From contig NC_009379.1 in NCBI RefSeq assembly GCF_000016345.1, positions 1,054,001 to 1,118,000 on the forward strand: a stretch of 64,000 bases of DNA. The letters run 5' to 3'. The stretch is from Polynucleobacter asymbioticus QLW-P1DMWA-1 (GTDB taxonomy: Bacteria; Pseudomonadota; Gammaproteobacteria; Burkholderiales; Burkholderiaceae). The stretch's first letter is position 1, and the number at the start of each line of letters is the position of its first letter. Position numbers and translations under genes: made by a program. Under the pieces are notes generated by a model. That model had not been told where the DNA came from, did not search any database, and worked only from the letters and a program-made list of their open reading frames with translations. Below are positions 1 through 64,000 of this stretch, piece by piece.

Positions 1-278
1 CGTAATGGAACGTCAACCTGTAATAACTTTTCAATCGCGAGCACATAAGCATGCTCATTTGACATCATCGACACATAATCCAAACGATCCATATAAGGAA
101 CGTTTTGAATCCAAGTGCGTGTTTCGGCTAATTTTTCAGTCGCACGATGTAACAAACCAATATGTGGGTCTGCACGCTGAATAACCTCACCATCGAGCTC
201 AAGTACTAAGCGCAATACGCCGTGAGCAGCAGGATGCTGAGGACCAAAATTGAGGGTGTAGTTCTTAATTTTTGTCAT
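1..278 (-). CDS. nuoD: NADH-quinone oxidoreductase subunit D, N-terminal part (cut by window edge)
   Basis: This is the first 92 codons of the 49-kDa-type subunit of respiratory complex I, which with NuoB helps form the quinone-binding site at the junction of the peripheral and membrane arms. The translation from the ATG at 278 begins [20 protein letters not shown], and the GPQHPAAHG segment is a hallmark of NuoD. Further on, the [12 protein letters not shown] segment also fits the family. The start lies 3 bases after the nuoC stop, so the genes are co-transcribed and probably translationally coupled. The reading frame runs off the left edge, so the C-terminal part is not visible. Nothing unusual is seen. 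Confidence 0.95.
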
Positions 279-281
279 GAC

Positions 282-881
282 TTAAACCGGATCTCCGTAC
301 TGCTCTTCGCGAACGATACGAGGAGTAATCTCACGAGCCTCAATGGTGACAGGCTGATAGACCACACGCTTTAACTCAGGGTCATAGCGCATTTCAACAT
401 TGCCACTAATTGGGAAATCTTTTCTGAATGGGTGACCAATAAAACCATAGTCAGTCAAAATGCGACGTAAGTCTTCATGGCCTTCAAAAATAATGCCGTA
501 AAGATCGAATGCTTCGCGCTCAAACCAATTAGCAGAACTCCAAACCGGAGTAATGGATGCGACTAATGGATAGCTATCATCTGGAGCAAACACACGAACA
601 CGCAAGCGCCAGTTGTGCTCAAGTGAGAGTAAATGACTTACCACTCCAAAGCGCTGGCCATTCCATGCGCCATCGCGAAAATCTTGGTAGTCAACGCCAC
701 ACAAATCAATTAATTGCTCAAACGCTAATGAAGGATCATCACGCATGAGCATGGCAGATTCAAAATAAGTATCTGCATTAACAACAACAGTCACTTCGCC
801 TAGGGCAATCTCGATTGACTGGACGCGCTTACCTAGAACTTTTTCTAAATTAGCAGCTAAATGAACTAAACGATCTGACAT
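282..881 (-). CDS. nuoC: NADH-quinone oxidoreductase subunit C
   Basis: This is the 30-kDa subunit of complex I, a peripheral-arm protein with no cofactor that contacts NuoD. The 199-residue length is normal for a stand-alone NuoC; in E. coli it is fused to NuoD, but not here. Family signatures are visible around residues 118-128 (the [12 protein letters not shown] segment) and near 140-158 (RRILTDYGF followed by GHPFRKDFP). The gene lies 3 bases from both nuoB and nuoD, consistent with one nuo operon read leftwards. The C-terminal tail after the FPISGN segment is a typical short extension. Confidence 0.97.
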
Positions 882-884
882 GAT

Positions 885-1376
885 TTAGGCCTTCCGCGCA
901 ATCGTGCTTGTGCGAGCGATCTTAGATTGCAACTGAATAATTCCGTAGATCAAGGCCTCTGCAGTTGGGGGGCAGCCAGGAACATAAATATCCACTGGCA
1001 CAATGCGGTCGCAGCCGCGCACAACTGAATAAGAGTTATGGTAATAACCGCCACCATTGGCACATGAGCCCATTGAAATAACCCAACGCGGCTCTGGCAT
1101 TTGGTCATAAACCTTACGTAACGCGGGAGCCATTTTGTTGCAGAGAGTTCCAGCAACAATCATTAAATCGGATTGACGTGGAGATGGGCGGAAAACAACG
1201 CCAAATCGGTCTAAGTCATAGCGGGAAGCACCAGCATGCATCATCTCAACCGCACAACAAGCCAGACCAAAGGTCATTGGCCATAAAGAACCGTTGCGAG
1301 TCCAGTTAATCAACTGGTCTGCAGTAGTGGTAACAAATCCTTCTTTGAGAACGCCTTCTAATGCCATATCGATCAC
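885..1376 (-). CDS. nuoB: NADH-quinone oxidoreductase subunit B
   Basis: This is the PSST-type subunit of complex I, which carries iron-sulfur cluster N2, the last electron carrier before quinone. The 163-residue length is normal. Cluster ligands are visible as the tandem Cys40-Cys41 in [10 protein letters not shown], Cys105 in [10 protein letters not shown] and Cys135 in [12 protein letters not shown]. The start ATG overlaps the nuoA stop by 4 bases (ATGA), a typical translational coupling arrangement. All key residues are present. Confidence 0.97.
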
Positions 1377-1732
1377 TCCCAGTCGAGAGCGCCCTTTTTC
1401 CAGATATATACAAATCCAACGATAAATTCCAAGAGGAAAATAACCATTGAGGCATAACCAAACCAGCCTATATCCCTAAGTGCAACACCCCAAGGGAAAA
1501 GAAAAGCGGTTTCTAAATCAAATAAGATAAAAAGGATAGCAATGAGGTAGTAGCGCACGTCAAACTTCATCCGCGCGTCTTCGAAGGCCTCAAATCCACA
1601 TTCGTACGGGGAGAGTTTTTCAGCATCAGGCTTTGAGGGAGCCAGAATTTTTCCGAGGAACATGGGGACTAATCCAACCCCAATACCTACGAGGATAAAA
1701 AGCAGAACAGGAAAGTAATTAGCGAGATTCAA
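1373..1732 (-). CDS. nuoA: NADH-quinone oxidoreductase subunit A
   Basis: This is a small membrane subunit of complex I (ND3-type). The 119 residues contain three predicted membrane segments, roughly residues 6-27, 62-82 and 88-110. The loop with the family motif around [10 protein letters not shown] (residues 42-51) includes the conserved Cys that sits near the quinone cavity. It is the first visible gene of the nuo operon. The 110-base gap to tRNA-Leu on the same strand could hold a promoter, but I see no clear one. Confidence 0.95.
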
Positions 1733-1840
1733 AATGGTCCTGAGTCGTTCGTCCGGTAAATCTTCAAATGCTACAAATGATAATTATTCCACTACATACA
1801 GTATTGATTTAGAGCAAAAACCCTTACAAATACTTCATTT

Positions 1841-1925
1841 TGGTGCCGACGGCGAGACTCGAACTCGCACAGCCTAAGCCACTACCCCCTCAAGATAGCG
1901 TGTCTACCAATTTCACCACGTCGGC
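1841..1925 (-). tRNA. tRNA-Leu (anticodon GAG)
   Basis: The reverse complement folds as an 85-base class II tRNA with a long variable arm. The acceptor stem begins GCCGACG and ends CGTCGGC, followed by an encoded ACCA end. The anticodon stem CTATC/GGTAG encloses loop TTGAGGG, giving anticodon GAG, which reads CUC and CUU leucine codons. It sits between secG and nuoA on the same strand; the secG to tRNA-Leu(GAG) adjacency is also known from enterobacteria (leuU). Confidence 0.95.
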
Positions 1926-2011
1926 ATCTTGTAAAACTTGTCAATTCTACTGCATTGCACCACTGAACTTCCCTAAAATAGGGGTAGTTAAATCTGTAAA
2001 AACCTACTTTT

Positions 2012-2356
2012 TTATCTAGGAACTGCAGGTTTGCTTGGATCCTGAGCCGGAGCCACTGGAGCCGCTGGAGTTGCAGCCGGAGCTACCGTTCCAGATAGAA
2101 CTCCAGGGTTTACTTCTTTTTTATTGCCAACCCAGGTAATTCCGATGGTGCACATGAAAAACACCGCCGCAAAGATAGCTGTTGCATGAGACAGGAAGTT
2201 GGCTGAACCGCTGGCGCCAAACAAGCTACCTGATGCTCCCGATCCGAAGGCAGCACCCATATCAGCGCCCTTACCCTGTTGCAGCAATACCAGCAAGATC
2301 ACAGACAAAGCTGAAATCACCTGCAAAACTATTAATAAAGTTTTAATCCATTCCAC
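2012..2356 (-). CDS. secG: Preprotein translocase subunit SecG
   Basis: This is a small non-essential subunit of the SecYEG protein-conducting channel. Two membrane segments are visible (about residues 4-25 and 52-74), separated by a Gly/Ser/Ala-rich loop with the family motif QQGKGADMGAAFG. The C-terminal tail from about residue 85 is Pro/Ala-rich and of low complexity, which is common in betaproteobacterial SecG. The 114-residue length is normal. It follows tpiA by 22 bases and precedes tRNA-Leu. Confidence 0.95.
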   Translation of the reverse strand: MEWIKTLLIVLQVISALSVILLVLLQQGKGADMGAAFGSGASGSLFGASGSANFLSHATAIFAAVFFMCTIGITWVGNKKEVNPGVLSGTVAPAATPAAPVAPAQDPSKPAVPR

Positions 2357-2378
2357 AGCGTATCTCCAAATAAAAAAT

Positions 2379-3137
2379 CTATGCCTGACAGATGGCCAGA
2401 AAGTCTTGCGGATTTAGTGAAGCACCCCCAACCAATCCACCATCAATATCTGGCATTGCAAATAATTCGACAGCATTATCAGGCTTGACGCTGCCGCCAT
2501 ACAAAATTCCAACATGTGACGCTACATCTTCATCAAATTCGGCTAATTGCATACGAATTGCACGATGCATATCTTGCGCCACTTGAGCGCTAGCTACTTT
2601 TCCAGTGCCAATAGCCCAAACAGGCTCATAAGCAATCAAGCAATCAGCCAATCGATCCTGAAGAACTGATACCTGTTTAGCCACTTGGGAGCAAACAATC
2701 TCTTCCGCCCTACCCGAGTTACGCTCGTCAGCAGTTTCACCGACACAAATCACTGGCGTCATGCCGCTATCTAATGCCTGCAATGCTTTAGCTGCGACAG
2801 ACTCATCAGCCTCTTGATGCATCTGGCGACGCTCTGAATGCCCAACAATGACGTATTCACAACCCATTTCTTTTAGCATGGATGCGCCTACTTCACCGGT
2901 ATAAGCACCAGCGCCATGAGCAGAAACATCTTGAGCGCCTAAGCTTAAAAAAGCTAAAGAATGCTCTTTAATCAAAGTAGAACATTGAGATAAATACGGA
3001 AATGACGGACATACAGCAAACTTACGTCCGGCTGGCATGCCACTTTCCATGCCACGGGCAACGGTCTTGACCCAATCTTGATTACTAGCAAGATTGCCGT
3101 TCATTTTCCAGTTGCCAATGACGATAAGTGGTCGCAT
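2379..3137 (-). CDS. tpiA: Triosephosphate isomerase
   Basis: This cytoplasmic glycolytic enzyme interconverts dihydroxyacetone phosphate and glyceraldehyde 3-phosphate. The 252-residue length is normal. Catalytic residues are in place: Lys11 in GNWKMN, His100 in VGHSERR and Glu171 in AYEPVWAIGTG, and the phosphate-binding GGSV segment lies near the C terminus. It lies between a quinone oxidoreductase gene and secG, all on the minus strand with short gaps, so it probably belongs to a tpiA-secG transcription unit. Confidence 0.97.
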   Translation of the reverse strand: MRPLIVIGNWKMNGNLASNQDWVKTVARGMESGMPAGRKFAVCPSFPYLSQCSTLIKEHSLAFLSLGAQDVSAHGAGAYTGEVGASMLKEMGCEYVIVGHSERRQMHQEADESVAAKALQALDSGMTPVICVGETADERNSGRAEEIVCSQVAKQVSVLQDRLADCLIAYEPVWAIGTGKVASAQVAQDMHRAIRMQLAEFDEDVASHVGILYGGSVKPDNAVELFAMPDIDGGLVGGASLNPQDFLAICQA

Positions 3138-3153
3138 AAGTTCGGAGACGTTC

Positions 3154-4152
3154 TTAAACCGTTAAAACAATTTTGCCAACGTGCTCAGATGACTCCATAA
3201 GACTATGGGCATCTGCCGCTTGATCCAACGTAAAGGTTTTGTAAATAGATGGCTTTAATTTGCCAGCATTTAACAAAGGCCATATGTTGTCATATAACTG
3301 TTTTGTAATTTGCTTCTTAAAAGAGACTGGACGTGGGCGTAATGTTGAACCAGTGATAGTGAGGCGACGGCGCAAAATTTGATTTGTGCTGACCTCTGCC
3401 TTTGAGCCGCCTTGAATTGCAATGATCACTATGCGGCCATCATCTGCCAAGCAGTCTATTTCGCGCTGTACATAGGCGCCAGTCACCATATCAAGAATGA
3501 CATTGACACCTTTGCCATCAGTTGCTTTCTTAATCTCTTCGACAAAATCCTGTGTCTTGTAGTTGATCGCCAGATCCGCACCTAATGCAACGCATGCAGC
3601 GCACTTTTCATCAGTTCCAGCAGTAACAAATACTTTGTGACCTAAGGCTTTGGCGATAAGTATGGCCGTAACACCAATACCACTAGAGCCGCCCTGTACT
3701 AATAGTGTTTCACCCTCAGACAATTCACCACGCATGAAGACGTTGCTCCACACGGTATAAAAGGTTTCAGGTAGAGCCGCAGCCTCTTGATCGCTAAATC
3801 CAGTTGGATAAGGCAAACACTGAGCAATAGGTGCCGTGCAAAGGTCGGCATATCCACCGCCCTGTACTAAGGCACAAACCTTATCTCCCAGCTTTAAGCC
3901 GAAAGCATTATCTGCATGCGATAAATCGCCGCCAATAATTTCGCCTGCAACCTCTAAACCAGGGATATCGGATGCGCCCGCTGGCACCGGGTAATGGCCC
4001 TTACGCTGTAAGACATCTGGACGGTTTATCCCCGCAGCCAGCACTTTAATCAAGACCTCACCAGAACCAGCCGCTGGAGCGGCTAGGTCAGGACGGGTGT
4101 TTGGCACCAACATTTCTGGTGCGCCAAATTCTTTGATTTCAATTACGCGCAT
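3154..4152 (-). CDS. NAD(P)H quinone oxidoreductase, zinc-free MDR family (PIG3-like)
   Basis: This is a medium-chain dehydrogenase/reductase of the quinone oxidoreductase branch, 332 residues. An N-terminal GroES-like domain (residues 1 to about 125) is followed by a Rossmann domain with the nucleotide motif around QGGSSGIGVTAI (about residues 154-165). The zinc ligands of alcohol dehydrogenases are absent, as expected in this branch. The 'INRPDVLQRKGHYP' type segment near residue 43 is typical of TP53I3/PIG3-like NADPH quinone reductases. It lies 17 bases upstream of tpiA and follows pnp by 31 bases. The physiological substrate is unknown. Confidence 0.88.
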   Translation of the reverse strand: MRVIEIKEFGAPEMLVPNTRPDLAAPAAGSGEVLIKVLAAGINRPDVLQRKGHYPVPAGASDIPGLEVAGEIIGGDLSHADNAFGLKLGDKVCALVQGGGYADLCTAPIAQCLPYPTGFSDQEAAALPETFYTVWSNVFMRGELSEGETLLVQGGSSGIGVTAILIAKALGHKVFVTAGTDEKCAACVALGADLAINYKTQDFVEEIKKATDGKGVNVILDMVTGAYVQREIDCLADDGRIVIIAIQGGSKAEVSTNQILRRRLTITGSTLRPRPVSFKKQITKQLYDNIWPLLNAGKLKPSIYKTFTLDQAADAHSLMESSEHVGKIVLTV

Positions 4153-4182
4153 TGAAAGCTCCGGAAGGTTGCGATGAATTAC

Positions 4183-6351
4183 TTAAGCAGATTCGCCAGA
4201 AGCTGGGGCTTCTTCAGCCACCACTTCAGCAGCACCAGCCAAAGGAGCAATCGTGCCACCTTCATCAGCCATTGCAGCCTTCAAAGATAAACGCAAACGA
4301 CCACGCTCATCAGCAGCCAATAACTTCACGCGAACCACTTGGCCTTCTGCCAAATAATCCTTCACTTCTTTTACGCGCTCGTTAGAGATCTCAGAAATAT
4401 GCAAGAGGCCATCCTTACCAGGAAGAATGTTGACTAAAGCACCGAACTCAAGCAACTTCACTACTGGACCTTCGTAGATTTTGCCTACTTCAGCTTCAGC
4501 AGTAATACCTTCAATGCGAGCTTTGGCTTCAGCCATGCCTTCAGCACTTGTTGAGGCGATAGTTACTGTGCCGTCATCTTTAATATCGATGCTGCAACCG
4601 GTTTCTTTAGTTAAGGCTTGGATAGTTGCGCCGCCTTTACCGATCACTTCACGAATCTTATCTGGGTGAATCTTGAATGACACCATACGCGGAGCATGAG
4701 CTGACAATTCTGTACGAACTGAACCCATTGCTTCTTGCATTTTGCTCAAGATGTGCAAACGGCCTTCTTTAGCTTGCGCCAAAGCCACTTGCATAATTTC
4801 TTTAGTAATACCTTGAACCTTAATATCCATCTGCAATGCAGTAATACCATTTGCAGTACCAGCTACTTTAAAGTCCATGTCGCCCAAGTGATCTTCATCA
4901 CCCAAGATATCAGTCAACACAGCAAAACGATTGCCGTCAAGGATCAAGCCCATAGCAACACCAGCAACGTGTGCCTTAACTGGAACACCCGCATCCATCA
5001 TTGCTAAACAACCACCGCAAACAGATGCCATGGATGAGGAGCCATTGGATTCAGTGATTTCTGAAACAACGCGAATGCTATATGCAAAATCTTCTGCGCT
5101 TGGCAATACTGGAATCAAAGCACGCTTAGCTAAACGGCCATGACCAATTTCACGACGCTTTGGGCTGCCAACGCGACCTGTTTCGCCAGTTGCAAACGGA
5201 GGCATGTTGTAGTGGAACATGAAGCGATCGCGGTATTCACCTTCAAGTGCATCAATGATTTGCTCATCACGTGCTGTACCTAAAGTTGCCACTACGAGAG
5301 CCTGTGTTTCACCACGGGTAAACAATGCTGAACCGTGTGTACGTGGCAATACGCCATTACGAATTTCAATTGGACGAACAGTGCGTGTATCACGGCCATC
5401 AATACGTGGCTCACCATTCAAAATCTGACTACGAACAATTTTCGCTTCGATTTCAAACAAGATGTCATTAACAGCAACTGCGTCAACGTCGCCCTCTTCT
5501 TGCAACTTAGCCATTACTTCTTTAGTAATTTCTTTGAGCTTGTCTGAACGAGCGCCTTTTTGACGAATCTGATATGCCTCACGCAATGGTGCTTCAGCCA
5601 AAGCAGTAACCTTGGCAATGAATGGCTCATCTTTAGGCGCGGCAGTCCAATCCCACTCTGGTTTACCAGCTTCAGCAACTAATTCGTTAATTGCGTTAAT
5701 GGCAGTTTGCATTTGGTCATGACCATATACAACAGCACCTAACATCACCTCTTCAGAAAGCTGGTTAGCTTCAGACTCAACCATTAATACAGCAGCTTGC
5801 GTACCAGCAACGATCAAATCGAGTTCGCTAGTAGCTTGTTCGGTGCGAGTTGGGTTCAAGAGGTATTGACCATTGGCGTAACCAACACGTGCTGCGCCGA
5901 CTGGGCCAGCAAATGGGATACCTGAAATAGCTAATGCTGCAGAAGCGGCAATCAATGCAGGAATATCAGAAGGAACATCAGGGTTGATAGACAACACATG
6001 AATCACCACTTGAACTTCATTCAAGAAGCCTTCTGGGAATAACGGGCGCAATGGACGATCGATCAAACGGGAGATTAATGTCTCACCTTCTGATGGACGA
6101 CCTTCACGACGGAAGAAACCACCTGGGATCTTACCTGCAGCGTAAGTCTTCTCAAGGTAATCAACAGTCAAAGGGAAAAAGGATTGGCCTGGCTTAGCAG
6201 ACTTGGAGGCAACTACTGTGCCCATTACTACTGTGTCGTCAACGTTCACGATAACGGCACCACCAGATTGACGAGCAATCTCGCCTGTTTCCATCGTTAC
6301 TTGATGGTTGCCCCATTGAAAACTCTTTACTGCTTTTTTAAACATAGTCAT
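4183..6351 (-). CDS. pnp: Polyribonucleotide nucleotidyltransferase (PNPase)
   Basis: This is a 3'-5' phosphorolytic exoribonuclease, a core component of mRNA decay. Two RNase PH-like domains (roughly residues 5-225 and 305-540) are separated by an all-helical domain. A KH domain ([12 protein letters not shown]) and an S1 domain ([17 protein letters not shown]...LLHISEIS) follow at the C terminus. An open frame extends to a GTG at 6375, but I chose the ATG at 6351, where the protein begins [11 protein letters not shown], because GGAG lies 9 bases upstream. It is downstream of rpsO, the classical rpsO-pnp pair, with a structured intergenic leader. Confidence 0.96.
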
Positions 6352-6399
6352 TCTGATCTTCTCCAAATTGTTCACGCAAAACTCACATAAGCAGTGCGC

Positions 6400-6602
6400 T
6401 TGTCGTGGGATAAAACAGTGTCACGACAACACTGGAGCGTTTTAGGATCAAAAGGGATGCCATTCCAGGGAGACTCTGTTTACAACTCAGAAACTCATTG
6501 GAATGACACAATCCCCTACACAAATGATCTTGAAGCGCCCAAAAAACATGCCATCTGCTTAAGACTGATTCTGTGAAGAAACAACCCTAAGATAGATGGC
6601 AT
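6400..6602 (-). promoter_or_regulatory. Structured rpsO-pnp intergenic leader with three inverted repeats
   Basis: Three dyads lie between rpsO and pnp. The first has 8-base arms at 6400-6407 and 6422-6429 (TTGTCGTG/CACGACAA). The second is a long imperfect hairpin at 6446-6529 with paired blocks GATCA/TGATC, GGGAT/ATCCC and CATTCCA/TGGAATG. The third has 9-base arms at 6548-6556 and 6594-6602 (ATGCCATCT/AGATGGCAT). In E. coli a long hairpin in the same place is cut by RNase III and underlies PNPase autoregulation. Position and structure suggest the same here, but no processing site can be shown from sequence alone. Confidence 0.6.
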
Positions 6603-6619
6603 TGCATTACCGATAAGAA

Positions 6620-6889
6620 TTACTTACGGAGACCTAATTTCTCAATCAATGCGCGATAGCGATCCAAATCTTTGCCTTTGAGGTAATCCAAGAGGCGACG
6701 GCGACGTGAAACCATCTTCAACAAACCGCGACGGCTGTGATGGTCTTTGGCGTTAGCCTTGAAATGGGGGGTTAATTCATTGATGCGGGCTGTAAGCAAT
6801 GAAACTTGAACTTCAGGGCTACCCGTATCGTTTGCGCTGCGCGCGTTATCTTTGACGATTTCCGCCGTTTTAATATCAGCAACTGCCAT
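6620..6889 (-). CDS. rpsO: 30S ribosomal protein S15
   Basis: This is a primary-binding protein of the small ribosomal subunit platform that binds 16S rRNA helices 20-22. The 89-residue length is exactly typical. Family segments are clear: [14 protein letters not shown] (residues 20-33), then [22 protein letters not shown] (residues 48-69) carrying the rRNA-binding basic surface. A strong ribosome binding site (AAGGAG) lies just before the ATG. It leads the rpsO-pnp unit and is transcribed from an extended -10 promoter upstream. Confidence 0.98.
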
Positions 6890-6981
6890 TTTTAATACTC
6901 CTTACTTGCGAACACCTGAGCTTTCACCCATTCTGTGTCGTGCGTTATTAACAAAAAAGCTTTACAAATCAAAGCCATCGA

Positions 6982-6990
6982 ATTATAGCA
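6982..6990 (-). promoter_or_regulatory. Candidate extended -10 promoter for rpsO
   Basis: On the minus strand the sequence reads TGCTATAAT, a perfect TATAAT hexamer with the TGn extension, about 90 bases upstream of the rpsO ATG. The -35 region 17 bases further up is weak, as is usual for extended -10 promoters. The downstream leader of roughly 85 bases ends in a good ribosome binding site. Confidence 0.6.
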
Positions 6991-7097
6991 GACCAGGGCT
7001 AATATTGAGCAGTCAGGTTGTAATTCTTGTTATCCTGGAACTCATAATTCTGATCACTAAACAACTTTTATTCATATTAATCAATAACTTACAAAAT

Positions 7098-7691
7098 ATG
7101 CGCCCTTTTATCCGCCCATTCATTGCCCTCTTTGTATTAACGCTCTGCGTAAATCAACCTGTTTTTGCTCAATTTGCAAATCCATTTGGTGCAAGTAAGA
7201 CCGTGGCCCAACAAAGAGAGGAAGTTCTTAAAAAGAACCAGCAAATCCTTAAACATCTGTATGCCGTTGAACCAAAAGCTAAGGATTTAATTGAAAAGGC
7301 AGCTGGATATGCAACTTTTAGCAATTTTGGGATGAAGATTTTGATTGCTGGCGGCGGAACCGGTACTGGCGTAGTGATGAATAAATTTAGCTCCAAGCCA
7401 ATTTATATGAATATGGCCGAAGTTCAAGCAGGTTTGGGGATTGGTATTAAATCCACCCAAACTATTTTTGTATTTCAGAATGAGGCCGTACTAAATAACT
7501 TTGTAAATTCTGGCTGGACTTTTGGCGGCCAAATGACCGCCGCAGCAAAGTACGAAAAAAATGGTGACGCCTATCAAGATGCCACGATTGTTGCAGATGG
7601 AATATTAATGTATCAATTAACTGACTCAGGCCTTGCAGCAGAAGTCACTGGTAAAGGTACAAAGTATTACAAGGACAGCACCCTCAATTAA
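7098..7691 (+). CDS. Secreted SYLF (Ysc84-like) domain protein
   Basis: This 197-residue protein has an N-terminal signal peptide (MRPFIRPFIALFVLTL, cleavage probably after VFAQ near residue 19). It is followed by a SYLF/Ysc84 lipid-binding domain from about residue 35, with the characteristic pattern KAAGYATFSNFGMKILIAGGGTGTGVV. An open frame extends upstream to 6852, but that stretch crosses the rpsO promoter and has no signal sequence, so the ATG at 7098 is preferred. SYLF domains bind phosphoinositides in eukaryotes; the bacterial role is unclear. It stands alone, divergent from rpsO and convergent with leuA. Confidence 0.8.
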   Translation: MRPFIRPFIALFVLTLCVNQPVFAQFANPFGASKTVAQQREEVLKKNQQILKHLYAVEPKAKDLIEKAAGYATFSNFGMKILIAGGGTGTGVVMNKFSSKPIYMNMAEVQAGLGIGIKSTQTIFVFQNEAVLNNFVNSGWTFGGQMTAAAKYEKNGDAYQDATIVADGILMYQLTDSGLAAEVTGKGTKYYKDSTLN

Positions 7692-7717
7692 TTGGGCGCC
7701 CCTTGTAATTGATACTG

Positions 7718-9265
7718 TTAAGGTGCCATTTGCGCATTTAGCTTAGCCTGACTTGGATCATGCAATTTGTTTAAAGCAGACAAATAGGCTTTAGCTGAAG
7801 CGGCAATGATGTCAGGATCAGTTCCTACCCCATTAACAATACGGCCACCCTTAGAAAGACGTACGGTTACCTCTCCTTGTGATTGCGTACCAGAGGTAAT
7901 TGCATTCACAGAATAGAGCAACTGCTCTGCCCCGCTCTTGGCAATTTCTTCAATGGCATTCAAGCTAGCGTCAACTGGGCCATTACCCTCAGCTTCAGAA
8001 CTCACTTCCTTGTCACCCATGCGGAAAATGACACGTGACTTTGGACGCTCGCCAGTTTCAGAATGCTGACTTAAGCTGATGAAGTGGTAGTGTTCGCCCT
8101 CTTCCGCTGCCGCTGAATCAGACATGATGGCAATAATATCTTCATCAAAAATTTCAGACTTTTGGTCAGCCAATGCCTTAAAGCGTGTAAATGCCTCATT
8201 CAAATCAGCCTCAGCCTCAACTGTAATTCCCAATTCTTGCAAGCGTTGCTTAAAAGCATTTCGGCCGGATAACTTGCCCAAAACAATCTTATTGGCAGAC
8301 CAGCCCACATCTTCTGCACGCATGATTTCATAGGTATCACGATTTTTCAAAATACCATCTTGATGAATGCCTGAGGTGTGTGCAAAGGCATTTGCGCCAA
8401 CAACAGCTTTGTTAGGTTGAACGACAAAACCAGTAATTTGAGAAACCAATTTGGATGCTGGAACAATTTGGCTTGCATCGATACCGCACACCATATCAAA
8501 GTAATCCTTACGAGTGCGCAATGCCATCACAATTTCTTCTAAAGCGGTATTGCCTGCTCGCTCACCAAGGCCATTGATCGTGCACTCGATCTGGCGTGCG
8601 CCACCAATTTTTACGCCCGCCAATGAATTGGCAACCGCCATGCCTAAGTCGTTATGACAATGCACAGACCAAACTGCCTTATCTGAATTGGGCACGCGGG
8701 TGCGCAAGGTTTTGATGAAATCACCATATAACTCAGGTGTTGCATAGCCGACGGTATCGGGAATATTGATGGTAGATGCGCCCTCATTAATTACCGCTTC
8801 AACGACACGGCACAAGAAATCCATCTCTGAGCGATATCCATCTTCTGCGGAGAATTCAATATCCGATGCCAAATTACGAGCAAAGCGAATCGAACGCTTA
8901 GCTTGCTCTAACACCTCTTCTGGAGACATGCGCAATTTAACTGCCATATGTAAGGGACTCGTTGCCAAAAATGCATGAATGCGCTTGGCATTGGCAGCCT
9001 GCAAAGCATCGGCAGCGCGAGTAATGTCCTTGTCATTGGCTCTAGCCAAGGAGCACACAATAGAATCTTTTACTGCTGCAGCAACCGCAGATATCGCCTG
9101 AAAGTCACCTTCAGAGCTAGCTGCAAATCCAGCCTCAATCACGTCGACTTTGAGGCGCTCTAATTGACGGGCAATGCGGACCTTCTCGTCCTTGGTCATT
9201 GATGCCCCAGGGGATTGCTCGCCATCACGCAAGGTGGTGTCAAAAATGATTACTTTATCGCTCAT
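7718..9265 (-). CDS. leuA: 2-isopropylmalate synthase
   Basis: This enzyme condenses acetyl-CoA with 2-oxoisovalerate, the first committed step of leucine synthesis. The 515 residues contain the HMGL-like TIM barrel with the [16 protein letters not shown] motif at the N terminus, the metal-binding HCHNDLG motif in the middle and the C-terminal regulatory LeuA dimer domain (about residues 365-505) that mediates leucine feedback. The ATG at 9265 is preferred over a GTG one codon upstream because GGAG lies 7 bases before it. It follows pssA but is separated by a leader peptide and terminator, so its transcription is probably controlled by attenuation. Confidence 0.97.
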
Positions 9266-9330
9266 CACTACTCTCCGATCGAATATTGCTTTGTAATTTT
9301 GGTATCGCCTAATACTGTAAATCTAAAAAC

Positions 9331-9354
9331 AAAAACCCCAGCAATGTGCTGGGG
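9331..9354 (-). terminator. Attenuator terminator of the leuA leader
   Basis: On the minus strand CCCCAGCA and TGCTGGGG (9347-9354 and 9336-9343) form a perfect 8-base stem with a 3-base loop, followed directly by TTTTT G TTTTT. This is a textbook intrinsic terminator, lying about 40 bases after the leader peptide stop and 65 bases before leuA. The 5' arm region at 9348-9355 can alternatively pair with 9407-9415 inside the leader coding sequence (GCTTGGGGC against GCCCCAGC, one bulged T). That would be an antiterminator. The gap otherwise holds no gene besides the leader peptide. Confidence 0.85.
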
Positions 9355-9393
9355 CTGGTATTGGTGGTTAATGGATATTTTTATCTCATCAAC

Positions 9394-9471
9394 TCAGGCC
9401 TTACCCGCCCCAAGCGAAATGCTTAGTGCCAGTAGAAGGAGGTCAGTTAAAGGTGAAAAATTCATCAACAT
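9394..9471 (-). CDS. leuL: Leucine-rich leader peptide controlling leuA (attenuator peptide)
   Basis: This is a 25-codon reading frame, MLMNFSPLTD then LLLL then ALSISLGAGKA and a TGA stop, between pssA and leuA. The four consecutive leucines are encoded by CTC, CTT, CTA and CTG, one of each CTN codon, and eight of the 25 residues are Leu. Its position before an intrinsic terminator and leuA matches leucine operon attenuators. There is no clear ribosome binding site. A TATATT hexamer at 9478-9483 would place the transcript start at or next to the ATG, so it may be read as a leaderless mRNA; an in-frame ATG at 9465 is an alternative start. Function is inferred from position and codon content. 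Confidence 0.75.
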   Translation of the reverse strand: MLMNFSPLTDLLLLALSISLGAGKA

Positions 9472-9499
9472 AGATTTAATATACCCGAAAAATCGAGAC

Positions 9500-10360
9500 T
9501 TAGCTAAAACGTTTTCCACTGAGTCGCTCCCAGGCCCAAACGACATAGCCTGAGATGGAATAGACCACAAATAAGCCGAATAAGGTTAACGGGGGGTTGG
9601 ATGAGATCAAAACGAAGGTCAAAATCAATAGAACCATCACCCCAAAAGGAACCCGATAGCGCACATCAAGCGCTTTGCCGCTGTAAAAGCGGGCATTGGA
9701 AACCATTGTCAAGCCAGCATAAACAGCAATGAAAAAGGTAATCCAAGGAATTGCGGTGTCTCGCACTGGAATCTTATTGTCATCAGCCAACCAGATAAAA
9801 CCAGCAATTAATGAACCTGCGGCAGGACTAGGAAGACCTTGAAAGAATTTTTTATCCACGACGCCTGTATTCACATTAAAGCGTGCCAAGCGTAATGCAG
9901 CGCCTGCGCAATAGGTAAATGCTGCTAACCAACCCCACTTACCTAAATCCTTAAGGGCCCACTCGTAAGCAACTAATGCAGGGGCCACTCCAAACGAAAC
10001 CATATCGGCTAAAGAATCGTACTGCTCACCAAATGCACTTTGTGTATTAGTCATACGGGCAACACGACCATCCATGCCATCCAATACTAGAGAGGCAAAA
10101 ATAGCAATTGCAGCAATTTGAAATTGATCATTCATCGCATTCACGATGGCAAAGAAACCACTGAATAAGGCTGCAGTAGTAAATGCATTAGGCAATAAAT
10201 AAATGCCCTTATTACGAGGACGTGTGCGCGCGTGAGTGGCTTCTACTTCATAGTCCAAAGGATCGCCAAGCTCTTCAGCCCACTCATCTTGAGTACTTTG
10301 AGTACGGGTACGAGAAAGCCTGCTTCTATCTAAACGACCGCGACGACGAAATGTTGTCAA
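9500..10360 (-). CDS. pssA: CDP-diacylglycerol-serine O-phosphatidyltransferase
   Basis: This integral membrane enzyme makes phosphatidylserine from CDP-diacylglycerol and serine, the precursor of phosphatidylethanolamine. The CDP-alcohol phosphatidyltransferase motif, D-G-x2-A-R-x(8)-G-x3-D-x3-D, is visible in DGMDGRVARMTN followed by SAFGEQYDSLADMV, about residues 92-118. Several membrane segments follow through about residue 275. The N-terminal 45 residues are Arg-rich and cytoplasmic. The 286-residue length fits the subclass II enzyme. It is 22 bases downstream of psd, the next enzyme in the pathway. Confidence 0.93.
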   Translation of the reverse strand: MTTFRRRGRLDRSRLSRTRTQSTQDEWAEELGDPLDYEVEATHARTRPRNKGIYLLPNAFTTAALFSGFFAIVNAMNDQFQIAAIAIFASLVLDGMDGRVARMTNTQSAFGEQYDSLADMVSFGVAPALVAYEWALKDLGKWGWLAAFTYCAGAALRLARFNVNTGVVDKKFFQGLPSPAAGSLIAGFIWLADDNKIPVRDTAIPWITFFIAVYAGLTMVSNARFYSGKALDVRYRVPFGVMVLLILTFVLISSNPPLTLFGLFVVYSISGYVVWAWERLSGKRFS

Positions 10361-10382
10361 AGATGACCTCGGGGGTTGCGAA

Positions 10383-11030
10383 TCAATCTAAGCCCGGCAA
10401 ACGCGCCAAAGCTGTATTGGTTGCAAATACTTTATCACCAACAGAAACCAATGGTTCAGCAGTGAGGGGTAAATAAACGTCTACACGTGATCCAAAGCGA
10501 ATAAAGCCGTAGCGCTCACCCGCTTTTAAACGATCACCGACATGAATGTAGCAAAGAATACGGCGCGCAATTAAACCTGCCACTTGTACCAGGGTAACAA
10601 TGTGGCCATTAGCATCAATCACTACAGCATTGCGCTCATTTTCAGTGGAAGCTTTATCTAAATCGGCATTAACAAATTTGCCCGGAAAGTACTGAATCTC
10701 TTTTACCAAGCCATTAACAGCGCTGCGATTAGAGTGCACATTAAATACATTCATAAAAACGCTAATTTTGAGCGCTTCACGATCCGCATAAGGATCGTTT
10801 GTTTTTTCCACAACAACAATACGACCATCGGCTGGCGATAAAACAAGGTCGCGACCCATGGCAGGAATACGCTGTGGGTCACGGAAAAACTGCAGAACAA
10901 AAATGAAAATAATCCACAACGGCCACGACCAGGCAATGCCGCCAATATAGTGAACCGGCAAAGTCACAATCCCTATTAAAGCCAAATACGGCCATCCTTC
11001 TTTCGCAATAATAGGGTGTGGATACATCAT
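10383..11030 (-). CDS. psd: Phosphatidylserine decarboxylase proenzyme
   Basis: This enzyme converts phosphatidylserine to phosphatidylethanolamine using a pyruvoyl group made by self-cleavage. The 215-residue length fits the short archaeal/type II form found in betaproteobacteria. The cleavage site is Gly180-Ser181 in the [11 protein letters not shown] segment. A membrane anchor spans about residues 15-50, the SPADGR motif is at 65-70 and the NVHSNRS segment near 97-103. It follows ilvC by 39 bases and precedes pssA by 22. Confidence 0.94.
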
Positions 11031-11069
11031 ATTTTTCTGAGCCTTTTCGTTAAATGCTTTTGGATTTAC

Positions 11070-12125
<1,056 letters not shown>

Positions 12126-12137
12126 CTATTAAAAAAA

Positions 12138-12629
12138 TTAAACCTTGAGGATGCGCTCTCCACGTCCAATTCCTGAACCACCCGAACGGACAGTTTCAAG
12201 AATTGATGCGCGATCGATCGAATCAATAAAGGCATCCAATTTGGCACCATCACCAGTTAACTCAATGGTGTAACTCTTATCAGTCACATCGATGATGCGA
12301 CCGCGGAAGATATCGGTAGTACGTTTGAGCTCTTCACGTTCTTTTCCAACGGCGCGCACTTTAATCATCATGAGCTCACGCTCAATGTGTGGGCCTTCGC
12401 TTAAATCAAATACCTTAACCACTTCAACCAAACGGTTCAAGTGCTTGGTGATTTGTTCAATAACGTCATCAGAACCAAAGGTAACAATGGTCATGCGAGA
12501 TAAGGATGGATCTTCAGTTGGCGCAACACTTAAGGTATCGATGTTGTAGCCACGCGCTGAGAATAGACCCACTACGCGGGATAACGCGCCCGGCTCATTC
12601 TCAATTAATACAGAAATAATATGTCGCAT
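12138..12629 (-). CDS. ilvH: Acetolactate synthase small (regulatory) subunit
   Basis: This regulatory subunit stimulates the large subunit and binds valine for feedback control. The 163-residue length is typical of IlvH. The N-terminal ACT domain (about residues 2-77) begins RHIISVLIENEPGALSRVVGLF, whose NEPGALSRV segment includes the valine-binding loop. A second ACT-like C-terminal domain occupies about residues 82-158. The start codon shares one base with the stop of the large-subunit gene (TAATG), which favours balanced expression. Confidence 0.96.
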   Translation of the reverse strand: MRHIISVLIENEPGALSRVVGLFSARGYNIDTLSVAPTEDPSLSRMTIVTFGSDDVIEQITKHLNRLVEVVKVFDLSEGPHIERELMMIKVRAVGKEREELKRTTDIFRGRIIDVTDKSYTIELTGDGAKLDAFIDSIDRASILETVRSGGSGIGRGERILKV

Positions 12630-14416
12630 TACAGATCCTCACTACCCAAAAGCATTTCAGTAATACCTTTACCCGCTTGAACCATAGGCCAAACGTTTTC
12701 TTCTGGATCGGTTTGGAAGTCCATAAATACAGTGCGATCTTTCAAACGAATCGCTTCTTTAAGAGCACCTTCAACATCAGACTTCTTCTCAATACGCATG
12801 CCAACGTGACCATAGGCTTCAGCTAATTTCACGAAATCAGGCAAAGAATCCATATAAGAGCTGGAATAACGCTTGTTATAAGTTAACTCCTGCCACTGAC
12901 GAACCATACCTAAGTAACGGTTATTTAAAGAAACAATCTTTACAGGAGTGTTGTATTGCTTACAGGTAGAAAGTTCCTGAATACACATCTGAATTGAGCC
13001 TTCACCGGTAATGGCAAATACATCCTTGTCCGGAAATGCTTTCTTAATACCCATGGCATATGGCAAACCAACACCCATAGTGCCAAGACCACCAGAGTTA
13101 ATCCAACGACGTGGCTGATCAAATTTGTAGAACTGAGCAGCCCACATTTGATGCTGACCTACGTCAGACGTGATGAATGCATCGCCGCCTGTCAGTTCCC
13201 ATAACTTTTGAACGACATACTGCGGCTTAACAATTTGAGAAGCTTCGTCATATTTCAAGCAATCTTTTTTGCGCCACTCGTTGATTTGCTCCCACCAAGC
13301 GGCAAGCTTCTCGCCATTCTTGCGTGGGCCGGCAGCTTTCAACTGGGCAGTCATCTCTACTAATACCTCTTTGAGATTGCCAACAATGGGAACATCGACC
13401 TTCACACGCTTAGAAATCACAGATGGATCAATGTCAATATGAATAATCTTGCGCGGATGACTTGCAAAGTGTTCTGTATTTCCAATCACACGGTCATCAA
13501 AACGTGCGCCAATCGCAATCAACACATCACTGTGTTGCATCGCCATATTGGCTTCGTAAGTGCCATGCATACCGAGCATGCCCAAAAACTGGGGGCTGGT
13601 TCCTGGAAAGCCACCAAGACCCATCAAGGTATTGGTTACTGGATACCCCAGAAGGTCAGCAAATTCTTTTAATTCAGGCGCTGCGTCTGCCAAGATAATG
13701 CCACCACCGGTGTAGATGTATGGACGCTCGGCTTCTTGCAACAGCGCTACAGCCTTTCGGATTTGTCCGCTATGCCCTTTAACAACTGGGTTATAGGAGC
13801 GCATTTCCAAAGTTTCCGGATAAACAAACGGGGCTTTTGCTGCTGAAACGTCTTTAGGAATATCGATTAATACAGGGCCAGGTCGACCGGTCTGAGCGAT
13901 ATGAAAAGCCTTCTTTAATACCAAAGGTAGATCTCTCACATCCTTCACTAGGAAGTTATGTTTCACCACTGGGCGTGTAATACCAACGGTATCTGCCTCT
14001 TGGAAAGCATCCTCACCAATCGCATAGGTTGGCACATTACCGCTGATGATCACCATCGGGATCGAATCAGTGTAGGCAGTGGCAATGCCAGTAACTGCGT
14101 TCGTTACACCTGGTCCCGAAGTGACTAATGCAACGCCAACCTTACCGGTTGCGCGCGCATAGCCATCAGCCGCATGAACAGCTGCCTGTTCATGGCGAAC
14201 GAGAATATGTTCGAACTTATCTTGTTTAAAAATTTCATCATAGATAAAGAGAACGGACCCACCTGGGTAACCCCAAACGAATTCAACGCCCTCTTTGTGC
14301 AATGCATGCACGAGCATCTCAGCACCAATCATTTCTGGAGGCGCTGCTTCAGTATTTGTATTTGTTGTGTCTTTGTTAGCTTTAGTAGCTAAAAATTCTG
14401 CGCTGCTTGTATTCAT
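12629..14416 (-). CDS. ilvB: Acetolactate synthase large (catalytic) subunit
   Basis: This TPP- and FAD-dependent enzyme makes acetolactate from pyruvate, the first common step of branched-chain amino acid synthesis. The 595 residues show the N-terminal PYR domain with GYPGGSVLFIYDE and the catalytic Glu in HEQAAVHAADGYARATG, a central FAD-binding domain, and a C-terminal PP domain with the GEGSIQM...NNRYLG metal/TPP motif. A short Ser/Thr/Asn-rich N-terminal extension (about residues 1-27) precedes the catalytic core. AAGGA lies upstream of the ATG. The symbol ilvI would be equally acceptable. Confidence 0.96.
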   Translation of the reverse strand: MNTSSAEFLATKANKDTTNTNTEAAPPEMIGAEMLVHALHKEGVEFVWGYPGGSVLFIYDEIFKQDKFEHILVRHEQAAVHAADGYARATGKVGVALVTSGPGVTNAVTGIATAYTDSIPMVIISGNVPTYAIGEDAFQEADTVGITRPVVKHNFLVKDVRDLPLVLKKAFHIAQTGRPGPVLIDIPKDVSAAKAPFVYPETLEMRSYNPVVKGHSGQIRKAVALLQEAERPYIYTGGGIILADAAPELKEFADLLGYPVTNTLMGLGGFPGTSPQFLGMLGMHGTYEANMAMQHSDVLIAIGARFDDRVIGNTEHFASHPRKIIHIDIDPSVISKRVKVDVPIVGNLKEVLVEMTAQLKAAGPRKNGEKLAAWWEQINEWRKKDCLKYDEASQIVKPQYVVQKLWELTGGDAFITSDVGQHQMWAAQFYKFDQPRRWINSGGLGTMGVGLPYAMGIKKAFPDKDVFAITGEGSIQMCIQELSTCKQYNTPVKIVSLNNRYLGMVRQWQELTYNKRYSSSYMDSLPDFVKLAEAYGHVGMRIEKKSDVEGALKEAIRLKDRTVFMDFQTDPEENVWPMVQAGKGITEMLLGSEDL

Positions 14417-14552
14417 TTTCTTTCGTCCTTTGCAATTTTCGGCAAAAAATTGATTGGTCTGTTCTATCTCCTGCTTATGGCCTGAGTTCGAACGGCGCTG
14501 CTACCGGAAAAAACCACTTCTTGAATGAGATTCTAGGTAGTAAGCCCTATAT

Positions 14553-14580
14553 TCTATAGCAATCCCCTAAAATGGATCAA
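14553..14580 (-). promoter_or_regulatory. Candidate sigma-70 promoter for ilvB-ilvH-ilvC
   Basis: On the minus strand TTGATC (14575-14580) and TATAGA (14553-14558) are separated by 16 bases, with TGC before the -10 hexamer. This places the start about 130 bases upstream of ilvB. The long leader has no strong hairpin followed by a T run, so no attenuator is evident there. The same 194-base gap must also contain the promoter for the divergent sigma factor gene. Confidence 0.5.
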
Positions 14581-14609
14581 TTCTTACAGATTCAGGTCTA
14601 ATCCATTGC

Positions 14610-15179
14610 ATGGCATCAGCCCAAGAACTATCTGACTTTCTGAGTAGCGTCGAGCAGCGTGCTTTCAAGCAAGCGGTTTACGCCGTGCGCGATGATGATG
14701 CGGCGATGGATATTGTTCAAGATGCAATGATCAAATTGGCTGAAAAATATGCCGATCGACCTGCGGCAGAACTGCCACTGGTTTTCACCAGAATTTTGCA
14801 AAACCGCATACACGACTGGTTTAGGCGACAAAAGGTTAGAAATACATGGGTCACCTTGTTTTCCAGTATGGGCAAAAAAACGGATGAAAACGATGATTTT
14901 GACCCTCTTGAGTCACTTTCTGCCCCTGACGAGAGCGAAATTCACCAAGATGGAGCGCAAAAACTAGAACAGAGTCAGCTATTACAGGCTTTAGAGTCAG
15001 AAATATCAAAATTGCCCGTACGTCAACGAGAAGCCTTCCTGATGCGTTATTGGGATGAGCTAAGTATTACTGAAACTGCCAAAGCGATGAGTTGTAGCGA
15101 AGGCAGCGTCAAAACCCATTGCTCTCGAGCAACCCAAACCTTAGCTAAAGCATTGAAATTAAAAGGAATTACGCTGTGA
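14610..15179 (+). CDS. RNA polymerase sigma factor, ECF (sigma-70) family
   Basis: This is a 189-residue alternative sigma factor. Region 2 covers about residues 15-80, with AVRDDDAAMDIVQDAMIKLAEKY and the -10 binding segment RILQNRIHDWFRRQK. Region 4, a helix-turn-helix, covers about residues 130-185, with LPVRQREAFLMRYWDELSITETA and SEGSVKTHCSRATQTLAKAL. It is followed, with a 4-base GTGA overlap, by a DUF3619 membrane protein that may act on it, and then by DUF3106 and RDD genes. This four-gene order is a familiar Burkholderiales cassette whose regulon is not established. Confidence 0.92.
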   Translation: MASAQELSDFLSSVEQRAFKQAVYAVRDDDAAMDIVQDAMIKLAEKYADRPAAELPLVFTRILQNRIHDWFRRQKVRNTWVTLFSSMGKKTDENDDFDPLESLSAPDESEIHQDGAQKLEQSQLLQALESEISKLPVRQREAFLMRYWDELSITETAKAMSCSEGSVKTHCSRATQTLAKALKLKGITL

Positions 15180-15643
15180 AACACTTTGACGAACCATTAA
15201 ATACGACCCAAGCTGACCAATTTGGTCGAGCTAGTGCTGCCCTGCTCCGTCAAGGTGCGCAAAGCCTTTCTCCTGCGATTAAAGATCGTCTTTATGCAGC
15301 TCGCATGAAGGCCCTATCACTTCGTAAACCTGAAAAAGTACGAGTTCAAAAGCCTGTCTTTGCTGGCGTAGCCGGAAACTGGACTAGTGGCTCAAATCAC
15401 GTTTGGGGCACTGTTGGCTGGATTGCGCCCCTAGTTGTTCTTGTGTTTGGATTGATTGGCATCGCTCACTGGCAAGATGAATCTCGAATTAACGATATTG
15501 CCGAAGTTGACGCCGCCCTTTTAGCTGATGATGTGCCGCCAGATGCTTACGCAGATAGCGGCTTTATGGCTTTCCTCAAAAATGGCCCGCTGTCAGATTC
15601 TGACTCTGAAGATAGCTCTGCCCAGTTAACACCAAGTAAGTAA
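15176..15643 (+). CDS. DUF3619 family membrane protein, possible anti-sigma partner
   Basis: This 155-residue protein starts at a GTG overlapping the sigma factor stop codon. The cytoplasmic N-terminal part (about residues 1-75) is followed by one membrane segment (WIAPLVVLVFGLIGIAHW, near 82-99). A short acidic outer tail includes the DVPPDAYADSGFMAFL motif typical of DUF3619. The topology and translational coupling resemble anti-sigma factors, but no zinc-binding HxxxCxxC anti-sigma motif is present, so this role is only inferred. Confidence 0.75.
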   Translation: MKHFDEPLNTTQADQFGRASAALLRQGAQSLSPAIKDRLYAARMKALSLRKPEKVRVQKPVFAGVAGNWTSGSNHVWGTVGWIAPLVVLVFGLIGIAHWQDESRINDIAEVDAALLADDVPPDAYADSGFMAFLKNGPLSDSDSEDSSAQLTPSK

Positions 15644-15663
15644 TTATTATTCGCCCTCTATTC

Positions 15664-16293
15664 ATGCAGCGCTCGATTAAGTCGCTTATTGCTATGCCTG
15701 TTATGGTTTTGGCAATTAATGCCGCTGGAGTCGTTTCGAACACTGCTTTTGCACAATCTTCAGGAGGTGCTGCTCATAGCAAATCTACAGCCATCCCAGA
15801 AAAGAAACCTGATGGAACTTGGGAAAGCCTGAGTCCTTCACAGCAAAAAGTACTTGCGCCTCTCGAGAGCGACTGGGAATACATGATCCCGGATAGTCGC
15901 AAAAAATGGATCCACATAGCCAACATCTATCCAAAGATGAGCGCACAAGATCAAGAACGTCTGCAATCGCGCATGACAAGCTGGTCTAACTTATCGCAAA
16001 AAGACCGTCGGATTGCGCGTGAAAATTATTTAAGTAGCCTTAAGTTTCCTCCCGAGAAAAAAGCGGAGGCTTGGAGCGCTTATCAGAAATTAAGTGATGA
16101 GCAAAAGAAAAAGTTGGCTGACCAAGAGGCCAAAAGAAAACCTACCGCCACGAACGCACCGACTCTTCAGCAGCACACCATCAATGAGAAGACAACACCC
16201 CTTTCTCCTGCACCTAGACCGAGAAGTCTGCCTGCAGAAAACGTGAGTGCCCCTAGCGCACCAGCCGCTGAAGCCTCAGGTAATCCTTATTAA
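15664..16293 (+). CDS. Periplasmic DUF3106 family protein
   Basis: This 209-residue protein has an N-terminal signal peptide (cleavage likely after AFAQ near residue 30). The DUF3106 repeats follow, with W-x-x-L-S-x-x-Q/D-K spaced patterns such as WESLSPSQQKVLAPLESDW, WIHIANIYPKMSAQDQERLQSRM and WSNLSQKDRRIARENY, about residues 52-125. The C-terminal third is Pro/Ala/Thr-rich and probably unstructured. It resembles Spy/CpxP-like helical sensor proteins in its pattern of short charged helices. That resemblance and the sigma factor context hint at envelope stress sensing, but this is inference. Confidence 0.75.
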   Translation: MQRSIKSLIAMPVMVLAINAAGVVSNTAFAQSSGGAAHSKSTAIPEKKPDGTWESLSPSQQKVLAPLESDWEYMIPDSRKKWIHIANIYPKMSAQDQERLQSRMTSWSNLSQKDRRIARENYLSSLKFPPEKKAEAWSAYQKLSDEQKKKLADQEAKRKPTATNAPTLQQHTINEKTTPLSPAPRPRSLPAENVSAPSAPAAEASGNPY

Positions 16294-16311
16294 TCATTCA
16301 TTTAGTAGTTA

Positions 16312-16848
16312 ATGTCTCCAGCAGAACTCAATGATTTGCCAGCACCTTCGTTCTGGAGACGTGTGTCATACACCCTCTACGAGCAATTAGTCCTGCTTGG
16401 CGTCATTGCATTAACTTTTTTAGTTCCGAACTTGTTTCTTGGAATTTTGTTTGGAATTTCTCTTCCAAGCTGGCTGACGTTTCTTTATCTTTATGGCGTA
16501 CTGGCAATTTACTTTGTTTGGTATTGGACTAAACCAGGCCAGACACTAGCAATGCAAACTTGGCGCGTCCGGATTATTGGTGCCGGAGGACTTAACATCA
16601 CTAAACGTCAAGCACTATGGCGTTACATCTATGGTTCGCTCTGGCTTATTCCTTGTGTTCTCTTGCAATGGATATTTCATTTGGAGAAGTGGCAAATCAT
16701 TGAAATGCTTTTTGCGGTGGCACTCTTTTGTTGGCCTTTGAGTATTTATTTAGATCGCTGCAGCCCCGCGCTCCGACAAAGCCTTCCTGATCGTCTTGCA
16801 GGGTCTCGCCTTGTCGAGCTACCCAAGAACTTAGTTAAGCTCTCGTAG
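16312..16848 (+). CDS. RDD family membrane protein
   Basis: This 178-residue integral membrane protein has an RDD-type fold with Arg and Asp residues in the membrane segments. The first segment begins after SFWRRVSYTLYEQLVLLGVIAL. Others lie around residues 40-75 and 105-145. The GQTLAMQTWRVRII motif near residues 80-93 is typical of the family. It is the last gene of the sigma-DUF3619-DUF3106-RDD set and is convergent with the FtsX-like permease. Function is unknown; some RDD proteins affect ion or lipid homeostasis. Confidence 0.82.
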   Translation: MSPAELNDLPAPSFWRRVSYTLYEQLVLLGVIALTFLVPNLFLGILFGISLPSWLTFLYLYGVLAIYFVWYWTKPGQTLAMQTWRVRIIGAGGLNITKRQALWRYIYGSLWLIPCVLLQWIFHLEKWQIIEMLFAVALFCWPLSIYLDRCSPALRQSLPDRLAGSRLVELPKNLVKLS

Positions 16849-16865
16849 CAGGCTCTCAGGTCATT

Positions 16866-19364
16866 CTAGGCCTCTCGCAAACACTCGATTGCGGTTGCTT
16901 TTTGTATTTGCCCCTGAAAACGATATCCAGCCAACAAGGATGCCGTGACACCAAAGCCAACCCCCATCAAGATCGCCTCCCCAAAAGCGTGAAACTCGAT
17001 TTCCATGACAAAGCGGCCAAGCGCCCACACGGCCACTCCAGAAGCTAGGCCAGCTAATAATCCGGCTAAGGAGCCAATCAACAGCAGTTCTACTCTGGCA
17101 ATCTGTGCCAACACTTTGCGCGAAGCCCCCAGAGCTTTCAACAAGGCGGCATTTTTATAGCGATCATCTTGAGTAGCAGCAATAGCAGAGCTCATCACCA
17201 AAATTGCGGCAAGAATCGTAAATGCAAACAGTAGCCCTAAAGCAGCAGAAAGCTTATTAATCACTTCCTGAATCTGCTGCAGGGATGCAGATACGTCAAC
17301 AATCGTCAAGTTAGGATAGGTCTGGCTTAACTCAAAATCTAGTGATTCTTGCTTTGGACTTTGGTAGTAAGAGGTAATCCAGGATTGCGGCAATTGACTC
17401 AGTTGTGCAGGCGGCATAATAACGAAAAAGTTCACACGCATGGAACCCCAATCCAGTTTGCGTAATGAAGTAATTGGTGCGTTTACTTTCTCACCCGCAA
17501 CCTCAAAGGTCAGTTGATCACCGAGTTTTAGCTTAAGCGTTTTCGCAATTCCACTTTCCATGGAAATTTGGGGTTTGTCCCCTTCTATCCAGTCCCCTGA
17601 AAGAATTCGATTACCTGGAGGTAATTGGGCTGTGTAAGACAAATTAAATTCACGATCAATTAATCGTTTTGCATTTTCATCAGAATAATTTGATGGCGAA
17701 ATATCGCGACTATTAATTTCAATTAGACGGCCGCGCACCATAGGGTAAAAATTAGGCTTAGAAACTCCTGAGGTTTCTAATTGCTCACTAATACCTACTT
17801 TTTGATCGCTCTGAATATTAATCATGAAACGATTTGGCGCATCAGGTGGAATCGTGCTTTGCCATGAGCTGAGCAGGTCTTGACGCAATAGCAAGATCAT
17901 CAAAAGAGCCATTAAAGCGATGCCCAAGGCCGTGATTTGCAAAATGGCAAATCCTGATCTACGCGCCATGGCAGTCAGAGCAAAGCGCACTGCAAAGTGC
18001 TGTGTTTGCCAGCGATTCAATAACCACAGAATAAAACTAGCGCTGGCTGAAAAGATCAGAATAGCCCCAACAAATCCACCTAGAACCCAAAGCGTGAGTT
18101 TAAGGTCCTGCGCTGCTACCCAAATTAATAGCGCGCAGCAAGAAGAGCCCAAGATTACCAACCATAGCGTGGAAAGCGTGTTGAACTTGAAATCTTTTCT
18201 AATTAAGCGAATGGGTGAGACATTCACCAAACTCAAAATGGGGGGCCCAGCAAAAGCCAATAATAGGAAACAGGTAAATAAAATGCTCCAAAAAAAAGGC
18301 CAAGCCGATATAGCCGGTAAATTTCCGGGGATCAGATTACCTAATAACCAAGTTAAGAAAAGTTGCGCCAAATATCCCAAGGCAGAACCTATCACTGCCG
18401 CGACTGCGCCAAGCGCTAGTAGCGTTTGAGCTTGTCTTTTTAAAATAACCGCTTTAGTTGCCCCAAAGCATTTCAATGCCGCGCATGTATCTGCCTGCTT
18501 ATGCATATAGCGGCGCGCTGATAAGGCAATTGCTACGGCAGCAACCATAGCCGTCAAAATAGAGACTAAAGAGAGAAATTGTTCGGCTCTATCTAAAGTT
18601 TTGCGCATCGTTGGCTGCGCATTTTCAATAGTTTCAACGCGAAGACCATGTAAGGCTTGAGATTCAATATAACGGGTTGCCCACTGTTGATATGTTGACA
18701 TGATGCTGTCTGGGCCAGCCACCAAGAATCGATAGGTGACTCTACTACCAAGCCCAATTAAATCTGTGGAGGCTAAGTCATCTATGCACATCATCAGACG
18801 TGGCGCGAAATTCATAAACCCAGCGCCACGATCTAATTCGCGCGTCAAGATTCCAGCGATCACAAACTGTTGACCGCCCAAGCGAATTGAATCGCCAATC
18901 TTGGAATGCAAACTACTTAATAAGGCTGCATCAACCAGGACCGTTCCACAAGCTGGCCCTGTATTTGATATGGCGTTATTTTGTAATGAACTTTGCCCCG
19001 TAGAAACTTCCAAAGAACCCCTTAGAGGATAAGAGGAGCTGACCGCTTTTATGGATGCGAGTTTACTAACACCCCCACTACTAGCCATACTGGGAAAGAC
19101 TACGGTTTGCGCTATCTCAAGATGACTCTTTATCGCCTCTTGTAAAAACTCTGGGGGCAATGGCTGATCAGAGGCAATTAATAAATCGGCAGCGAGTAAT
19201 TGGCGCGCATCAAACTCGAATGCGCGATGCATGCGATCAGCCAAGTAACTTACGCTACTTAATGCGCTTACCGATAAAACAAGGGCAAGCAATAGACTCA
19301 ATAGCTCTTTAGAGCGAAGGTCCTGCCTTAACCCCTTAAAGAGGTCTAATAAAAAGGAAATCAA
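16866..19364 (-). CDS. ABC transporter permease of the YbbP/FtsX family
   Basis: This 832-residue membrane protein has the MacB/FtsX architecture in duplicate. The first membrane helix is at about residues 20-40, then a large periplasmic domain, a membrane bundle at about 260-495, a second periplasmic domain at about 500-695 and three C-terminal helices at about 700-815. YbbP-type permeases usually work with a YbbA/LolD-like ATPase. No ATPase gene is adjacent here: the upstream neighbour is an SDR gene whose stop overlaps this start by 4 bases. The partner may lie elsewhere. The substrate is unknown, and lipids or lipoproteins are typical for the superfamily. Confidence 0.85.
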   Translation of the reverse strand: MISFLLDLFKGLRQDLRSKELLSLLLALVLSVSALSSVSYLADRMHRAFEFDARQLLAADLLIASDQPLPPEFLQEAIKSHLEIAQTVVFPSMASSGGVSKLASIKAVSSSYPLRGSLEVSTGQSSLQNNAISNTGPACGTVLVDAALLSSLHSKIGDSIRLGGQQFVIAGILTRELDRGAGFMNFAPRLMMCIDDLASTDLIGLGSRVTYRFLVAGPDSIMSTYQQWATRYIESQALHGLRVETIENAQPTMRKTLDRAEQFLSLVSILTAMVAAVAIALSARRYMHKQADTCAALKCFGATKAVILKRQAQTLLALGAVAAVIGSALGYLAQLFLTWLLGNLIPGNLPAISAWPFFWSILFTCFLLLAFAGPPILSLVNVSPIRLIRKDFKFNTLSTLWLVILGSSCCALLIWVAAQDLKLTLWVLGGFVGAILIFSASASFILWLLNRWQTQHFAVRFALTAMARRSGFAILQITALGIALMALLMILLLRQDLLSSWQSTIPPDAPNRFMINIQSDQKVGISEQLETSGVSKPNFYPMVRGRLIEINSRDISPSNYSDENAKRLIDREFNLSYTAQLPPGNRILSGDWIEGDKPQISMESGIAKTLKLKLGDQLTFEVAGEKVNAPITSLRKLDWGSMRVNFFVIMPPAQLSQLPQSWITSYYQSPKQESLDFELSQTYPNLTIVDVSASLQQIQEVINKLSAALGLLFAFTILAAILVMSSAIAATQDDRYKNAALLKALGASRKVLAQIARVELLLIGSLAGLLAGLASGVAVWALGRFVMEIEFHAFGEAILMGVGFGVTASLLAGYRFQGQIQKATAIECLREA

Positions 19365-20146
19365 ATGGCCTGTATCTGACCACCATCAACACGCATGACA
19401 GTGCCAGTAATAAAAGAAGCATTCTGACTAGCCAAGAATGCCGCGGCATCGCCATATTCACGAGGATCTCCGTAACGACCCATCGGAATCTGGCTCAGGC
19501 TCGCCTTAATTACCTCTTCATAGCTGATGCTCTCTCGTTTAGCGCGCGCTTCATCCAGCTGACGCAAGCGATCTGTCGCCACCCTACCAGGCATGATGAC
19601 ATTCACAGTAATTCCATCTGCAGCCACTTCGCTAGAGAGTGTTTTTGACCAAGCTAACAAGGCAGCCCGCAAGGTATTGGAAATTGCTAAGTTCTTAATA
19701 GGAGCGACCGCGCCAGAAGTGGTGCTAGTGATAATGCGGCCCCAGTGACGCTGACGCATACCAGGAATTACTCGATCTGTAATAGCGATTAATGAAAGCA
19801 CCATGTCATTAAAACTTTTTTGCCAAAGTGCAGGATCTTGACCTACCGCTGGTGTAGGTGGAGGGCCGCCAGTATTGTTAATAAGAATATCAATTGGACC
19901 CAATTCATTTTCCACCCTGGTAACCAGGCCATCTATCACCGTAGGGTCTGATAGATCCCAAGATAAAGCCAAAGCCTTTCCACCAGCTGCCTCGATCAAC
20001 TCAACAGATTTCTGCAGACCCTCTGCATTACGCCCTGTTACCGCTACCTTGACACCTTCGCGAGCCAATGAAACTGCCATCGCTTGACCTAAGCCACGAC
20101 TTGAAGCCATTACTAGAGCTACTTTTCCTTGAATTCCTAAATCCAT
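19361..20146 (-). CDS. Short-chain dehydrogenase/reductase with atypical active site (BKR-like)
   Basis: This 261-residue Rossmann protein is of the SDR superfamily. The cofactor motif is altered to ASSRGLGQA (residues 14-22) and the NTGG motif is at 91-94. Ser141 and Ser144 lie in the usual serine region, but where the catalytic Y-x-x-x-K is expected the sequence reads S156-N-T-L-R160. Tyr and Lys thus appear to be replaced by Ser and Arg. This fits the SDR subgroup described as BKR-like with an imperfect catalytic tetrad. It overlaps the permease gene by 4 bases. Its reaction is unknown; it may bind a nucleotide without classical chemistry. Confidence 0.85.
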   Translation of the reverse strand: MDLGIQGKVALVMASSRGLGQAMAVSLAREGVKVAVTGRNAEGLQKSVELIEAAGGKALALSWDLSDPTVIDGLVTRVENELGPIDILINNTGGPPPTPAVGQDPALWQKSFNDMVLSLIAITDRVIPGMRQRHWGRIITSTTSGAVAPIKNLAISNTLRAALLAWSKTLSSEVAADGITVNVIMPGRVATDRLRQLDEARAKRESISYEEVIKASLSQIPMGRYGDPREYGDAAAFLASQNASFITGTVMRVDGGQIQAI

Positions 20147-20193
20147 GTTATTCCCACCTATTTTTATCTTTTTTGTTTTTTGCTATTCACTGC

Positions 20194-21192
20194 TTAATCC
20201 AGCTGTAATTTTTGCTTAGCCACCACTTCTTTATAAACCGTGTACTCCGCTTTAATTTCTTTTGCGAATGCTTCTGGGCCGTTAACATTAATCAAAGAGC
20301 CAGTTTCATCAATGCGCTTTTTAACTGCCGGATCAGTCACCGCCTTTTGCAAAGCTGCGTAATATTTATCAACCACATCTTTTGGCAACCCAGCTGGACC
20401 GAGAAGGCCGTAATACGCCATCCGATTGACTGGGGCTAAACCGACTTCGGTAAAGGTCGGAACATTAGGTAGCTGAGCTAGACGCTTTGGCGCAGCAACC
20501 ACAATCGGCACCAACTTACCATCCTTGATGAATGGCAGAGATGAAGGCAGGTTATCAAAAATCATGGAAACTTGTCCGCCTACCGTATCTGCCAATGCAG
20601 GGCCGGCGCCACGATAAGGAATGTGGACGATATAAACACCAGTCAGGCTTTTAAAAAGCTCTGTTTGCAAGTGGCCAATACCACCTGTACCTGAGCTAGA
20701 GTACGAATACTTTCCAGGATTAGCCTTGAGCACCTCCATAAAGGTCTTGAAATCTTTTGCAGGAAATGATGGGTTTACTGCAATGATGTTTGGCGTAGCT
20801 GCAATATTGCTAATTGCTGTGAAATCAGTGATTGGGTCATAACCAATCTTTGGATTGATCGCAGGATTGGCAGCTGTAGTAGATACAGTGGCCATCCCAA
20901 TGGTGTAACCATCTTTAGGTGCACGCATGACCTCTAAGGCGCCTATGGAGCCGCCCCCACCTGCCTTGTTCTCCACAATGACAGGTTGTCCTAATTGACG
21001 ACCCAAAGCATCCCCAACAGAACGCGCGATGATGTCTGTGCTTCCCCCGGGGGCGAACGGCACAATCAAGCGAATCGGTTTACTGGGAAATCCATCTGCG
21101 TGAGCTATAGAGATGGCCCCAAGCCCAAGCATGAGACAAACAACTAAAGCAGTCTTGGTGAATATCTTGTAGCCCCGCGATTGATTGATCAT
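20194..21192 (-). CDS. Bug-family tripartite tricarboxylate transporter substrate-binding protein
   Basis: This is a 332-residue periplasmic solute-binding protein with a signal peptide (about residues 1-32, ending AHA). The family motif KPIRLIVPFAPGGSTDIIAR is followed by GQPVIVENKAGGGGSIGA and the GYTIGMATVST segment. Bug proteins bind carboxylates or amino-acid-like ligands and are hugely expanded in Burkholderiales. No TctA/TctB membrane genes are nearby, so it is an orphan binding protein. The ligand cannot be told from the sequence. Confidence 0.9.
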   Translation of the reverse strand: MINQSRGYKIFTKTALVVCLMLGLGAISIAHADGFPSKPIRLIVPFAPGGSTDIIARSVGDALGRQLGQPVIVENKAGGGGSIGALEVMRAPKDGYTIGMATVSTTAANPAINPKIGYDPITDFTAISNIAATPNIIAVNPSFPAKDFKTFMEVLKANPGKYSYSSSGTGGIGHLQTELFKSLTGVYIVHIPYRGAGPALADTVGGQVSMIFDNLPSSLPFIKDGKLVPIVVAAPKRLAQLPNVPTFTEVGLAPVNRMAYYGLLGPAGLPKDVVDKYYAALQKAVTDPAVKKRIDETGSLINVNGPEAFAKEIKAEYTVYKEVVAKQKLQLD

Positions 21193-21193
21193 C

Positions 21194-21820
21194 TTACTGT
21201 CCTAAAGGTTTTGGCAGATTGCCGGCATATTTATAAAGTTGCATTTCATATTCTTGGAAGATTTCAGCTAAGGCTTGCTGCTGACCCAGTACCAGTGCTT
21301 CAGGGGTATTGTCTTTAAGTAATATGCGCTTGGTGTATCGATTTGCACCAATCAGGGGGTTTACTTTTGCACCACTAGTTGCGCTTAAGAAAAACTCGAC
21401 GCTAACCACTGCTTCAGGCTTAGATCGATAGTCTCCATAGAACTCCTCAATAGAGGCCTGTAAATAGTAATAAGGAAAGAAGCTATTACTCTGCCCGACA
21501 GTGGCAGAAAAAATATTGGCCTTATTCATCCACTGACGTTCGGCATTCCCAAACATCTCTGCGGGGATAACGGCATAGACGTTATAAAAATCCTTTTCAT
21601 AACGCTGGTCCCCTGTTCGGTAAACCAGAGACTTGCCGTCAAATGGAGGTGCAACTGATACTGAACCAATCTTTAACCAAATATCTGTACGTTCTTGCCT
21701 TGGAGGGCCAGCTCTTTCGGGATTAACCATCCATGCTGCAGGACTCACAGGTGGACGCGTTGGCAAAGTACAGGCAGACAATCCCAGAATAGCGGCGATC
21801 AATAGAATGCGCTTCATCAT
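21194..21820 (-). CDS. ABC-type transport auxiliary lipoprotein (PqiC/LetC-like)
   Basis: This is a 208-residue lipoprotein with lipobox LSAC (Cys17 is the lipidated residue) after a short signal peptide. The mature part matches the pattern of the ABC-type transport auxiliary lipoprotein family (PF03886): WLKIGSVSVAPPFDGKSLVYR, then a YEKDFYNVYAVIPAEMF segment. It overlaps the upstream mlaD-type gene by 4 bases. It probably acts at the outer membrane as the partner of the MCE protein in lipid transport across the envelope. Confidence 0.82.
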   Translation of the reverse strand: MMKRILLIAAILGLSACTLPTRPPVSPAAWMVNPERAGPPRQERTDIWLKIGSVSVAPPFDGKSLVYRTGDQRYEKDFYNVYAVIPAEMFGNAERQWMNKANIFSATVGQSNSFFPYYYLQASIEEFYGDYRSKPEAVVSVEFFLSATSGAKVNPLIGANRYTKRILLKDNTPEALVLGQQQALAEIFQEYEMQLYKYAGNLPKPLGQ

Positions 21821-22746
21821 TTCTGCGCCCCAGTCTGGCCTGTAGCTTGATTCGCTGGTGCAATCTTAGGTGGAGGCTCGCTCCATATCAAACTCGATGG
21901 AGACTGGCTAATAATGCGGCTAAATTCATTTAAATTCTCACTAGCCTGCTTGATGTTATCCATAGTCAAAGTGGTATCGCCTTGAACACTGGTAATTGTT
22001 TGACGCAATGAAGTAGTCGCAGCCACCAATTGATCCATTAACGCTTTCAACTCGCCCTTATCGGTCACGTTATTAACTCTAGTTAAGATGACATTCAATT
22101 CCTTGACGGTCTGAATTACGCCTTGGTTATCTTTACCGTTGCCAGCCATCATGACATTGAGGTTATCCAGTACTAGGTCCATCTTTTTCACGGAGCCATC
22201 AATATTCATTTGGTTAAGCGCGCCAATAAGCTTTTGAATCCCAGCGATAATTTCATCCGTCTGATTGGGTAGCGATGGAATTACGGGGTAATCAGGCTTC
22301 CAGCTATAAGGTAATTGCGGATAATCGTGCGCACTAGATACAAAATCAAACTCCACATAACTGACGCCAGTAATCCCCTGTGATTTGATGCGGGCACGCA
22401 AATTATTTTCAACGAAATCTGCAATCTGCTCTTGACCCACTTTATCGCCATAAATTTGCATCCGCACTAAAACATACTGGCGACGTTGATCAAATGGCAT
22501 ATTTGTTTCATAAATATCGCCAGTCAAAGCAATCTGAGTGACCTGGCCAATCTTGACCCCCCTGAACCGAACTGCCGCACCAGCATCTAAACCTGTTACA
22601 GATTGCTTGAGATACGTTTCTATCGTGAACGATTTTTTAAAGAATTGTCCCGATCCAAAAATCAGAATCACGGCAATCAAGACGCCGATTGCAGCCAGTA
22701 CAAATACGCCTAAGCGAAAATAGTTTGGGTTTGAGTTATTACTCAT
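21817..22746 (-). CDS. MCE-domain (MlaD-like) lipid transport protein
   Basis: This 309-residue protein has one N-terminal membrane anchor (about residues 10-31). It is followed by a single MCE domain (about residues 38-120, with TGLDAGAAVRFRGVKIGQV), which forms hexameric lipid-conducting rings in the periplasm. The C-terminal half is an extended helical region rich in N, T, V and L (about 150-285), longer than in E. coli MlaD. It lies between the ATPase and lipoprotein genes with overlapping start/stop codons, clearly one operon. Confidence 0.88.
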   Translation of the reverse strand: MSNNSNPNYFRLGVFVLAAIGVLIAVILIFGSGQFFKKSFTIETYLKQSVTGLDAGAAVRFRGVKIGQVTQIALTGDIYETNMPFDQRRQYVLVRMQIYGDKVGQEQIADFVENNLRARIKSQGITGVSYVEFDFVSSAHDYPQLPYSWKPDYPVIPSLPNQTDEIIAGIQKLIGALNQMNIDGSVKKMDLVLDNLNVMMAGNGKDNQGVIQTVKELNVILTRVNNVTDKGELKALMDQLVAATTSLRQTITSVQGDTTLTMDNIKQASENLNEFSRIISQSPSSLIWSEPPPKIAPANQATGQTGAQK

Positions 22747-23519
22747 GCCGCGTCCTTGCTCATAATGCGATTGAAAAATTGATGCACTCGAGGATCTTTG
22801 CTGGTATCACGTAACACTTTGGGGTCTCCTTCAGCAATAATGCCTTTAGCTTGCTTGTCCAACATAATGACTTTGTCTGCGATGGCATAGATACTTGCCA
22901 ATTCATGCGACACAATGACAAAGGTAATCCCTAAATTTTTTGATAGATCTATGATGGTGCTATCTAGATCGGCCGAGGTAATCGGGTCAAGACCTGCTGA
23001 AGGCTCATCCAAGAACAATATCTTAGGATCTAAGGCCATCGCGCGTGCAATCGCTGCGCGTTTTTGCATGCCGCCACTAATTTCGCTAGGCATATAAGAC
23101 TCATAAGGCAACAAGCCAACCAGATCAAGCTTACAACGCGCCAATAAATTCATCTGCGTCTGAGTAAGCTGGGTGTACTCCTGCATAAACAAGGTTACGT
23201 TATCCAACAAATTCATCGAACCAAATAAAGCACCCTGCTGATACATGACACCAAAACTCGTCATAATTTTTTGGCGTGCGGGGCCTTGAGCGGTGGTGAT
23301 GTTTTGACCTTCTATGAGCACATCACCCGACAAAGGTTGATACAAACCAAATAAATTCTTCAAAAGGCTAGATTTACCGCAACCTGAGCCACCCAAGATG
23401 ACAAAGATTTCACCATTATTAACAGTGAAATTGAGGTTTTGCATTAAGACGTTAGATCCATAGCCAACTGTCAGGTTTTGGACGTCAATCGCGCAGGTGG
23501 TGTTATTCACTTCACTCAT
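22743..23519 (-). CDS. ABC transporter ATP-binding protein (MlaF-like)
   Basis: This 258-residue ATPase energises the MCE transport system. Walker A is GGSGCGKSS (about residues 43-51). The signature ISGGMQKRAAIARAMA is followed by Walker B ILFLDEPSAGLDP and the H-loop VSHE. The whole matches the MlaF/Ttg2A subgroup. The gene sits between mlaE-type and mlaD-type genes with start/stop overlaps. It is expected to act on the inner side of the cytoplasmic membrane. Confidence 0.9.
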   Translation of the reverse strand: MSEVNNTTCAIDVQNLTVGYGSNVLMQNLNFTVNNGEIFVILGGSGCGKSSLLKNLFGLYQPLSGDVLIEGQNITTAQGPARQKIMTSFGVMYQQGALFGSMNLLDNVTLFMQEYTQLTQTQMNLLARCKLDLVGLLPYESYMPSEISGGMQKRAAIARAMALDPKILFLDEPSAGLDPITSADLDSTIIDLSKNLGITFVIVSHELASIYAIADKVIMLDKQAKGIIAEGDPKVLRDTSKDPRVHQFFNRIMSKDAA

Positions 23520-24700
23520 TAGAAGCCCGTCTTATAAGAAATGAAAGCGAATATTCCGTCAACAATCACGATCATCACGATGCTGCTAACCACGGCACGA
23601 GTTGCAGAAATACCAACTGCTGCTGCCCCGTTTCCAGTTTGCATACCCCGCAGACAGCCTACCGCTGAAACAACTACACCAAATAAGGTGGCCTTAATTA
23701 ATCCCGACGTGACATCTTCAACATCGACTGCGGAGAGCATGCCGTTATAAAAATTAATGAAAGGGATTCCATAAATCAACATAGTGAGCATGGATGCAAA
23801 GATACTGACGATGTCGGCAAATAACGTTAGGATCGGGGCAACCAAAATACCAGCCAGAACACGGGGTACCACCAAGAATCGCATTGGACTTAAGCCGCCC
23901 GAAACCAAGGCATCAACCTCGCTATTGACGGTCATGGTTCCAATCTCAGCAGCAAATGCTGCTGATGATCGGCCGGCTAGCAAAATAGCAGTAATCAAAG
24001 GCCCCATCTCACGTACGATGCCGAGTGCAGCTAGCGGGCCAACAAATGACACGGCGCCAAACTGCTTCATCCCGATAGCAGCTTGAAATGAAAGAATTAC
24101 GCCAATTAAGAAGGCAACCAACCCAATAATTGGCAAAGCATTAATACCAGCTTCTACAGCTGCATTAACAAAGTCACCCCAGCGAACATGCTTTAAATTT
24201 CGAACAGACCACACAAGGTCTGAGCCAAGATGACCTAGAAAGGTAATTAAACCTTTGCTATCTTTTATTAAATTTGCAGTACCCATTCCTATATTGGTCA
24301 CAAAACCTCTTTGTGGCTTCGCTACAGGGGCTGGAAATAAATTTGAGATGGGATCAAATTCTTTTAACAGTGGCTGATAGCGCTCAGCTAAGCCTATCAA
24401 TTCGAAATTACCACCGGCGACAGTTTGTGCTTCTTGCAATGCAATGATGAAAGCGATTCCAGCACCATCAAGTGTTTCGACTTTGGTGACATCACAAGTA
24501 AGGGATTTAGCAGCACTATTAACCGTAGAGCTTGAATGTAGCCATGCATCCTGGGCTGCACGCACTTGCGTCCATACACCACCCAGCGTATACACATTTA
24601 CAACACCATTTAACGTGACATTTGCATGCGTGTCATCCACCTTGCCCCAGGCAGCAATTGATGCCTCAGAATTAGTGGAAATGGTGTCAGAATTACTCAT
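23519..24700 (-). CDS. STAS-fused MlaE-type ABC permease
   Basis: This 393-residue permease combines an N-terminal STAS-like domain (about residues 15-115, with LDGAGIAFIIAL) with a MlaE permease domain (about 150-390). The permease domain shows LIGVILSFQAAIGMKQFGA and LITAILLAGRSSAAFAAEIGTM motifs. In classical Mla systems the STAS protein MlaB is separate, so this is the fused form. It leads the operon mlaE-mlaF-mlaD-lipoprotein. Lipid substrate and direction cannot be told from the sequence. Confidence 0.9.
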   Translation of the reverse strand: MSNSDTISTNSEASIAAWGKVDDTHANVTLNGVVNVYTLGGVWTQVRAAQDAWLHSSSTVNSAAKSLTCDVTKVETLDGAGIAFIIALQEAQTVAGGNFELIGLAERYQPLLKEFDPISNLFPAPVAKPQRGFVTNIGMGTANLIKDSKGLITFLGHLGSDLVWSVRNLKHVRWGDFVNAAVEAGINALPIIGLVAFLIGVILSFQAAIGMKQFGAVSFVGPLAALGIVREMGPLITAILLAGRSSAAFAAEIGTMTVNSEVDALVSGGLSPMRFLVVPRVLAGILVAPILTLFADIVSIFASMLTMLIYGIPFINFYNGMLSAVDVEDVTSGLIKATLFGVVVSAVGCLRGMQTGNGAAAVGISATRAVVSSIVMIVIVDGIFAFISYKTGF

Positions 24701-24740
24701 AGGGCAACTATAAGGGATCTCTGTAGGGGCCGATGGAATT

Positions 24741-24778
24741 GCTAAAAGTAAAAAGGGCCCAGTTTTTCAACTAGGCCC
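24741..24778 (-). terminator. Intrinsic terminator downstream of tRNA-Arg
   Basis: On the minus strand a 10-base stem (GGGCCTAGTT with AACTGGGCCC, one G-T pair) with loop GAAA is followed by TTTTTACTTTT. It lies directly after the tRNA-Arg 3' end and before the mlaE-type gene. It thus separates the tRNA from the lipid transport operon. Confidence 0.85.
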
Positions 24779-24787
24779 CATATGAGT

Positions 24788-24864
24788 TGGTGCGGCTGGC
24801 AGGAATTGAACCCACGACCCCTTGGTTCGTAGCCAAGTACTCTATCCAGCTGAGCTACAGCCGC
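24788..24864 (-). tRNA. tRNA-Arg (anticodon ACG)
   Basis: This is a 77-base tRNA with acceptor stem GCGGCTG/CAGCCGC and an encoded ACCA end. The anticodon stem CTTGG/CCAAG encloses loop CTACGAA, giving anticodon ACG (A34 normally edited to inosine by TadA). The TTCAATTC T-loop is standard. A reading frame crossing it on the opposite strand is spurious. Confidence 0.96.
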
Positions 24865-24882
24865 AACAGCCATAATTATGCC

Positions 24883-25383
24883 ATGGAAGAGAAGAACTAC
24901 ATCACACCCGTTGGTCACGAGCGCATCAAAACCGAGCTCTTACAGCTCTTAAACCTTGATAGACCGGAGGTTGTCAAGGTTGTCCACTGGGCTGCCTCTA
25001 ATGGAGATCGCTCTGAAAATGGGGACTATATTTATGGAAAAAAGCGCTTACGGGAGATAGATCGCCGAATTCGCTTTCTGAATCAACGCCTGGAATTTGC
25101 TGTGGTGGTCGATAATTCAGCCCGAAAATCGGGGGATCAAGATGCTGAACAGATCTTTTTTGGAGCTACGGTGACCTATTCCCCACTAAAGGGAGCCGAT
25201 GCTGGCAAGGAAATTACCATCACGATTGTTGGTGTTGATGAAGTCGATTTAGAAAAAAATCATGTCAGCTGGGTTTCCCCCATCGCCAAAGCCCTGATCA
25301 AGGCAAGATTGGGTGATTGCGTCAAGATTCAAACGCCGACTGGACCTACGGAAATAGAGATATTAGAGGTTCAATACCTCTAA
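24883..25383 (+). CDS. greB: Transcription elongation factor GreB
   Basis: This 166-residue factor stimulates transcript cleavage by backtracked RNA polymerase. The N-terminal coiled coil (about residues 1-75) bears the acidic tip NGDRSENGDYIYGKKRLREIDRR typical of GreB. The C-terminal FKBP-like domain (about 90-160) begins IFFGATVTYSP. An open frame runs upstream through the tRNA-Arg antisense strand, but the ATG at 24883 (MEEKNYITPVG) gives the family N terminus. GreB rather than GreA is favoured by the HWAASNGDRSENGDYIYGKKRLRE type segment. It is convergent with spoT. Confidence 0.92.
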   Translation: MEEKNYITPVGHERIKTELLQLLNLDRPEVVKVVHWAASNGDRSENGDYIYGKKRLREIDRRIRFLNQRLEFAVVVDNSARKSGDQDAEQIFFGATVTYSPLKGADAGKEITITIVGVDEVDLEKNHVSWVSPIAKALIKARLGDCVKIQTPTGPTEIEILEVQYL

Positions 25384-25395
25384 ATGAGGTTGCTA

Positions 25396-27795
25396 TTAAC
25401 CGGCCCTAGTTCGCGTCACACGCATCACATCTGGATTGGTGCGTAAGCTCCGCATCACTTTAGAGAGATGTAGACGGTCATAGACCTGAATCGTAAAACG
25501 AATCGTCACAGAATCTTCTTTAAATCGATCTTCCATCGAAACATTCATGATGTTGGAGTCTGCAGATGTGACGCTACTAGCAACTCGCGCCAATACGCCC
25601 TTACCTTGACGCGTATCAATTGCAAGATCAACTTCAAATTCTCGATTAAGTTCTTTGCCCCACTCCACCTCCACCCATTTATCGCTATCTTTCGATAGCA
25701 TGCGAAGTGCTGTAGGGCAATCATTAGCGTGAACCTGAAGTCCCTCACCTTTACCGAGATAACCAATAATGTTGTCACCTGGAATAGGATGGCAGCAGGA
25801 TTGGAAGCTAATGGAATTTCCTTCGCGCCCATCTACTAAGATCGCTTGGCGCTGATGGTGGTGACCTTCCTGCTGAGGAGCAACCCAATCCCCAGTGCCA
25901 AGACGCATTTGTTCGCCGCCATCCTCATCATCTACCAAGATTTTGAGGCGAATAGCCAACTCTTGAGGAGATCTACGACCCAAGGCGATATTGACGCAGG
26001 CTTCCTCGCGGGTTTTATCACCCGTCCAGTGCATGAGCTTTTCCCAAATTTCTGGGGTCAGCAATGCAGCATCTACCCCTTGTTGGCGCAAAGCATTGGC
26101 CAATAAGCGTTCGCCTAATTGGAGCGACTCTGAGTAGTGCTTTGTTTTTAGTGAGTGCCGAATGGAGGCGCGGGCTTTACCAGTTCGCACAAATGCCAGC
26201 CAACCTGGGTTGGGTTGAGAATTTGCAGAGGTAATCACTTCAATAATGTCGCCGTTCTTTAACTCACTACGCAAAGGTAACTGCAAGCCATTAATTTTTA
26301 CGGCCACACAGGTATTACCCAAATCACTGTGAATGGAATAAGCAAAATCAAGTGCAGTGGCGCCTCGTGGCAAAGCTCTAATCTGGCCTGCTGGGGTGAA
26401 TACATAAACAGCATCTGGAAATAAATCAATCTTGACGTGCTCTAAGAACTCTTGAGAGTCTCCACTGGTGTCTTGAATATCAATTAAGGATTGCAACCAT
26501 TGATGTGCACGGTTTTGAACCTCGCTCATATCTGGAGAGCCGTCCTTATAGGCCCAGTGAGCCGCTACACCCGCCTCGGCAATCGCATGCATATCAGTAG
26601 TGCGAATCTGAAATTCCACAGGCACACCAGAGGGGCCTAATAAAGTAGTGTGTAAAGACTGGTAGCCATTCAACTTGGGAATGGCAATGTAATCTTTAAA
26701 TTTACCTGGCATCGGCTTGTAGAGAGAATGCAGAATTCCTAGAGCCCGATAGCACTCATCAATACTGCCTACCGTAACGCGAAACGCGTATACATCCAAC
26801 ACTTGAGAAAAACTCAAATGTTTGGCACGCATTTTGTTGTAAATACTAAACAGCGTTTTTTCACGGCCGCGCAGATCTACATCAAGATTCGCTTTTGCAA
26901 ATGCCATACGAGATGCTTGCAAAATCTTTTCAATCATCTCCTTGCGATTACCCCGCGCCCGCTTAACCGCACCCTCAATTACTCGGAAACGCATCGGCAT
27001 TGAGTAGCGGAAGCTAAGGTCTTGCAAATCTCGGTAAATAATATTCAGACCCAGGCGGTGTGCAATGGGTGCGTAAATCTCAATGGTTTCAGCGGCGACT
27101 CTACGGCGCTTTTCAATCGGCACCGCATCTAAGGTGCGCATATTGTGTGTACGATCAGCGAGCTTTACCAATATCACCCGTACATCTCGTGCCATCGCCA
27201 TAAACATTTTGCGAAAGCTTTCTGCTTGCGCCTCAGCATGACTCTGAAACTCTAATTTATCGAGCTTAGTGAGCCCTTCTACCAGTTCAGCAACCTTGTT
27301 ACCAAACTTTTCAACAAGATCGGCTTTAGTGCAGCCTGTATCTTCAATCACATCATGTAATAAGGCAGCCATGATGGAGGGTGCATCTAGGCGCCATGTG
27401 GCACAGAGCTCAGCAACGGCAACTGGGTGAGTGATGTAAGGCTCGCCACTATGGCGATATTGGCCTAAATGCGCAGCATCTGAAAATTGAAATGCTTTTT
27501 TGATCTGAACAACTTCTTCAGGCTTGAGGTAAGTTAACTTAGATAAAAGCCCCTCAATCGAAACGACTTGATGCTTTAAAGGGAGAGTTGGGCTTGATGT
27601 AGGCCCAAATAAATGGCGACTCGATTGCGCTAATAAGTCGGCAATGATCGATTTTTTACCACTTAACTTATTGATGGTGACGGGAGTGTCTGACTGAGAA
27701 TCCAGCAGATCGGTTTGCACCTTATTGAAGGCCTCTTTGGACGAGGCCCCTCCTACTAATTCCGATGTCTTGGTCGCACTAAATGGGAGCTCCAC
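25396..27795 (-). CDS. spoT: Bifunctional (p)ppGpp synthetase/hydrolase
   Basis: This 799-residue enzyme is the stringent-response alarmone regulator. The HD hydrolase domain (about residues 110-260) has an intact HDVIEDT motif and ADRTHNMRTLDAV, so hydrolase activity is expected, unlike RelA. The synthetase domain (about 300-460) has RGREKTLFSIYNKM and YRALGILHSLYKPMPGKFKDYIA. TGS (VYVFTPAGQIRALP), helical and C-terminal ACT domains follow. The start is GTG with AGGAG 7 bases upstream, 15 bases after rpoZ. The gmk-rpoZ-spoT order is as in E. coli. An unusual N-terminal extension of about 75 residues precedes the HD domain. Confidence 0.95.
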   Translation of the reverse strand: MELPFSATKTSELVGGASSKEAFNKVQTDLLDSQSDTPVTINKLSGKKSIIADLLAQSSRHLFGPTSSPTLPLKHQVVSIEGLLSKLTYLKPEEVVQIKKAFQFSDAAHLGQYRHSGEPYITHPVAVAELCATWRLDAPSIMAALLHDVIEDTGCTKADLVEKFGNKVAELVEGLTKLDKLEFQSHAEAQAESFRKMFMAMARDVRVILVKLADRTHNMRTLDAVPIEKRRRVAAETIEIYAPIAHRLGLNIIYRDLQDLSFRYSMPMRFRVIEGAVKRARGNRKEMIEKILQASRMAFAKANLDVDLRGREKTLFSIYNKMRAKHLSFSQVLDVYAFRVTVGSIDECYRALGILHSLYKPMPGKFKDYIAIPKLNGYQSLHTTLLGPSGVPVEFQIRTTDMHAIAEAGVAAHWAYKDGSPDMSEVQNRAHQWLQSLIDIQDTSGDSQEFLEHVKIDLFPDAVYVFTPAGQIRALPRGATALDFAYSIHSDLGNTCVAVKINGLQLPLRSELKNGDIIEVITSANSQPNPGWLAFVRTGKARASIRHSLKTKHYSESLQLGERLLANALRQQGVDAALLTPEIWEKLMHWTGDKTREEACVNIALGRRSPQELAIRLKILVDDEDGGEQMRLGTGDWVAPQQEGHHHQRQAILVDGREGNSISFQSCCHPIPGDNIIGYLGKGEGLQVHANDCPTALRMLSKDSDKWVEVEWGKELNREFEVDLAIDTRQGKGVLARVASSVTSADSNIMNVSMEDRFKEDSVTIRFTIQVYDRLHLSKVMRSLRTNPDVMRVTRTRAG

Positions 27796-27810
27796 ACCGG
27801 AACTCCTCTA

Positions 27811-28014
27811 TTACAAAGGTACTTTGGTCAACATGTCACGGTCGGTTACACCAGCTGCCACTTCACGCAAAGCAACAACAGTGGCTTTATCTCTGGACTC
27901 AACACGTGGCGAATGACCTTGAACCAATTGGCGAGCACGATAAGTCGCAGCCAATACAAGTTCAAAACGATTAGGAATAGTTTTAAGGCAATCTTCTACA
28001 GTAATACGGGCCAT
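27811..28014 (-). CDS. rpoZ: RNA polymerase omega subunit
   Basis: This 67-residue protein is the small subunit that wraps the beta' C terminus and forms part of a ppGpp binding site. The N terminus [20 protein letters not shown] and the RARQL segment are diagnostic. It sits between gmk and spoT, linking polymerase assembly and ppGpp metabolism as in many proteobacteria. The length matches betaproteobacterial omega. Confidence 0.96.
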
Positions 28015-28058
28015 GCTGGACTCACTTAATTTAGCTTCAATACCTATAGGATAACTGA

Positions 28059-28697
28059 TTAGACCCCGAGGCGCTTCAAAAGCGCTGGATTACGGGCCAT
28101 GCTGGGGCCTGAGCGAAGGCGACTAGAAGCCAGAATGTGCTTTAAATCTGCTAAAGCCTGCTCAAAAGAATCATTAACTACGATGTAATCAGCTTCGTGG
28201 GCATGTGTTAACTCCACATGGGCAGCTGCAAGCCGCCTTTGAATGGTGGCTTCATCATCCTGCCCCCGCTTGCGCAGGCGCTCTTCTAGGGCCTCAATCG
28301 AGGGAGGAAAAATAAAAATCCATTGAACTGAAGGAATGAGTTTACGAATCTGTTGAGCACCTTGCCAATCAATTTCTAAAATGACGTCGCTGCCTGACTG
28401 CATTTGAGATTCAATCCAGGGCTTGGAGGTGCCATAAAAATGTCCATGAACTTCTGCCCATTCTAAGAAATGACCCTGATCGCGTTCTTGGGCAAATTCA
28501 TCTTGCGCAACAAAACGATAATCTTTTCCATCCATTTCACCTGGTCTAGGCGCTCGGGTTGTTGTTGAAAGAGATAATTTCAGGCCTGCATCTTCTTTTA
28601 GTAAAGCATTTACCAAGGAGGATTTACCTGCTCCCGAAGGAGCCACAATCATCAACATGCTGCCTTGATAAGAGGAAGTGGAGTTTGAACCGTTCAT
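28059..28697 (-). CDS. gmk: Guanylate kinase
   Basis: This 212-residue kinase phosphorylates GMP to GDP. The P-loop is [14 protein letters not shown] (about residues 19-32). The GMP-binding segment includes [20 protein letters not shown] and the GTSKPWIE stretch. It lies 44 bases before rpoZ and 16 bases after yicC, all minus strand. Confidence 0.96.
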
Positions 28698-28713
28698 CGC
28701 TAAATTATCGTCA

Positions 28714-29643
28714 TTACTCTAGGTTTTGTACTTGCTCGCGCATTTGCTCAATTAAGAGCTTGAGCTCAAGTGCAGCTTGCGTACATTCCTCGGAAACAGA
28801 TTTAGAGCTCAGAGTATTGGCCTCACGGTTTAACTCTTGCATTAAGAAATCTAAACGCTTACCGACAGGACCTTTGCCAGCTAGAGCGTTATCTACTGCT
28901 TGTAGATGGGTTTTCAAGCGCGCGAACTCTTCTGCCACATCGATCCGTACTGCGTACAGAACAACCTCTTGGCGAATACGTTCCATTAATTCTGCGCCGC
29001 CTTTTGCTTGCTCTTGAGCAGCCAGAGCTTCGGCTAGGCGTTCAGTTAACTTTTCTTGATATTGAGCGACATACTCTGGAACCTTGGGTTCAATCACTTT
29101 GACAATCTCGCGCATCTTGCCGGTAATCGTAGTGAGCACACCCACCAGAGCTTTGCCCTCAGCGTGACGACTTTCAGTAAGCGCTGCTAAAGCTGCGCGA
29201 GCTGCTTCAACTGTAGCCGCAATCCAGCCTTCTTCTTCGCCGCGTGGCTCAGACACTACTCCAGGCCAACGCAAGACTTCGGCAATACTTAATTCGACTG
29301 CCTTTGGGAAAGCTTCTTGGGCTTTTTCTTGAAGGGTATAGAGCGCATCTAGACGATCTTTATTGAGGGCGCCTAAGGCATGCGGATTGCTTTTGGCTGT
29401 GCCAGCTGCCCCGCTATTGACCCTCCAAGCAGCCCTAAACTCGACTTTTCCTCGGGAAAGGCTTTGCGTTGCCATTTCCCGTATGGCGGGCTCAGCCCCA
29501 CGGCACTCATCCGGAAGACGGAAGCCCAAATCCAGAAAGCGGCTATTGACAGCCCTACATTCCACCTGCAGATCAGCAACTACACCAGCTCCTAGGGAGA
29601 CTTGGCGAGAAGCGCTGCCATAACCAGTCATGCTCGATATCAT
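28714..29643 (-). CDS. yicC: YicC family endoribonuclease-like protein
   Basis: This 309-residue protein starts [14 protein letters not shown], and the SMTGYG segment is the hallmark of YicC. The C-terminal DUF1732 segment shows [22 protein letters not shown] near residues 260-283. E. coli YicC has been reported as an RNase acting on sRNA. It sits upstream of gmk-rpoZ-spoT and is divergent from rph. The length is slightly longer than the E. coli protein (287) because of internal loop residues. Confidence 0.93.
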
Positions 29644-29699
29644 ATGGACATTGTAGATTGATCCTTAACCATTCAGACCATATTTCAAGGCCAACATTC

Positions 29700-30440
29700 A
29701 TGAGCAGCCCAAACTTAGCTAATATCACCCGCCCAAGCGGACGCAAACCAAAAGACTTGCGCCCCGTGACAATATCTAGAGCCTTTACGAAACATGCCGA
29801 AGGATCTGTCTTAATTGCATTCGGTGACACTAAGGTTCTTTGCACTGCCAGCATTCTAGATAAAGTACCGCCCCACAAAAGAGGTTCAGGTGAAGGTTGG
29901 GTTACCGCTGAATACGGCATGCTTCCCCGCTCTACACATACCCGCAGCGATCGTGAAGCTGCACGCGGCAAACAATCTGGTCGTACCCAAGAAATTCAAC
30001 GTTTAATCGGTCGTGCAATGCGTAGTGTATTTAATCTAAAAACTCTTGGCGAGCGCACCATCCATTTGGATTGCGATGTTTTGCAAGCAGACGGTGGAAC
30101 ACGTACCGCTTCAATTACCGGTGCCTATGTTGCCGCTCGTGATGCCGTGAATCAATTGCTTAAAAGTGGTGCCTTAACTCAAGATCCCATCATTGATAGC
30201 GTTGCCGCGATTTCTGTGGGCATCTACCAAGGTGCACCTGTCCTGGATCTAGATTACCCAGAAGATTCTTCCTGCGATACCGATATGAATGTCGTGATGA
30301 CTGGTAAAGGCGGCATGATCGAGGTACAAGGCACGGCCGAGGGCGCTGCTTTTTCAAGAGCAGAATTAAATGCCCTACTAGATTTAGCTGAACAAGGCAT
30401 TCAAGAGCTCACTCAATTACAAATTGATTCTTTAAAGTAA
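29700..30440 (+). CDS. rph: Ribonuclease PH
   Basis: This 246-residue phosphorolytic exonuclease trims tRNA 3' ends. The family motifs are present: [13 protein letters not shown] at the start, [36 protein letters not shown] and [20 protein letters not shown]. An open frame begins at 29658, but the ATG at 29700 ([11 protein letters not shown]) has AAGG 9 bases upstream and gives the usual length. It leads the rph-rdgB-hemW set, each gene close to the next. Confidence 0.96.
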
Positions 30441-30452
30441 GCAGCAATCTGT

Positions 30453-31043
30453 ATGAAGAAATTAGTCCTAGCCTCTAACAACGCTGGCAAAGTAAGGGAG
30501 TTTCAGGCGCTCTTAGCCCCCTTGAACTTCCAAGTGATCCCACAAGGTGAACTAGGCATTCCTTCGGCTGAAGAGCCGCACTACACTTTTGTTGAAAACG
30601 CCTTAGCAAAGGCTCGTCACGCCAGTGCTGCAAGCGGCCTTCCCGCTCTGGCCGATGATTCAGGCATTTGCGCCCATGCTCTTCATGGTGAACCTGGCGT
30701 ATTGTCAGCCCGCTATGCCGGTGAGCAAGGGGATGATGCTGCCAATAATCAAAAACTCATTGCTGCATTAAAAGAGCAAAGTGATCGAGAGGCGCATTAC
30801 GTTTGCGCCTTAGTGATGGTTCGCAGTGAGAATGATCCCGAGCCACTCATTGTGCAAACACGCTGGTATGGCAAGATTATTGATGAAGCTAAAGGAAGTC
30901 ATGGCTTTGGTTACGACCCGTTCTTTTTCCTACCAGAACTTCAGATGACAGCGGCTGAAATGGATCCAGCGCAAAAGAATTTAATCAGCCATCGTGGTCA
31001 AGCCTTACGCGAACTTATTACTCAGCTTCAGTCACGTGCTTAA
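30453..31043 (+). CDS. rdgB: dITP/XTP pyrophosphatase (RdgB/HAM1 family)
   Basis: This 196-residue house-cleaning enzyme hydrolyses non-canonical purine nucleoside triphosphates to monophosphates. The SNNAGKVREF motif lies at the N terminus, LADDSGICAHALHGEPGVLSARYAG in the middle and GSHGFGYDPFFFLPEL later; all are family signatures. It lies 12 bases after rph, and its end overlaps the likely hemW start. Confidence 0.96.
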   Translation: MKKLVLASNNAGKVREFQALLAPLNFQVIPQGELGIPSAEEPHYTFVENALAKARHASAASGLPALADDSGICAHALHGEPGVLSARYAGEQGDDAANNQKLIAALKEQSDREAHYVCALVMVRSENDPEPLIVQTRWYGKIIDEAKGSHGFGYDPFFFLPELQMTAAEMDPAQKNLISHRGQALRELITQLQSRA

Positions 31044-32214
31044 TCCAGTTACTCTTAGCGCGTTACCGCCGTTAGCGCTTTACATCCACTTTCCCTGGTG
31101 TGAAAAGAAATGTCCTTATTGCGATTTTAATTCCCATCAAATTAAGGATGCCAAAAGCAGTACCAATGGGTTTGATGAGCCGCGCTATATCAAAGCCTTG
31201 ATTGCAGATCTAGAAACAGAGCTTCCTAATATTTGGGGGCGACAAGTCCATAGCGTTTTTATCGGCGGTGGCACCCCTAGCCTGCTCTCACCAGAAGGTA
31301 TGGATCAATTGCTTTCAGCGGTTCGTGCGCGCATTAATCTGGAGCCTGATGCTGAAATCACTATGGAGGCCAATCCTGGATCAGTTGAGGCTGAAAAATT
31401 TGCTGCGTTTGCCAAAAGCGGGATTAATCGCGTATCCCTAGGTATTCAGAGCTTCCAAGATGAACAACTTAAGGCTCTAGGTCGCATTCACAATGGCGCG
31501 GAAGCTAAGCGTGCAGTGCAAATTGCCTTAGATCACTTCAAATCAGTCAATATCGATTTGATGTATGGCCTACCAAATCAAAACCTGGATTCTGCCAAGA
31601 CTGATATTGAAACAGCCCTCTCTTTTAATACGCCCCACCTTTCTTTATATAACCTCACCTTAGAGCCCAATACTTACTTTGCAAATTTTCCACCCAAGCT
31701 TCCGAACGAGGAAGTGATTGATGCGATGTTTGATCAAAATGTAGATCTACTGTCTAAAGCAGGCTATCGGCGTTATGAAATATCGGCTTATGCCAAGAAA
31801 GATCAAGAGTGCAAACACAATCTGAACTACTGGCGCTTCGGGGATTACATCGGTATTGGTGCAGGTGCACATGGAAAAATTTCCTATCCCAATAAGATTA
31901 CCCGTCAAGTGCGAGAACGCCATCCAGAAACGTATATGCAGTTGATGGAATCTAAAGGCAATGCCTTAATTGAATCTCGTGAAATTGAAGCTAAAGACCT
32001 CCCCTTTGAATTTATGCTCAACACCTTACGTTTAAGCGATGGTGTAGATACCAATACCTATAGTGAGCGGACAGGGTTACCTTTAAGCACGATTAGCAAA
32101 GGCTTGAATGAGGCCTGCAAAAAAGGCCTCTTGGATGAAAATCCTAGCAAACTAAAGGCTACAGATCAGGGTTTACGCTATCTGAACAACCTGCAGGAAA
32201 TATTTCTCAGTTAA
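31036..32214 (+). CDS. hemW: Radical SAM heme chaperone HemW
   Basis: This 392-residue protein is the HemN-like heme chaperone. The radical SAM motif CEKKCPYC (C-x3-C-x2-C) follows LALYIHFPW. The GGGTPSLL segment, the INRVSLGIQSF segment and the GAGAHGKI motif fit HemW. The true HemN His/Cys features for coproporphyrinogen oxidation are not expected in this branch. An open frame reaches back to 30994, but I favour the GTG at 31036, which overlaps rdgB by 8 bases and gives a conventional N terminus. The start is uncertain because no strong ribosome binding site is seen. Confidence 0.9.
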   Translation: MLNPVTLSALPPLALYIHFPWCEKKCPYCDFNSHQIKDAKSSTNGFDEPRYIKALIADLETELPNIWGRQVHSVFIGGGTPSLLSPEGMDQLLSAVRARINLEPDAEITMEANPGSVEAEKFAAFAKSGINRVSLGIQSFQDEQLKALGRIHNGAEAKRAVQIALDHFKSVNIDLMYGLPNQNLDSAKTDIETALSFNTPHLSLYNLTLEPNTYFANFPPKLPNEEVIDAMFDQNVDLLSKAGYRRYEISAYAKKDQECKHNLNYWRFGDYIGIGAGAHGKISYPNKITRQVRERHPETYMQLMESKGNALIESREIEAKDLPFEFMLNTLRLSDGVDTNTYSERTGLPLSTISKGLNEACKKGLLDENPSKLKATDQGLRYLNNLQEIFLS

Positions 32215-32255
32215 AGTAAGACCAATACAAAAATAAATAGTTTCGGAGACCAAAC

Positions 32256-33269
32256 ATGTTTCAAAGAGCTTGTTGTTCTAGGCGTCATCATCTTTTTCTT
32301 GTCAGCGTGATGGTGTTCATAAGTACCCTATTGCTTTCATTTAATTCAATTGCCCAATCTAAAGTATGGCCCGATAAGCCGGTCAAACTGATTGTTGGCT
32401 TCCCACCAGGCGGCGGCTCTGATGCAGTAGCCCGCGTCATTGCAATCAACTTATCTCAAATGTGGGGTCAGCAAGTCATTGTTGATAACCGCGGTGGCGC
32501 TGCCGGTACGATTGCAGCAGATCTAGTAGCCAAGTCAGCGCCTGATGGTTACACGCTTGGACTTGCGCATGTGAACGCCATGTCCATCATTCCTGCTTTG
32601 GGGCAAAAAATGTCCTATAACGCAGCGACGGATTTCACACCCATCGTCTTGCTGGGTATCACGCCCAATATTTTGATAGCTAACGTAGATGCGCCTGCAA
32701 AGAACGTTAAAGATTTAGTTGCCTATATGAAACAAAATCCAGGCAAAGTCACTTTTGGCTCGGCAGGCAACGGCAGCACTCAACATCTTGCCTTTGAATT
32801 ATTCATGCATATGGCAGGTACCCAAGCCTTGCATATCCCCTATAAAGGTAGCGGTCCAGTACTCGTGGATTTAATGGCAGGACATATCACCTATGCCTTT
32901 GAAACTATGGCTGCTGCTACACCACATATTCAAAGTGGCAAAGTCATTCCTTTGGCCCAAACACGCACCAAACGCTCTCCTGCCTACCCCAACCTCCCCA
33001 CCATGGATCAACTCGGTTTTGTAGGATTTGAGGCTACTGCTTGGTACGGCTTAATGGGTCCAGCTAACTTAGACCCAAAAATTGTGCAAAAGATTAATAC
33101 CGACGTCAATACGATTTTACGAAAGCCAGAAGTGCAAGCCAAGATGGCTGATGTGGGAGCAGAGGATGGTGGCGGCACCCCAGCGGCCTTCAGTAAATTT
33201 ATTGTCAAAGATCGAAATCAATGGGCAAAGTTGGTGAAAGATGCCAAGCTGCAGGTTGACCTGAACTAA
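32256..33269 (+). CDS. Bug-family tripartite tricarboxylate transporter substrate-binding protein
   Basis: This is a second Bug solute-binding protein in the window, 337 residues. The long N terminus has two Cys, Arg/His residues and a hydrophobic stretch (about 14-32) ending SIAQ. The family motif KPVKLIVGFPPGGGSDAVAR is followed by GQQVIVDNRGGAAG and GYTLGLAHVN. Upstream GGAG lies 10 bases before the ATG. No TctA/TctB genes are adjacent. It differs clearly from the Bug protein at 20.2-21.2 kb, so the two are not a recent duplication. The ligand is unknown. Confidence 0.88.
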   Translation: MFQRACCSRRHHLFLVSVMVFISTLLLSFNSIAQSKVWPDKPVKLIVGFPPGGGSDAVARVIAINLSQMWGQQVIVDNRGGAAGTIAADLVAKSAPDGYTLGLAHVNAMSIIPALGQKMSYNAATDFTPIVLLGITPNILIANVDAPAKNVKDLVAYMKQNPGKVTFGSAGNGSTQHLAFELFMHMAGTQALHIPYKGSGPVLVDLMAGHITYAFETMAAATPHIQSGKVIPLAQTRTKRSPAYPNLPTMDQLGFVGFEATAWYGLMGPANLDPKIVQKINTDVNTILRKPEVQAKMADVGAEDGGGTPAAFSKFIVKDRNQWAKLVKDAKLQVDLN

Positions 33270-33277
33270 AACAGAAA

Positions 33278-33310
33278 ATAAATAAGGCTCCAAACAGGAA
33301 CCTTATTTAT
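33278..33310. terminator. Bidirectional terminator between Bug protein and alkylsulfatase genes
   Basis: An A/T-flanked stem (ATAAATAAGG at 33278-33287 against CCTTATTTAT at 33301-33310, with inner TCC/GGA) lies between two convergent genes. It could stop transcription from both sides, although the flanking T runs are short. Confidence 0.55.
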
Positions 33311-33336
33311 TGATGCAGATTGGATTCTCTCGCTTA

Positions 33337-35442
33337 CTACTCACCCGCAGTAATGGCCAACTCTTGCGCTTCAAATGGATCGCGAGTTGTTTTCTGAACT
33401 TGAGGCGCAGTCTTAGGTTTGGTGCCTGGCATGAGCTCAAAGTCTGGCTTAAAGACAGTTAAGGTACCTTTCAGTTGATCAAAGGCCTTACGGTCGCCAA
33501 CAAACTTCACTTTGCCTTCAGCCAAAAGCCTGTCGAATGTAGTTTGACCGCCCATGACTTGCTCTAAATCACTGCGATTCAGAGTAATCGTTAGTGTTGG
33601 ATCCTTGGCTTGCTGACCTTTGATATTCGTTAAGGTCGAGTTACTCATCTCAATTACAAATTTTTCGCCGTTATCAGGCGTATCGAGATTGATAACGAAA
33701 TTCATGCCAGTAGCTTTTTTACTGTCCATACTAATTGCTAGTGAGTTAAGCCATAACTCGGTAGTCATCGCCTTGATCATGTCAGGTCCATTGGATTTTG
33801 GAGAGGCTCCTGATGGCATTCCATGACGCAACTCATACGCCGCCCCTAAAAAACTATTACGCATGCTTGCGCTCTCTTTTTGGTAGCCAATTTGCTCAAA
33901 GATATCTGCAAGTAAATCTTTGGCTGCAGTATTGTCGGGTTGAGCGTAAACCAATTTATTGACAATCTCCATCGCCTCGCGATATTTACCTTGTTTATAA
34001 AGCTGTCGTCCTTTCGCCAAGATCTTTGACGAACCACCCATCATTTCAACGTACAAAGGAGCAGAATCTCTTGGTGATAGGGGCGCCAGGGTTGCCGGAT
34101 TGGCATCCCAATAACCTAGATAGCGGTTGATTACGGCGCGGCTATTGTGTTCCTCAGAACCATGATAGCTATGAGCAGCCCACTGGGTTTTTAAACTCTC
34201 TGGTTGCTTATAGACATTCTGAATTTCATTAATGGTGACGCCATTGTTTGCCAAGTGCAACACTTCATTGTGCAAATGAGCATAACTATCACGTTGTGTA
34301 CGCATCACCTCCTGAATGCGTTCGTTACCCCAACGTGGCCAGCTATGCGAAGCAAACATCACTTCACTCTGAGTGCCATACCGATATAAAGCGTTGTTAA
34401 TATTTTTAGACCAAGCCAATGAGTCGCGCACTAATGCGCCTCGTAAGGTATAGATGTTATGAATCGTTGCCGTGATATTTTCAGCAGCCCAAAATGCTTT
34501 AAATTGCGGGAAGTAGGTATTCATTTCCGCAGGCGCCTCAGTGCCAGGCGTATTTTGGAACTCCATTTCCACCCCATCTACCGTCATGGTTTCAAATGGT
34601 TGAGTGATGTATACATTGGGCTCAATTAATCCCAAGCTTCCTGCAGCGGTATTCTTGCCAATCGCTTGGTCCACATGCCCAAAGGGGCTCCGGGGTAATA
34701 AAACGCCGTACTGAAAGTACATCCGACGCGTCATTGCATTACCGGCATAGACATTCTCAGCAACGGCATGATCCATAAAGCCTACCGGGGCTATGACTTT
34801 GACTTTGCCGCTTTTCACGTCTGCCTCATCCACTACACCACGAACACCGCCAAAGTGATCCCCGTGAGAATGGGAATACACCACCGCAACCACAGGGCGC
34901 TTACCTAATTTTTCATTGACTAACTCTAAGGCAGCCCGAGCTGTCTCTTTCGCAGTCAATGGATCAAAGACGATCCAACCTGTGTTTGTTTTGATGAAGC
35001 TAATATTGGCTAAGTCAAACCCACGCACTTGATAGATTTTCTCGGGGACAACTTCGTACAGCCCGTATCCCATATTGAGAATCGCTTGGCGCTGCAAGGA
35101 TGGATGAACGCTATCAAAGTCTTTACCTTGAAGCAGAAAATCATAACTACCCATATCCCATGCAACATTCCCAGCATCGGCCATGATGGACTTATATGTT
35201 GGGGCAGCAATAAATCCCTTTTTAGATTCTTCAAAGTCGCGCTTATCTTCAAACGGGAGAGTCTTGCGCAAATTATTCTGTAGATCAACGGTGTAGCTCG
35301 ATGGGGCCTGCCCCTTAGGATCAAAGTGCTTTCCCTCCATTGCGCCAGGATCAACTACTACGCCCCCGCCACCGGCAGCAAAAGCAAAGCTACTAGCCAT
35401 CAATGAAACCGCAAAAGCCATTTTAGAAATAGTAAAATTCAT
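33337..35442 (-). CDS. Secreted alkyl sulfatase (SdsA/YjcS-like metallo-beta-lactamase fold)
   Basis: This is a 701-residue enzyme with a signal peptide (MNFTISKMAFAVSLMASSFAFAA). The metallo-beta-lactamase core has the zinc motif SHSHGDHFGG (H-x-H-x-D-H) about residue 195. An alkylsulfatase dimerisation domain (about 400-530) and a C-terminal SCP2-like domain (about 560-680) follow. The family cleaves primary alkyl sulfates such as SDS into alcohol and sulfate. The ATG at 35442 is chosen over a TTG/GTG-type start upstream because AGGA lies 8 bases before it and it begins a clean signal peptide. It probably acts in the periplasm. Confidence 0.88.
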   Translation of the reverse strand: MNFTISKMAFAVSLMASSFAFAAGGGGVVVDPGAMEGKHFDPKGQAPSSYTVDLQNNLRKTLPFEDKRDFEESKKGFIAAPTYKSIMADAGNVAWDMGSYDFLLQGKDFDSVHPSLQRQAILNMGYGLYEVVPEKIYQVRGFDLANISFIKTNTGWIVFDPLTAKETARAALELVNEKLGKRPVVAVVYSHSHGDHFGGVRGVVDEADVKSGKVKVIAPVGFMDHAVAENVYAGNAMTRRMYFQYGVLLPRSPFGHVDQAIGKNTAAGSLGLIEPNVYITQPFETMTVDGVEMEFQNTPGTEAPAEMNTYFPQFKAFWAAENITATIHNIYTLRGALVRDSLAWSKNINNALYRYGTQSEVMFASHSWPRWGNERIQEVMRTQRDSYAHLHNEVLHLANNGVTINEIQNVYKQPESLKTQWAAHSYHGSEEHNSRAVINRYLGYWDANPATLAPLSPRDSAPLYVEMMGGSSKILAKGRQLYKQGKYREAMEIVNKLVYAQPDNTAAKDLLADIFEQIGYQKESASMRNSFLGAAYELRHGMPSGASPKSNGPDMIKAMTTELWLNSLAISMDSKKATGMNFVINLDTPDNGEKFVIEMSNSTLTNIKGQQAKDPTLTITLNRSDLEQVMGGQTTFDRLLAEGKVKFVGDRKAFDQLKGTLTVFKPDFELMPGTKPKTAPQVQKTTRDPFEAQELAITAGE

Positions 35443-35553
35443 ATATTTAGTCCTGACGAAAAAAGCCACTTTGATATCTCAATCTAATGATATGAGCCCC
35501 ATCCTACATGGCAATTAGCCCTTAGGCTAATGTATCGCTAAACCAATCATTAC

Positions 35554-36996
35554 TTATCCCTGAGTATTGAGGGGCAACTGAACAAGGAATTTGGCGCCAC
35601 CGCCTAGATTGGACTCAAACCAGATTGAGCCACCATGGCGAGTCACGATGTGTTTGCATAACCAGAGACCCAATCCCATGCCATTCCGTTTGTTGCTAGA
35701 AAGCAATTCAAATAGCTGACTCTGAGTATCCGTAGTAATGCCGTCACCGTTATCGGCGACTGAAATCCGAATACCACCCTCGGTATGAACGCCTTCAATG
35801 GTGAGCTTTTTATGTCCTTGAGAAGAATTTTCTAAGGCCTGAATACTATTGTTGACTAGGTTTAAAAGCACTTGCTGAATTTCTCCAGCATTGGCCTGCA
35901 AAATCAGGCCGGGCTGTAGACGAAGTATGATTTGAATATTCCTTGCAATACACTCTGGCTTAGTAATATCGAGAACTGTATCGATTAAATCACTCAGATC
36001 TACCTTTGAATTAACGACGTGCTTCTCAGAAAAGATAGAGCGCAAAGAGCGAATGATGTTCGCTGCACGATTGTTATCAACTAATAATGTATTCAAAATC
36101 TCTGACTGAACGCTTGGATCTAAGTCACCATCAGCCAGCTTCTTTTGCAAGAACTGAATGTTTAGACTACTCGCTCCAAGCGGTTGATTGAGCTCATGCG
36201 CTATCGAGGCAGATAAAGCACCCGTACTAGCAGTCTTATTGGCTTTTAATAGCGAACCTATCAGAGCCTCTCGCTCTTTAAGAAGTGCCTTGATCTCCTC
36301 ATTCTCCAGATGCGATTTAACGTTCGCAATAGTGATTTGTTCCGCCCAGTAACCCCCGATGGCAATATAGGACAGCGTATTCATTACCAATTGTGCAATG
36401 GTAAATAAGATGAGGAATTGAGGGATTTGGTCAACTTGCCGAATAGTGAAGGTGCCGGCAACAAGAATTGCCATCCGCCCTATCGCAAAAAATAATTCAG
36501 CCGTACTCGCATACTGCAAATACGTAAGCTGATTAGAGAATATTTGTTTTCTTTTACGACGTATTTCAAGTATCTGCCAGATATAAAACACGCTCGCTAC
36601 CATGCACATGAATGTTGTGCGAACCTCAAATGTGCTATGGACCCGCATAAACTCAAAAACGATTAGAAAAAGAATGGCAGATATAAAAAAGCCAATCTTA
36701 AGAATTTTCGAAATGGGCTGATTTAGTGAATAACAAAATATGGCTTGTAGTCCAATGGCGATATACAAAAGCGTATTGGCGACAGTGAAGTTAAATTCAG
36801 GTTTAGCGACATCTTCGATCGTCACGATGCCTGCGCCAAAGATGATCAAACCCAAAATACTGACCAACAGTGAATTCATCCAATAAGGACTTGGCCTTAC
36901 TAAATTCTGCGAGCGGTAGTAGTGAGAAATCCCAAAGAAAAGGCCCATCTGAATGATGGCCAAGATAAAGAAATAAATGGCAAGCATGAGCTTCAT
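35554..36996 (-). CDS. Membrane sensor histidine kinase
   Basis: This 480-residue kinase has about seven membrane helices in residues 1-215 and a short coiled linker to about 255. A HisKA domain carries the phosphoacceptor His267 in SIAHELNQPLGA, similar to FixL/DctB-type H-boxes. The HATPase domain follows with N-box QVLLNLVNNSIQAL, G1 DNGDGI and G2 NGMGLGL. No response regulator gene is adjacent, so it is an orphan kinase. The input signal is unknown. Confidence 0.9.
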   Translation of the reverse strand: MKLMLAIYFFILAIIQMGLFFGISHYYRSQNLVRPSPYWMNSLLVSILGLIIFGAGIVTIEDVAKPEFNFTVANTLLYIAIGLQAIFCYSLNQPISKILKIGFFISAILFLIVFEFMRVHSTFEVRTTFMCMVASVFYIWQILEIRRKRKQIFSNQLTYLQYASTAELFFAIGRMAILVAGTFTIRQVDQIPQFLILFTIAQLVMNTLSYIAIGGYWAEQITIANVKSHLENEEIKALLKEREALIGSLLKANKTASTGALSASIAHELNQPLGASSLNIQFLQKKLADGDLDPSVQSEILNTLLVDNNRAANIIRSLRSIFSEKHVVNSKVDLSDLIDTVLDITKPECIARNIQIILRLQPGLILQANAGEIQQVLLNLVNNSIQALENSSQGHKKLTIEGVHTEGGIRISVADNGDGITTDTQSQLFELLSSNKRNGMGLGLWLCKHIVTRHGGSIWFESNLGGGAKFLVQLPLNTQG

Positions 36997-37098
36997 GACG
37001 CTAATCCTACAACGACTATAGGCGCATAGCTTAAAGCCTCTATTTTGGTCGCGTAACGAGCAAAAATCACTTTATGAGCCTTACAATGAAACCACACT

Positions 37099-38334
37099 AT
37101 GTCCAGTCAAATCATGCGCTCACTCTTAGCTTCGTGCCTTACCTTAATCCTTCTACTTTGTGGATGTTCTGGCTTAGAGCGAAAAGCAGCCGTTCCAGCT
37201 CAATCCTTAAGCAAGGCTCATATTGCAGGCTTACCGAGTGTTCGCTACCTTGTCTCCACTCAAACTGGAGTCGATGCCCTGGTTCAAGATGTTGTCGCGC
37301 TGGAATCATCTCGTGGGAAAAATGCTTTTGATGGCGACGCCAATTACCTAGCCCTTTCTGGAGGTGGTGATGACGGTGCCTTTGGAGCTGGTCTCTTGGT
37401 TGGCTGGACCCAACAGGGCTCTAGACCGACATTTAATTTAGTTACCGGAATTAGTACTGGCGCACTGATTGCTCCTTTTGCCTACCTTGGTAAAGAATAT
37501 GACCCAATATTGAAAGAGGTTTACACCAGCATCAAACCAACTGATGTGTATATAGAGCGCGGCATTCTATCCGGCATCATTAGCGATGGTCTTGCAGACT
37601 CCACCCCACTCTATACATTGATCTCAAAATACGTTGATGCCAATTTTCTGAAAAAAATTGCCTATGAATACACAACGAATGGCCGCTGGCTCTTAGTTGG
37701 CACTACCAATATTGATGCGGGTCAGCCCATTATTTGGAATATGGGGCGTATTGCCAGTATTGGCACTCCAGAAGCTCTTGAGCTGTTTAGACGCATCATG
37801 CTGGCCTCAGCATCTATTCCAGGCGCATTCCCACCCGTCATGTTTGATTTCTTGGTAGATGAGCAAGTATTTCAAGAGATGCATGTTGATGGTGGTGCGA
37901 GCACCCAAGTCTTTTTGTACCCTGCTGCTGCAGCCGTAAAAGCAAACGAATTAGGCATTAAGCGCCGCGCTAAACGCCAGGTGTACATTATCCGCAACTC
38001 GCGTTTAGATCCCCGCTGGAATGAAACAGAACGCCGCACCCTGAGTGTTGCAGGCAGAGCAATCTCACAACTCATACAAACTCAAGGGATTGGCGATCTC
38101 TACCGTATCTACAACACGGCGCAAAGCGATAACGTCGGCTTCAATCTTGCATATATTGGTTCAGACTTTAATGAGCCTCATACTGAAGAATTTGACACGA
38201 AGTATATGAATGCTCTCTATCAATATGGCTACGAACACGCTATTAAGGGCTACCCTTGGAGCAAATATCCGCCAGGATTTAAAGGTGCCTATGATGCCGA
38301 TGGAGAAAAGATGCAGATGAAAAAAATTCAATAG
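37099..38334 (+). CDS. Patatin-like phospholipase lipoprotein
   Basis: This 411-residue protein has an N-terminal lipoprotein signal (lipobox LCGC, lipidated Cys23). The patatin fold follows: oxyanion loop GGGDDGAFGAG (about 88-98), nucleophile elbow GISTG with Ser119, and catalytic Asp264 in HVDGGAS. It probably hydrolyses acyl lipids at the outer membrane or periplasm. An alternative start is the Met at codon 6 (37114). A decayed copy of its 3' end is found 1,051 bases downstream. Confidence 0.88.
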   Translation: MSSQIMRSLLASCLTLILLLCGCSGLERKAAVPAQSLSKAHIAGLPSVRYLVSTQTGVDALVQDVVALESSRGKNAFDGDANYLALSGGGDDGAFGAGLLVGWTQQGSRPTFNLVTGISTGALIAPFAYLGKEYDPILKEVYTSIKPTDVYIERGILSGIISDGLADSTPLYTLISKYVDANFLKKIAYEYTTNGRWLLVGTTNIDAGQPIIWNMGRIASIGTPEALELFRRIMLASASIPGAFPPVMFDFLVDEQVFQEMHVDGGASTQVFLYPAAAAVKANELGIKRRAKRQVYIIRNSRLDPRWNETERRTLSVAGRAISQLIQTQGIGDLYRIYNTAQSDNVGFNLAYIGSDFNEPHTEEFDTKYMNALYQYGYEHAIKGYPWSKYPPGFKGAYDADGEKMQMKKIQ

Positions 38335-38377
38335 CAATACATACGGCTACCATTCTCACATACCTCCCAGAATTAAT

Positions 38378-39295
38378 ATGACAGCCCCGCCAAACCTAGA
38401 AACTATTCTTAAGACTGAGTTGCTTACTGAAAATATAGTAGCCTCCAAATATCAAATATTATTAGGTCAAGATACGATCTTTAACCCCTCAGTCACATGG
38501 CTGGGAAATCAAAAAATCTTCATTGCTAGGCGCTCTTCCTTAAAAACAATTAATGGTGGACTAAGATACGAATATACAAGTGCCCCAAACACAGAAAACC
38601 TTATTTTTATCTGCGATAAAGATAATAATTTAATCACCACATCACCTCTAAATGATTTCGCCACAAGAAAATTAACTGGGATTGCAGATTGTGGACTTGA
38701 AGATATAAGACTTTTTGTCATAGATGGGGCTTTATATGGCATTTGCGCGGGCCTTTCATTTCCCGGGGGGATTTATAAGCCAAAGCAAATTATTATTGAA
38801 ATAAAGCAAAATACGATTGTCAATGCTATCTGGCTGAGCTCTCCCACAAATTCAGATTGTGAAAAAAATTGGGCTCCATTAGTCTCAAATCATAACCTTT
38901 ATCTTTTCTATGGACTCGATCCGTTGAGTTGCCTTGAGATAAGAGGCAACCAAATACTGCTAAAAAAGGGTGTGCTAACTAGCAGCAGCCAAATTAAGTT
39001 AAGGGGCGGAACACCCTTCATCACGATTAAAGATAAACATATTTGCCTTGGGCATTACGAACCAATCATGTTGGATCAAAGATATTATCGACATAGTTTT
39101 GTAATGCTTGATAACGAGTTCAACATTCTAGAAATAAGCAGGCCATTTTTTATTCAACAAAGAGGTTTAGAGTTTGCAACAGGCCTTTGCGTATCAGACG
39201 AAATAATTACTCTAAGTTATGGAGTATCAGATAAAGAGGCTCATTACTTAGACTTTTCTATAAATGAACTTCAAAAGTATCTTTTGCTTCTTTAA
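38378..39295 (+). CDS. Unrecognised protein, probable glycosidase-like beta-propeller (GH43/GH130-like)
   Basis: This 305-residue cytoplasmic-looking protein has no signal peptide or membrane segment. Evenly spaced motifs suggest a five-bladed propeller: VTWLGNQKIFIARR, GLEDIRLFVIDGALYGI, EKNWAPLVSNHNLYLFYGLDP, LRGGTPFI, LGHYEPI and FATGLCVSDEIITLSYGVSDKEA. Similar motif series occur in GH130-like and other carbohydrate-active propellers, and in uncharacterised proteins near glycosyltransferases. The gene is visibly AT-richer than its neighbours, with many ATA, AAA and TTA codons. It has no clear ribosome binding site and sits between the patatin gene and a remnant of that gene's 3' end. Transfer from elsewhere is likely. 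Confidence 0.5.
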   Translation: MTAPPNLETILKTELLTENIVASKYQILLGQDTIFNPSVTWLGNQKIFIARRSSLKTINGGLRYEYTSAPNTENLIFICDKDNNLITTSPLNDFATRKLTGIADCGLEDIRLFVIDGALYGICAGLSFPGGIYKPKQIIIEIKQNTIVNAIWLSSPTNSDCEKNWAPLVSNHNLYLFYGLDPLSCLEIRGNQILLKKGVLTSSSQIKLRGGTPFITIKDKHICLGHYEPIMLDQRYYRHSFVMLDNEFNILEISRPFFIQQRGLEFATGLCVSDEIITLSYGVSDKEAHYLDFSINELQKYLLLL

Positions 39296-39313
39296 TGCCA
39301 ACTCCATCAAAGA

Positions 39314-39356
39314 AAATATACCCCCGAATTTAAGGGTGCCCATAATGACGATCGAG
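39314..39356 (+). pseudogene. Decayed copy of the patatin gene 3' end
   Basis: These 43 bases align without gaps to 38263-38305, near the end of the patatin gene, with 34 identical positions (79 percent by eye). In the matching frame the translation KYTPEFKGAHNDDRA resembles the patatin segment KYPPGFKGAYDADGE. The reading frame upstream is lost. It marks the right edge of the interval containing the AT-rich propeller gene. Confidence 0.65.
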
Positions 39357-39388
39357 CACTCCTAGTCAGCAATAAATTCTGTAACCTG

Positions 39389-39430
39389 AAAATGTATAAC
39401 CCCAGCCAATGCGCCGGGGTTATACATTTT
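39389..39430. terminator. Strong bidirectional terminator
   Basis: A 15-base perfect stem (AAAATGTATAACCCC at 39389-39403 with GGGGTTATACATTTT at 39416-39430) encloses a 12-base GC-rich loop. It is followed by T on the plus strand. A-rich and T-rich flanks on both strands allow termination of the rightward propeller gene and of the leftward benzoylformate-decarboxylase-like gene. Confidence 0.85.
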
Positions 39431-39463
39431 TTGTAAACGATTTACCTTTACCCTCGATGGATA

Positions 39464-41065
39464 CTACCCAAATAAAGGCTTTAATTCTTTGGTGATAGGA
39501 ACAACGATGACTGAAGTTCCTTTAAATGACAAAGCTTCTAGATAAGCAGTTTTTAGTTCGTCCAGAGTTTCCACTTTTAAAGATTTAGCACCATAAGCCT
39601 TGCCCTGCGCAACAATATCTAAGCCCGGTAAATCTAATCCAGGAACATTCGGTGTTTGTTCTAGCTCAGCAAATTGCTTCAATATGCCGTACTCCTCATT
39701 CTGAAACACAACATAAATTACGTGTGTTTTTTGCTGAACACCCGTATATATCCCTTGAACCGAATACTGGAAAGAACCGTCACCCATGAGAGTAACCACA
39801 GGTCTATTTCTACCGGATACTTCTTCACCTAAAGCCAAGCCTACTGCAGCAGGCAAATCCCACCCCAAACCACCAGAAGCAAAGGTATAAAAAGTGTCCG
39901 GTTGATTAATGCGGAACACATCCTGCATCAAAGGAACAATCGAGGGGCACTCTTCCACCAAAACAATCTCTTTGGGTGAATTTTCTTTCAGAACCTCAAG
40001 TACGGCATGAGGCCTTAAAGGCATTGCCGTGCGATCTTCTTTCGTCATAGGAGATCGTTGAGGCGTGTTATTTTTTTCGCGCTGATCAATAAGCTTTAAG
40101 GCCTCAATTAAAAATAGTTTGCTATCACTTACCAAGCTATCACCAACCACTGCTTTCGATGTCATATTCGGATCATCACTTACCTGCAATAATGTTGAGC
40201 CTTCAGGAATAAACTGCCCTGCTATCCATGGGTAATAGCGGAAGACTGGCGCGCCAATCACAACAATCAGATCGTGGCCTTGAATTTGCTTTTCCAGCGA
40301 ACCGATACCCGAAGTAAGCGCTCCTTGAAATAAAGGATGGTCTTCTGGGAAGGGGGTGCGCTCAGCAAATGGAGCAGCCCACACAGGTGCATTTAAGCGC
40401 TCTGCAAATGCAATGCCGTCAGACCATGCTTGGCTTCTAGCAATATCTGAGCCATATATTAACAACGGGTTTTTGCTAGCGGTAATACGCTGGGCAAATT
40501 CCTTCACTTTGTCCGGATCGGGCCCTTGTCTAGTGGATACAGTTCGTGCAACATCGACCTCAGGGATCAATTTTTCCCAATCGTCTAGAGGGAGAGATAA
40601 AAATACGGGGCCCTGGGGTTGCTGCATCGCAGTTGCATAGGCCCGCATGAAAGCACCAGGCACATCTTCCGGTCTTGCTGGCTCATAGCTCCATTTCACC
40701 CAAGGCTTGGGCATATTAATAGCTTCAATATTGGTTAGCAGAGGTTCATTCAAGAGCATTTCACGAGTTTGCTGACCAGCAGTAATAATGAGAGGCGTTT
40801 TATTTTGATACGCAGTGAGTAAACACCCCATCGCATTACCTAGTCCAGCTCCAGTATGAATATTCACAATGACCGGCTTACGCAAACTTTGAGAAAGTCC
40901 ATCTGCAATAGCGACCACACTAGCCTCTTGAAGAGCTAATACATAATTAAAGTCAGATGGAAAATCTTTGAGAAATGTTTCTTCAGTAGAACCAGGATTA
41001 CCAACTACTGTGGTTACCTGAAGCTTTCGCAATAAATCAAATGTGATTTCTTTTACTGTGCGCAT
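39464..41065 (-). CDS. mdlC: Thiamine-diphosphate decarboxylase, benzoylformate decarboxylase-like
   Basis: This 533-residue TPP enzyme has three domains: PYR (about 1-180), central (about 190-330) and PP (about 370-525, with the MGDGSFQYSVQGIYTG cofactor motif). Relative to my memory of Pseudomonas putida benzoylformate decarboxylase, Ser26 (GNPGSTEE), Glu47 (LQEASV) and His70 (NIHTGAG) are conserved at the same numbers. The position of catalytic His281 appears to be Tyr278 (VFRYYPW). The family is right, but the exact substrate is uncertain for this reason. It stands alone between two strong terminators. Confidence 0.75.
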   Translation of the reverse strand: MRTVKEITFDLLRKLQVTTVVGNPGSTEETFLKDFPSDFNYVLALQEASVVAIADGLSQSLRKPVIVNIHTGAGLGNAMGCLLTAYQNKTPLIITAGQQTREMLLNEPLLTNIEAINMPKPWVKWSYEPARPEDVPGAFMRAYATAMQQPQGPVFLSLPLDDWEKLIPEVDVARTVSTRQGPDPDKVKEFAQRITASKNPLLIYGSDIARSQAWSDGIAFAERLNAPVWAAPFAERTPFPEDHPLFQGALTSGIGSLEKQIQGHDLIVVIGAPVFRYYPWIAGQFIPEGSTLLQVSDDPNMTSKAVVGDSLVSDSKLFLIEALKLIDQREKNNTPQRSPMTKEDRTAMPLRPHAVLEVLKENSPKEIVLVEECPSIVPLMQDVFRINQPDTFYTFASGGLGWDLPAAVGLALGEEVSGRNRPVVTLMGDGSFQYSVQGIYTGVQQKTHVIYVVFQNEEYGILKQFAELEQTPNVPGLDLPGLDIVAQGKAYGAKSLKVETLDELKTAYLEALSFKGTSVIVVPITKELKPLFG

Positions 41066-41200
41066 AGTACTCTTTCTATGGGGTGCTGTATATAGTTAAA
41101 GTTAGCTTTAAAGCTAATATAAACCATTGATTCATGATGATGACCAAAAATAAGCTTTTTGTAATTAAAGTCTAATACCAAATATTCCTCGCGTATAAAA

Positions 41201-41236
41201 CAAAAAACCCCATGCTTAAGGGCATGGGGTTTTTGT
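41201..41236. terminator. Strong bidirectional terminator
   Basis: A 9-base GC-containing stem (ACCCCATGC at 41207-41215 with GCATGGGGT at 41222-41230) is extended by A and T runs on either side, with loop TTAAGG. On the minus strand it terminates the cysteine-rich protein gene read from 42.1 kb. The rest of the roughly 200-base gap before the decarboxylase gene holds no further recognisable element. Confidence 0.85.
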
Positions 41237-41272
41237 TAGTAAATATTAAACCCGCTTGAAAAGAAAAAAGTT

Positions 41273-42078
41273 TTATTGCACTTCTCCAGTCCAAGTATTT
41301 TGGCCGGTTTCGGCACCAACTGGATATTGAGAGCATGCTGCTGATGGATTGTTGTAATGGCTACCGGCACCAGTTGCCATATACGATTCAGGGCCTGTAT
41401 GGTGACCTAGATAGGCATCAAAAATAGCGCAAGAACATGTAGCAGTCCGCACGAGCATTTCTTGCCCATCGGATTTTGTAGTTTTAACTGGCTTTGGATT
41501 TACTTTGCAGTCAAAGCTCCAGCAATTAGTTGTTTTTGTACCCTGAGGACAGGATTGATACCCAGCTGTTCCAGGTTGCCATTTAGGTGTTGCGCTCTCC
41601 ATTGGAAACACTGTTTCTAAACCCATTAACGACCAAATTCTATCTGGGCCAGTGCGTGCGCAAGACCCTTTCATGTTTCCTTCATTCAAGCCAGCCAATC
41701 CTTCAAGCGCTATCCCATTCTTATCAGCAATTTCTTTAGTGATAATTGGGCACTCGCAAACTGCCTCAGGATAATTTTTAGTTCTGTGATCACCACCAAC
41801 ATTGACAGCAATTTTTTTACCAGTTGGCTTACAAGTTGAAGAGCCACAGAAAGCAAATTCCCCAGGGCATGCAGTAAGCTTTGGTCCAACAGGCGCGCTT
41901 GCTTTTCCCGGTGTATCGCGAACAGTCTCCCTGACATCTTGTTTGGTTATGTTATCGCCCCTCGAAGTAGCTCTTTGATCGACACGATCTTTGAGATTTT
42001 GAGTATTTGAATCTGACTGCCCAAGAGCGGATAAAGCTAAGCTAGTACTGAATGCAAATAAACATATTTTTTAAACAT
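41273..42078 (-). pseudogene. Secreted cysteine-rich protein with frameshifted signal peptide
   Basis: The long minus-strand frame is open from 42070 to the stop at 41273 and has no ATG, GTG or TTG until a TTG at 41698. Just upstream, an ATG at 42078 with GGGGA 8 bases before it starts in a different frame: MFKKYVYLHSVLA then stop. The A run at 42067-42072 has six bases; one more A would give MFKK-ICLFAFSTSLALSALGQ, a clean signal peptide leading into the long frame (268 residues). The mature part has 12 Cys (e.g. CPGEFAFCGSSTC, CEC, CSC) and no motif I recognise. It is either a frameshifted gene, a sequencing indel, or a gene expressed by slippage at the A6 run. Confidence 0.7.
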
Positions 42079-42141
42079 GGTTAGATTCCCCTAATCGGCA
42101 TTGGGATCAATTTTTCGCTTAAATTATGAATTGCTAGGAAT

Positions 42142-42169
42142 AAAAAAGCCACCCCGGAGGATGGCTTTT
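42142..42169 (-). terminator. Intrinsic terminator downstream of tRNA-Ser
   Basis: On the minus strand AAAAGCCA and TGGCTTTT flank a short inner stem, and the hairpin is followed by TTTTTTA. It lies between tRNA-Ser and the cysteine-rich gene and would end the tRNA transcript. Confidence 0.7.
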
Positions 42170-42229
42170 GTGAAGATTTTGGTAACAAGGCCGCTGTATT
42201 GCCACAAACCCTTGTAATACCTATTGAAT

Positions 42230-42319
42230 TGGCGGAAGAGGTGAGATTCGAACTCACGGAGGACTTTCATCCTCGCCAGTTTTCAAGACTGGTGCATTCA
42301 ACCGCTCTGCCACTCTTCC
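42230..42319 (-). tRNA. tRNA-Ser (anticodon UGA)
   Basis: This is a 90-base class II tRNA with acceptor stem GGAAGAG/CTCTTCC and a GCCA end. The anticodon stem CCAGT/ACTGG encloses loop CTTGAAA, giving anticodon TGA for UCA/UCG-type serine codons. The long variable arm (GAGGATGAAAGTCCTC) is typical of tRNA-Ser. Confidence 0.96.
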
Positions 42320-42353
42320 ATTTGCTTGAATCAGATTCGATTCAAGCCATAGA

Positions 42354-43490
42354 TTATAAAGAACTTTTGATTTGACCCTCTAAATGCTTGGCAATAGCAA
42401 GGCTGGAGGTCAACCCGGGGGACTCAAAGCCGTATAAATTGAATAAGCCCTGCAGCCCATGATCTGTTGGGCCATTAAAGCAAAAGTCTCCTGCGGGGCT
42501 GTTGGGTGGGACTATTTTTGCCCTAACCCCAGAGTAATCTGGCTGAAGAGCACCATCTTTGAGGCCGGGCCAATAACGACGTACGGCTTCATAAAAGCCA
42601 TCCCCTCTTTTTAAGTCTACTGTGTAATCAATTTGCTCCTCAGACTCAATATCAAGCCACTCTACATCTGGACCGAACTTGGCTTGACCACCCATATCTA
42701 AAGTGAGATGGACGCCGAGCCCGCCAGGCTCTGGAATGGGATAAATGAGATGGGTAAATGGAGATTTACCGGATAAAGAGAAATAGTTACCTTTAGCGAA
42801 GTACGCTTTAGGTATTTGATCTTTCGCTAATTCTGTAATTTTTTGGGCAACTGCTGGTGCACTCATACCAGCACAGTTAATTAACAACTTGGCTTGCAAT
42901 TGCATGCCATCAGGTCCACCAATCTCGAGCTCAAAACCATTTTCTGCATTCGCCCCAATTGGCTTTGCACTAATCAGCGGCGATTGATAGGCCACCATAC
43001 CGCCAGCATCTTCAAAGCCACCCAAAAGAGAAAGCATATATCCATGACTGTCTACGATGCCAGTGGACGAGGAAAGAATGGCTGCTACGCATTGCAACTG
43101 TGGCTCTAAAGCTTTAGCTTGTTCGCCAGAGATAATTTTGATGTCTGGAACACCATTGTTTTGCGCTTTATACAGAATCGCTTGCAAGTCATCTAGTTGT
43201 GATGCATCGCTAGCTACGATGAGCTTGCCGTAGGGTTGAGTAGCCACTTGATGGCTGCGGCAATATTCATAGAGAAGGTGGTTTCCTTTGACACAAAGCT
43301 TTGCTTTTAAAGAATCCTTGGGGTAATAAATCCCCGCATGAATGACCTCGCTATTGCGGGCGCTGCTGATGGTGCCAAAGGCATTTTCTCGCTCTAGCAG
43401 GATAGTTTCGCGGCCTTGGAGTGCCATTTCTCTGGCAACAGCTAAACCGACTACCCCAGCCCCGATTACGACACAATCTACGCGCTCCAT
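42354..43490 (-). CDS. FAD-dependent oxidoreductase, L-2-hydroxyglutarate oxidase-like
   Basis: This 378-residue DAO-family flavoprotein has the FAD motif VIGAGVVGLAVAREMALQGRETILLE (residues 8-33). The substrate-site motif SEVIHAGIYYPKDSLKAKLCVKG (about 48-70) is the signature of L2HGDH/LhgO-like enzymes. The C-terminal FNLYGFESPGLTSSLAI motif fits the same group. The probable reaction is oxidation of L-2-hydroxyglutarate or a similar 2-hydroxyacid to the keto acid. It is divergent from pgi. Confidence 0.82.
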   Translation of the reverse strand: MERVDCVVIGAGVVGLAVAREMALQGRETILLERENAFGTISSARNSEVIHAGIYYPKDSLKAKLCVKGNHLLYEYCRSHQVATQPYGKLIVASDASQLDDLQAILYKAQNNGVPDIKIISGEQAKALEPQLQCVAAILSSSTGIVDSHGYMLSLLGGFEDAGGMVAYQSPLISAKPIGANAENGFELEIGGPDGMQLQAKLLINCAGMSAPAVAQKITELAKDQIPKAYFAKGNYFSLSGKSPFTHLIYPIPEPGGLGVHLTLDMGGQAKFGPDVEWLDIESEEQIDYTVDLKRGDGFYEAVRRYWPGLKDGALQPDYSGVRAKIVPPNSPAGDFCFNGPTDHGLQGLFNLYGFESPGLTSSLAIAKHLEGQIKSSL

Positions 43491-43627
43491 CTTTCTGCCT
43501 CAGATCCTATTCTTAGCCCATCTATCAGTAATAGGCCTTTCTTATGACTCTTAATATACCGAAATCCTAACATTTTCAGTGTTTTAAGGGTTTTGAGGCC
43601 CCTTATTGATAATGATAAAATCTAGAA

Positions 43628-45160
43628 ATGTCTTTAACTACCGATTCTCAGTCCAAAGCAATCAGCACAAATGACCTTGGCACGCTGCCCAATGGCTCCC
43701 ATGCTGCTGTAGATGTAGTTCTGGATACTGCATACCAAGGTATCGACGAGAAGTCCTGGAAGAAGCTATTTGCAAACGCCCGCTCAGCAGGCGTCCCTGA
43801 ATTTATTACCGATATGTTTGCCGGCAAACATATCAATCAGAGCGAAGATCGCCCCGCCCTACATTCCGCTTTACGCAACCTATCTAAAACTCCAGTCATG
43901 CTCCACGGCCAAGATGTCATGCCAGCCGTTGCAAATGTATGGCGACGTATTGAAGCACTTTGCAATAAGTGGGTTGGCATTACTGATGTGATTCATATTG
44001 GCATTGGAGGATCAGACTTTGGTCCACGCTTAGCCATTGAAGCATTGGCTCATGTACCTGGTATTGATTGTCGAGGCATGCGCATGCATTTCTTGGCCAA
44101 TATTGATACCGCTGAATTAGCTCGCATTCTGGATCGTGCTCAACCTAATAGCACGCGCGTGATTATTGTTTCAAAGTCCTTTACAACTTTAGAAACCACG
44201 ATGAATGCCAAGGCTGTAGTGGCATGGCTCAAAGCCAATGGGCTTACTAAGAGTCAAATCAATCACTCCTTGTTTGCTGTTACTGCAAACATCCCTGCTG
44301 CAAAAGAATTTGGGATTGAAGAAGACCATATTTTCCCTTTCTGGGATTGGGTCGGTGGTCGTTACTCCGTATGGTCAGCAGTCGGTCTACCAATTGCTCT
44401 TCAGTATGGATTTAAGACTTTTGAAGAATTCCTAGCGGGTGCGCACGCAATGGATTTGCATTTTAAAAATGCATCACTAGAAAATAATCTGCCTGTCATC
44501 ATGGCGCTCGCACTTTTATATCAGCAAGATAAACATGACATTAAGGCCTATGCCGCTATTCCTTATGCAGATGCTTTGGATTGGTTTCCAAAGTGGTTGC
44601 AGCAATTAGATATGGAAAGCAATGGTAAAAGTATTGGCCGCGATGGAAAACCAGTAAAACATTCTTCACCAGTGGTGTTTGGTAGTGCTGGCAGTAATGC
44701 GCAGCATTCCTACTTCCAACTTTTCCATCAAGGCCCTGAAATCATTCCGATTGATTTTATTGCCGTGCGTAAACCGATGAGTGATCGCCCTGAAGCGATT
44801 GCACATCACCGTATCCTGCTTTCTAATTGCTTGGCTCAAGCCCAAGCTTTAGCCCATGGCAAGAATGCAGATAACCCAAACGATATCTACCCCGGCAATC
44901 GTCCTAGTAGCCTACTACTACTGCCTGAGCTAAATGCCTTCTATCTTGGTGCCCTACTAGCACTATATGAGAATCGTGCTGCAACTTTAGGCGCACTCTG
45001 GAACATCAATAGCTTTGATCAGCCCGGCGTTGAATTTGGCAAGGTACTTGCTAAGCCTATTGAAAAGGCTCTTGCTACCGGCTCTGATCATATTGAAACA
45101 AATGACGGTATTGATACCATTACCGCTTCACGCATTAATTTTTTGAACTCTCACTCGTAA
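43628..45160 (+). CDS. pgi: Glucose-6-phosphate isomerase
   Basis: This 510-residue enzyme interconverts glucose 6-phosphate and fructose 6-phosphate. The motifs GIGGSDFGPRLAIEAL, VIIVSKSFTTLETTMNA, DWVGGRYSVWSAVGLP and the GSNAQHSYFQLFHQG region with catalytic His are intact. The KVLAKPIEKAL stretch near the C terminus is typical. It is followed at 60 bases by a phosphohexomutase, a logical pair for sugar nucleotide or gluconeogenic flux. The length is slightly below E. coli Pgi (549). Confidence 0.95.
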   Translation: MSLTTDSQSKAISTNDLGTLPNGSHAAVDVVLDTAYQGIDEKSWKKLFANARSAGVPEFITDMFAGKHINQSEDRPALHSALRNLSKTPVMLHGQDVMPAVANVWRRIEALCNKWVGITDVIHIGIGGSDFGPRLAIEALAHVPGIDCRGMRMHFLANIDTAELARILDRAQPNSTRVIIVSKSFTTLETTMNAKAVVAWLKANGLTKSQINHSLFAVTANIPAAKEFGIEEDHIFPFWDWVGGRYSVWSAVGLPIALQYGFKTFEEFLAGAHAMDLHFKNASLENNLPVIMALALLYQQDKHDIKAYAAIPYADALDWFPKWLQQLDMESNGKSIGRDGKPVKHSSPVVFGSAGSNAQHSYFQLFHQGPEIIPIDFIAVRKPMSDRPEAIAHHRILLSNCLAQAQALAHGKNADNPNDIYPGNRPSSLLLLPELNAFYLGALLALYENRAATLGALWNINSFDQPGVEFGKVLAKPIEKALATGSDHIETNDGIDTITASRINFLNSHS

Positions 45161-45220
45161 AACCACAAATCATTTATTGATTTAAAGTTTTACTTCACCC
45201 CTCAGTATCTAAAGGTTTCC

Positions 45221-46606
45221 ATGCAACTCTCCCCATCGATCTTCAAGGCTTATGACATTCGCGGCATTATTGATGAGACATTAGATCCATCGATCGCCAA
45301 ACTCATTGGTCAAGCGTTTGGTACAGAGATGCGCGAGATTAATGAAACAGAAATCGTGATCGGTCGTGATGGCCGTTTATCAGGCCCAGCTTTAATTGAA
45401 GCCTTAACTGAGGGTTTGCTTTCTACGGGCATTAATGTTATTGACCTCGGTATGGTGGCAACTCCGATGGTCTACTTTGCCGCCAACCAATTGCTTGATG
45501 GCAAAAGGCCTAAATCAGGCATCATGATTACCGGTAGCCATAACCCACCGAATTACAACGGCTTCAAAATGGTATTGGGTGGTGCCGCTATTTATGGCGA
45601 TCAAATTCAGGCACTTCGTAAACGTATTGAAGCGAGACAATTTCTCACTGGCCAAGGTATACGTAGCACTTTCGATATTTTCCCGATGTATTTGGCATAT
45701 ATCGTTGGCGATGTGAAGCTTGCTCGACCTATGAAAATTGCAGTCGATTGTGGCAATGGTGTTGGTGGTGCATTTGCTGGAAAACTTTTCAGGGCTTTAG
45801 GCTGTGAAGTACAAGAATTATTCTGCGAAGTGGATGGTAAATTTCCTAACCACCACCCTGACCCAGCCCATATTGAGAATCTACAAGATCTCATAAAAAA
45901 TCTACAGACTACTGATAATGAATTAGGCCTTGCCTTTGATGGTGATGCTGATCGACTCGGTGTTGTTACTAAAGATGGTCAAGTCATTTTCCCGGATCGT
46001 CAAATGATGTTGTTTGCGAAAGATGTTCTCACCCGTAATCCTGGTGGTCAGATCATTTATGACGTCAAGTGCACTCGTAATCTCGCTACCTACGTAAAAA
46101 AATATGGTGGTGAACCATTGATGTGGAAAACGGGTCACTCATTAGTGAAAGCCAAGCTCAAAGAAACGGGCGCCCCTCTTGCCGGTGAAATGAGCGGACA
46201 TATCTTCTTCAAAGACCGCTGGTTTGGTTTTGATGATGGTCTCTACACTGGTGCACGTTTATTGGAGATTCTGTCTAAAGAGAAAGATCCAAGCCAAACC
46301 TTAAATGAATTGCCAAATGCTATATGCACCCCTGAGCTTCAATTAGCCTGCGCTGAAGGTGAGCCATTTGCATTGCTGGATGTCATCAAAGCCAATGCCA
46401 AGTTCCCAAGCTCAGAGTCTATTAATACCATTGATGGTGTACGCGTGGAATATGCTGATGGCTTTGGTCTTGCCCGTCCTTCAAATACAACGCCAGTAGT
46501 AGTGATGCGCTTTGAGGCGGACAGCCAAGAGGCAATTAAACGTATTCAGGCGGAGTTTAAAGTCGTTCTCTTGGCTGCCAAGCCTGATGCAAAGCTGCCG
46601 TTTTAA
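45221..46606 (+). CDS. Phosphomannomutase/phosphoglucomutase
   Basis: This 461-residue alpha-D-phosphohexomutase is AlgC/ManB-like. The active serine is Ser106 in TGSHNPP, the magnesium loop is FDGDADRLG (about 240-248), the sugar-recognition loop is GEMSGHIFF and the phosphate-binding loop is in RPSNTTPV. These features match the dual PMM/PGM type used for exopolysaccharide and LPS precursors. With pgi upstream it probably routes fructose and glucose phosphates to envelope sugars. Confidence 0.92.
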   Translation: MQLSPSIFKAYDIRGIIDETLDPSIAKLIGQAFGTEMREINETEIVIGRDGRLSGPALIEALTEGLLSTGINVIDLGMVATPMVYFAANQLLDGKRPKSGIMITGSHNPPNYNGFKMVLGGAAIYGDQIQALRKRIEARQFLTGQGIRSTFDIFPMYLAYIVGDVKLARPMKIAVDCGNGVGGAFAGKLFRALGCEVQELFCEVDGKFPNHHPDPAHIENLQDLIKNLQTTDNELGLAFDGDADRLGVVTKDGQVIFPDRQMMLFAKDVLTRNPGGQIIYDVKCTRNLATYVKKYGGEPLMWKTGHSLVKAKLKETGAPLAGEMSGHIFFKDRWFGFDDGLYTGARLLEILSKEKDPSQTLNELPNAICTPELQLACAEGEPFALLDVIKANAKFPSSESINTIDGVRVEYADGFGLARPSNTTPVVVMRFEADSQEAIKRIQAEFKVVLLAAKPDAKLPF

Positions 46607-46611
46607 TAAAT

Positions 46612-46908
46612 CTATTGAATCGTATCGTCAGGAGATGGGCCTTCTAGGCTAACTCCATGTAATGCGCTAGCCTGCTGGGCTTGCGCAAAGTGTTGGATCA
46701 CGATTTTGCGCAATTCATCTATTTGCGATAAAGCATATTCTTGGGTGGGAAATATAGCTGGCAACTCTAATACCCTTCCATCTTCAGCAAGAAACCCCGT
46801 CTTTACCTGAACACCGCTTGGAGTGGTTTCTACAATAAAAATACTACGGCCCTGAATTTGCTCAGACCGATCTTCAGGTTTAGCTTCTATTTTTTTATCT
46901 TCAGACAT
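46612..46908 (-). CDS. Hypothetical small protein
   Basis: This 98-residue soluble protein has no signal peptide, membrane segment or recognised motif. The N-terminal 20 residues are charged (DKKIEAKPEDRSEQ) and probably disordered. A beta-rich core follows (SIFIVETTPSGVQVKTGFL), then a helix rich in Gln and Ala. It lies 24 bases after the TpsB-type gene on the same strand and could share its transcript. The codon pattern looks coding, and its end abuts the mutase gene without overlap. Confidence 0.6.
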   Translation of the reverse strand: MSEDKKIEAKPEDRSEQIQGRSIFIVETTPSGVQVKTGFLAEDGRVLELPAIFPTQEYALSQIDELRKIVIQHFAQAQQASALHGVSLEGPSPDDTIQ

Positions 46909-46932
46909 TTGAATCCTTGCGAATTGATAGTC

Positions 46933-48705
46933 TTAATTAAAGTTATAACTTGCACTTACCCAACCCCTAGGTTGAGTGGTTGTTCCATCCGTATTAACCG
47001 CCTGTCCTGTAGAACTATAAAGTGGGTTTTGACCAACCTTCCATGCAACCATCGCATTGATACCCCACCCTTCGTAATCCCACTTCACACCAAAACCAGC
47101 CCCCATTAAAGAGTAAGTATTGTTGGCATTAGTTTGACCCTGCCAACCTGGATATAAATTTTTATATTGCTGAACTACACCACCATCAAAGAAGGTAGAC
47201 AAAGTAAACTTTTCATAAATACGATGCCTCAGTTCAACAGTGAATAATCCACCTTGAGTGCCCCCTGATTGTGCTACCGGATATGCACGAACTCCATAAG
47301 GACCGCCAAGGTAAATTTGTTCCGCCGTATTTAAATTGACTGATGCAAATTGACCAGACACACCGGCATATAAATTCGTATTACCACTTTGATCTAGTTG
47401 CTGAGTACGATTAGCCGAGAATGCTAACTTGGCAAAATTAGATGGGGTCACAACTCCATAAGCTGTGGGAGTTGTGTCCGGAATTGCGTACAGTCCATAA
47501 CCAGATTGGCTAGTCGCCTGAATATCGAGGTGCCCTAGAACCATGGTTACAGAACCAGTATTGATGGCGCCATACCCAATGTCATCAGCTAGATTTCCGG
47601 ATAGCCCCGCAGAGAGATTATTGATGTTGTAGGCACTAATAACGCTATCAGTGATGAAATTTGTATTGTTATAGCTCTTGATATCGTAGTTAACAGATCC
47701 ATTTAGGTTAGCTCCTGGGCTTCGGATCAAAGGATATGCACCACTAACACCGGTTGTCCAGGCCGAGCCTGCACCACCGTTATAGGCATAGTTACTAACA
47801 TTCTTATAATTTAGGAAGGTACCTGCAAGACCTAAACGCAAGCCATCAGGTGAGGCTGGTGCGGAAATCGCCCCCTGAATATATTGCGAGCCTTGCGACA
47901 CGATTCCATTTAAAGAAAAAGATTCGCCAATACCAATGGGGTTATTCAGATTTAAGGCGACAATACCCTGATTCGCGCCTGTTGTTCTACTGCCATAGGT
48001 ATTGGCTTCAACACGTCCTTGCACGAGATCGGGCTGAGTTAATTGGAGGCGTAAATCTGACTCACCGTCCTTATCACCAGGTTCTAATTGGCTCAGAACG
48101 ATAACGCCGGGTGTTTCATTCAAGATGGTTACAGCTCGCTCAATCGCAGGCATGCTCAATGGAGCACCAATGGGATTGGCATAAGTAATGTAGCTTGCTG
48201 CTCGTTCTTTACTGAAGCGAGTTGGTCCTTTAGGATTTTCTACGACCACTTTTCCCAACTTTGCTTCGGTAACTAATATTTTTACAATGCCATCCGCAAT
48301 CTTTTGTGGTGGCAATATTGCCTGAACCGTGTAACCCTTACTGCGATATAAATTTTGAATGGCATCACATGCTCTTTGCAGATCATCAAAGCTAACTGGC
48401 ACCCCAACCCAAGAACGAATCGCTAACTGCACTTCAGACTCAGGAAGAATATTGACACCCTCCAGTACAAATGACTTGACCGTGAAACGCACTTCCCCTT
48501 GTTTGGGAGCGCTAGGCTGAACTGGCGCAGCTTTACTAGGCTCAGGCAAAGCCAAAGGGGATGGCAATGGTAATTGCTGCTCAAGACCCTGTTGCAGCGC
48601 TCCAGCATCGACCTGTCCGAATACTTGATACGACCAAGTACATGTCACAAGCCCTAGCAAGCCAATGACTAATTTAGATTTAGATGTGGTGATTCGTAAA
48701 GTCAA
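46933..48705 (-). CDS. Two-partner secretion outer-membrane transporter (TpsB, ShlB/FhaC/HecB family)
   Basis: This is a 590-residue Omp85-superfamily protein. A signal peptide (about residues 1-30, ending VFGQ) and a Pro/Gln-rich linker are followed by POTRA domains (about 70-145 and 150-220). A 16-strand barrel begins near residue 230 and ends with YNFN, a terminal aromatic-containing strand. The LGGPYGVRAYP motif (about 473-483) is the conserved TpsB channel-loop signature, and FFDGGVV follows. The start is a TTG with no ribosome binding site seen. The usual TpsA partner is not evident: the upstream giant gene has its own barrel. Confidence 0.88.
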   Translation of the reverse strand: MTLRITTSKSKLVIGLLGLVTCTWSYQVFGQVDAGALQQGLEQQLPLPSPLALPEPSKAAPVQPSAPKQGEVRFTVKSFVLEGVNILPESEVQLAIRSWVGVPVSFDDLQRACDAIQNLYRSKGYTVQAILPPQKIADGIVKILVTEAKLGKVVVENPKGPTRFSKERAASYITYANPIGAPLSMPAIERAVTILNETPGVIVLSQLEPGDKDGESDLRLQLTQPDLVQGRVEANTYGSRTTGANQGIVALNLNNPIGIGESFSLNGIVSQGSQYIQGAISAPASPDGLRLGLAGTFLNYKNVSNYAYNGGAGSAWTTGVSGAYPLIRSPGANLNGSVNYDIKSYNNTNFITDSVISAYNINNLSAGLSGNLADDIGYGAINTGSVTMVLGHLDIQATSQSGYGLYAIPDTTPTAYGVVTPSNFAKLAFSANRTQQLDQSGNTNLYAGVSGQFASVNLNTAEQIYLGGPYGVRAYPVAQSGGTQGGLFTVELRHRIYEKFTLSTFFDGGVVQQYKNLYPGWQGQTNANNTYSLMGAGFGVKWDYEGWGINAMVAWKVGQNPLYSSTGQAVNTDGTTTQPRGWVSASYNFN

Positions 48706-48790
48706 AACTAGCGTCGAAAAAGAGCTTTAAGTGAATTAAGCTATTGAATATATTAAGTAAATTATCGCATAAGCCTTAAAAACTACTCAT

Positions 48791-48872
48791 TGTTAGCAGC
48801 CTATAGCCCATAAGGCGCTCAATGCTAACAGCAGGTGCATTACCGTGAACTCCATTCACCTGTCAGGTGAAT
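48791..48872 (-). other. Two inverted repeats between the giant autotransporter gene and TpsB
   Basis: The 166-base gap holds a dyad TGTTAGCA/TGCTAACA (48791-48798 and 48823-48830) with an inner GCC/GGC. It also holds a near-perfect 19-base palindrome at 48854-48872 (ATTCACCTG-T-CAGGTGAAT) touching the stop codon of the giant gene. Neither is followed by a proper T run on the minus strand, so they are not convincing terminators. They may be mRNA 3' end stabilisers or a protein-binding dyad. Confidence 0.4.
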
Positions 48873-51800
48873 TAAAAGTTAATTTTTACCCGAACAGAAC
48901 CCGTCTGATTGACAAAACCCGAGGTTTTGAATTGATTATCGTAACGAACTGAGTATTCAATTCCATTCTTATCGGTACCCACAAAACCAACTCCAGCGTG
49001 ATAAAGCACTGGGGATGTTTGTAAACCGTTTGTCGCAAAAGTAGGTCCACCACCAGTAAAGACTGAGTTAATTTGGGTTTGCTTATTCATGGAATCATAA
49101 CCAGCACCACCATTAATAACAATTTTCGATTTTGGTGTTAACGCCTGATCCAATCTAAGATCTGCCGTAGTCATCAGCTCTTGATATGTTTGCTGATTAA
49201 CATTTAAATTCAAGCCAGAAGATGCCCCGGTTTCTGTATACCCATTAGCTTGCATTCCAAAATAATCAACCCGTACGGAAGGTATAAATGTTGTGCCCTC
49301 AGCAATCGGCATCTGCTTGCTAATGCCTGTTCCAGCATGCGCAGAATAGCTGTAATAATTCGATGAAGCTGCAGCACTTTGGACAAAGTTAATCGTACGA
49401 GTTCCCTTATTTTGATTGATACCCATATCCGCTTGGTAATTAACATGCAAGGTTGGGTCAAGCCTGTAGGTACCGTATAAGCCCATTTGATAATTATTTA
49501 CCACACCACTATTAGGCGCAGCAGCAGAATTGCTTGTGATGTTGGTGTTATCAATTGCCAACATAGCACCAACCCTAGAGTTTACGGAGTACTCTTTATC
49601 GACACCCAAAACGACACCTCCAGAGCTGGCTTTATATCCGGAAACTCCTGCTTGGTCATTTTGATTTGACCAACTACCGTATGGTTTCATCCAGAACTGG
49701 TCAGTTCCAATAAATTCTTCACCTCTAGCCAAGCCAAGCCCTGAATCCATACGGGATTGAACAATTTGATTTAATGCACGTTGAGTACTATAAGTCGCCT
49801 GACTAAACGCACCCGCCATCAGTGGCACTGTTTGACTAATCGCATTTGATTGCGCTTTACCACTGAGAGAATTCAACGCATTAATAGCTGGCGCCATAGT
49901 ACCTGGCGTGCCATTAGCGATAACCGTTAATGCAGTTGCAGCACCAACCGCAGATGGGTTGTTGTTAGCCAAAACGTTAGGAACATAATTAATCGTGTTG
50001 ATAGTCTGCGCTCCAACCGATAGATCTAAAGCGGTTGGATCAGTAGCATCTTGTAACACGGTGTAGGCATAAGAACTAGTGCCAGAAACATAAGTACCCG
50101 AATAAGAATTAAATCCAGATATTCCACCAGCTGCCTTGAAAATTAAGCCATATGTTTGATTTGCAGCAACTGTAGATCCTGGGTTGATGCCAAAGCTATA
50201 AGCGCCACCTGTAAACACGGCATTCCCAGTTGCAAAAAGCTTGCCATAGGCAGAGGTATTGGTAATTCCCACGCTATATTTACCTGACTGAGCATAGTTA
50301 CCAGTAATGGTTGGAGTATTGCCTGCCGCAACAATGAGGTTACCGGCGTTGGTCAGGGTACCTGTACCAGTATTAACGTTTACGTTGTTGTTTAAGGTTA
50401 AGGCGCCGGTGTTACTAATATTGACTGCGCCTACTGCAATGTCTCCGCCACTACTAAAGGTGCCTAATACATTGACGGCACTTGAAGATGAGCCAGTGAT
50501 GCTGCCGGCTACTACGGCATTAGAACCAGACAGGTTTAAGGTATTGATACCTATATTGGCGGCGCCCAATAAGGTGCCGCTGTTATCAACGGTAAAGGCA
50601 TTAGCGCTATTGAGTAAGTTAACGGAGTACGTATTACCAGCAATGGTGCCAGTGTTGTTGATGGTGCCTAGGATGGTGGAGTTGGTGGAGACACCGATAC
50701 CATCTATAGAGCCACTTATCAGACCGGCGTTATTGATCGAGCCGACAGCCCCGCCATTAATAATGGCAACGCCATATTGACTACCGGTAATTGTGCCAAC
50801 TTGTGAGCCACTTAAGCTTTGGTTGTTAATGGAGTCAACGTAAGAACTGCTACCAACCAAAATAGCGTTAGTTCCTGCAATTAATCCTGTGTTGGTGATA
50901 CCACCCAATAGAGTGCTGTGGTTAGCCACTACAACAGCACCAAGTGCTCCGCTTATTAATCCAGTATTAGCAATGCCGCCTGTCACAGTGCCATTTGTTA
51001 CAGAAATCGCATTACTAGCTCCAATTAATGAGCCTGTATTGATGACGCCGCCCGCAACTGTTCCGCCAGCTATTTGAACGCTAGTAACGCCCAGGATGGA
51101 GCCAGCATTGCTGATGCCGATCGTACCTGCAATCAAACCAGTGCTAGTAATACCGTTGATAATCTTGCTGCCAGCGCTCACTTGTATTGCAGTAGCGCCA
51201 AAAATAGAGCCGGTGTTAGCAATTGAGTCGACAACTGACGCATTTTTCAGGGCAACTCCGAGCAAGCCGCCAGCGATGGTGCCGCTATTAGTTACGCCGC
51301 CAACAACAGTAGAGTTTGTTGAGACCAACAAACCCGTGCGATTACCTGAGATCGTGCCTATATTGGTTATGCCGCCAATGACAGCCGAGGCCCCCATAAC
51401 CGCAATACCCGCAATACTATTCCCCTGAATCAAACCGGCGTTAGTAATGCCATTGGTTACAGTTCCGGCGGTGTTCAGATATATACCATAATTTCCACCG
51501 CTTAATGTTGCGCCAGCATTATTAACAATAGCGCCTCCAAGGGTGCTTGGATCGCCTATATAAATTGCCGCTCCAGTTACGCCTATCAAAGTTCCATTAT
51601 TTACAATCGACCCATTGATAGAGCTGTCTGAGCTGACATAAATGCCATTTGTTCTACCAACAACCAGAACGCCGGAATCTATGACTGCACCATTCTCATA
51701 GCTACTAAAGCCAGATAAAGTGCCACTGTTCGTATTCGCACTAAAGGTTTGAAGACCGGCACCTCTAGTGCTACCAACAATTAAATCAAGCTCATTATTT

Positions 51801-54800
51801 CCAACTTCAGTTACAGAGTAAGCAGTGCTCATTCCGCCTGAATAATAAGTGGATGAATAATTAGTAAACCCACTAATCACCCCACCAGTAAAGAGGATTG
51901 ACCCGTAAGTCTGGTTAGCCGTAAGGTTGGCGCCTGGGTTGATTCCAAAGCTGTAACTTAAACCTGTAAAAATAGCATCACCAGTAACAAATAGCCTGCC
52001 ATAAGTGCTGGTGTTGCTAATACCAACGCTGTAATTTCCAGATTGGCTGTAATTTCCTGTAATAGTTGGAGCTGCGCCAGTCAGAACATTCAAATGACCA
52101 GCATTACTTAGCGTGCCAACCCCGCCTATTCCGTTGTAAGCCGTAACATTGTTATTCAATGTCATAGCACCACTATTGCTGATATTAATTGCACCAACAT
52201 TCATAATGCCTGCGGTGCTAAATGTCCCAGTTACATTTACTGTACTGTTGGTGCCACCCGTAATACCGCCAATCACTACAGGATTAGCACCAATGAGGTT
52301 CAGACTATTTTGGCCCAAATACACAGAACCAAGCAAGGTGCCGCTATTCGATACCGCAAAGATATTGTGATTTACAAATGAAAGGGAGTGAGCGCTACCA
52401 GAAATTACACCGGTATTGGTAATATCGCCGAGTAAGGTAGCGTGAACTCCCGCATAAATACCAGTATTTCCGCCAATAATTGAGCCACTGTTAAATAAGC
52501 CGTTACTTAAGGTTCCATAACTAAGCAAATCTATACCGTTATTACCACCGGTAATAGTGCCGCTGTTAACTAATTGGCCTAGATTTGCGTGATTTGCAAT
52601 TGTCAGACCCTTTAGGTCGCCGCTTATTAAACCTGTATTAGTTAAGGCATTTACACGAGCACCAGATGAAATCAGAACGCCAACCTGGGCTCCGATAATG
52701 CTACCAGTCTGAGAACCATTATTTTGGTTATAGATTGAATCTATATAACCGTTATTTGTCACTAAAATTCCCGAGCTACTTGCACCAGAAATTAAACCGC
52801 TATTAATAATTCCACCAATGACGGACCCGCCAGCAATTTGAATGGCAGCTGTACCCAATATCGTACCTGCATTGGTAATGCCTACGGTTCCAGCAATTAA
52901 ACCAGCATTGGTAATGCCATTGGTAATTTGACTGCTTGCATCAATCTGAATTGCAGTAGCGCCAAGAATTGAGCCAGCATTGTTAATTGAGCCTACAGCC
53001 CCACCATTTTGAATACTGATGGCATATTGACCACCAGCTATAGTTCCAACTTGTGAACCACTTAAGCTTTGGTTGTTAATGAAATCTATATGGGAATTAC
53101 TTCCAGCTAATATTCCGATAGATGACGAACCGCTAATTAAACCAGAGTTGTTAATTCCGCCGGTGATACTACTATTACCAATCACTTGAATTGCAGTTAC
53201 GCCCGCTGTAATAGTGCCTGCATTATCTATGCCACCAGAAAGTGTAGAGAATGAGGCCACATTAATTCCAAGCCCGCTGCCGGAAATAACACCGTCATTT
53301 GTAACGCCAGCGATTTGAGATCCATAATAAGCGCTTATTCCCGTAGCTCCTCCAGTAATCACGCCAGAGTTGGAGATACCGCCCAATATGGTGGATTGGA
53401 AAGCATTAATGCCAGTAAATCCAACTCCAGAAATCTGCCCGCTATTGGAAATATTTCCAGAGATAGTCGAATTACCTGCTAATCGAATTCCATATGAATT
53501 TCCGATAACGCTTCCAGAATTCGAGATGGAGCCTACTACTGCGCCACTTTGGATAGAAATACCAATTTGACCGCCAGCAATGGCGCCTACTTGAGATCCA
53601 CTAATGCTTTGGTTGTTGATGGAATCAAGATGACTATTTGATCCTACTAAAATACCAGCAACCGTATTACCCAAAATACTTCCCGCATTGGTAATACCAC
53701 TCGTTACTACTCCACCGCTTTGGATGGCAATACCATATTGACCACCAGCGATGGTGCTACCTGCTAAGTTTTGGATGCCACCACCATAAAGACCACCTAA
53801 GGTGCCACCCAGTGTGCTGTTATTACCAATCAAGATTCCGGCAATTGATGTGCCTACTAAGGTACCGCTATTGGTAATACCACCATCAATTGAGCCACCG
53901 GAGTTAATGTAAATACCGTAGGAGTTACCACCTACGCTCACACCGGAGTTAATCAGGACACCATTGTGGTAACTAGTAAAGCCAGGCTCAATCATGCCGG
54001 CATAGGTAGAGGTATCAAAGATACGTTGACCATAGCCGGTAGTAGTGCCATAAATTAAATCCAGTTCATTACTTCCAATTTTCGCAATTTCAAATGGGTT
54101 GGTATATCCACTGAATGAATAATTTCCACTAAAGCCTGTAAAGCCGGTAATGTTTCCAGTGGTATCTAAGATCGAACCATAAGTGCCGGTAGTTACTACC
54201 GATCCTGGGGCAATGCCAAAGCTATAGCCTGAAGTAAAGCTGGCATCACCGATGATGTGCAGCTGACCATAGTTAGTTGGACTGGTAATACCGACACTGT
54301 AGTTACCTGACTGAGCATAGTTACCGGTAATGGTTGGAGTATTACCAGCAGCAACAATGAGGTTACCGGCGTTGGTCAGGGTACCCGTATTGACATTGAC
54401 GTTGTTATTTAAGGTTAAGGCGCCGGTGTTACTAATATTGACTGCGCCTACTGCAATATCTCCGCCACTACTAAAGTTACCTAATACATTGACGGCACTT
54501 GAAGATGAGCCAGTGATGTTGCCGGCTACTACGGCATTAGAACCAGACAGGTTTAAGGTATTGATACCTATATTGGCTGCGCCTATTAAGGTGCCAGAGT
54601 TATTTACCACCAATCCACTTGCTGTATTTTGCAAGTTCAATGAGTACGTATTACCAGCAATGGTGCCAGTGTTGTTGATGGTGCCTAGGATAGTGGAGTT
54701 GGAGGAGAGTCTGATGCCGGTGCCAACGCCAGAGATGGTAGCGCCAGCATTGTTCAGGATATTGCCAGCTAGGGTGCCGTAGTAGGCTACTGCGATACCA

Positions 54801-57800
54801 GCAAGTGATCCACTGATTAGGCCATCATTAATGATGCTTCCAGTAATGGTGCTGTGAGTACTTAAACCAATACCTACTTGTTGGCTACTGCTAATAGTTC
54901 CACCAGCAGCATTGATTAAGTCTCCAGACAGTACGCTGTAGTTACCAATGCCAATACCCGAAGAAATAACACCGCTAATTAATCCAGTATTAGTAATGCC
55001 GCCAACAATCGTACTATTTTTACCCAAGCCTAAGCCAGAGTAAGTGGCGCCGATGATTGAGCCTGTATTGGTGAGGCCACCCAAAACAGTGCCGTAACTA
55101 TAGATATTGAGCGCTTCATTGCCACGAATGAGTCCGCCAGCATTGTTAATACCATTGGTGACTAGGCCATTACTAATAAAGATACCTTGGTTTGCACCAA
55201 TGATGGAGCCCGTATTAAGAATGCCGCCTAGGATGGTTCCGCCATTATTTTGGATAGCAGTATTACCTAAGATTGTGCCGGCATTATTAATACCAACTGC
55301 GCCTGCAATCAGACCGGTGTTGATGATGCCGTTGGAGATAGAGCCAGCTGAAGCAATATTAATAACTGTAGAGATTCCAACTAGAGAACTTTGGATCGTG
55401 CCAGCATTGTTCAGTACGCCAACAATTCCTCCGTTTTGAATGCTGATGGCATATTGGCCACCAGAGATTGTGCCTACTTGTGACCCACTTAGGCTTTGGT
55501 TGTTAATGGAGTCTACATAGGAACTATCGCCGACAAATATAGCTGCATTAGAATTGCTGGAGATCAAGCCAGTATTAGCAATACCGCCAAGTACCGTACT
55601 ACCAGACGGATTACTCAGGCTGGGGCCAATATAGATAGCAGTTGCGCCACCATGAATTAGGCCAGAATTACTTATGCCATCAGTAATTAAGGCTGCGCCC
55701 GGAGCAAAGATTCCCAATGAACTACCGTTGATGGTCCCTGCGTTGGTGAGGCCACCAAATATAGTTCCGCCATTAAATATATCAATGCCTATGCCACTAA
55801 AATCAGAAACAATGGCACCTGTATTTAACAGGCCACCATTAATGGTGGATGCAGAACTGACCAATATTCCAGCCCAACCCCGACCATAGATTAATCCTGA
55901 GTTTGATATACCGCCCGACACTAATACGCCATCACTTAACCTAATGCCTCCAGCATCAGCTACGATAGTACCCACATTATTAATTGACCCTACAACCCCA
56001 CCACTTTGAATAGCAATACCGTATTGACCACCAGCGATGGTTCCAACTTGAGATCCACTTAAGCTTTGATTATTGATGAAATCGATGTAAGAGTTAGTAC
56101 CTACAAAGATGCCGACCTTGGTTGCGCCTGAAATCAAGCCAGAATTAGTTAAGCCCCCAGCAATAGATGAGCTACTCAGGAAGACTCCTTGTGAACGACC
56201 TTTTATTGCACCACTGTTTTGTATTCCACCTGATAAAGTAGAGTTACTCTTTAAGATAATCCCTGTACCACCACCGGATATTGTTCCGCTATTTAATACT
56301 CCGCCTGATAAAACTGAGAGGTCCCGAAGAGAAATCCCTGTATACCCAAGAATATTCCCATTATTTTTTATTCCATCAGCAATTGAAGAGTTACCAAGAT
56401 AAATTCCGGCACCAGATGTACCACCAGAGATCACCCCATCGTTTGTGATGCCGCCACCCAGAGAGCTACCATTTTGAAGAACAATAGCATCAGCAACTCC
56501 ACCACCGCTAATAGTGCCACTGTTGATAATGCCACCAGCGATAATTGAAGTGCTTGAAACTATGATGCCAGTCTTACTCCGACCACCACTGATAGAGCCG
56601 CTGTTGGTAATGCTACCTGCGATGATGGAGTGATTGACAACTGCGATACCAGCACTACCACCACTGATAGTGCCACTGTTGGTAATCCCACTCGTTACTA
56701 CTCCACCACTTTGGATGGCAATACCGTATTGACCACCAGCGATGGTTCCAACTTGAGAACCACTTAAGCTTTGGTTGTTGATAGAGTCAATGACAGAGGC
56801 ATACCCACCAACGAGGATTCCGGCATAAGTAGCGCCATTGATTAAACCGGAGTTAGTAAGGCCGCCAGCAATTTGACTCTCAAAGCCAACCTTAATTGCA
56901 GTTTGCCCACCATAAATTGTGCCGGTATTAGTAAGGCCGTCACCAATGGTAGAGAAGTCATTTAACTTCAATCCAATTTGATTCATACCTGCAATTAAGC
57001 CTGTATTGGTTATACCTCCAGCTACCTGACCATTCTCATATAACGAGATGCCATTACTTGCACCAATAATGGAGCCTGTGTTAACAACACTATTGGCAAT
57101 GAAGCTATTGTGAGTAATTGCAATTGCATCGGTATTGCCATAGATGGTGCCAGTATTGGTAAGACCGCCTAATAAAGTGGCGCCTTTTAAATAGATACCG
57201 GTACTACCAATGCCAGTAATTAATCCAGTGTTAGTAATGCCGCCAGCTACGGTGCTATAAGTGAGTGAGATACCATTACTAGCGCCAATCAATGAGCCCG
57301 TGTTCAGTAAGCCGCCCAGAATAGTTCCACTATTATTTCGGATTGCGGTATTACCCAAAATACTTCCCGCATTGGTAATACCACTCGTTACTACTCCACC
57401 ACTTTGGATGGCAATACCGTATTGACCACCAACGATGGTGCTACCTGCTAAGTTTTGGATGCCACCACCATAAAGACCACCTAAGGTGCCACCCAGTGTG
57501 CTGTTATTACCAATCAAGATTCCGGCAATTGATGTGCCTACTAAGGTACCGCTATTGGTAATACCACCATCAATTGAGCCACCGGAGTTAATGTAAATAC
57601 CGTAGGAGTTACCACCTACGCTCACACCGGAGTTAATGAGGACACCATTGTGGTAACTAGTAAAGCCAGGCTCAATCATGCCGGCATAGGTAGAGGTATC
57701 AAAGATACGTTGACCATAGCCGGTGCTCGTACCGATCAGAAGATCCAGTTCATTCCAGGCGATGTTCTCAGTAACGGAGTACTCCGTAGTCAGACCACTG

Positions 57801-60800
57801 TAATGGAAGGTATTGCTATAAGGCGTAAAGGCACTAATGGTGCCAGTAGTATCTAAGATTGCGTTGTAAGCAGTACCAGTAACGTTAGATCCTGGTGCAA
57901 TCTTAAAGGTCGCGTTGGGGGTAAAACTAGCATCACCAGTGATATGTAATTTGCCGTAAGTACCTGCAATATCGTTAATACCGACACTGTAGTTACCTGA
58001 CTGAGCATAGTTACCAGTAATGGTTGGAGTATTGCCTGCTGTAACAATGAGGTTACCGGCGTTGGTCAGGGTACCCGTATTGACATTGACGTTGTTATTT
58101 AAGGTTAAGGCGCCGGTGTTACTAATATTGACTGCGCCTACTGCAATATCTCCGCCACTACTAAAGTTACCTAATACATTGACGGCACTTGAAGATGAGC
58201 CAGTGATGTTGCCGGCTACTACGGCATTAGAACCAGACAGGTTTAAGGTATTGATACCTATATTGGCTGCGCCTATTAAGGTACCAGAGTTATTTACCGC
58301 TAATCCACTTGCTGTATTTTGCAAGTTCAATGAGTACGTATTACCAGCAATGGTGCCAGTGTTGTTGATGGTGCCTAGGATAGTGGAGTTGGAGGAGAGT
58401 CTGATGCCGGTGCCAACGCCAGAGATGGTAGCGCCAGCATTGTTCAGGATATTGCCAGCTAGGGTGCTGCCATTACCAATGATGATGCCAGTCTGTAGAT
58501 CACCAGTACCGCCAGCGATCAGGCCACTGTTGGTGATATTACCAATCATGGTGGAGGCTTCGTAAATACTAATACCAGAGCCAGCGCCGATGATCGTACT
58601 GCCGGCATTGTTCACTATATTGCCATTAATAAGCGAATGATTGTAGGCTTGGATACCGTGACCAGTACCACCTGTGCCACCTGATATCAAGCCACTATTG
58701 GTGATGTTACCCATCAAGCTGCTGTATGTACTAACTTTCACCCCATTGGTACCCCTAATCACACCGGCAATACTGTTGATTACGTCGCCTGCGATGGTAG
58801 AGTTATTAGTAACTGTAATAGCCGTATTGGCGCCAATGATGGAGCCCGCGTTATTGATGCCACCATAGAGAGTGCTATTAGTGCTAATGGAAATGGCAGA
58901 AGCGGCCATGATGGTGCCGGTGTTAGTGAGGCCGCCCATTAAGGTGCCATAGCTTCTTGCAGCAATACCAGCATTAGAGCCAGAAATTAATCCAGCATTA
59001 GTAATGCCGTCTGGAATATTGCCATTATATGAAGCAAGGATGCCGTACTCTCCACCAGAAATAGCTCCCGTTAGATCATTAATAATGCCACCGTGAATAT
59101 ACGCCCTTGATAGAGAAGCTATGCCAGCGATAGATCCTGTAATTAATCCGCTGTTCCTAATGCCTGCATTCATTACAGAATCAGTGGCTGCGAATATTCC
59201 GTATTGACCGCCTAAAATCGTGCCGCCGTTAGCATTAAAAATGACTCGATCAATGCTAGAGTTACCACCAAGCCCTAGTCCGGCTATTGATCCAGAGATC
59301 AATCCAGCATTAGTAATGCCGTTCATATGCGATGCGCCGTCTACATATACGCCATAACTATCACCAGCTAAGGTGCCCTCTGATGAGTTGGCGAGCAGAC
59401 TTAACTGATAGGAATTAGAAAGATGTAAAGCGGCATATCCTCCATAGATAAGGCCGCTATTACTAATAGAAATATCGGTACCACGGGCTGCAAATTTAAT
59501 GCCTGTAACGCCCCCTGAAATGGTGCCACCTACGCTATTAACAATATCCCCTAATAAATGGATTGGGTTGTCTAGCGTAATACCTACATTAGCTCCCGAA
59601 ATCAGCCCGCTATTAGTAATGCCATTAACAATAGTGCCACCATCACCCACATAAATGGCTGTAGCACCCAAAATTGATCCGGCATTCAATATTGATCCGA
59701 GAGTTGCATTACCTTGGACGGCAATACCGTATTGACCACCAGCGATGGTGCCTACAGTAGAACCAGTATTTTGGTTGTTGATGGCGTCAAGGCTTGAATT
59801 AGAACTTATGAGTATTCCGGAGTATGAAGTTCCTGAGATTAATCCAGAGTTAGTGATGCCACCAGCTACAGTTCCTGCACCGTAGAGAGCAATGCCTCTA
59901 GAGGTCCCAATGATATTTCCAAGATTGTTAATCCCTTGCGTTAGAACTCCGTGGTATGCCACATCAATACCATTGCCACCTTGAATTACTCCAGAAGATT
60001 GATTGACTATACCGCCCGATGCTAGCGCATTACTGCCAATATAGATTCCGCTATTTGGTGCCGATCCATTGCTAACTAGGCTTCCGCTATTGGTAATACC
60101 ATTAACAATCCTTGCATCCGCCCCACTCACTCCAATCGCAAATTGCTGAGCAATAACAGCTCCTGTATTGGTGATGCCTCCTAATAAAGAAGTATTGTGA
60201 ATGTTAATTGCTGAGATAGCATTTATTAAATTAGCATTAGTGATTCCGCCGGTGACTGTGCTTTGGTTCAGATAAATACCTGCGCTAGTGCCTAAAATGG
60301 AACCGGTATTTACTATTCCGCCTATTACAGTGCCGCCATTGATTGCAATTGCAGTTACCCCAGCAATAGTGCCTGCATTATTAATGCCTACGGTTCCAGC
60401 AATTAAACCGGTATTGGTAATGCCATTGGTGATTTGACTACTTGCATCAATCTGAATTGCAGTAGCACCCAAAATACTTCCCGCATTCAAAATGGAACCA
60501 ATTGTTCCGCCACTTTGGACAGCAATACCATATTGACCACCAGCGATAGTTCCAACTTGGGACCCGCTTAGGCTTTGGTTATTAATAGTGTCAATGTAAG
60601 CACCATCAAAGCTCAAGATGCCAGCATTAGATGACCCCTGAATATTGCCTGTATTGGTAATGCCACCAACAATAGATGAATTGTTATAAGCAATAATGCC
60701 AACTGAATTTCCAGAAATAATCCCATCATTATTAATACCGCCGACAATAGTAGAGCCAAACCCAGCATATATACCTGCGGCTTCAGACATGCCACTACCA

Positions 60801-63800
60801 GATATCAATCCGGTATTTACAATTCCATTAATAAGTTGACTACCACTGTGAAGGAAGATTCCGTTAGAGCCCAAAATACTTCCCGCATTGGTAATCCCAC
60901 TCGTTACTACCCCACCACTTTGAATAGCAATACCGTATTGACCACCAGCGATGGTTCCAACTTGAGAACCACTTAAGCTTTGGTTGTTGATAGAGTCAAT
61001 GACAGAGGCATACCCACCAACGAGGATTCCGGCATAAGTAGCGCCATTGATTAAACCGGAGTTAGTAAGGCCGCCAGCAATTTGACTCTCAAAGCCAACC
61101 TTAATTGCAGCTTGCCCACCATAAATTGTGCCGGTATTAGTAAGGCCGTCAGCAATGGTAGAGAAGTCATTTAACTTCAATCCAATTTGATTCATACCTG
61201 CAATTAAGCCTGTATTGGTTATACCTCCAGCTACCTGACCATTCTCATATAACGAGATGCCATTACTTGCACCAATAATGGAGCCTGTGTTAACAACACT
61301 ATTGGCAATGAAGCTATTGTGAGTAATTGCAATTGCATCGGTATTGCCATAGATGGTGCCAGTATTGGTAAGACCGCCTAATAAAGTGGCGCCTTTTAAA
61401 TAGATACCGGTACTACCAATGCCAGTAATTAATCCAGTGTTAGTAATGCCGCCAGCTACGGTGCTATAAGTGAGTGAGATACCATTACTAGCGCCAATCA
61501 ATGAGCCCGTGTTCAGTAAGCCGCCCAGAATAGTTCCACTATTATTTCGGATTGCGGTATTACCCACAATACTTCCCGCATTGGTAATGCCACTCGTTAC
61601 TACTCCACCACTTTGGATGGCAATGCCGTATTGACCACCAGCGATGGTGCTACCTGCTAAGTTTTGGATGCCACCACCATAAAGACCACCTAAGGTGCCA
61701 CCCAGTGTGCTGTTATTACCAATCAGGATTCCGGCATATGATGTGCCTACTAAGGTACCGCTATTGGTAATACCACCATCAATTGAGCCACCGGAGTTAA
61801 TGTAAATACCGTAGGAGTTACCACCTACGCTCACACCGGAGTTAATGAGGACACCATTGTGGTAACTAGTAAAGCCAGGCTCAATCGTGCCGGCATAGGT
61901 AGAGGTATCAAAGATACGTTGACCATAGCCGGTGCTCGTACCGATCAGAAGATCCAGTTCATTCCAGGCGATGTTCTCAGTAACGGAGTACTCCGTAGTC
62001 AGACCACTGTAATGGAAGGTATTGCTATAAGGCGTAAAGGCACTAATGGTGCCAGTAGTATCTAAGATTGCGTTGTAAGCAGTACCAGTAACGTTAGATC
62101 CTGGTGCAATCTTAAAGGTCGCGTTGGGGGTAAAGCTAGCATCACCAGTGATATGTAATTTGCCGTAAGTACCTGCAATATCGTTAATACCGACACTGTA
62201 GTTACCTGACTGAGCATAGTTACCAGTAATGGTTGGGGTGTAAGTGCTAGCAGCAACAATGAGGTTACCGGCGTTGGTCAGGGTACCTGTACCAGTATTA
62301 ACGTTTACGTTGTTGTTTAAGGTTAAGGCGCCGGTGTTACTGATGTTGACTGCGCCTACTGCAATGTCTCCGCCACTACTAAAGTTACCTAATACATTGA
62401 CGGTACTTGAAGATGAGCCAGTGATGTTGCCGGCTACTACGGCATTAGAACCAGACAGGTTTAAGGTATTGATACCTATATTGGCTGCGCCTATTAAGGT
62501 GCCGCTGTTATCAACGGTAAAGGCATTAGCGCTATTGAGTAAGTTAACGGAGTACGTATTACCAGCAATGGTGCCAGTGTTGTTGATGGTACCTAGGATG
62601 GTGGAGTTGGTGGAGACGCCGATACCGGCAAGCGAGCCATTAATCAAGCCAGCGTTATTAATCGAGCCAACAGCTCCACCATTAATAACGGCAACACCAT
62701 ATTGACCACCTGTGATGGTACCTATTTGTAAACCACTGATGCTTTGGTTATTGATGGAGTCAACGTAAGAACCGTGACCGACACCTACACCCGCAAAGTA
62801 GTTACCACTAATGAGGCCAGTGTTGGTAAGGCCTCCTACTAAAGTACCAAAGTTTGCTACCGCAATACCAGCAGTTGAGCCGCTGATGAGGCCATCGTTA
62901 ATGATGCTGCCAGTAATGGTGCTATGAGTACTCAAACCAATACCTACTTGCAAAGCGCTAGTGATTGTTCCGCCGACAGCATTGATCAGGTCACCAGATA
63001 AGGTACTGTAGTTGCCAACGCCAATACCAGAAGAAGAGTTGCCACTAATTAGGCCAGTGTTGGTAATGCCACCAAAAATCGTGCTGTTTCTGCCTAAGCC
63101 TAGGCCTGAGTAGGTGGCGCCGATGATCGCCCCAGCATTAGTGATGCCGCCTAAAACAGTGCCATAGCTATAAATGTTGAGGGCTTCGTTGCCGCTAATG
63201 AGTCCACCAGCATTATTAATACCATTGGTGACTAAGCCGTTGGCAATATAGATACCTTGATTAGTACCCATGATTGATCCGGTATTGATAATGCCACCAA
63301 GAATCGTACCGCCATTGTTGTTAATAGCGGTATTGCCTAAGATGGTTCCTGCATTATTAATACCGACTGCACCTGCAATGAGGCCAGTGTTGATGATGCC
63401 GTTGGAGATAAGGCCCGCAGAGTCCATTTGAATGGCAGTTCTGCCAATAATAGAACCGGCATTATTAATAGAGCCAATGCTTCCACCGCTTTGAACTGCA
63501 ATACCGTATTGACCACCAGCAATGGTGCCTACTTGTGAACCACTTAAGCTTTGGTTGTTGATGGAGTCGATGTAACCATTGTTAATAGCTAGAACACCAG
63601 AGGAAGATGCTCCGTTAATTAAACCCGAGTTAGAAATACCGCCAATAACAGTTGAGCTAGCATAAGCTAAAACTCCATTTGAGTTACCGATTATTAAACC
63701 ACTATTAGTAATACCCCCATAAACAGTAGAATCAATACCAACAATAATTCCGGCGATATTAGCCGATCCGATTTCTGCGATTAATCCAGAATTGCTAATA

Positions 63801-64000
63801 CCTCCAGATAGAATCGATTGATTAGTAACATTAATTCCGCCAGCAAAAACATTCGATTCTCCAGCAATAGTTCCATTATTGGTAATACCCCCCACCAAGG
63901 AGGAGTGGGAAACTAAAATACCAAAGGCTGGATTAGCAACAGCCTCTGCATAAATCAAACCGCTATTAGTAATACCTCCTGTTAACGTGCTGTGATAGAG
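48872..64000 (-). CDS. Giant repetitive autotransporter adhesin (type Va), N terminus beyond window
   Basis: The frame is open from the window edge to a stop at 48872, more than 5,040 codons; a TTG at 63958 is only an internal codon, since upstream codons continue the same repeats. The passenger consists of roughly 25-residue beta-helix repeats of the type GGITNSGLISGxxxGI followed by a variable stretch and S-T-I, on the order of 140 copies by rough estimate, with a recurring NNQSLSGSQVGTIAGG sub-module (about 12 copies). Five autochaperone-like modules interrupt the repeats. The C terminus is an autotransporter barrel ending in Phe. No Cys was noticed, typical of autotransporter passengers. 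Signal peptide and promoter are outside the window. An adhesive or cell-surface role is inferred. Confidence 0.9.
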   Translation of the reverse strand, partial: LYHSTLTGGITNSGLIYAEAVANPAFGILVSHSSLVGGITNNGTIAGESNVFAGGINVTNQSILSGGISNSGLIAEIGSANIAGIIVGIDSTVYGGITNSGLIIGNSNGVLAYASSTVIGGISNSGLINGASSSGVLAINNGYIDSINNQSLSGSQVGTIAGGQYGIAVQSGGSIGSINNAGSIIGRTAIQMDSAGLISNGIINTGLIAGAVGINNAGTILGNTAINNNGGTILGGIINTGSIMGTNQGIYIANGLVTNGINNAGGLISGNEALNIYSYGTVLGGITNAGAIIGATYSGLGLGRNSTIFGGITNTGLISGNSSSGIGVGNYSTLSGDLINAVGGTITSALQVGIGLSTHSTITGSIINDGLISGSTAGIAVANFGTLVGGLTNTGLISGNYFAGVGVGHGSYVDSINNQSISGLQIGTITGGQYGVAVINGGAVGSINNAGLINGSLAGIGVSTNSTILGTINNTGTIAGNTYSVNLLNSANAFTVDNSGTLIGAANIGINTLNLSGSNAVVAGNITGSSSSTVNVLGNFSSGGDIAVGAVNISNTGALTLNNNVNVNTGTGTLTNAGNLIVAASTYTPTITGNYAQSGNYSVGINDIAGTYGKLHITGDASFTPNATFKIAPGSNVTGTAYNAILDTTGTISAFTPYSNTFHYSGLTTEYSVTENIAWNELDLLIGTSTGYGQRIFDTSTYAGTIEPGFTSYHNGVLINSGVSVGGNSYGIYINSGGSIDGGITNSGTLVGTSYAGILIGNNSTLGGTLGGLYGGGIQNLAGSTIAGGQYGIAIQSGGVVTSGITNAGSIVGNTAIRNNSGTILGGLLNTGSLIGASNGISLTYSTVAGGITNTGLITGIGSTGIYLKGATLLGGLTNTGTIYGNTDAIAITHNSFIANSVVNTGSIIGASNGISLYENGQVAGGITNTGLIAGMNQIGLKLNDFSTIADGLTNTGTIYGGQAAIKVGFESQIAGGLTNSGLINGATYAGILVGGYASVIDSINNQSLSGSQVGTIAGGQYGIAIQSGGVVTSGITNAGSILGSNGIFLHSGSQLINGIVNTGLISGSGMSEAAGIYAGFGSTIVGGINNDGIISGNSVGIIAYNNSSIVGGITNTGNIQGSSNAGILSFDGAYIDTINNQSLSGSQVGTIAGGQYGIAVQSGGTIGSILNAGSILGATAIQIDASSQITNGITNTGLIAGTVGINNAGTIAGVTAIAINGGTVIGGIVNTGSILGTSAGIYLNQSTVTGGITNANLINAISAINIHNTSLLGGITNTGAVIAQQFAIGVSGADARIVNGITNSGSLVSNGSAPNSGIYIGSNALASGGIVNQSSGVIQGGNGIDVAYHGVLTQGINNLGNIIGTSRGIALYGAGTVAGGITNSGLISGTSYSGILISSNSSLDAINNQNTGSTVGTIAGGQYGIAVQGNATLGSILNAGSILGATAIYVGDGGTIVNGITNSGLISGANVGITLDNPIHLLGDIVNSVGGTISGGVTGIKFAARGTDISISNSGLIYGGYAALHLSNSYQLSLLANSSEGTLAGDSYGVYVDGASHMNGITNAGLISGSIAGLGLGGNSSIDRVIFNANGGTILGGQYGIFAATDSVMNAGIRNSGLITGSIAGIASLSRAYIHGGIINDLTGAISGGEYGILASYNGNIPDGITNAGLISGSNAGIAARSYGTLMGGLTNTGTIMAASAISISTNSTLYGGINNAGSIIGANTAITVTNNSTIAGDVINSIAGVIRGTNGVKVSTYSSLMGNITNSGLISGGTGGTGHGIQAYNHSLINGNIVNNAGSTIIGAGSGISIYEASTMIGNITNSGLIAGGTGDLQTGIIIGNGSTLAGNILNNAGATISGVGTGIRLSSNSTILGTINNTGTIAGNTYSLNLQNTASGLAVNNSGTLIGAANIGINTLNLSGSNAVVAGNITGSSSSAVNVLGNFSSGGDIAVGAVNISNTGALTLNNNVNVNTGTLTNAGNLIVTAGNTPTITGNYAQSGNYSVGINDIAGTYGKLHITGDASFTPNATFKIAPGSNVTGTAYNAILDTTGTISAFTPYSNTFHYSGLTTEYSVTENIAWNELDLLIGTSTGYGQRIFDTSTYAGMIEPGFTSYHNGVLINSGVSVGGNSYGIYINSGGSIDGGITNSGTLVGTSIAGILIGNNSTLGGTLGGLYGGGIQNLAGSTIVGGQYGIAIQSGGVVTSGITNAGSILGNTAIRNNSGTILGGLLNTGSLIGASNGISLTYSTVAGGITNTGLITGIGSTGIYLKGATLLGGLTNTGTIYGNTDAIAITHNSFIANSVVNTGSIIGASNGISLYENGQVAGGITNTGLIAGMNQIGLKLNDFSTIGDGLTNTGTIYGGQTAIKVGFESQIAGGLTNSGLINGATYAGILVGGYASVIDSINNQSLSGSQVGTIAGGQYGIAIQSGGVVTSGITNSGTISGGSAGIAVVNHSIIAGSITNSGSISGGRSKTGIIVSSTSIIAGGIINSGTISGGGVADAIVLQNGSSLGGGITNDGVISGGTSGAGIYLGNSSIADGIKNNGNILGYTGISLRDLSVLSGGVLNSGTISGGGTGIILKSNSTLSGGIQNSGAIKGRSQGVFLSSSSIAGGLTNSGLISGATKVGIFVGTNSYIDFINNQSLSGSQVGTIAGGQYGIAIQSGGVVGSINNVGTIVADAGGIRLSDGVLVSGGISNSGLIYGRGWAGILVSSASTINGGLLNTGAIVSDFSGIGIDIFNGGTIFGGLTNAGTINGSSLGIFAPGAALITDGISNSGLIHGGATAIYIGPSLSNPSGSTVLGGIANTGLISSNSNAAIFVGDSSYVDSINNQSLSGSQVGTISGGQYAISIQNGGIVGVLNNAGTIQSSLVGISTVINIASAGSISNGIINTGLIAGAVGINNAGTILGNTAIQNNGGTILGGILNTGSIIGANQGIFISNGLVTNGINNAGGLIRGNEALNIYSYGTVLGGLTNTGSIIGATYSGLGLGKNSTIVGGITNTGLISGVISSGIGIGNYSVLSGDLINAAGGTISSSQQVGIGLSTHSTITGSIINDGLISGSLAGIAVAYYGTLAGNILNNAGATISGVGTGIRLSSNSTILGTINNTGTIAGNTYSLNLQNTASGLVVNNSGTLIGAANIGINTLNLSGSNAVVAGNITGSSSSAVNVLGNFSSGGDIAVGAVNISNTGALTLNNNVNVNTGTLTNAGNLIVAAGNTPTITGNYAQSGNYSVGITSPTNYGQLHIIGDASFTSGYSFGIAPGSVVTTGTYGSILDTTGNITGFTGFSGNYSFSGYTNPFEIAKIGSNELDLIYGTTTGYGQRIFDTSTYAGMIEPGFTSYHNGVLINSGVSVGGNSYGIYINSGGSIDGGITNSGTLVGTSIAGILIGNNSTLGGTLGGLYGGGIQNLAGSTIAGGQYGIAIQSGGVVTSGITNAGSILGNTVAGILVGSNSHLDSINNQSISGSQVGAIAGGQIGISIQSGAVVGSISNSGSVIGNSYGIRLAGNSTISGNISNSGQISGVGFTGINAFQSTILGGISNSGVITGGATGISAYYGSQIAGVTNDGVISGSGLGINVASFSTLSGGIDNAGTITAGVTAIQVIGNSSITGGINNSGLISGSSSIGILAGSNSHIDFINNQSLSGSQVGTIAGGQYAISIQNGGAVGSINNAGSILGATAIQIDASSQITNGITNAGLIAGTVGITNAGTILGTAAIQIAGGSVIGGIINSGLISGASSSGILVTNNGYIDSIYNQNNGSQTGSIIGAQVGVLISSGARVNALTNTGLISGDLKGLTIANHANLGQLVNSGTITGGNNGIDLLSYGTLSNGLFNSGSIIGGNTGIYAGVHATLLGDITNTGVISGSAHSLSFVNHNIFAVSNSGTLLGSVYLGQNSLNLIGANPVVIGGITGGTNSTVNVTGTFSTAGIMNVGAINISNSGAMTLNNNVTAYNGIGGVGTLSNAGHLNVLTGAAPTITGNYSQSGNYSVGISNTSTYGRLFVTGDAIFTGLSYSFGINPGANLTANQTYGSILFTGGVISGFTNYSSTYYSGGMSTAYSVTEVGNNELDLIVGSTRGAGLQTFSANTNSGTLSGFSSYENGAVIDSGVLVVGRTNGIYVSSDSSINGSIVNNGTLIGVTGAAIYIGDPSTLGGAIVNNAGATLSGGNYGIYLNTAGTVTNGITNAGLIQGNSIAGIAVMGASAVIGGITNIGTISGNRTGLLVSTNSTVVGGVTNSGTIAGGLLGVALKNASVVDSIANTGSIFGATAIQVSAGSKIINGITSTGLIAGTIGISNAGSILGVTSVQIAGGTVAGGVINTGSLIGASNAISVTNGTVTGGIANTGLISGALGAVVVANHSTLLGGITNTGLIAGTNAILVGSSSYVDSINNQSLSGSQVGTITGSQYGVAIINGGAVGSINNAGLISGSIDGIGVSTNSTILGTINNTGTIAGNTYSVNLLNSANAFTVDNSGTLLGAANIGINTLNLSGSNAVVAGSITGSSSSAVNVLGTFSSGGDIAVGAVNISNTGALTLNNNVNVNTGTGTLTNAGNLIVAAGNTPTITGNYAQSGKYSVGITNTSAYGKLFATGNAVFTGGAYSFGINPGSTVAANQTYGLIFKAAGGISGFNSYSGTYVSGTSSYAYTVLQDATDPTALDLSVGAQTINTINYVPNVLANNNPSAVGAATALTVIANGTPGTMAPAINALNSLSGKAQSNAISQTVPLMAGAFSQATYSTQRALNQIVQSRMDSGLGLARGEEFIGTDQFWMKPYGSWSNQNDQAGVSGYKASSGGVVLGVDKEYSVNSRVGAMLAIDNTNITSNSAAAPNSGVVNNYQMGLYGTYRLDPTLHVNYQADMGINQNKGTRTINFVQSAAASSNYYSYSAHAGTGISKQMPIAEGTTFIPSVRVDYFGMQANGYTETGASSGLNLNVNQQTYQELMTTADLRLDQALTPKSKIVINGGAGYDSMNKQTQINSVFTGGGPTFATNGLQTSPVLYHAGVGFVGTDKNGIEYSVRYDNQFKTSGFVNQTGSVRVKINF
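48875..49740 (-). other. Autotransporter beta-barrel domain of the giant protein
   Basis: The last roughly 285 residues begin near FIGTDQFWMKPYGSW and show alternating amphipathic strands: GGVVLGVDKEYSVNSRVG, YQMGLYGTYRL, HVNYQADMGINQNKGTRTINF and VEYSVRYDN-like segments. They end GSVRVKINF with terminal Phe. This is the PF03797-type translocator. A roughly 75-residue linker with helical character (SQATYSTQRALNQIVQSRMD) precedes it, as in other type Va proteins. Confidence 0.85.
50030..50710 (-). repeat. Autochaperone-like module 5 (closest to barrel)
   Basis: This copy of the recurrent module runs from NNTGTIAGNTYS through LNLSGSNAVVAGSITG and VNVNTGTGTLTNAGN to GNAVFTGGAYSFGINPG, then leads directly into the linker and barrel. 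This is the position where a single autochaperone domain is normally found. Four related copies lie upstream. Confidence 0.6.
51700..52410 (-). repeat. Autochaperone-like module 4 (divergent copy)
   Basis: This copy shares the architecture of the others (NAVV-like VIGGITGGTNSTVNVTG, then NNVTAYNGIGGVGTLSNAG and GNYSQSGNYSVGIS) but is clearly diverged in sequence. It ends in the altered boundary SANTNSGTLSGFSSYENGAV instead of the IFDTSTYAG boundary of modules 1-3. It looks like an older duplicate. Confidence 0.6.
53676..54720 (-). repeat. Autochaperone-like module 3 with following repeats (mosaic copy)
   Basis: The outer parts (about 53676-54052 and 54290-54720) are nearly identical to 57360-57736 and 57980-58405. 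The middle (about 54053-54290) is different, encoding a YGQLHIIGDASFTSGYSF variant instead of YGKLHITGDASFTPNATF. The spacing to the second copy changes from 3,684 to 3,690 bases across this middle, which shows a swapped segment. Confidence 0.75.
56680..58390 (-). repeat. Long direct repeat, copy 2 (autochaperone-like module 2 plus following beta-helix repeats)
   Basis: This block of about 1.7 kb matches 60889-62608 almost base for base. The offset is constant at 4,209 bases (exactly 1,403 codons) over most of its length; checked anchor points include g56681/g60890, 56741/60950 and 57652/61861. Small in-frame differences appear near 58.0-58.1 kb. It encodes module 2 and about ten beta-helix repeats. 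Confidence 0.85.
60889..62608 (-). repeat. Long direct repeat, copy 1 (autochaperone-like module 1 plus following beta-helix repeats)
   Basis: This is the partner of 56680-58390 at 4,209 bases distance. Differences by eye are a few single bases, plus in-frame codon insertions near 62.24-62.31 kb (STYTPTITG versus GNTPTITG; NTGTGTL versus NTGTL). It encodes the first autochaperone-like module seen in the window. Such long identical blocks are prone to recombination and to assembly collapse. Confidence 0.85.
62820..63420 (-). repeat. Older direct repeat, copy 1 (pairs with 54780-55350)
   Basis: The protein encoded here (GINNAGTILGNTAI through IINDGLISGSTAGIAVANFG) has a colinear second copy at about 54.78-55.35 kb with the same order of repeats but more substitutions (for example GILNTGSIIGANQGIFIS versus GIINTGSIMGTNQGIYIA). 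The divergence suggests an earlier duplication than the 4,209-base pair. Confidence 0.7.

Follow-up and report, generated by a model that had tools for sequence, protein, structure and literature searches.

It is an open question how passengers thousands of residues long get through the outer membrane and still fold; in the standard view folding has a single starting point, beside the barrel. A giant autotransporter encoded by Polynucleobacter asymbioticus QLW-P1DMWA-1 raises the question of whether folding can restart mid-chain. The protein carries eight sequence homologues of the region next to its barrel, seven of them far from it, and so offers a natural experiment on whether position or fold is what makes an autochaperone work. 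The arrangement also suggests that bacteria could gain longer surface fibres in a simple way.

The window (the whole 64,000-nucleotide stretch of DNA analysed, GC about 45%) holds a minus-strand frame, 48872..64000, that stays open up to the window edge. In the genome (2,159,490 bases, one contig), the full frame comprises 10,432 stop-free codons, and its start ATG lies outside the window at C1:1134161, giving a product of 10,429 residues. The first-pass annotation had described this frame as encoding more than 5,000 residues, with five autochaperone-like modules about every 2-4 kb, 25-residue repeats between them and one barrel downstream. Because the window edge cuts the gene, its length and its module count are lower bounds, and the upstream genome brings the modules to eight; the other particulars are borne out by a module spacing in the window of 588-1,406 residues (1.8-4.2 kb), a passenger autocorrelation that peaks at 25 residues and a single terminal barrel.

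Pfam places the N-terminal export signal ESPR (PF13018, E 5.6e-16) at the N-terminus and the only PF03797 barrel of the whole genome at the C-terminus (E 3.5e-39 and E 5.8e-38 in two scans), and the passenger contains no cysteine. Judged from sequence, the giant protein is a single intact type Va autotransporter, and surface export of its passenger is predicted. An assembly or frameshift artefact is set aside because the frame is stop-free in a single-contig genome. A type Vb (two-partner secretion) exoprotein is likewise set aside: PF05860 is not among the Pfam matches of the first 440 residues, and the sole match to this TPS domain in the genome lies at C1:1203271, away from the giant gene. 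Promoter-like sites 5' of the gene show no excess (2 found, 3.2 expected from shuffles). The genome carries the 24-base ITS signature published for P. asymbioticus (PMC5018217), where a GC content of 44.8% is listed for type strain QLW-P1DMWA-1. A replacement genomic island of this species, the giant gene region or GGR, has been described as containing a 'giant gene' that reaches up to 42 kb (PMC5644125). Species and locus are very probably the same, and the autotransporter gene is very probably this published gene, for which the passages of that paper considered here do not mention protein domains. The part of the gene in the window and its C-terminal features are as follows.

48872..64000, minus strand: in-window portion of the giant autotransporter gene (residues 5388-10429 plus stop; continues upstream)
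48938..49696, minus strand: autotransporter beta-barrel PF03797 (Pfam)
49742..49984, minus strand: predicted alpha-helical linker from module 8 to the barrel (helical at 506-586 in model numbering, about 10060-10140 in the protein)

The anchor ISN[ST]GA[LM]TLNN occurs eight times in the giant protein (residues 549, 3110, 4375, 5940, 7346, 8576, 9327 and 9915). Modules 2-8 align to module 1 at 51-72% identity, and the last five of the eight, those in the window, share an ISNTGALTLNN / TLTNAGNL / NYAQSGNY pattern. Kinship to the barrel-proximal region was assessed with a profile built without any of the giant protein's own copies. Relatives fetched number 133 (13 giants plus the best 120 of 391 protein matches); the 13 giants and three fragments were left out (P0015, which is 92% identical to the giant protein, and P0025 and P0087, both named P. 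asymbioticus), and the juxta-barrel profile was drawn from the remaining 117 short relatives (all within the best 120 of 391), using the segment that begins 250 residues ahead of each barrel and stops 75 residues short of it. It matches exactly eight places in the giant protein, at iE 2.4e-16 to 2.2e-24, and at iE <= 1 has no match in reversed or shuffled sequences or in the giant protein's repeat blocks. A 17-sequence version run on the whole genome gives eight matches, all within the giant frame. With an independent profile reaching iE 2e-16 to 2e-24 and no match in the reversed and shuffled controls, chance origin of the eight matches is excluded; the same result identifies the inner modules, at the level of sequence, as homologues of the barrel-proximal, autochaperone-position region. 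Iteration from a seed of the giant protein's own modules made a profile that drifted, ending without a match in the giant protein itself and with 15-22 matches in each of five Nitrospirillum giants; it was dropped for module counts here and in the giants and kept for a rough tally in short relatives, and the profile was rebuilt from position-defined juxta-barrel segments.

The juxta-barrel matches of modules 1-3 (residues 514-679, 3075-3260 and 4340-4520) lie upstream of the window. Within it, modules and repeat blocks alternate, listed here from the N-terminal side.

62450..64000, minus strand: part of repeat block 4 (block residues 4521-5904; repeats of about 25 residues; presumed beta-helix)
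61880..62449, minus strand: autochaperone-like module 4 (residues 5905-6094; juxta-barrel profile iE 5.3e-21)
58232..61879, minus strand: repeat block 5 (residues 6095-7310; presumed beta-helix, the last part so modelled)
57671..58231, minus strand: autochaperone-like module 5 (residues 7311-7497; iE 2.1e-22; structure model)
54542..57670, minus strand: repeat block 6 (residues 7498-8540; presumed beta-helix, the first part so modelled)
53987..54541, minus strand: autochaperone-like module 6 (residues 8541-8725; iE 2.2e-24)
52289..53986, minus strand: repeat block 7 (residues 8726-9291; presumed beta-helix)
51695..52288, minus strand: autochaperone-like module 7, the most divergent copy (residues 9292-9489; iE 2.8e-21; dS saturated)
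50525..51694, minus strand: repeat block 8 (residues 9490-9879; beta-helix in the model, which covers residue 9555 onwards)
49928..50524, minus strand: autochaperone-like module 8, adjoining the barrel (residues 9880-10078; iE 2.4e-24; structure model; pertactin alignment)

Blocks 1-8 measure 468, 2,395, 1,079, 1,384, 1,216, 1,043, 566 and 390 residues, an unevenness of module spacing indicating that modules are not strictly needed at set intervals.

By position, an autochaperone lies about 100 residues before the barrel, and it spans about 110 residues (109-135 in solved ones). Module 8 alone occupies that place, ending 77 residues before PF03797, and modules 1-7 are separated from the barrel by about 670 to 9,480 residues. 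The profile matches span 166-199 residues, with some helix included. None of the eight modules matches the autochaperone family PF18883 (AC_1) at E <= 1, nor does anything in the genome at E <= 10, and the family is also unmatched in three single-copy relatives examined. As a control, Ag43 of K-12 matches PF18883 at 573-690, and YcgV and YpjA match PF03212 (Pertactin) instead. Pfam and NCBIfam searches with all eight modules yield no named autochaperone family and no binding-domain family at cut-off; PF25441 was disregarded at 11-15 bits on six modules (cut-off 27). Alignment by hhalign to K-12 Ag43, YcgV and YpjA gives no link to autochaperone families, the module alignment has no match among PDB sequences up to E 10, and the A2 profile matches PDB sequences only in the barrel. 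The first-pass annotation had suggested repeated autochaperones and had named a split between inner and last modules as the outcome that would count against it. No such split appears, as PF18883 matches 0 of 8 and the juxta-barrel profile 8 of 8; the kinship holds by the position-defined profile but does not extend to PF18883 or another named family.

Structures were predicted for two stretches, the last 875 residues and an inner stretch of 481. In both, the passenger is predicted to be beta-helical, and the models run from beta-helix to cap to a poorly predicted linker to a new beta-helix. Structure prediction, a check suggested at first pass, favours the last module: a pertactin alignment runs into module 8 with good likeness in the model, but the modelled inner module scores only weakly above other beta-helices in a comparison that does not include handedness. 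The Foldseek list for the C-terminal model is filled by barrels, pertactin emerging on a second look, and the inner-module model has no significant Foldseek match.

The giant protein resembles type Va autotransporters with one autochaperone (pertactin, IcsA, Ag43, UpaB) in its export signal, predicted beta-helical passenger, PF03797-type barrel and module at the autochaperone position; it differs from them in its eight module copies, its 10,429 residues and its lack of a PF18883 match. Compared with AC_1 itself (PF18883; PMC5767081), module 8 agrees in position and in a predicted beta structure that ends the beta-helix, whereas its sequence gives no match and all copies but module 8 are remote from the barrel. 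The parts of PMC5767081 covered here do not state many autochaperone copies per protein, and no title or abstract among the open-access matches listed reports repeated or multiple autochaperones in one protein. Giant genes and single autochaperones are known, and the serial arrangement appears to be new.

Classical passengers cross the membrane C-terminus first, and their C-terminal rungs form a stable core proposed to nucleate folding, according to the passages considered of PMC5895577. The best explanation of the giant protein, to which we assign a probability of about 0.6, is an eight-unit passenger ahead of one barrel, each unit being a repeat block with its terminal module and the modules serving to restart folding. 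Following the known pathway, the chain would most likely leave the single pore from its C-terminus, and each module would emerge before the block N-terminal to it. Once out, a module could fold into a stable cap and offer the first rungs on which the upstream block stacks, so that folding would restart eight times and the product would be a string of capped rods on short linkers, one rod for each of the eight blocks. At about 25 residues per rung and a rise of 0.48 nm per rung, a surface fibre of this kind would roughly measure on the order of 170 nm. Given eight nucleating-type regions in series, a restart at each on emergence is the economical inference. Module copy number probably grew by recombination inside the gene. 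Passenger-plus-cap units in tandem ahead of one barrel are the best reading of the architecture, and staged folding of the long helix is a plausible proposal. For a wider formulation the odds seem to us about even: that this is a distinct type Va architecture, with whole passengers, each made of start-cap, beta-helix and autochaperone, joined in a single polypeptide behind one barrel. Vectorial folding would then begin anew at the internal autochaperones, and inter-unit recombination would add or remove rods and so set fibre length.

Whether the units resemble complete passengers was judged in multi-copy relatives. A passenger-start profile was built from 16 short relatives, has no reversed-sequence match below iE 0.1, and was run on six multi-copy relatives (P0002-P0006 and the same-genus genome G034) and on the giant protein, counting matches at iE up to 0.1 that begin in the first 25 positions of the profile. 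It finds 24, of which 23 fall within -60 to +30 of an inner-module end (2.4 expected) and the last is the true start of P0005; a passenger-start-like segment therefore follows 23 of the 27 inner modules of the six relatives. Cysteine placement agrees independently: in these six, 50 of 54 cysteines after residue 30 sit in start or post-module windows that make up 7-14% of length, and of the 145 cysteines that 79 short relatives carry beyond residue 45, 114 fall at or before residue 130. Start segments and cysteines together indicate, on sequence grounds, that each unit of the relatives resembles a whole passenger. The giant protein differs, with no passenger cysteine and a match to the passenger-start profile after 0 of 7 inner modules; its start segment, if any, would appear to have changed beyond recognition. 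The tandem passenger-plus-autochaperone units proposed at first pass gain support from the relatives; in the giant protein no such start can be recognised behind a module. The reverse test, with a post-module profile run against short relatives, is not clean: it matches 35 of 120 (the best 120 of 391), with 15 matches at or before residue 110 and 27 later, and finds nothing in the giant protein. Among the matches listed, three are strong (67-83 bits): one falls at a passenger start, the other two directly behind inner modules.

Two motifs, both defined after inspection of the sequences, were counted in inner and last copies. In the six relatives, V.DNS.L..F is kept by 24 of the 27 inner copies and by 1 of the 6 last ones; 72 of 117 short relatives (all within the best 120 of 391) have it, as do 1 of 68 helix windows and 0 of 8 copies in the giant protein. 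The motif around [ST]I[ST]GNY.Q is found in 12 of 27 inner and 5 of 6 last modules of the six relatives, 8 of 8 in the giant protein, 55 of the same 117 short relatives and 0 of 68 helix windows. Because V.DNS.L..F is kept in most inner modules but in only one barrel-proximal module, inner and last copies of P0002-P0006 and G034 seem to be under different demands.

The start-like segments are also what closed rods would give, and they bear on the alternative that survives best, which we nevertheless consider unlikely: that the modules are caps and hinges, closing the C-terminal ends of solenoids and providing flexible joints without nucleating anything, fibre shape rather than folding being selected. 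In the module 5 model the linker after the inner module has low confidence and the helix then restarts, as hinges would predict. In the passages considered, however, helix stabilisation and the start of folding are both attributed to this one C-terminal region of known autotransporters (PMC5767081; PMC5895577), which makes the two roles hard to separate.

It is more improbable still that the modules merely ride along with recombination, unequal crossing-over between repeats having enlarged the gene and copied the barrel-proximal region inward without benefit. The DNA bears marks of such exchange: a module lies within each of the gene's nine longest repeats (1.06-1.98 kb, 83-96% identical), the next-longest (0.87 kb, 97%) spans none, and stretches repeated over at least 300 bp at 90% identity or more make up 28% of the coding sequence. 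In a tree of 58 segments, moreover, the eight copies form one group with two short relatives (92/96). Yet dN/dS is below 1 in every computable pair (21 of 28), and pooled pN/pS between copies is 0.43 (pairs not independent). Module 7 appears old, its dS saturated against all seven other copies, and still aligns throughout; the 10,432-codon frame is intact. Multi-copy proteins also occur in several lineages, and in the same tree the corresponding inner copies of P0005 and P0006 pair (100/100 and 100/95); six inner copies of P0003 group together (100/99). Our reading of these groupings is repeated amplification within proteins, with some copies apparently retained across species. That the modules are repeated binding domains raising avidity for a surface or partner, their autochaperone likeness being descent only, would suit the repetition and the more variable C-terminal part (pN/pS 0.57, with 0.38 before the core and 0.19 in the core; pairs not independent), but is very improbable given that the conserved part is common to single-copy barrel-proximal segments and that no binding-domain family reaches its cut-off.

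Among 101 genomes of the genus, the module alignment matches 3, and among 300 of the order the juxta-barrel profile matches 32, in both cases including the own genome. At least three modules per frame occur among the order genomes only in the own genome (8) and in G034 (7, the frame being 5,541 residues long); a frame of 1,198 residues in G196 holds two. In the class (369 genomes including the own), there are 16 matching genomes, and frames with several modules are confined to the own genome. The order and class genomes were drawn from larger groups and the best candidates per genome scored, so these counts are lower bounds. A genome-collection scan with A1 gave one weak planctomycete contig, the own genome possibly lying outside the collection, and a plasmid scan gave no match. 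Protein-database relatives that, like G034, share the terminal barrel and several juxta-barrel-type modules are P0002 (3 copies), P0003 (9), P0004 (6), P0005 (4) and P0006 (4; named as Fluviibacter phosphoraccumulans); P0007, a barrel-bearing giant near them in the list, has one. Weaker module-like matches occur in P0009-P0014 (five Nitrospirillum and, for P0012, Sphingomonas), giants of 3,675-6,635 residues. Order genomes also contain frames of 14,002 (G258:C1:1534294), 10,617 (G154:C69:450) and 10,049 residues (G154:C17:118910), with one weak match each.

In the neighbourhood, a TpsB-like transporter gene (POTRA_2 and ShlB; 46933-48705, minus strand) follows the giant gene in the same orientation after a gap of 166 bp. 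No other POTRA_2 match in the genome passes the cut-off, and the TPS-domain match at C1:1203271 lies roughly 70-100 kb off; no TpsB gene is seen at the G034 locus. Upstream on the same strand, two adjoining open stretches (L003:16373-19000 and L004:1-2667, about 1,764 residues together, scanned apart) each contain TPR repeats and a sulfotransferase domain, and an FkbM-type methyltransferase (L004:4042-4836) lies near this frame. The multi-module autotransporter of G034 is likewise preceded by genes for an APS kinase, for glycosyltransferases and for a TPR protein that has two sulfotransferase domains. These upstream genes hint that the surface protein may be sulfated or glycosylated. Phosphoglucomutase and phosphoglucose isomerase genes stand beside the giant gene in both the own genome (42354-46606) and G034 (L022:1341-5518), so the giant gene seems to occupy the same chromosomal slot in the two; genes of 378 aa adjoin this pair in each.
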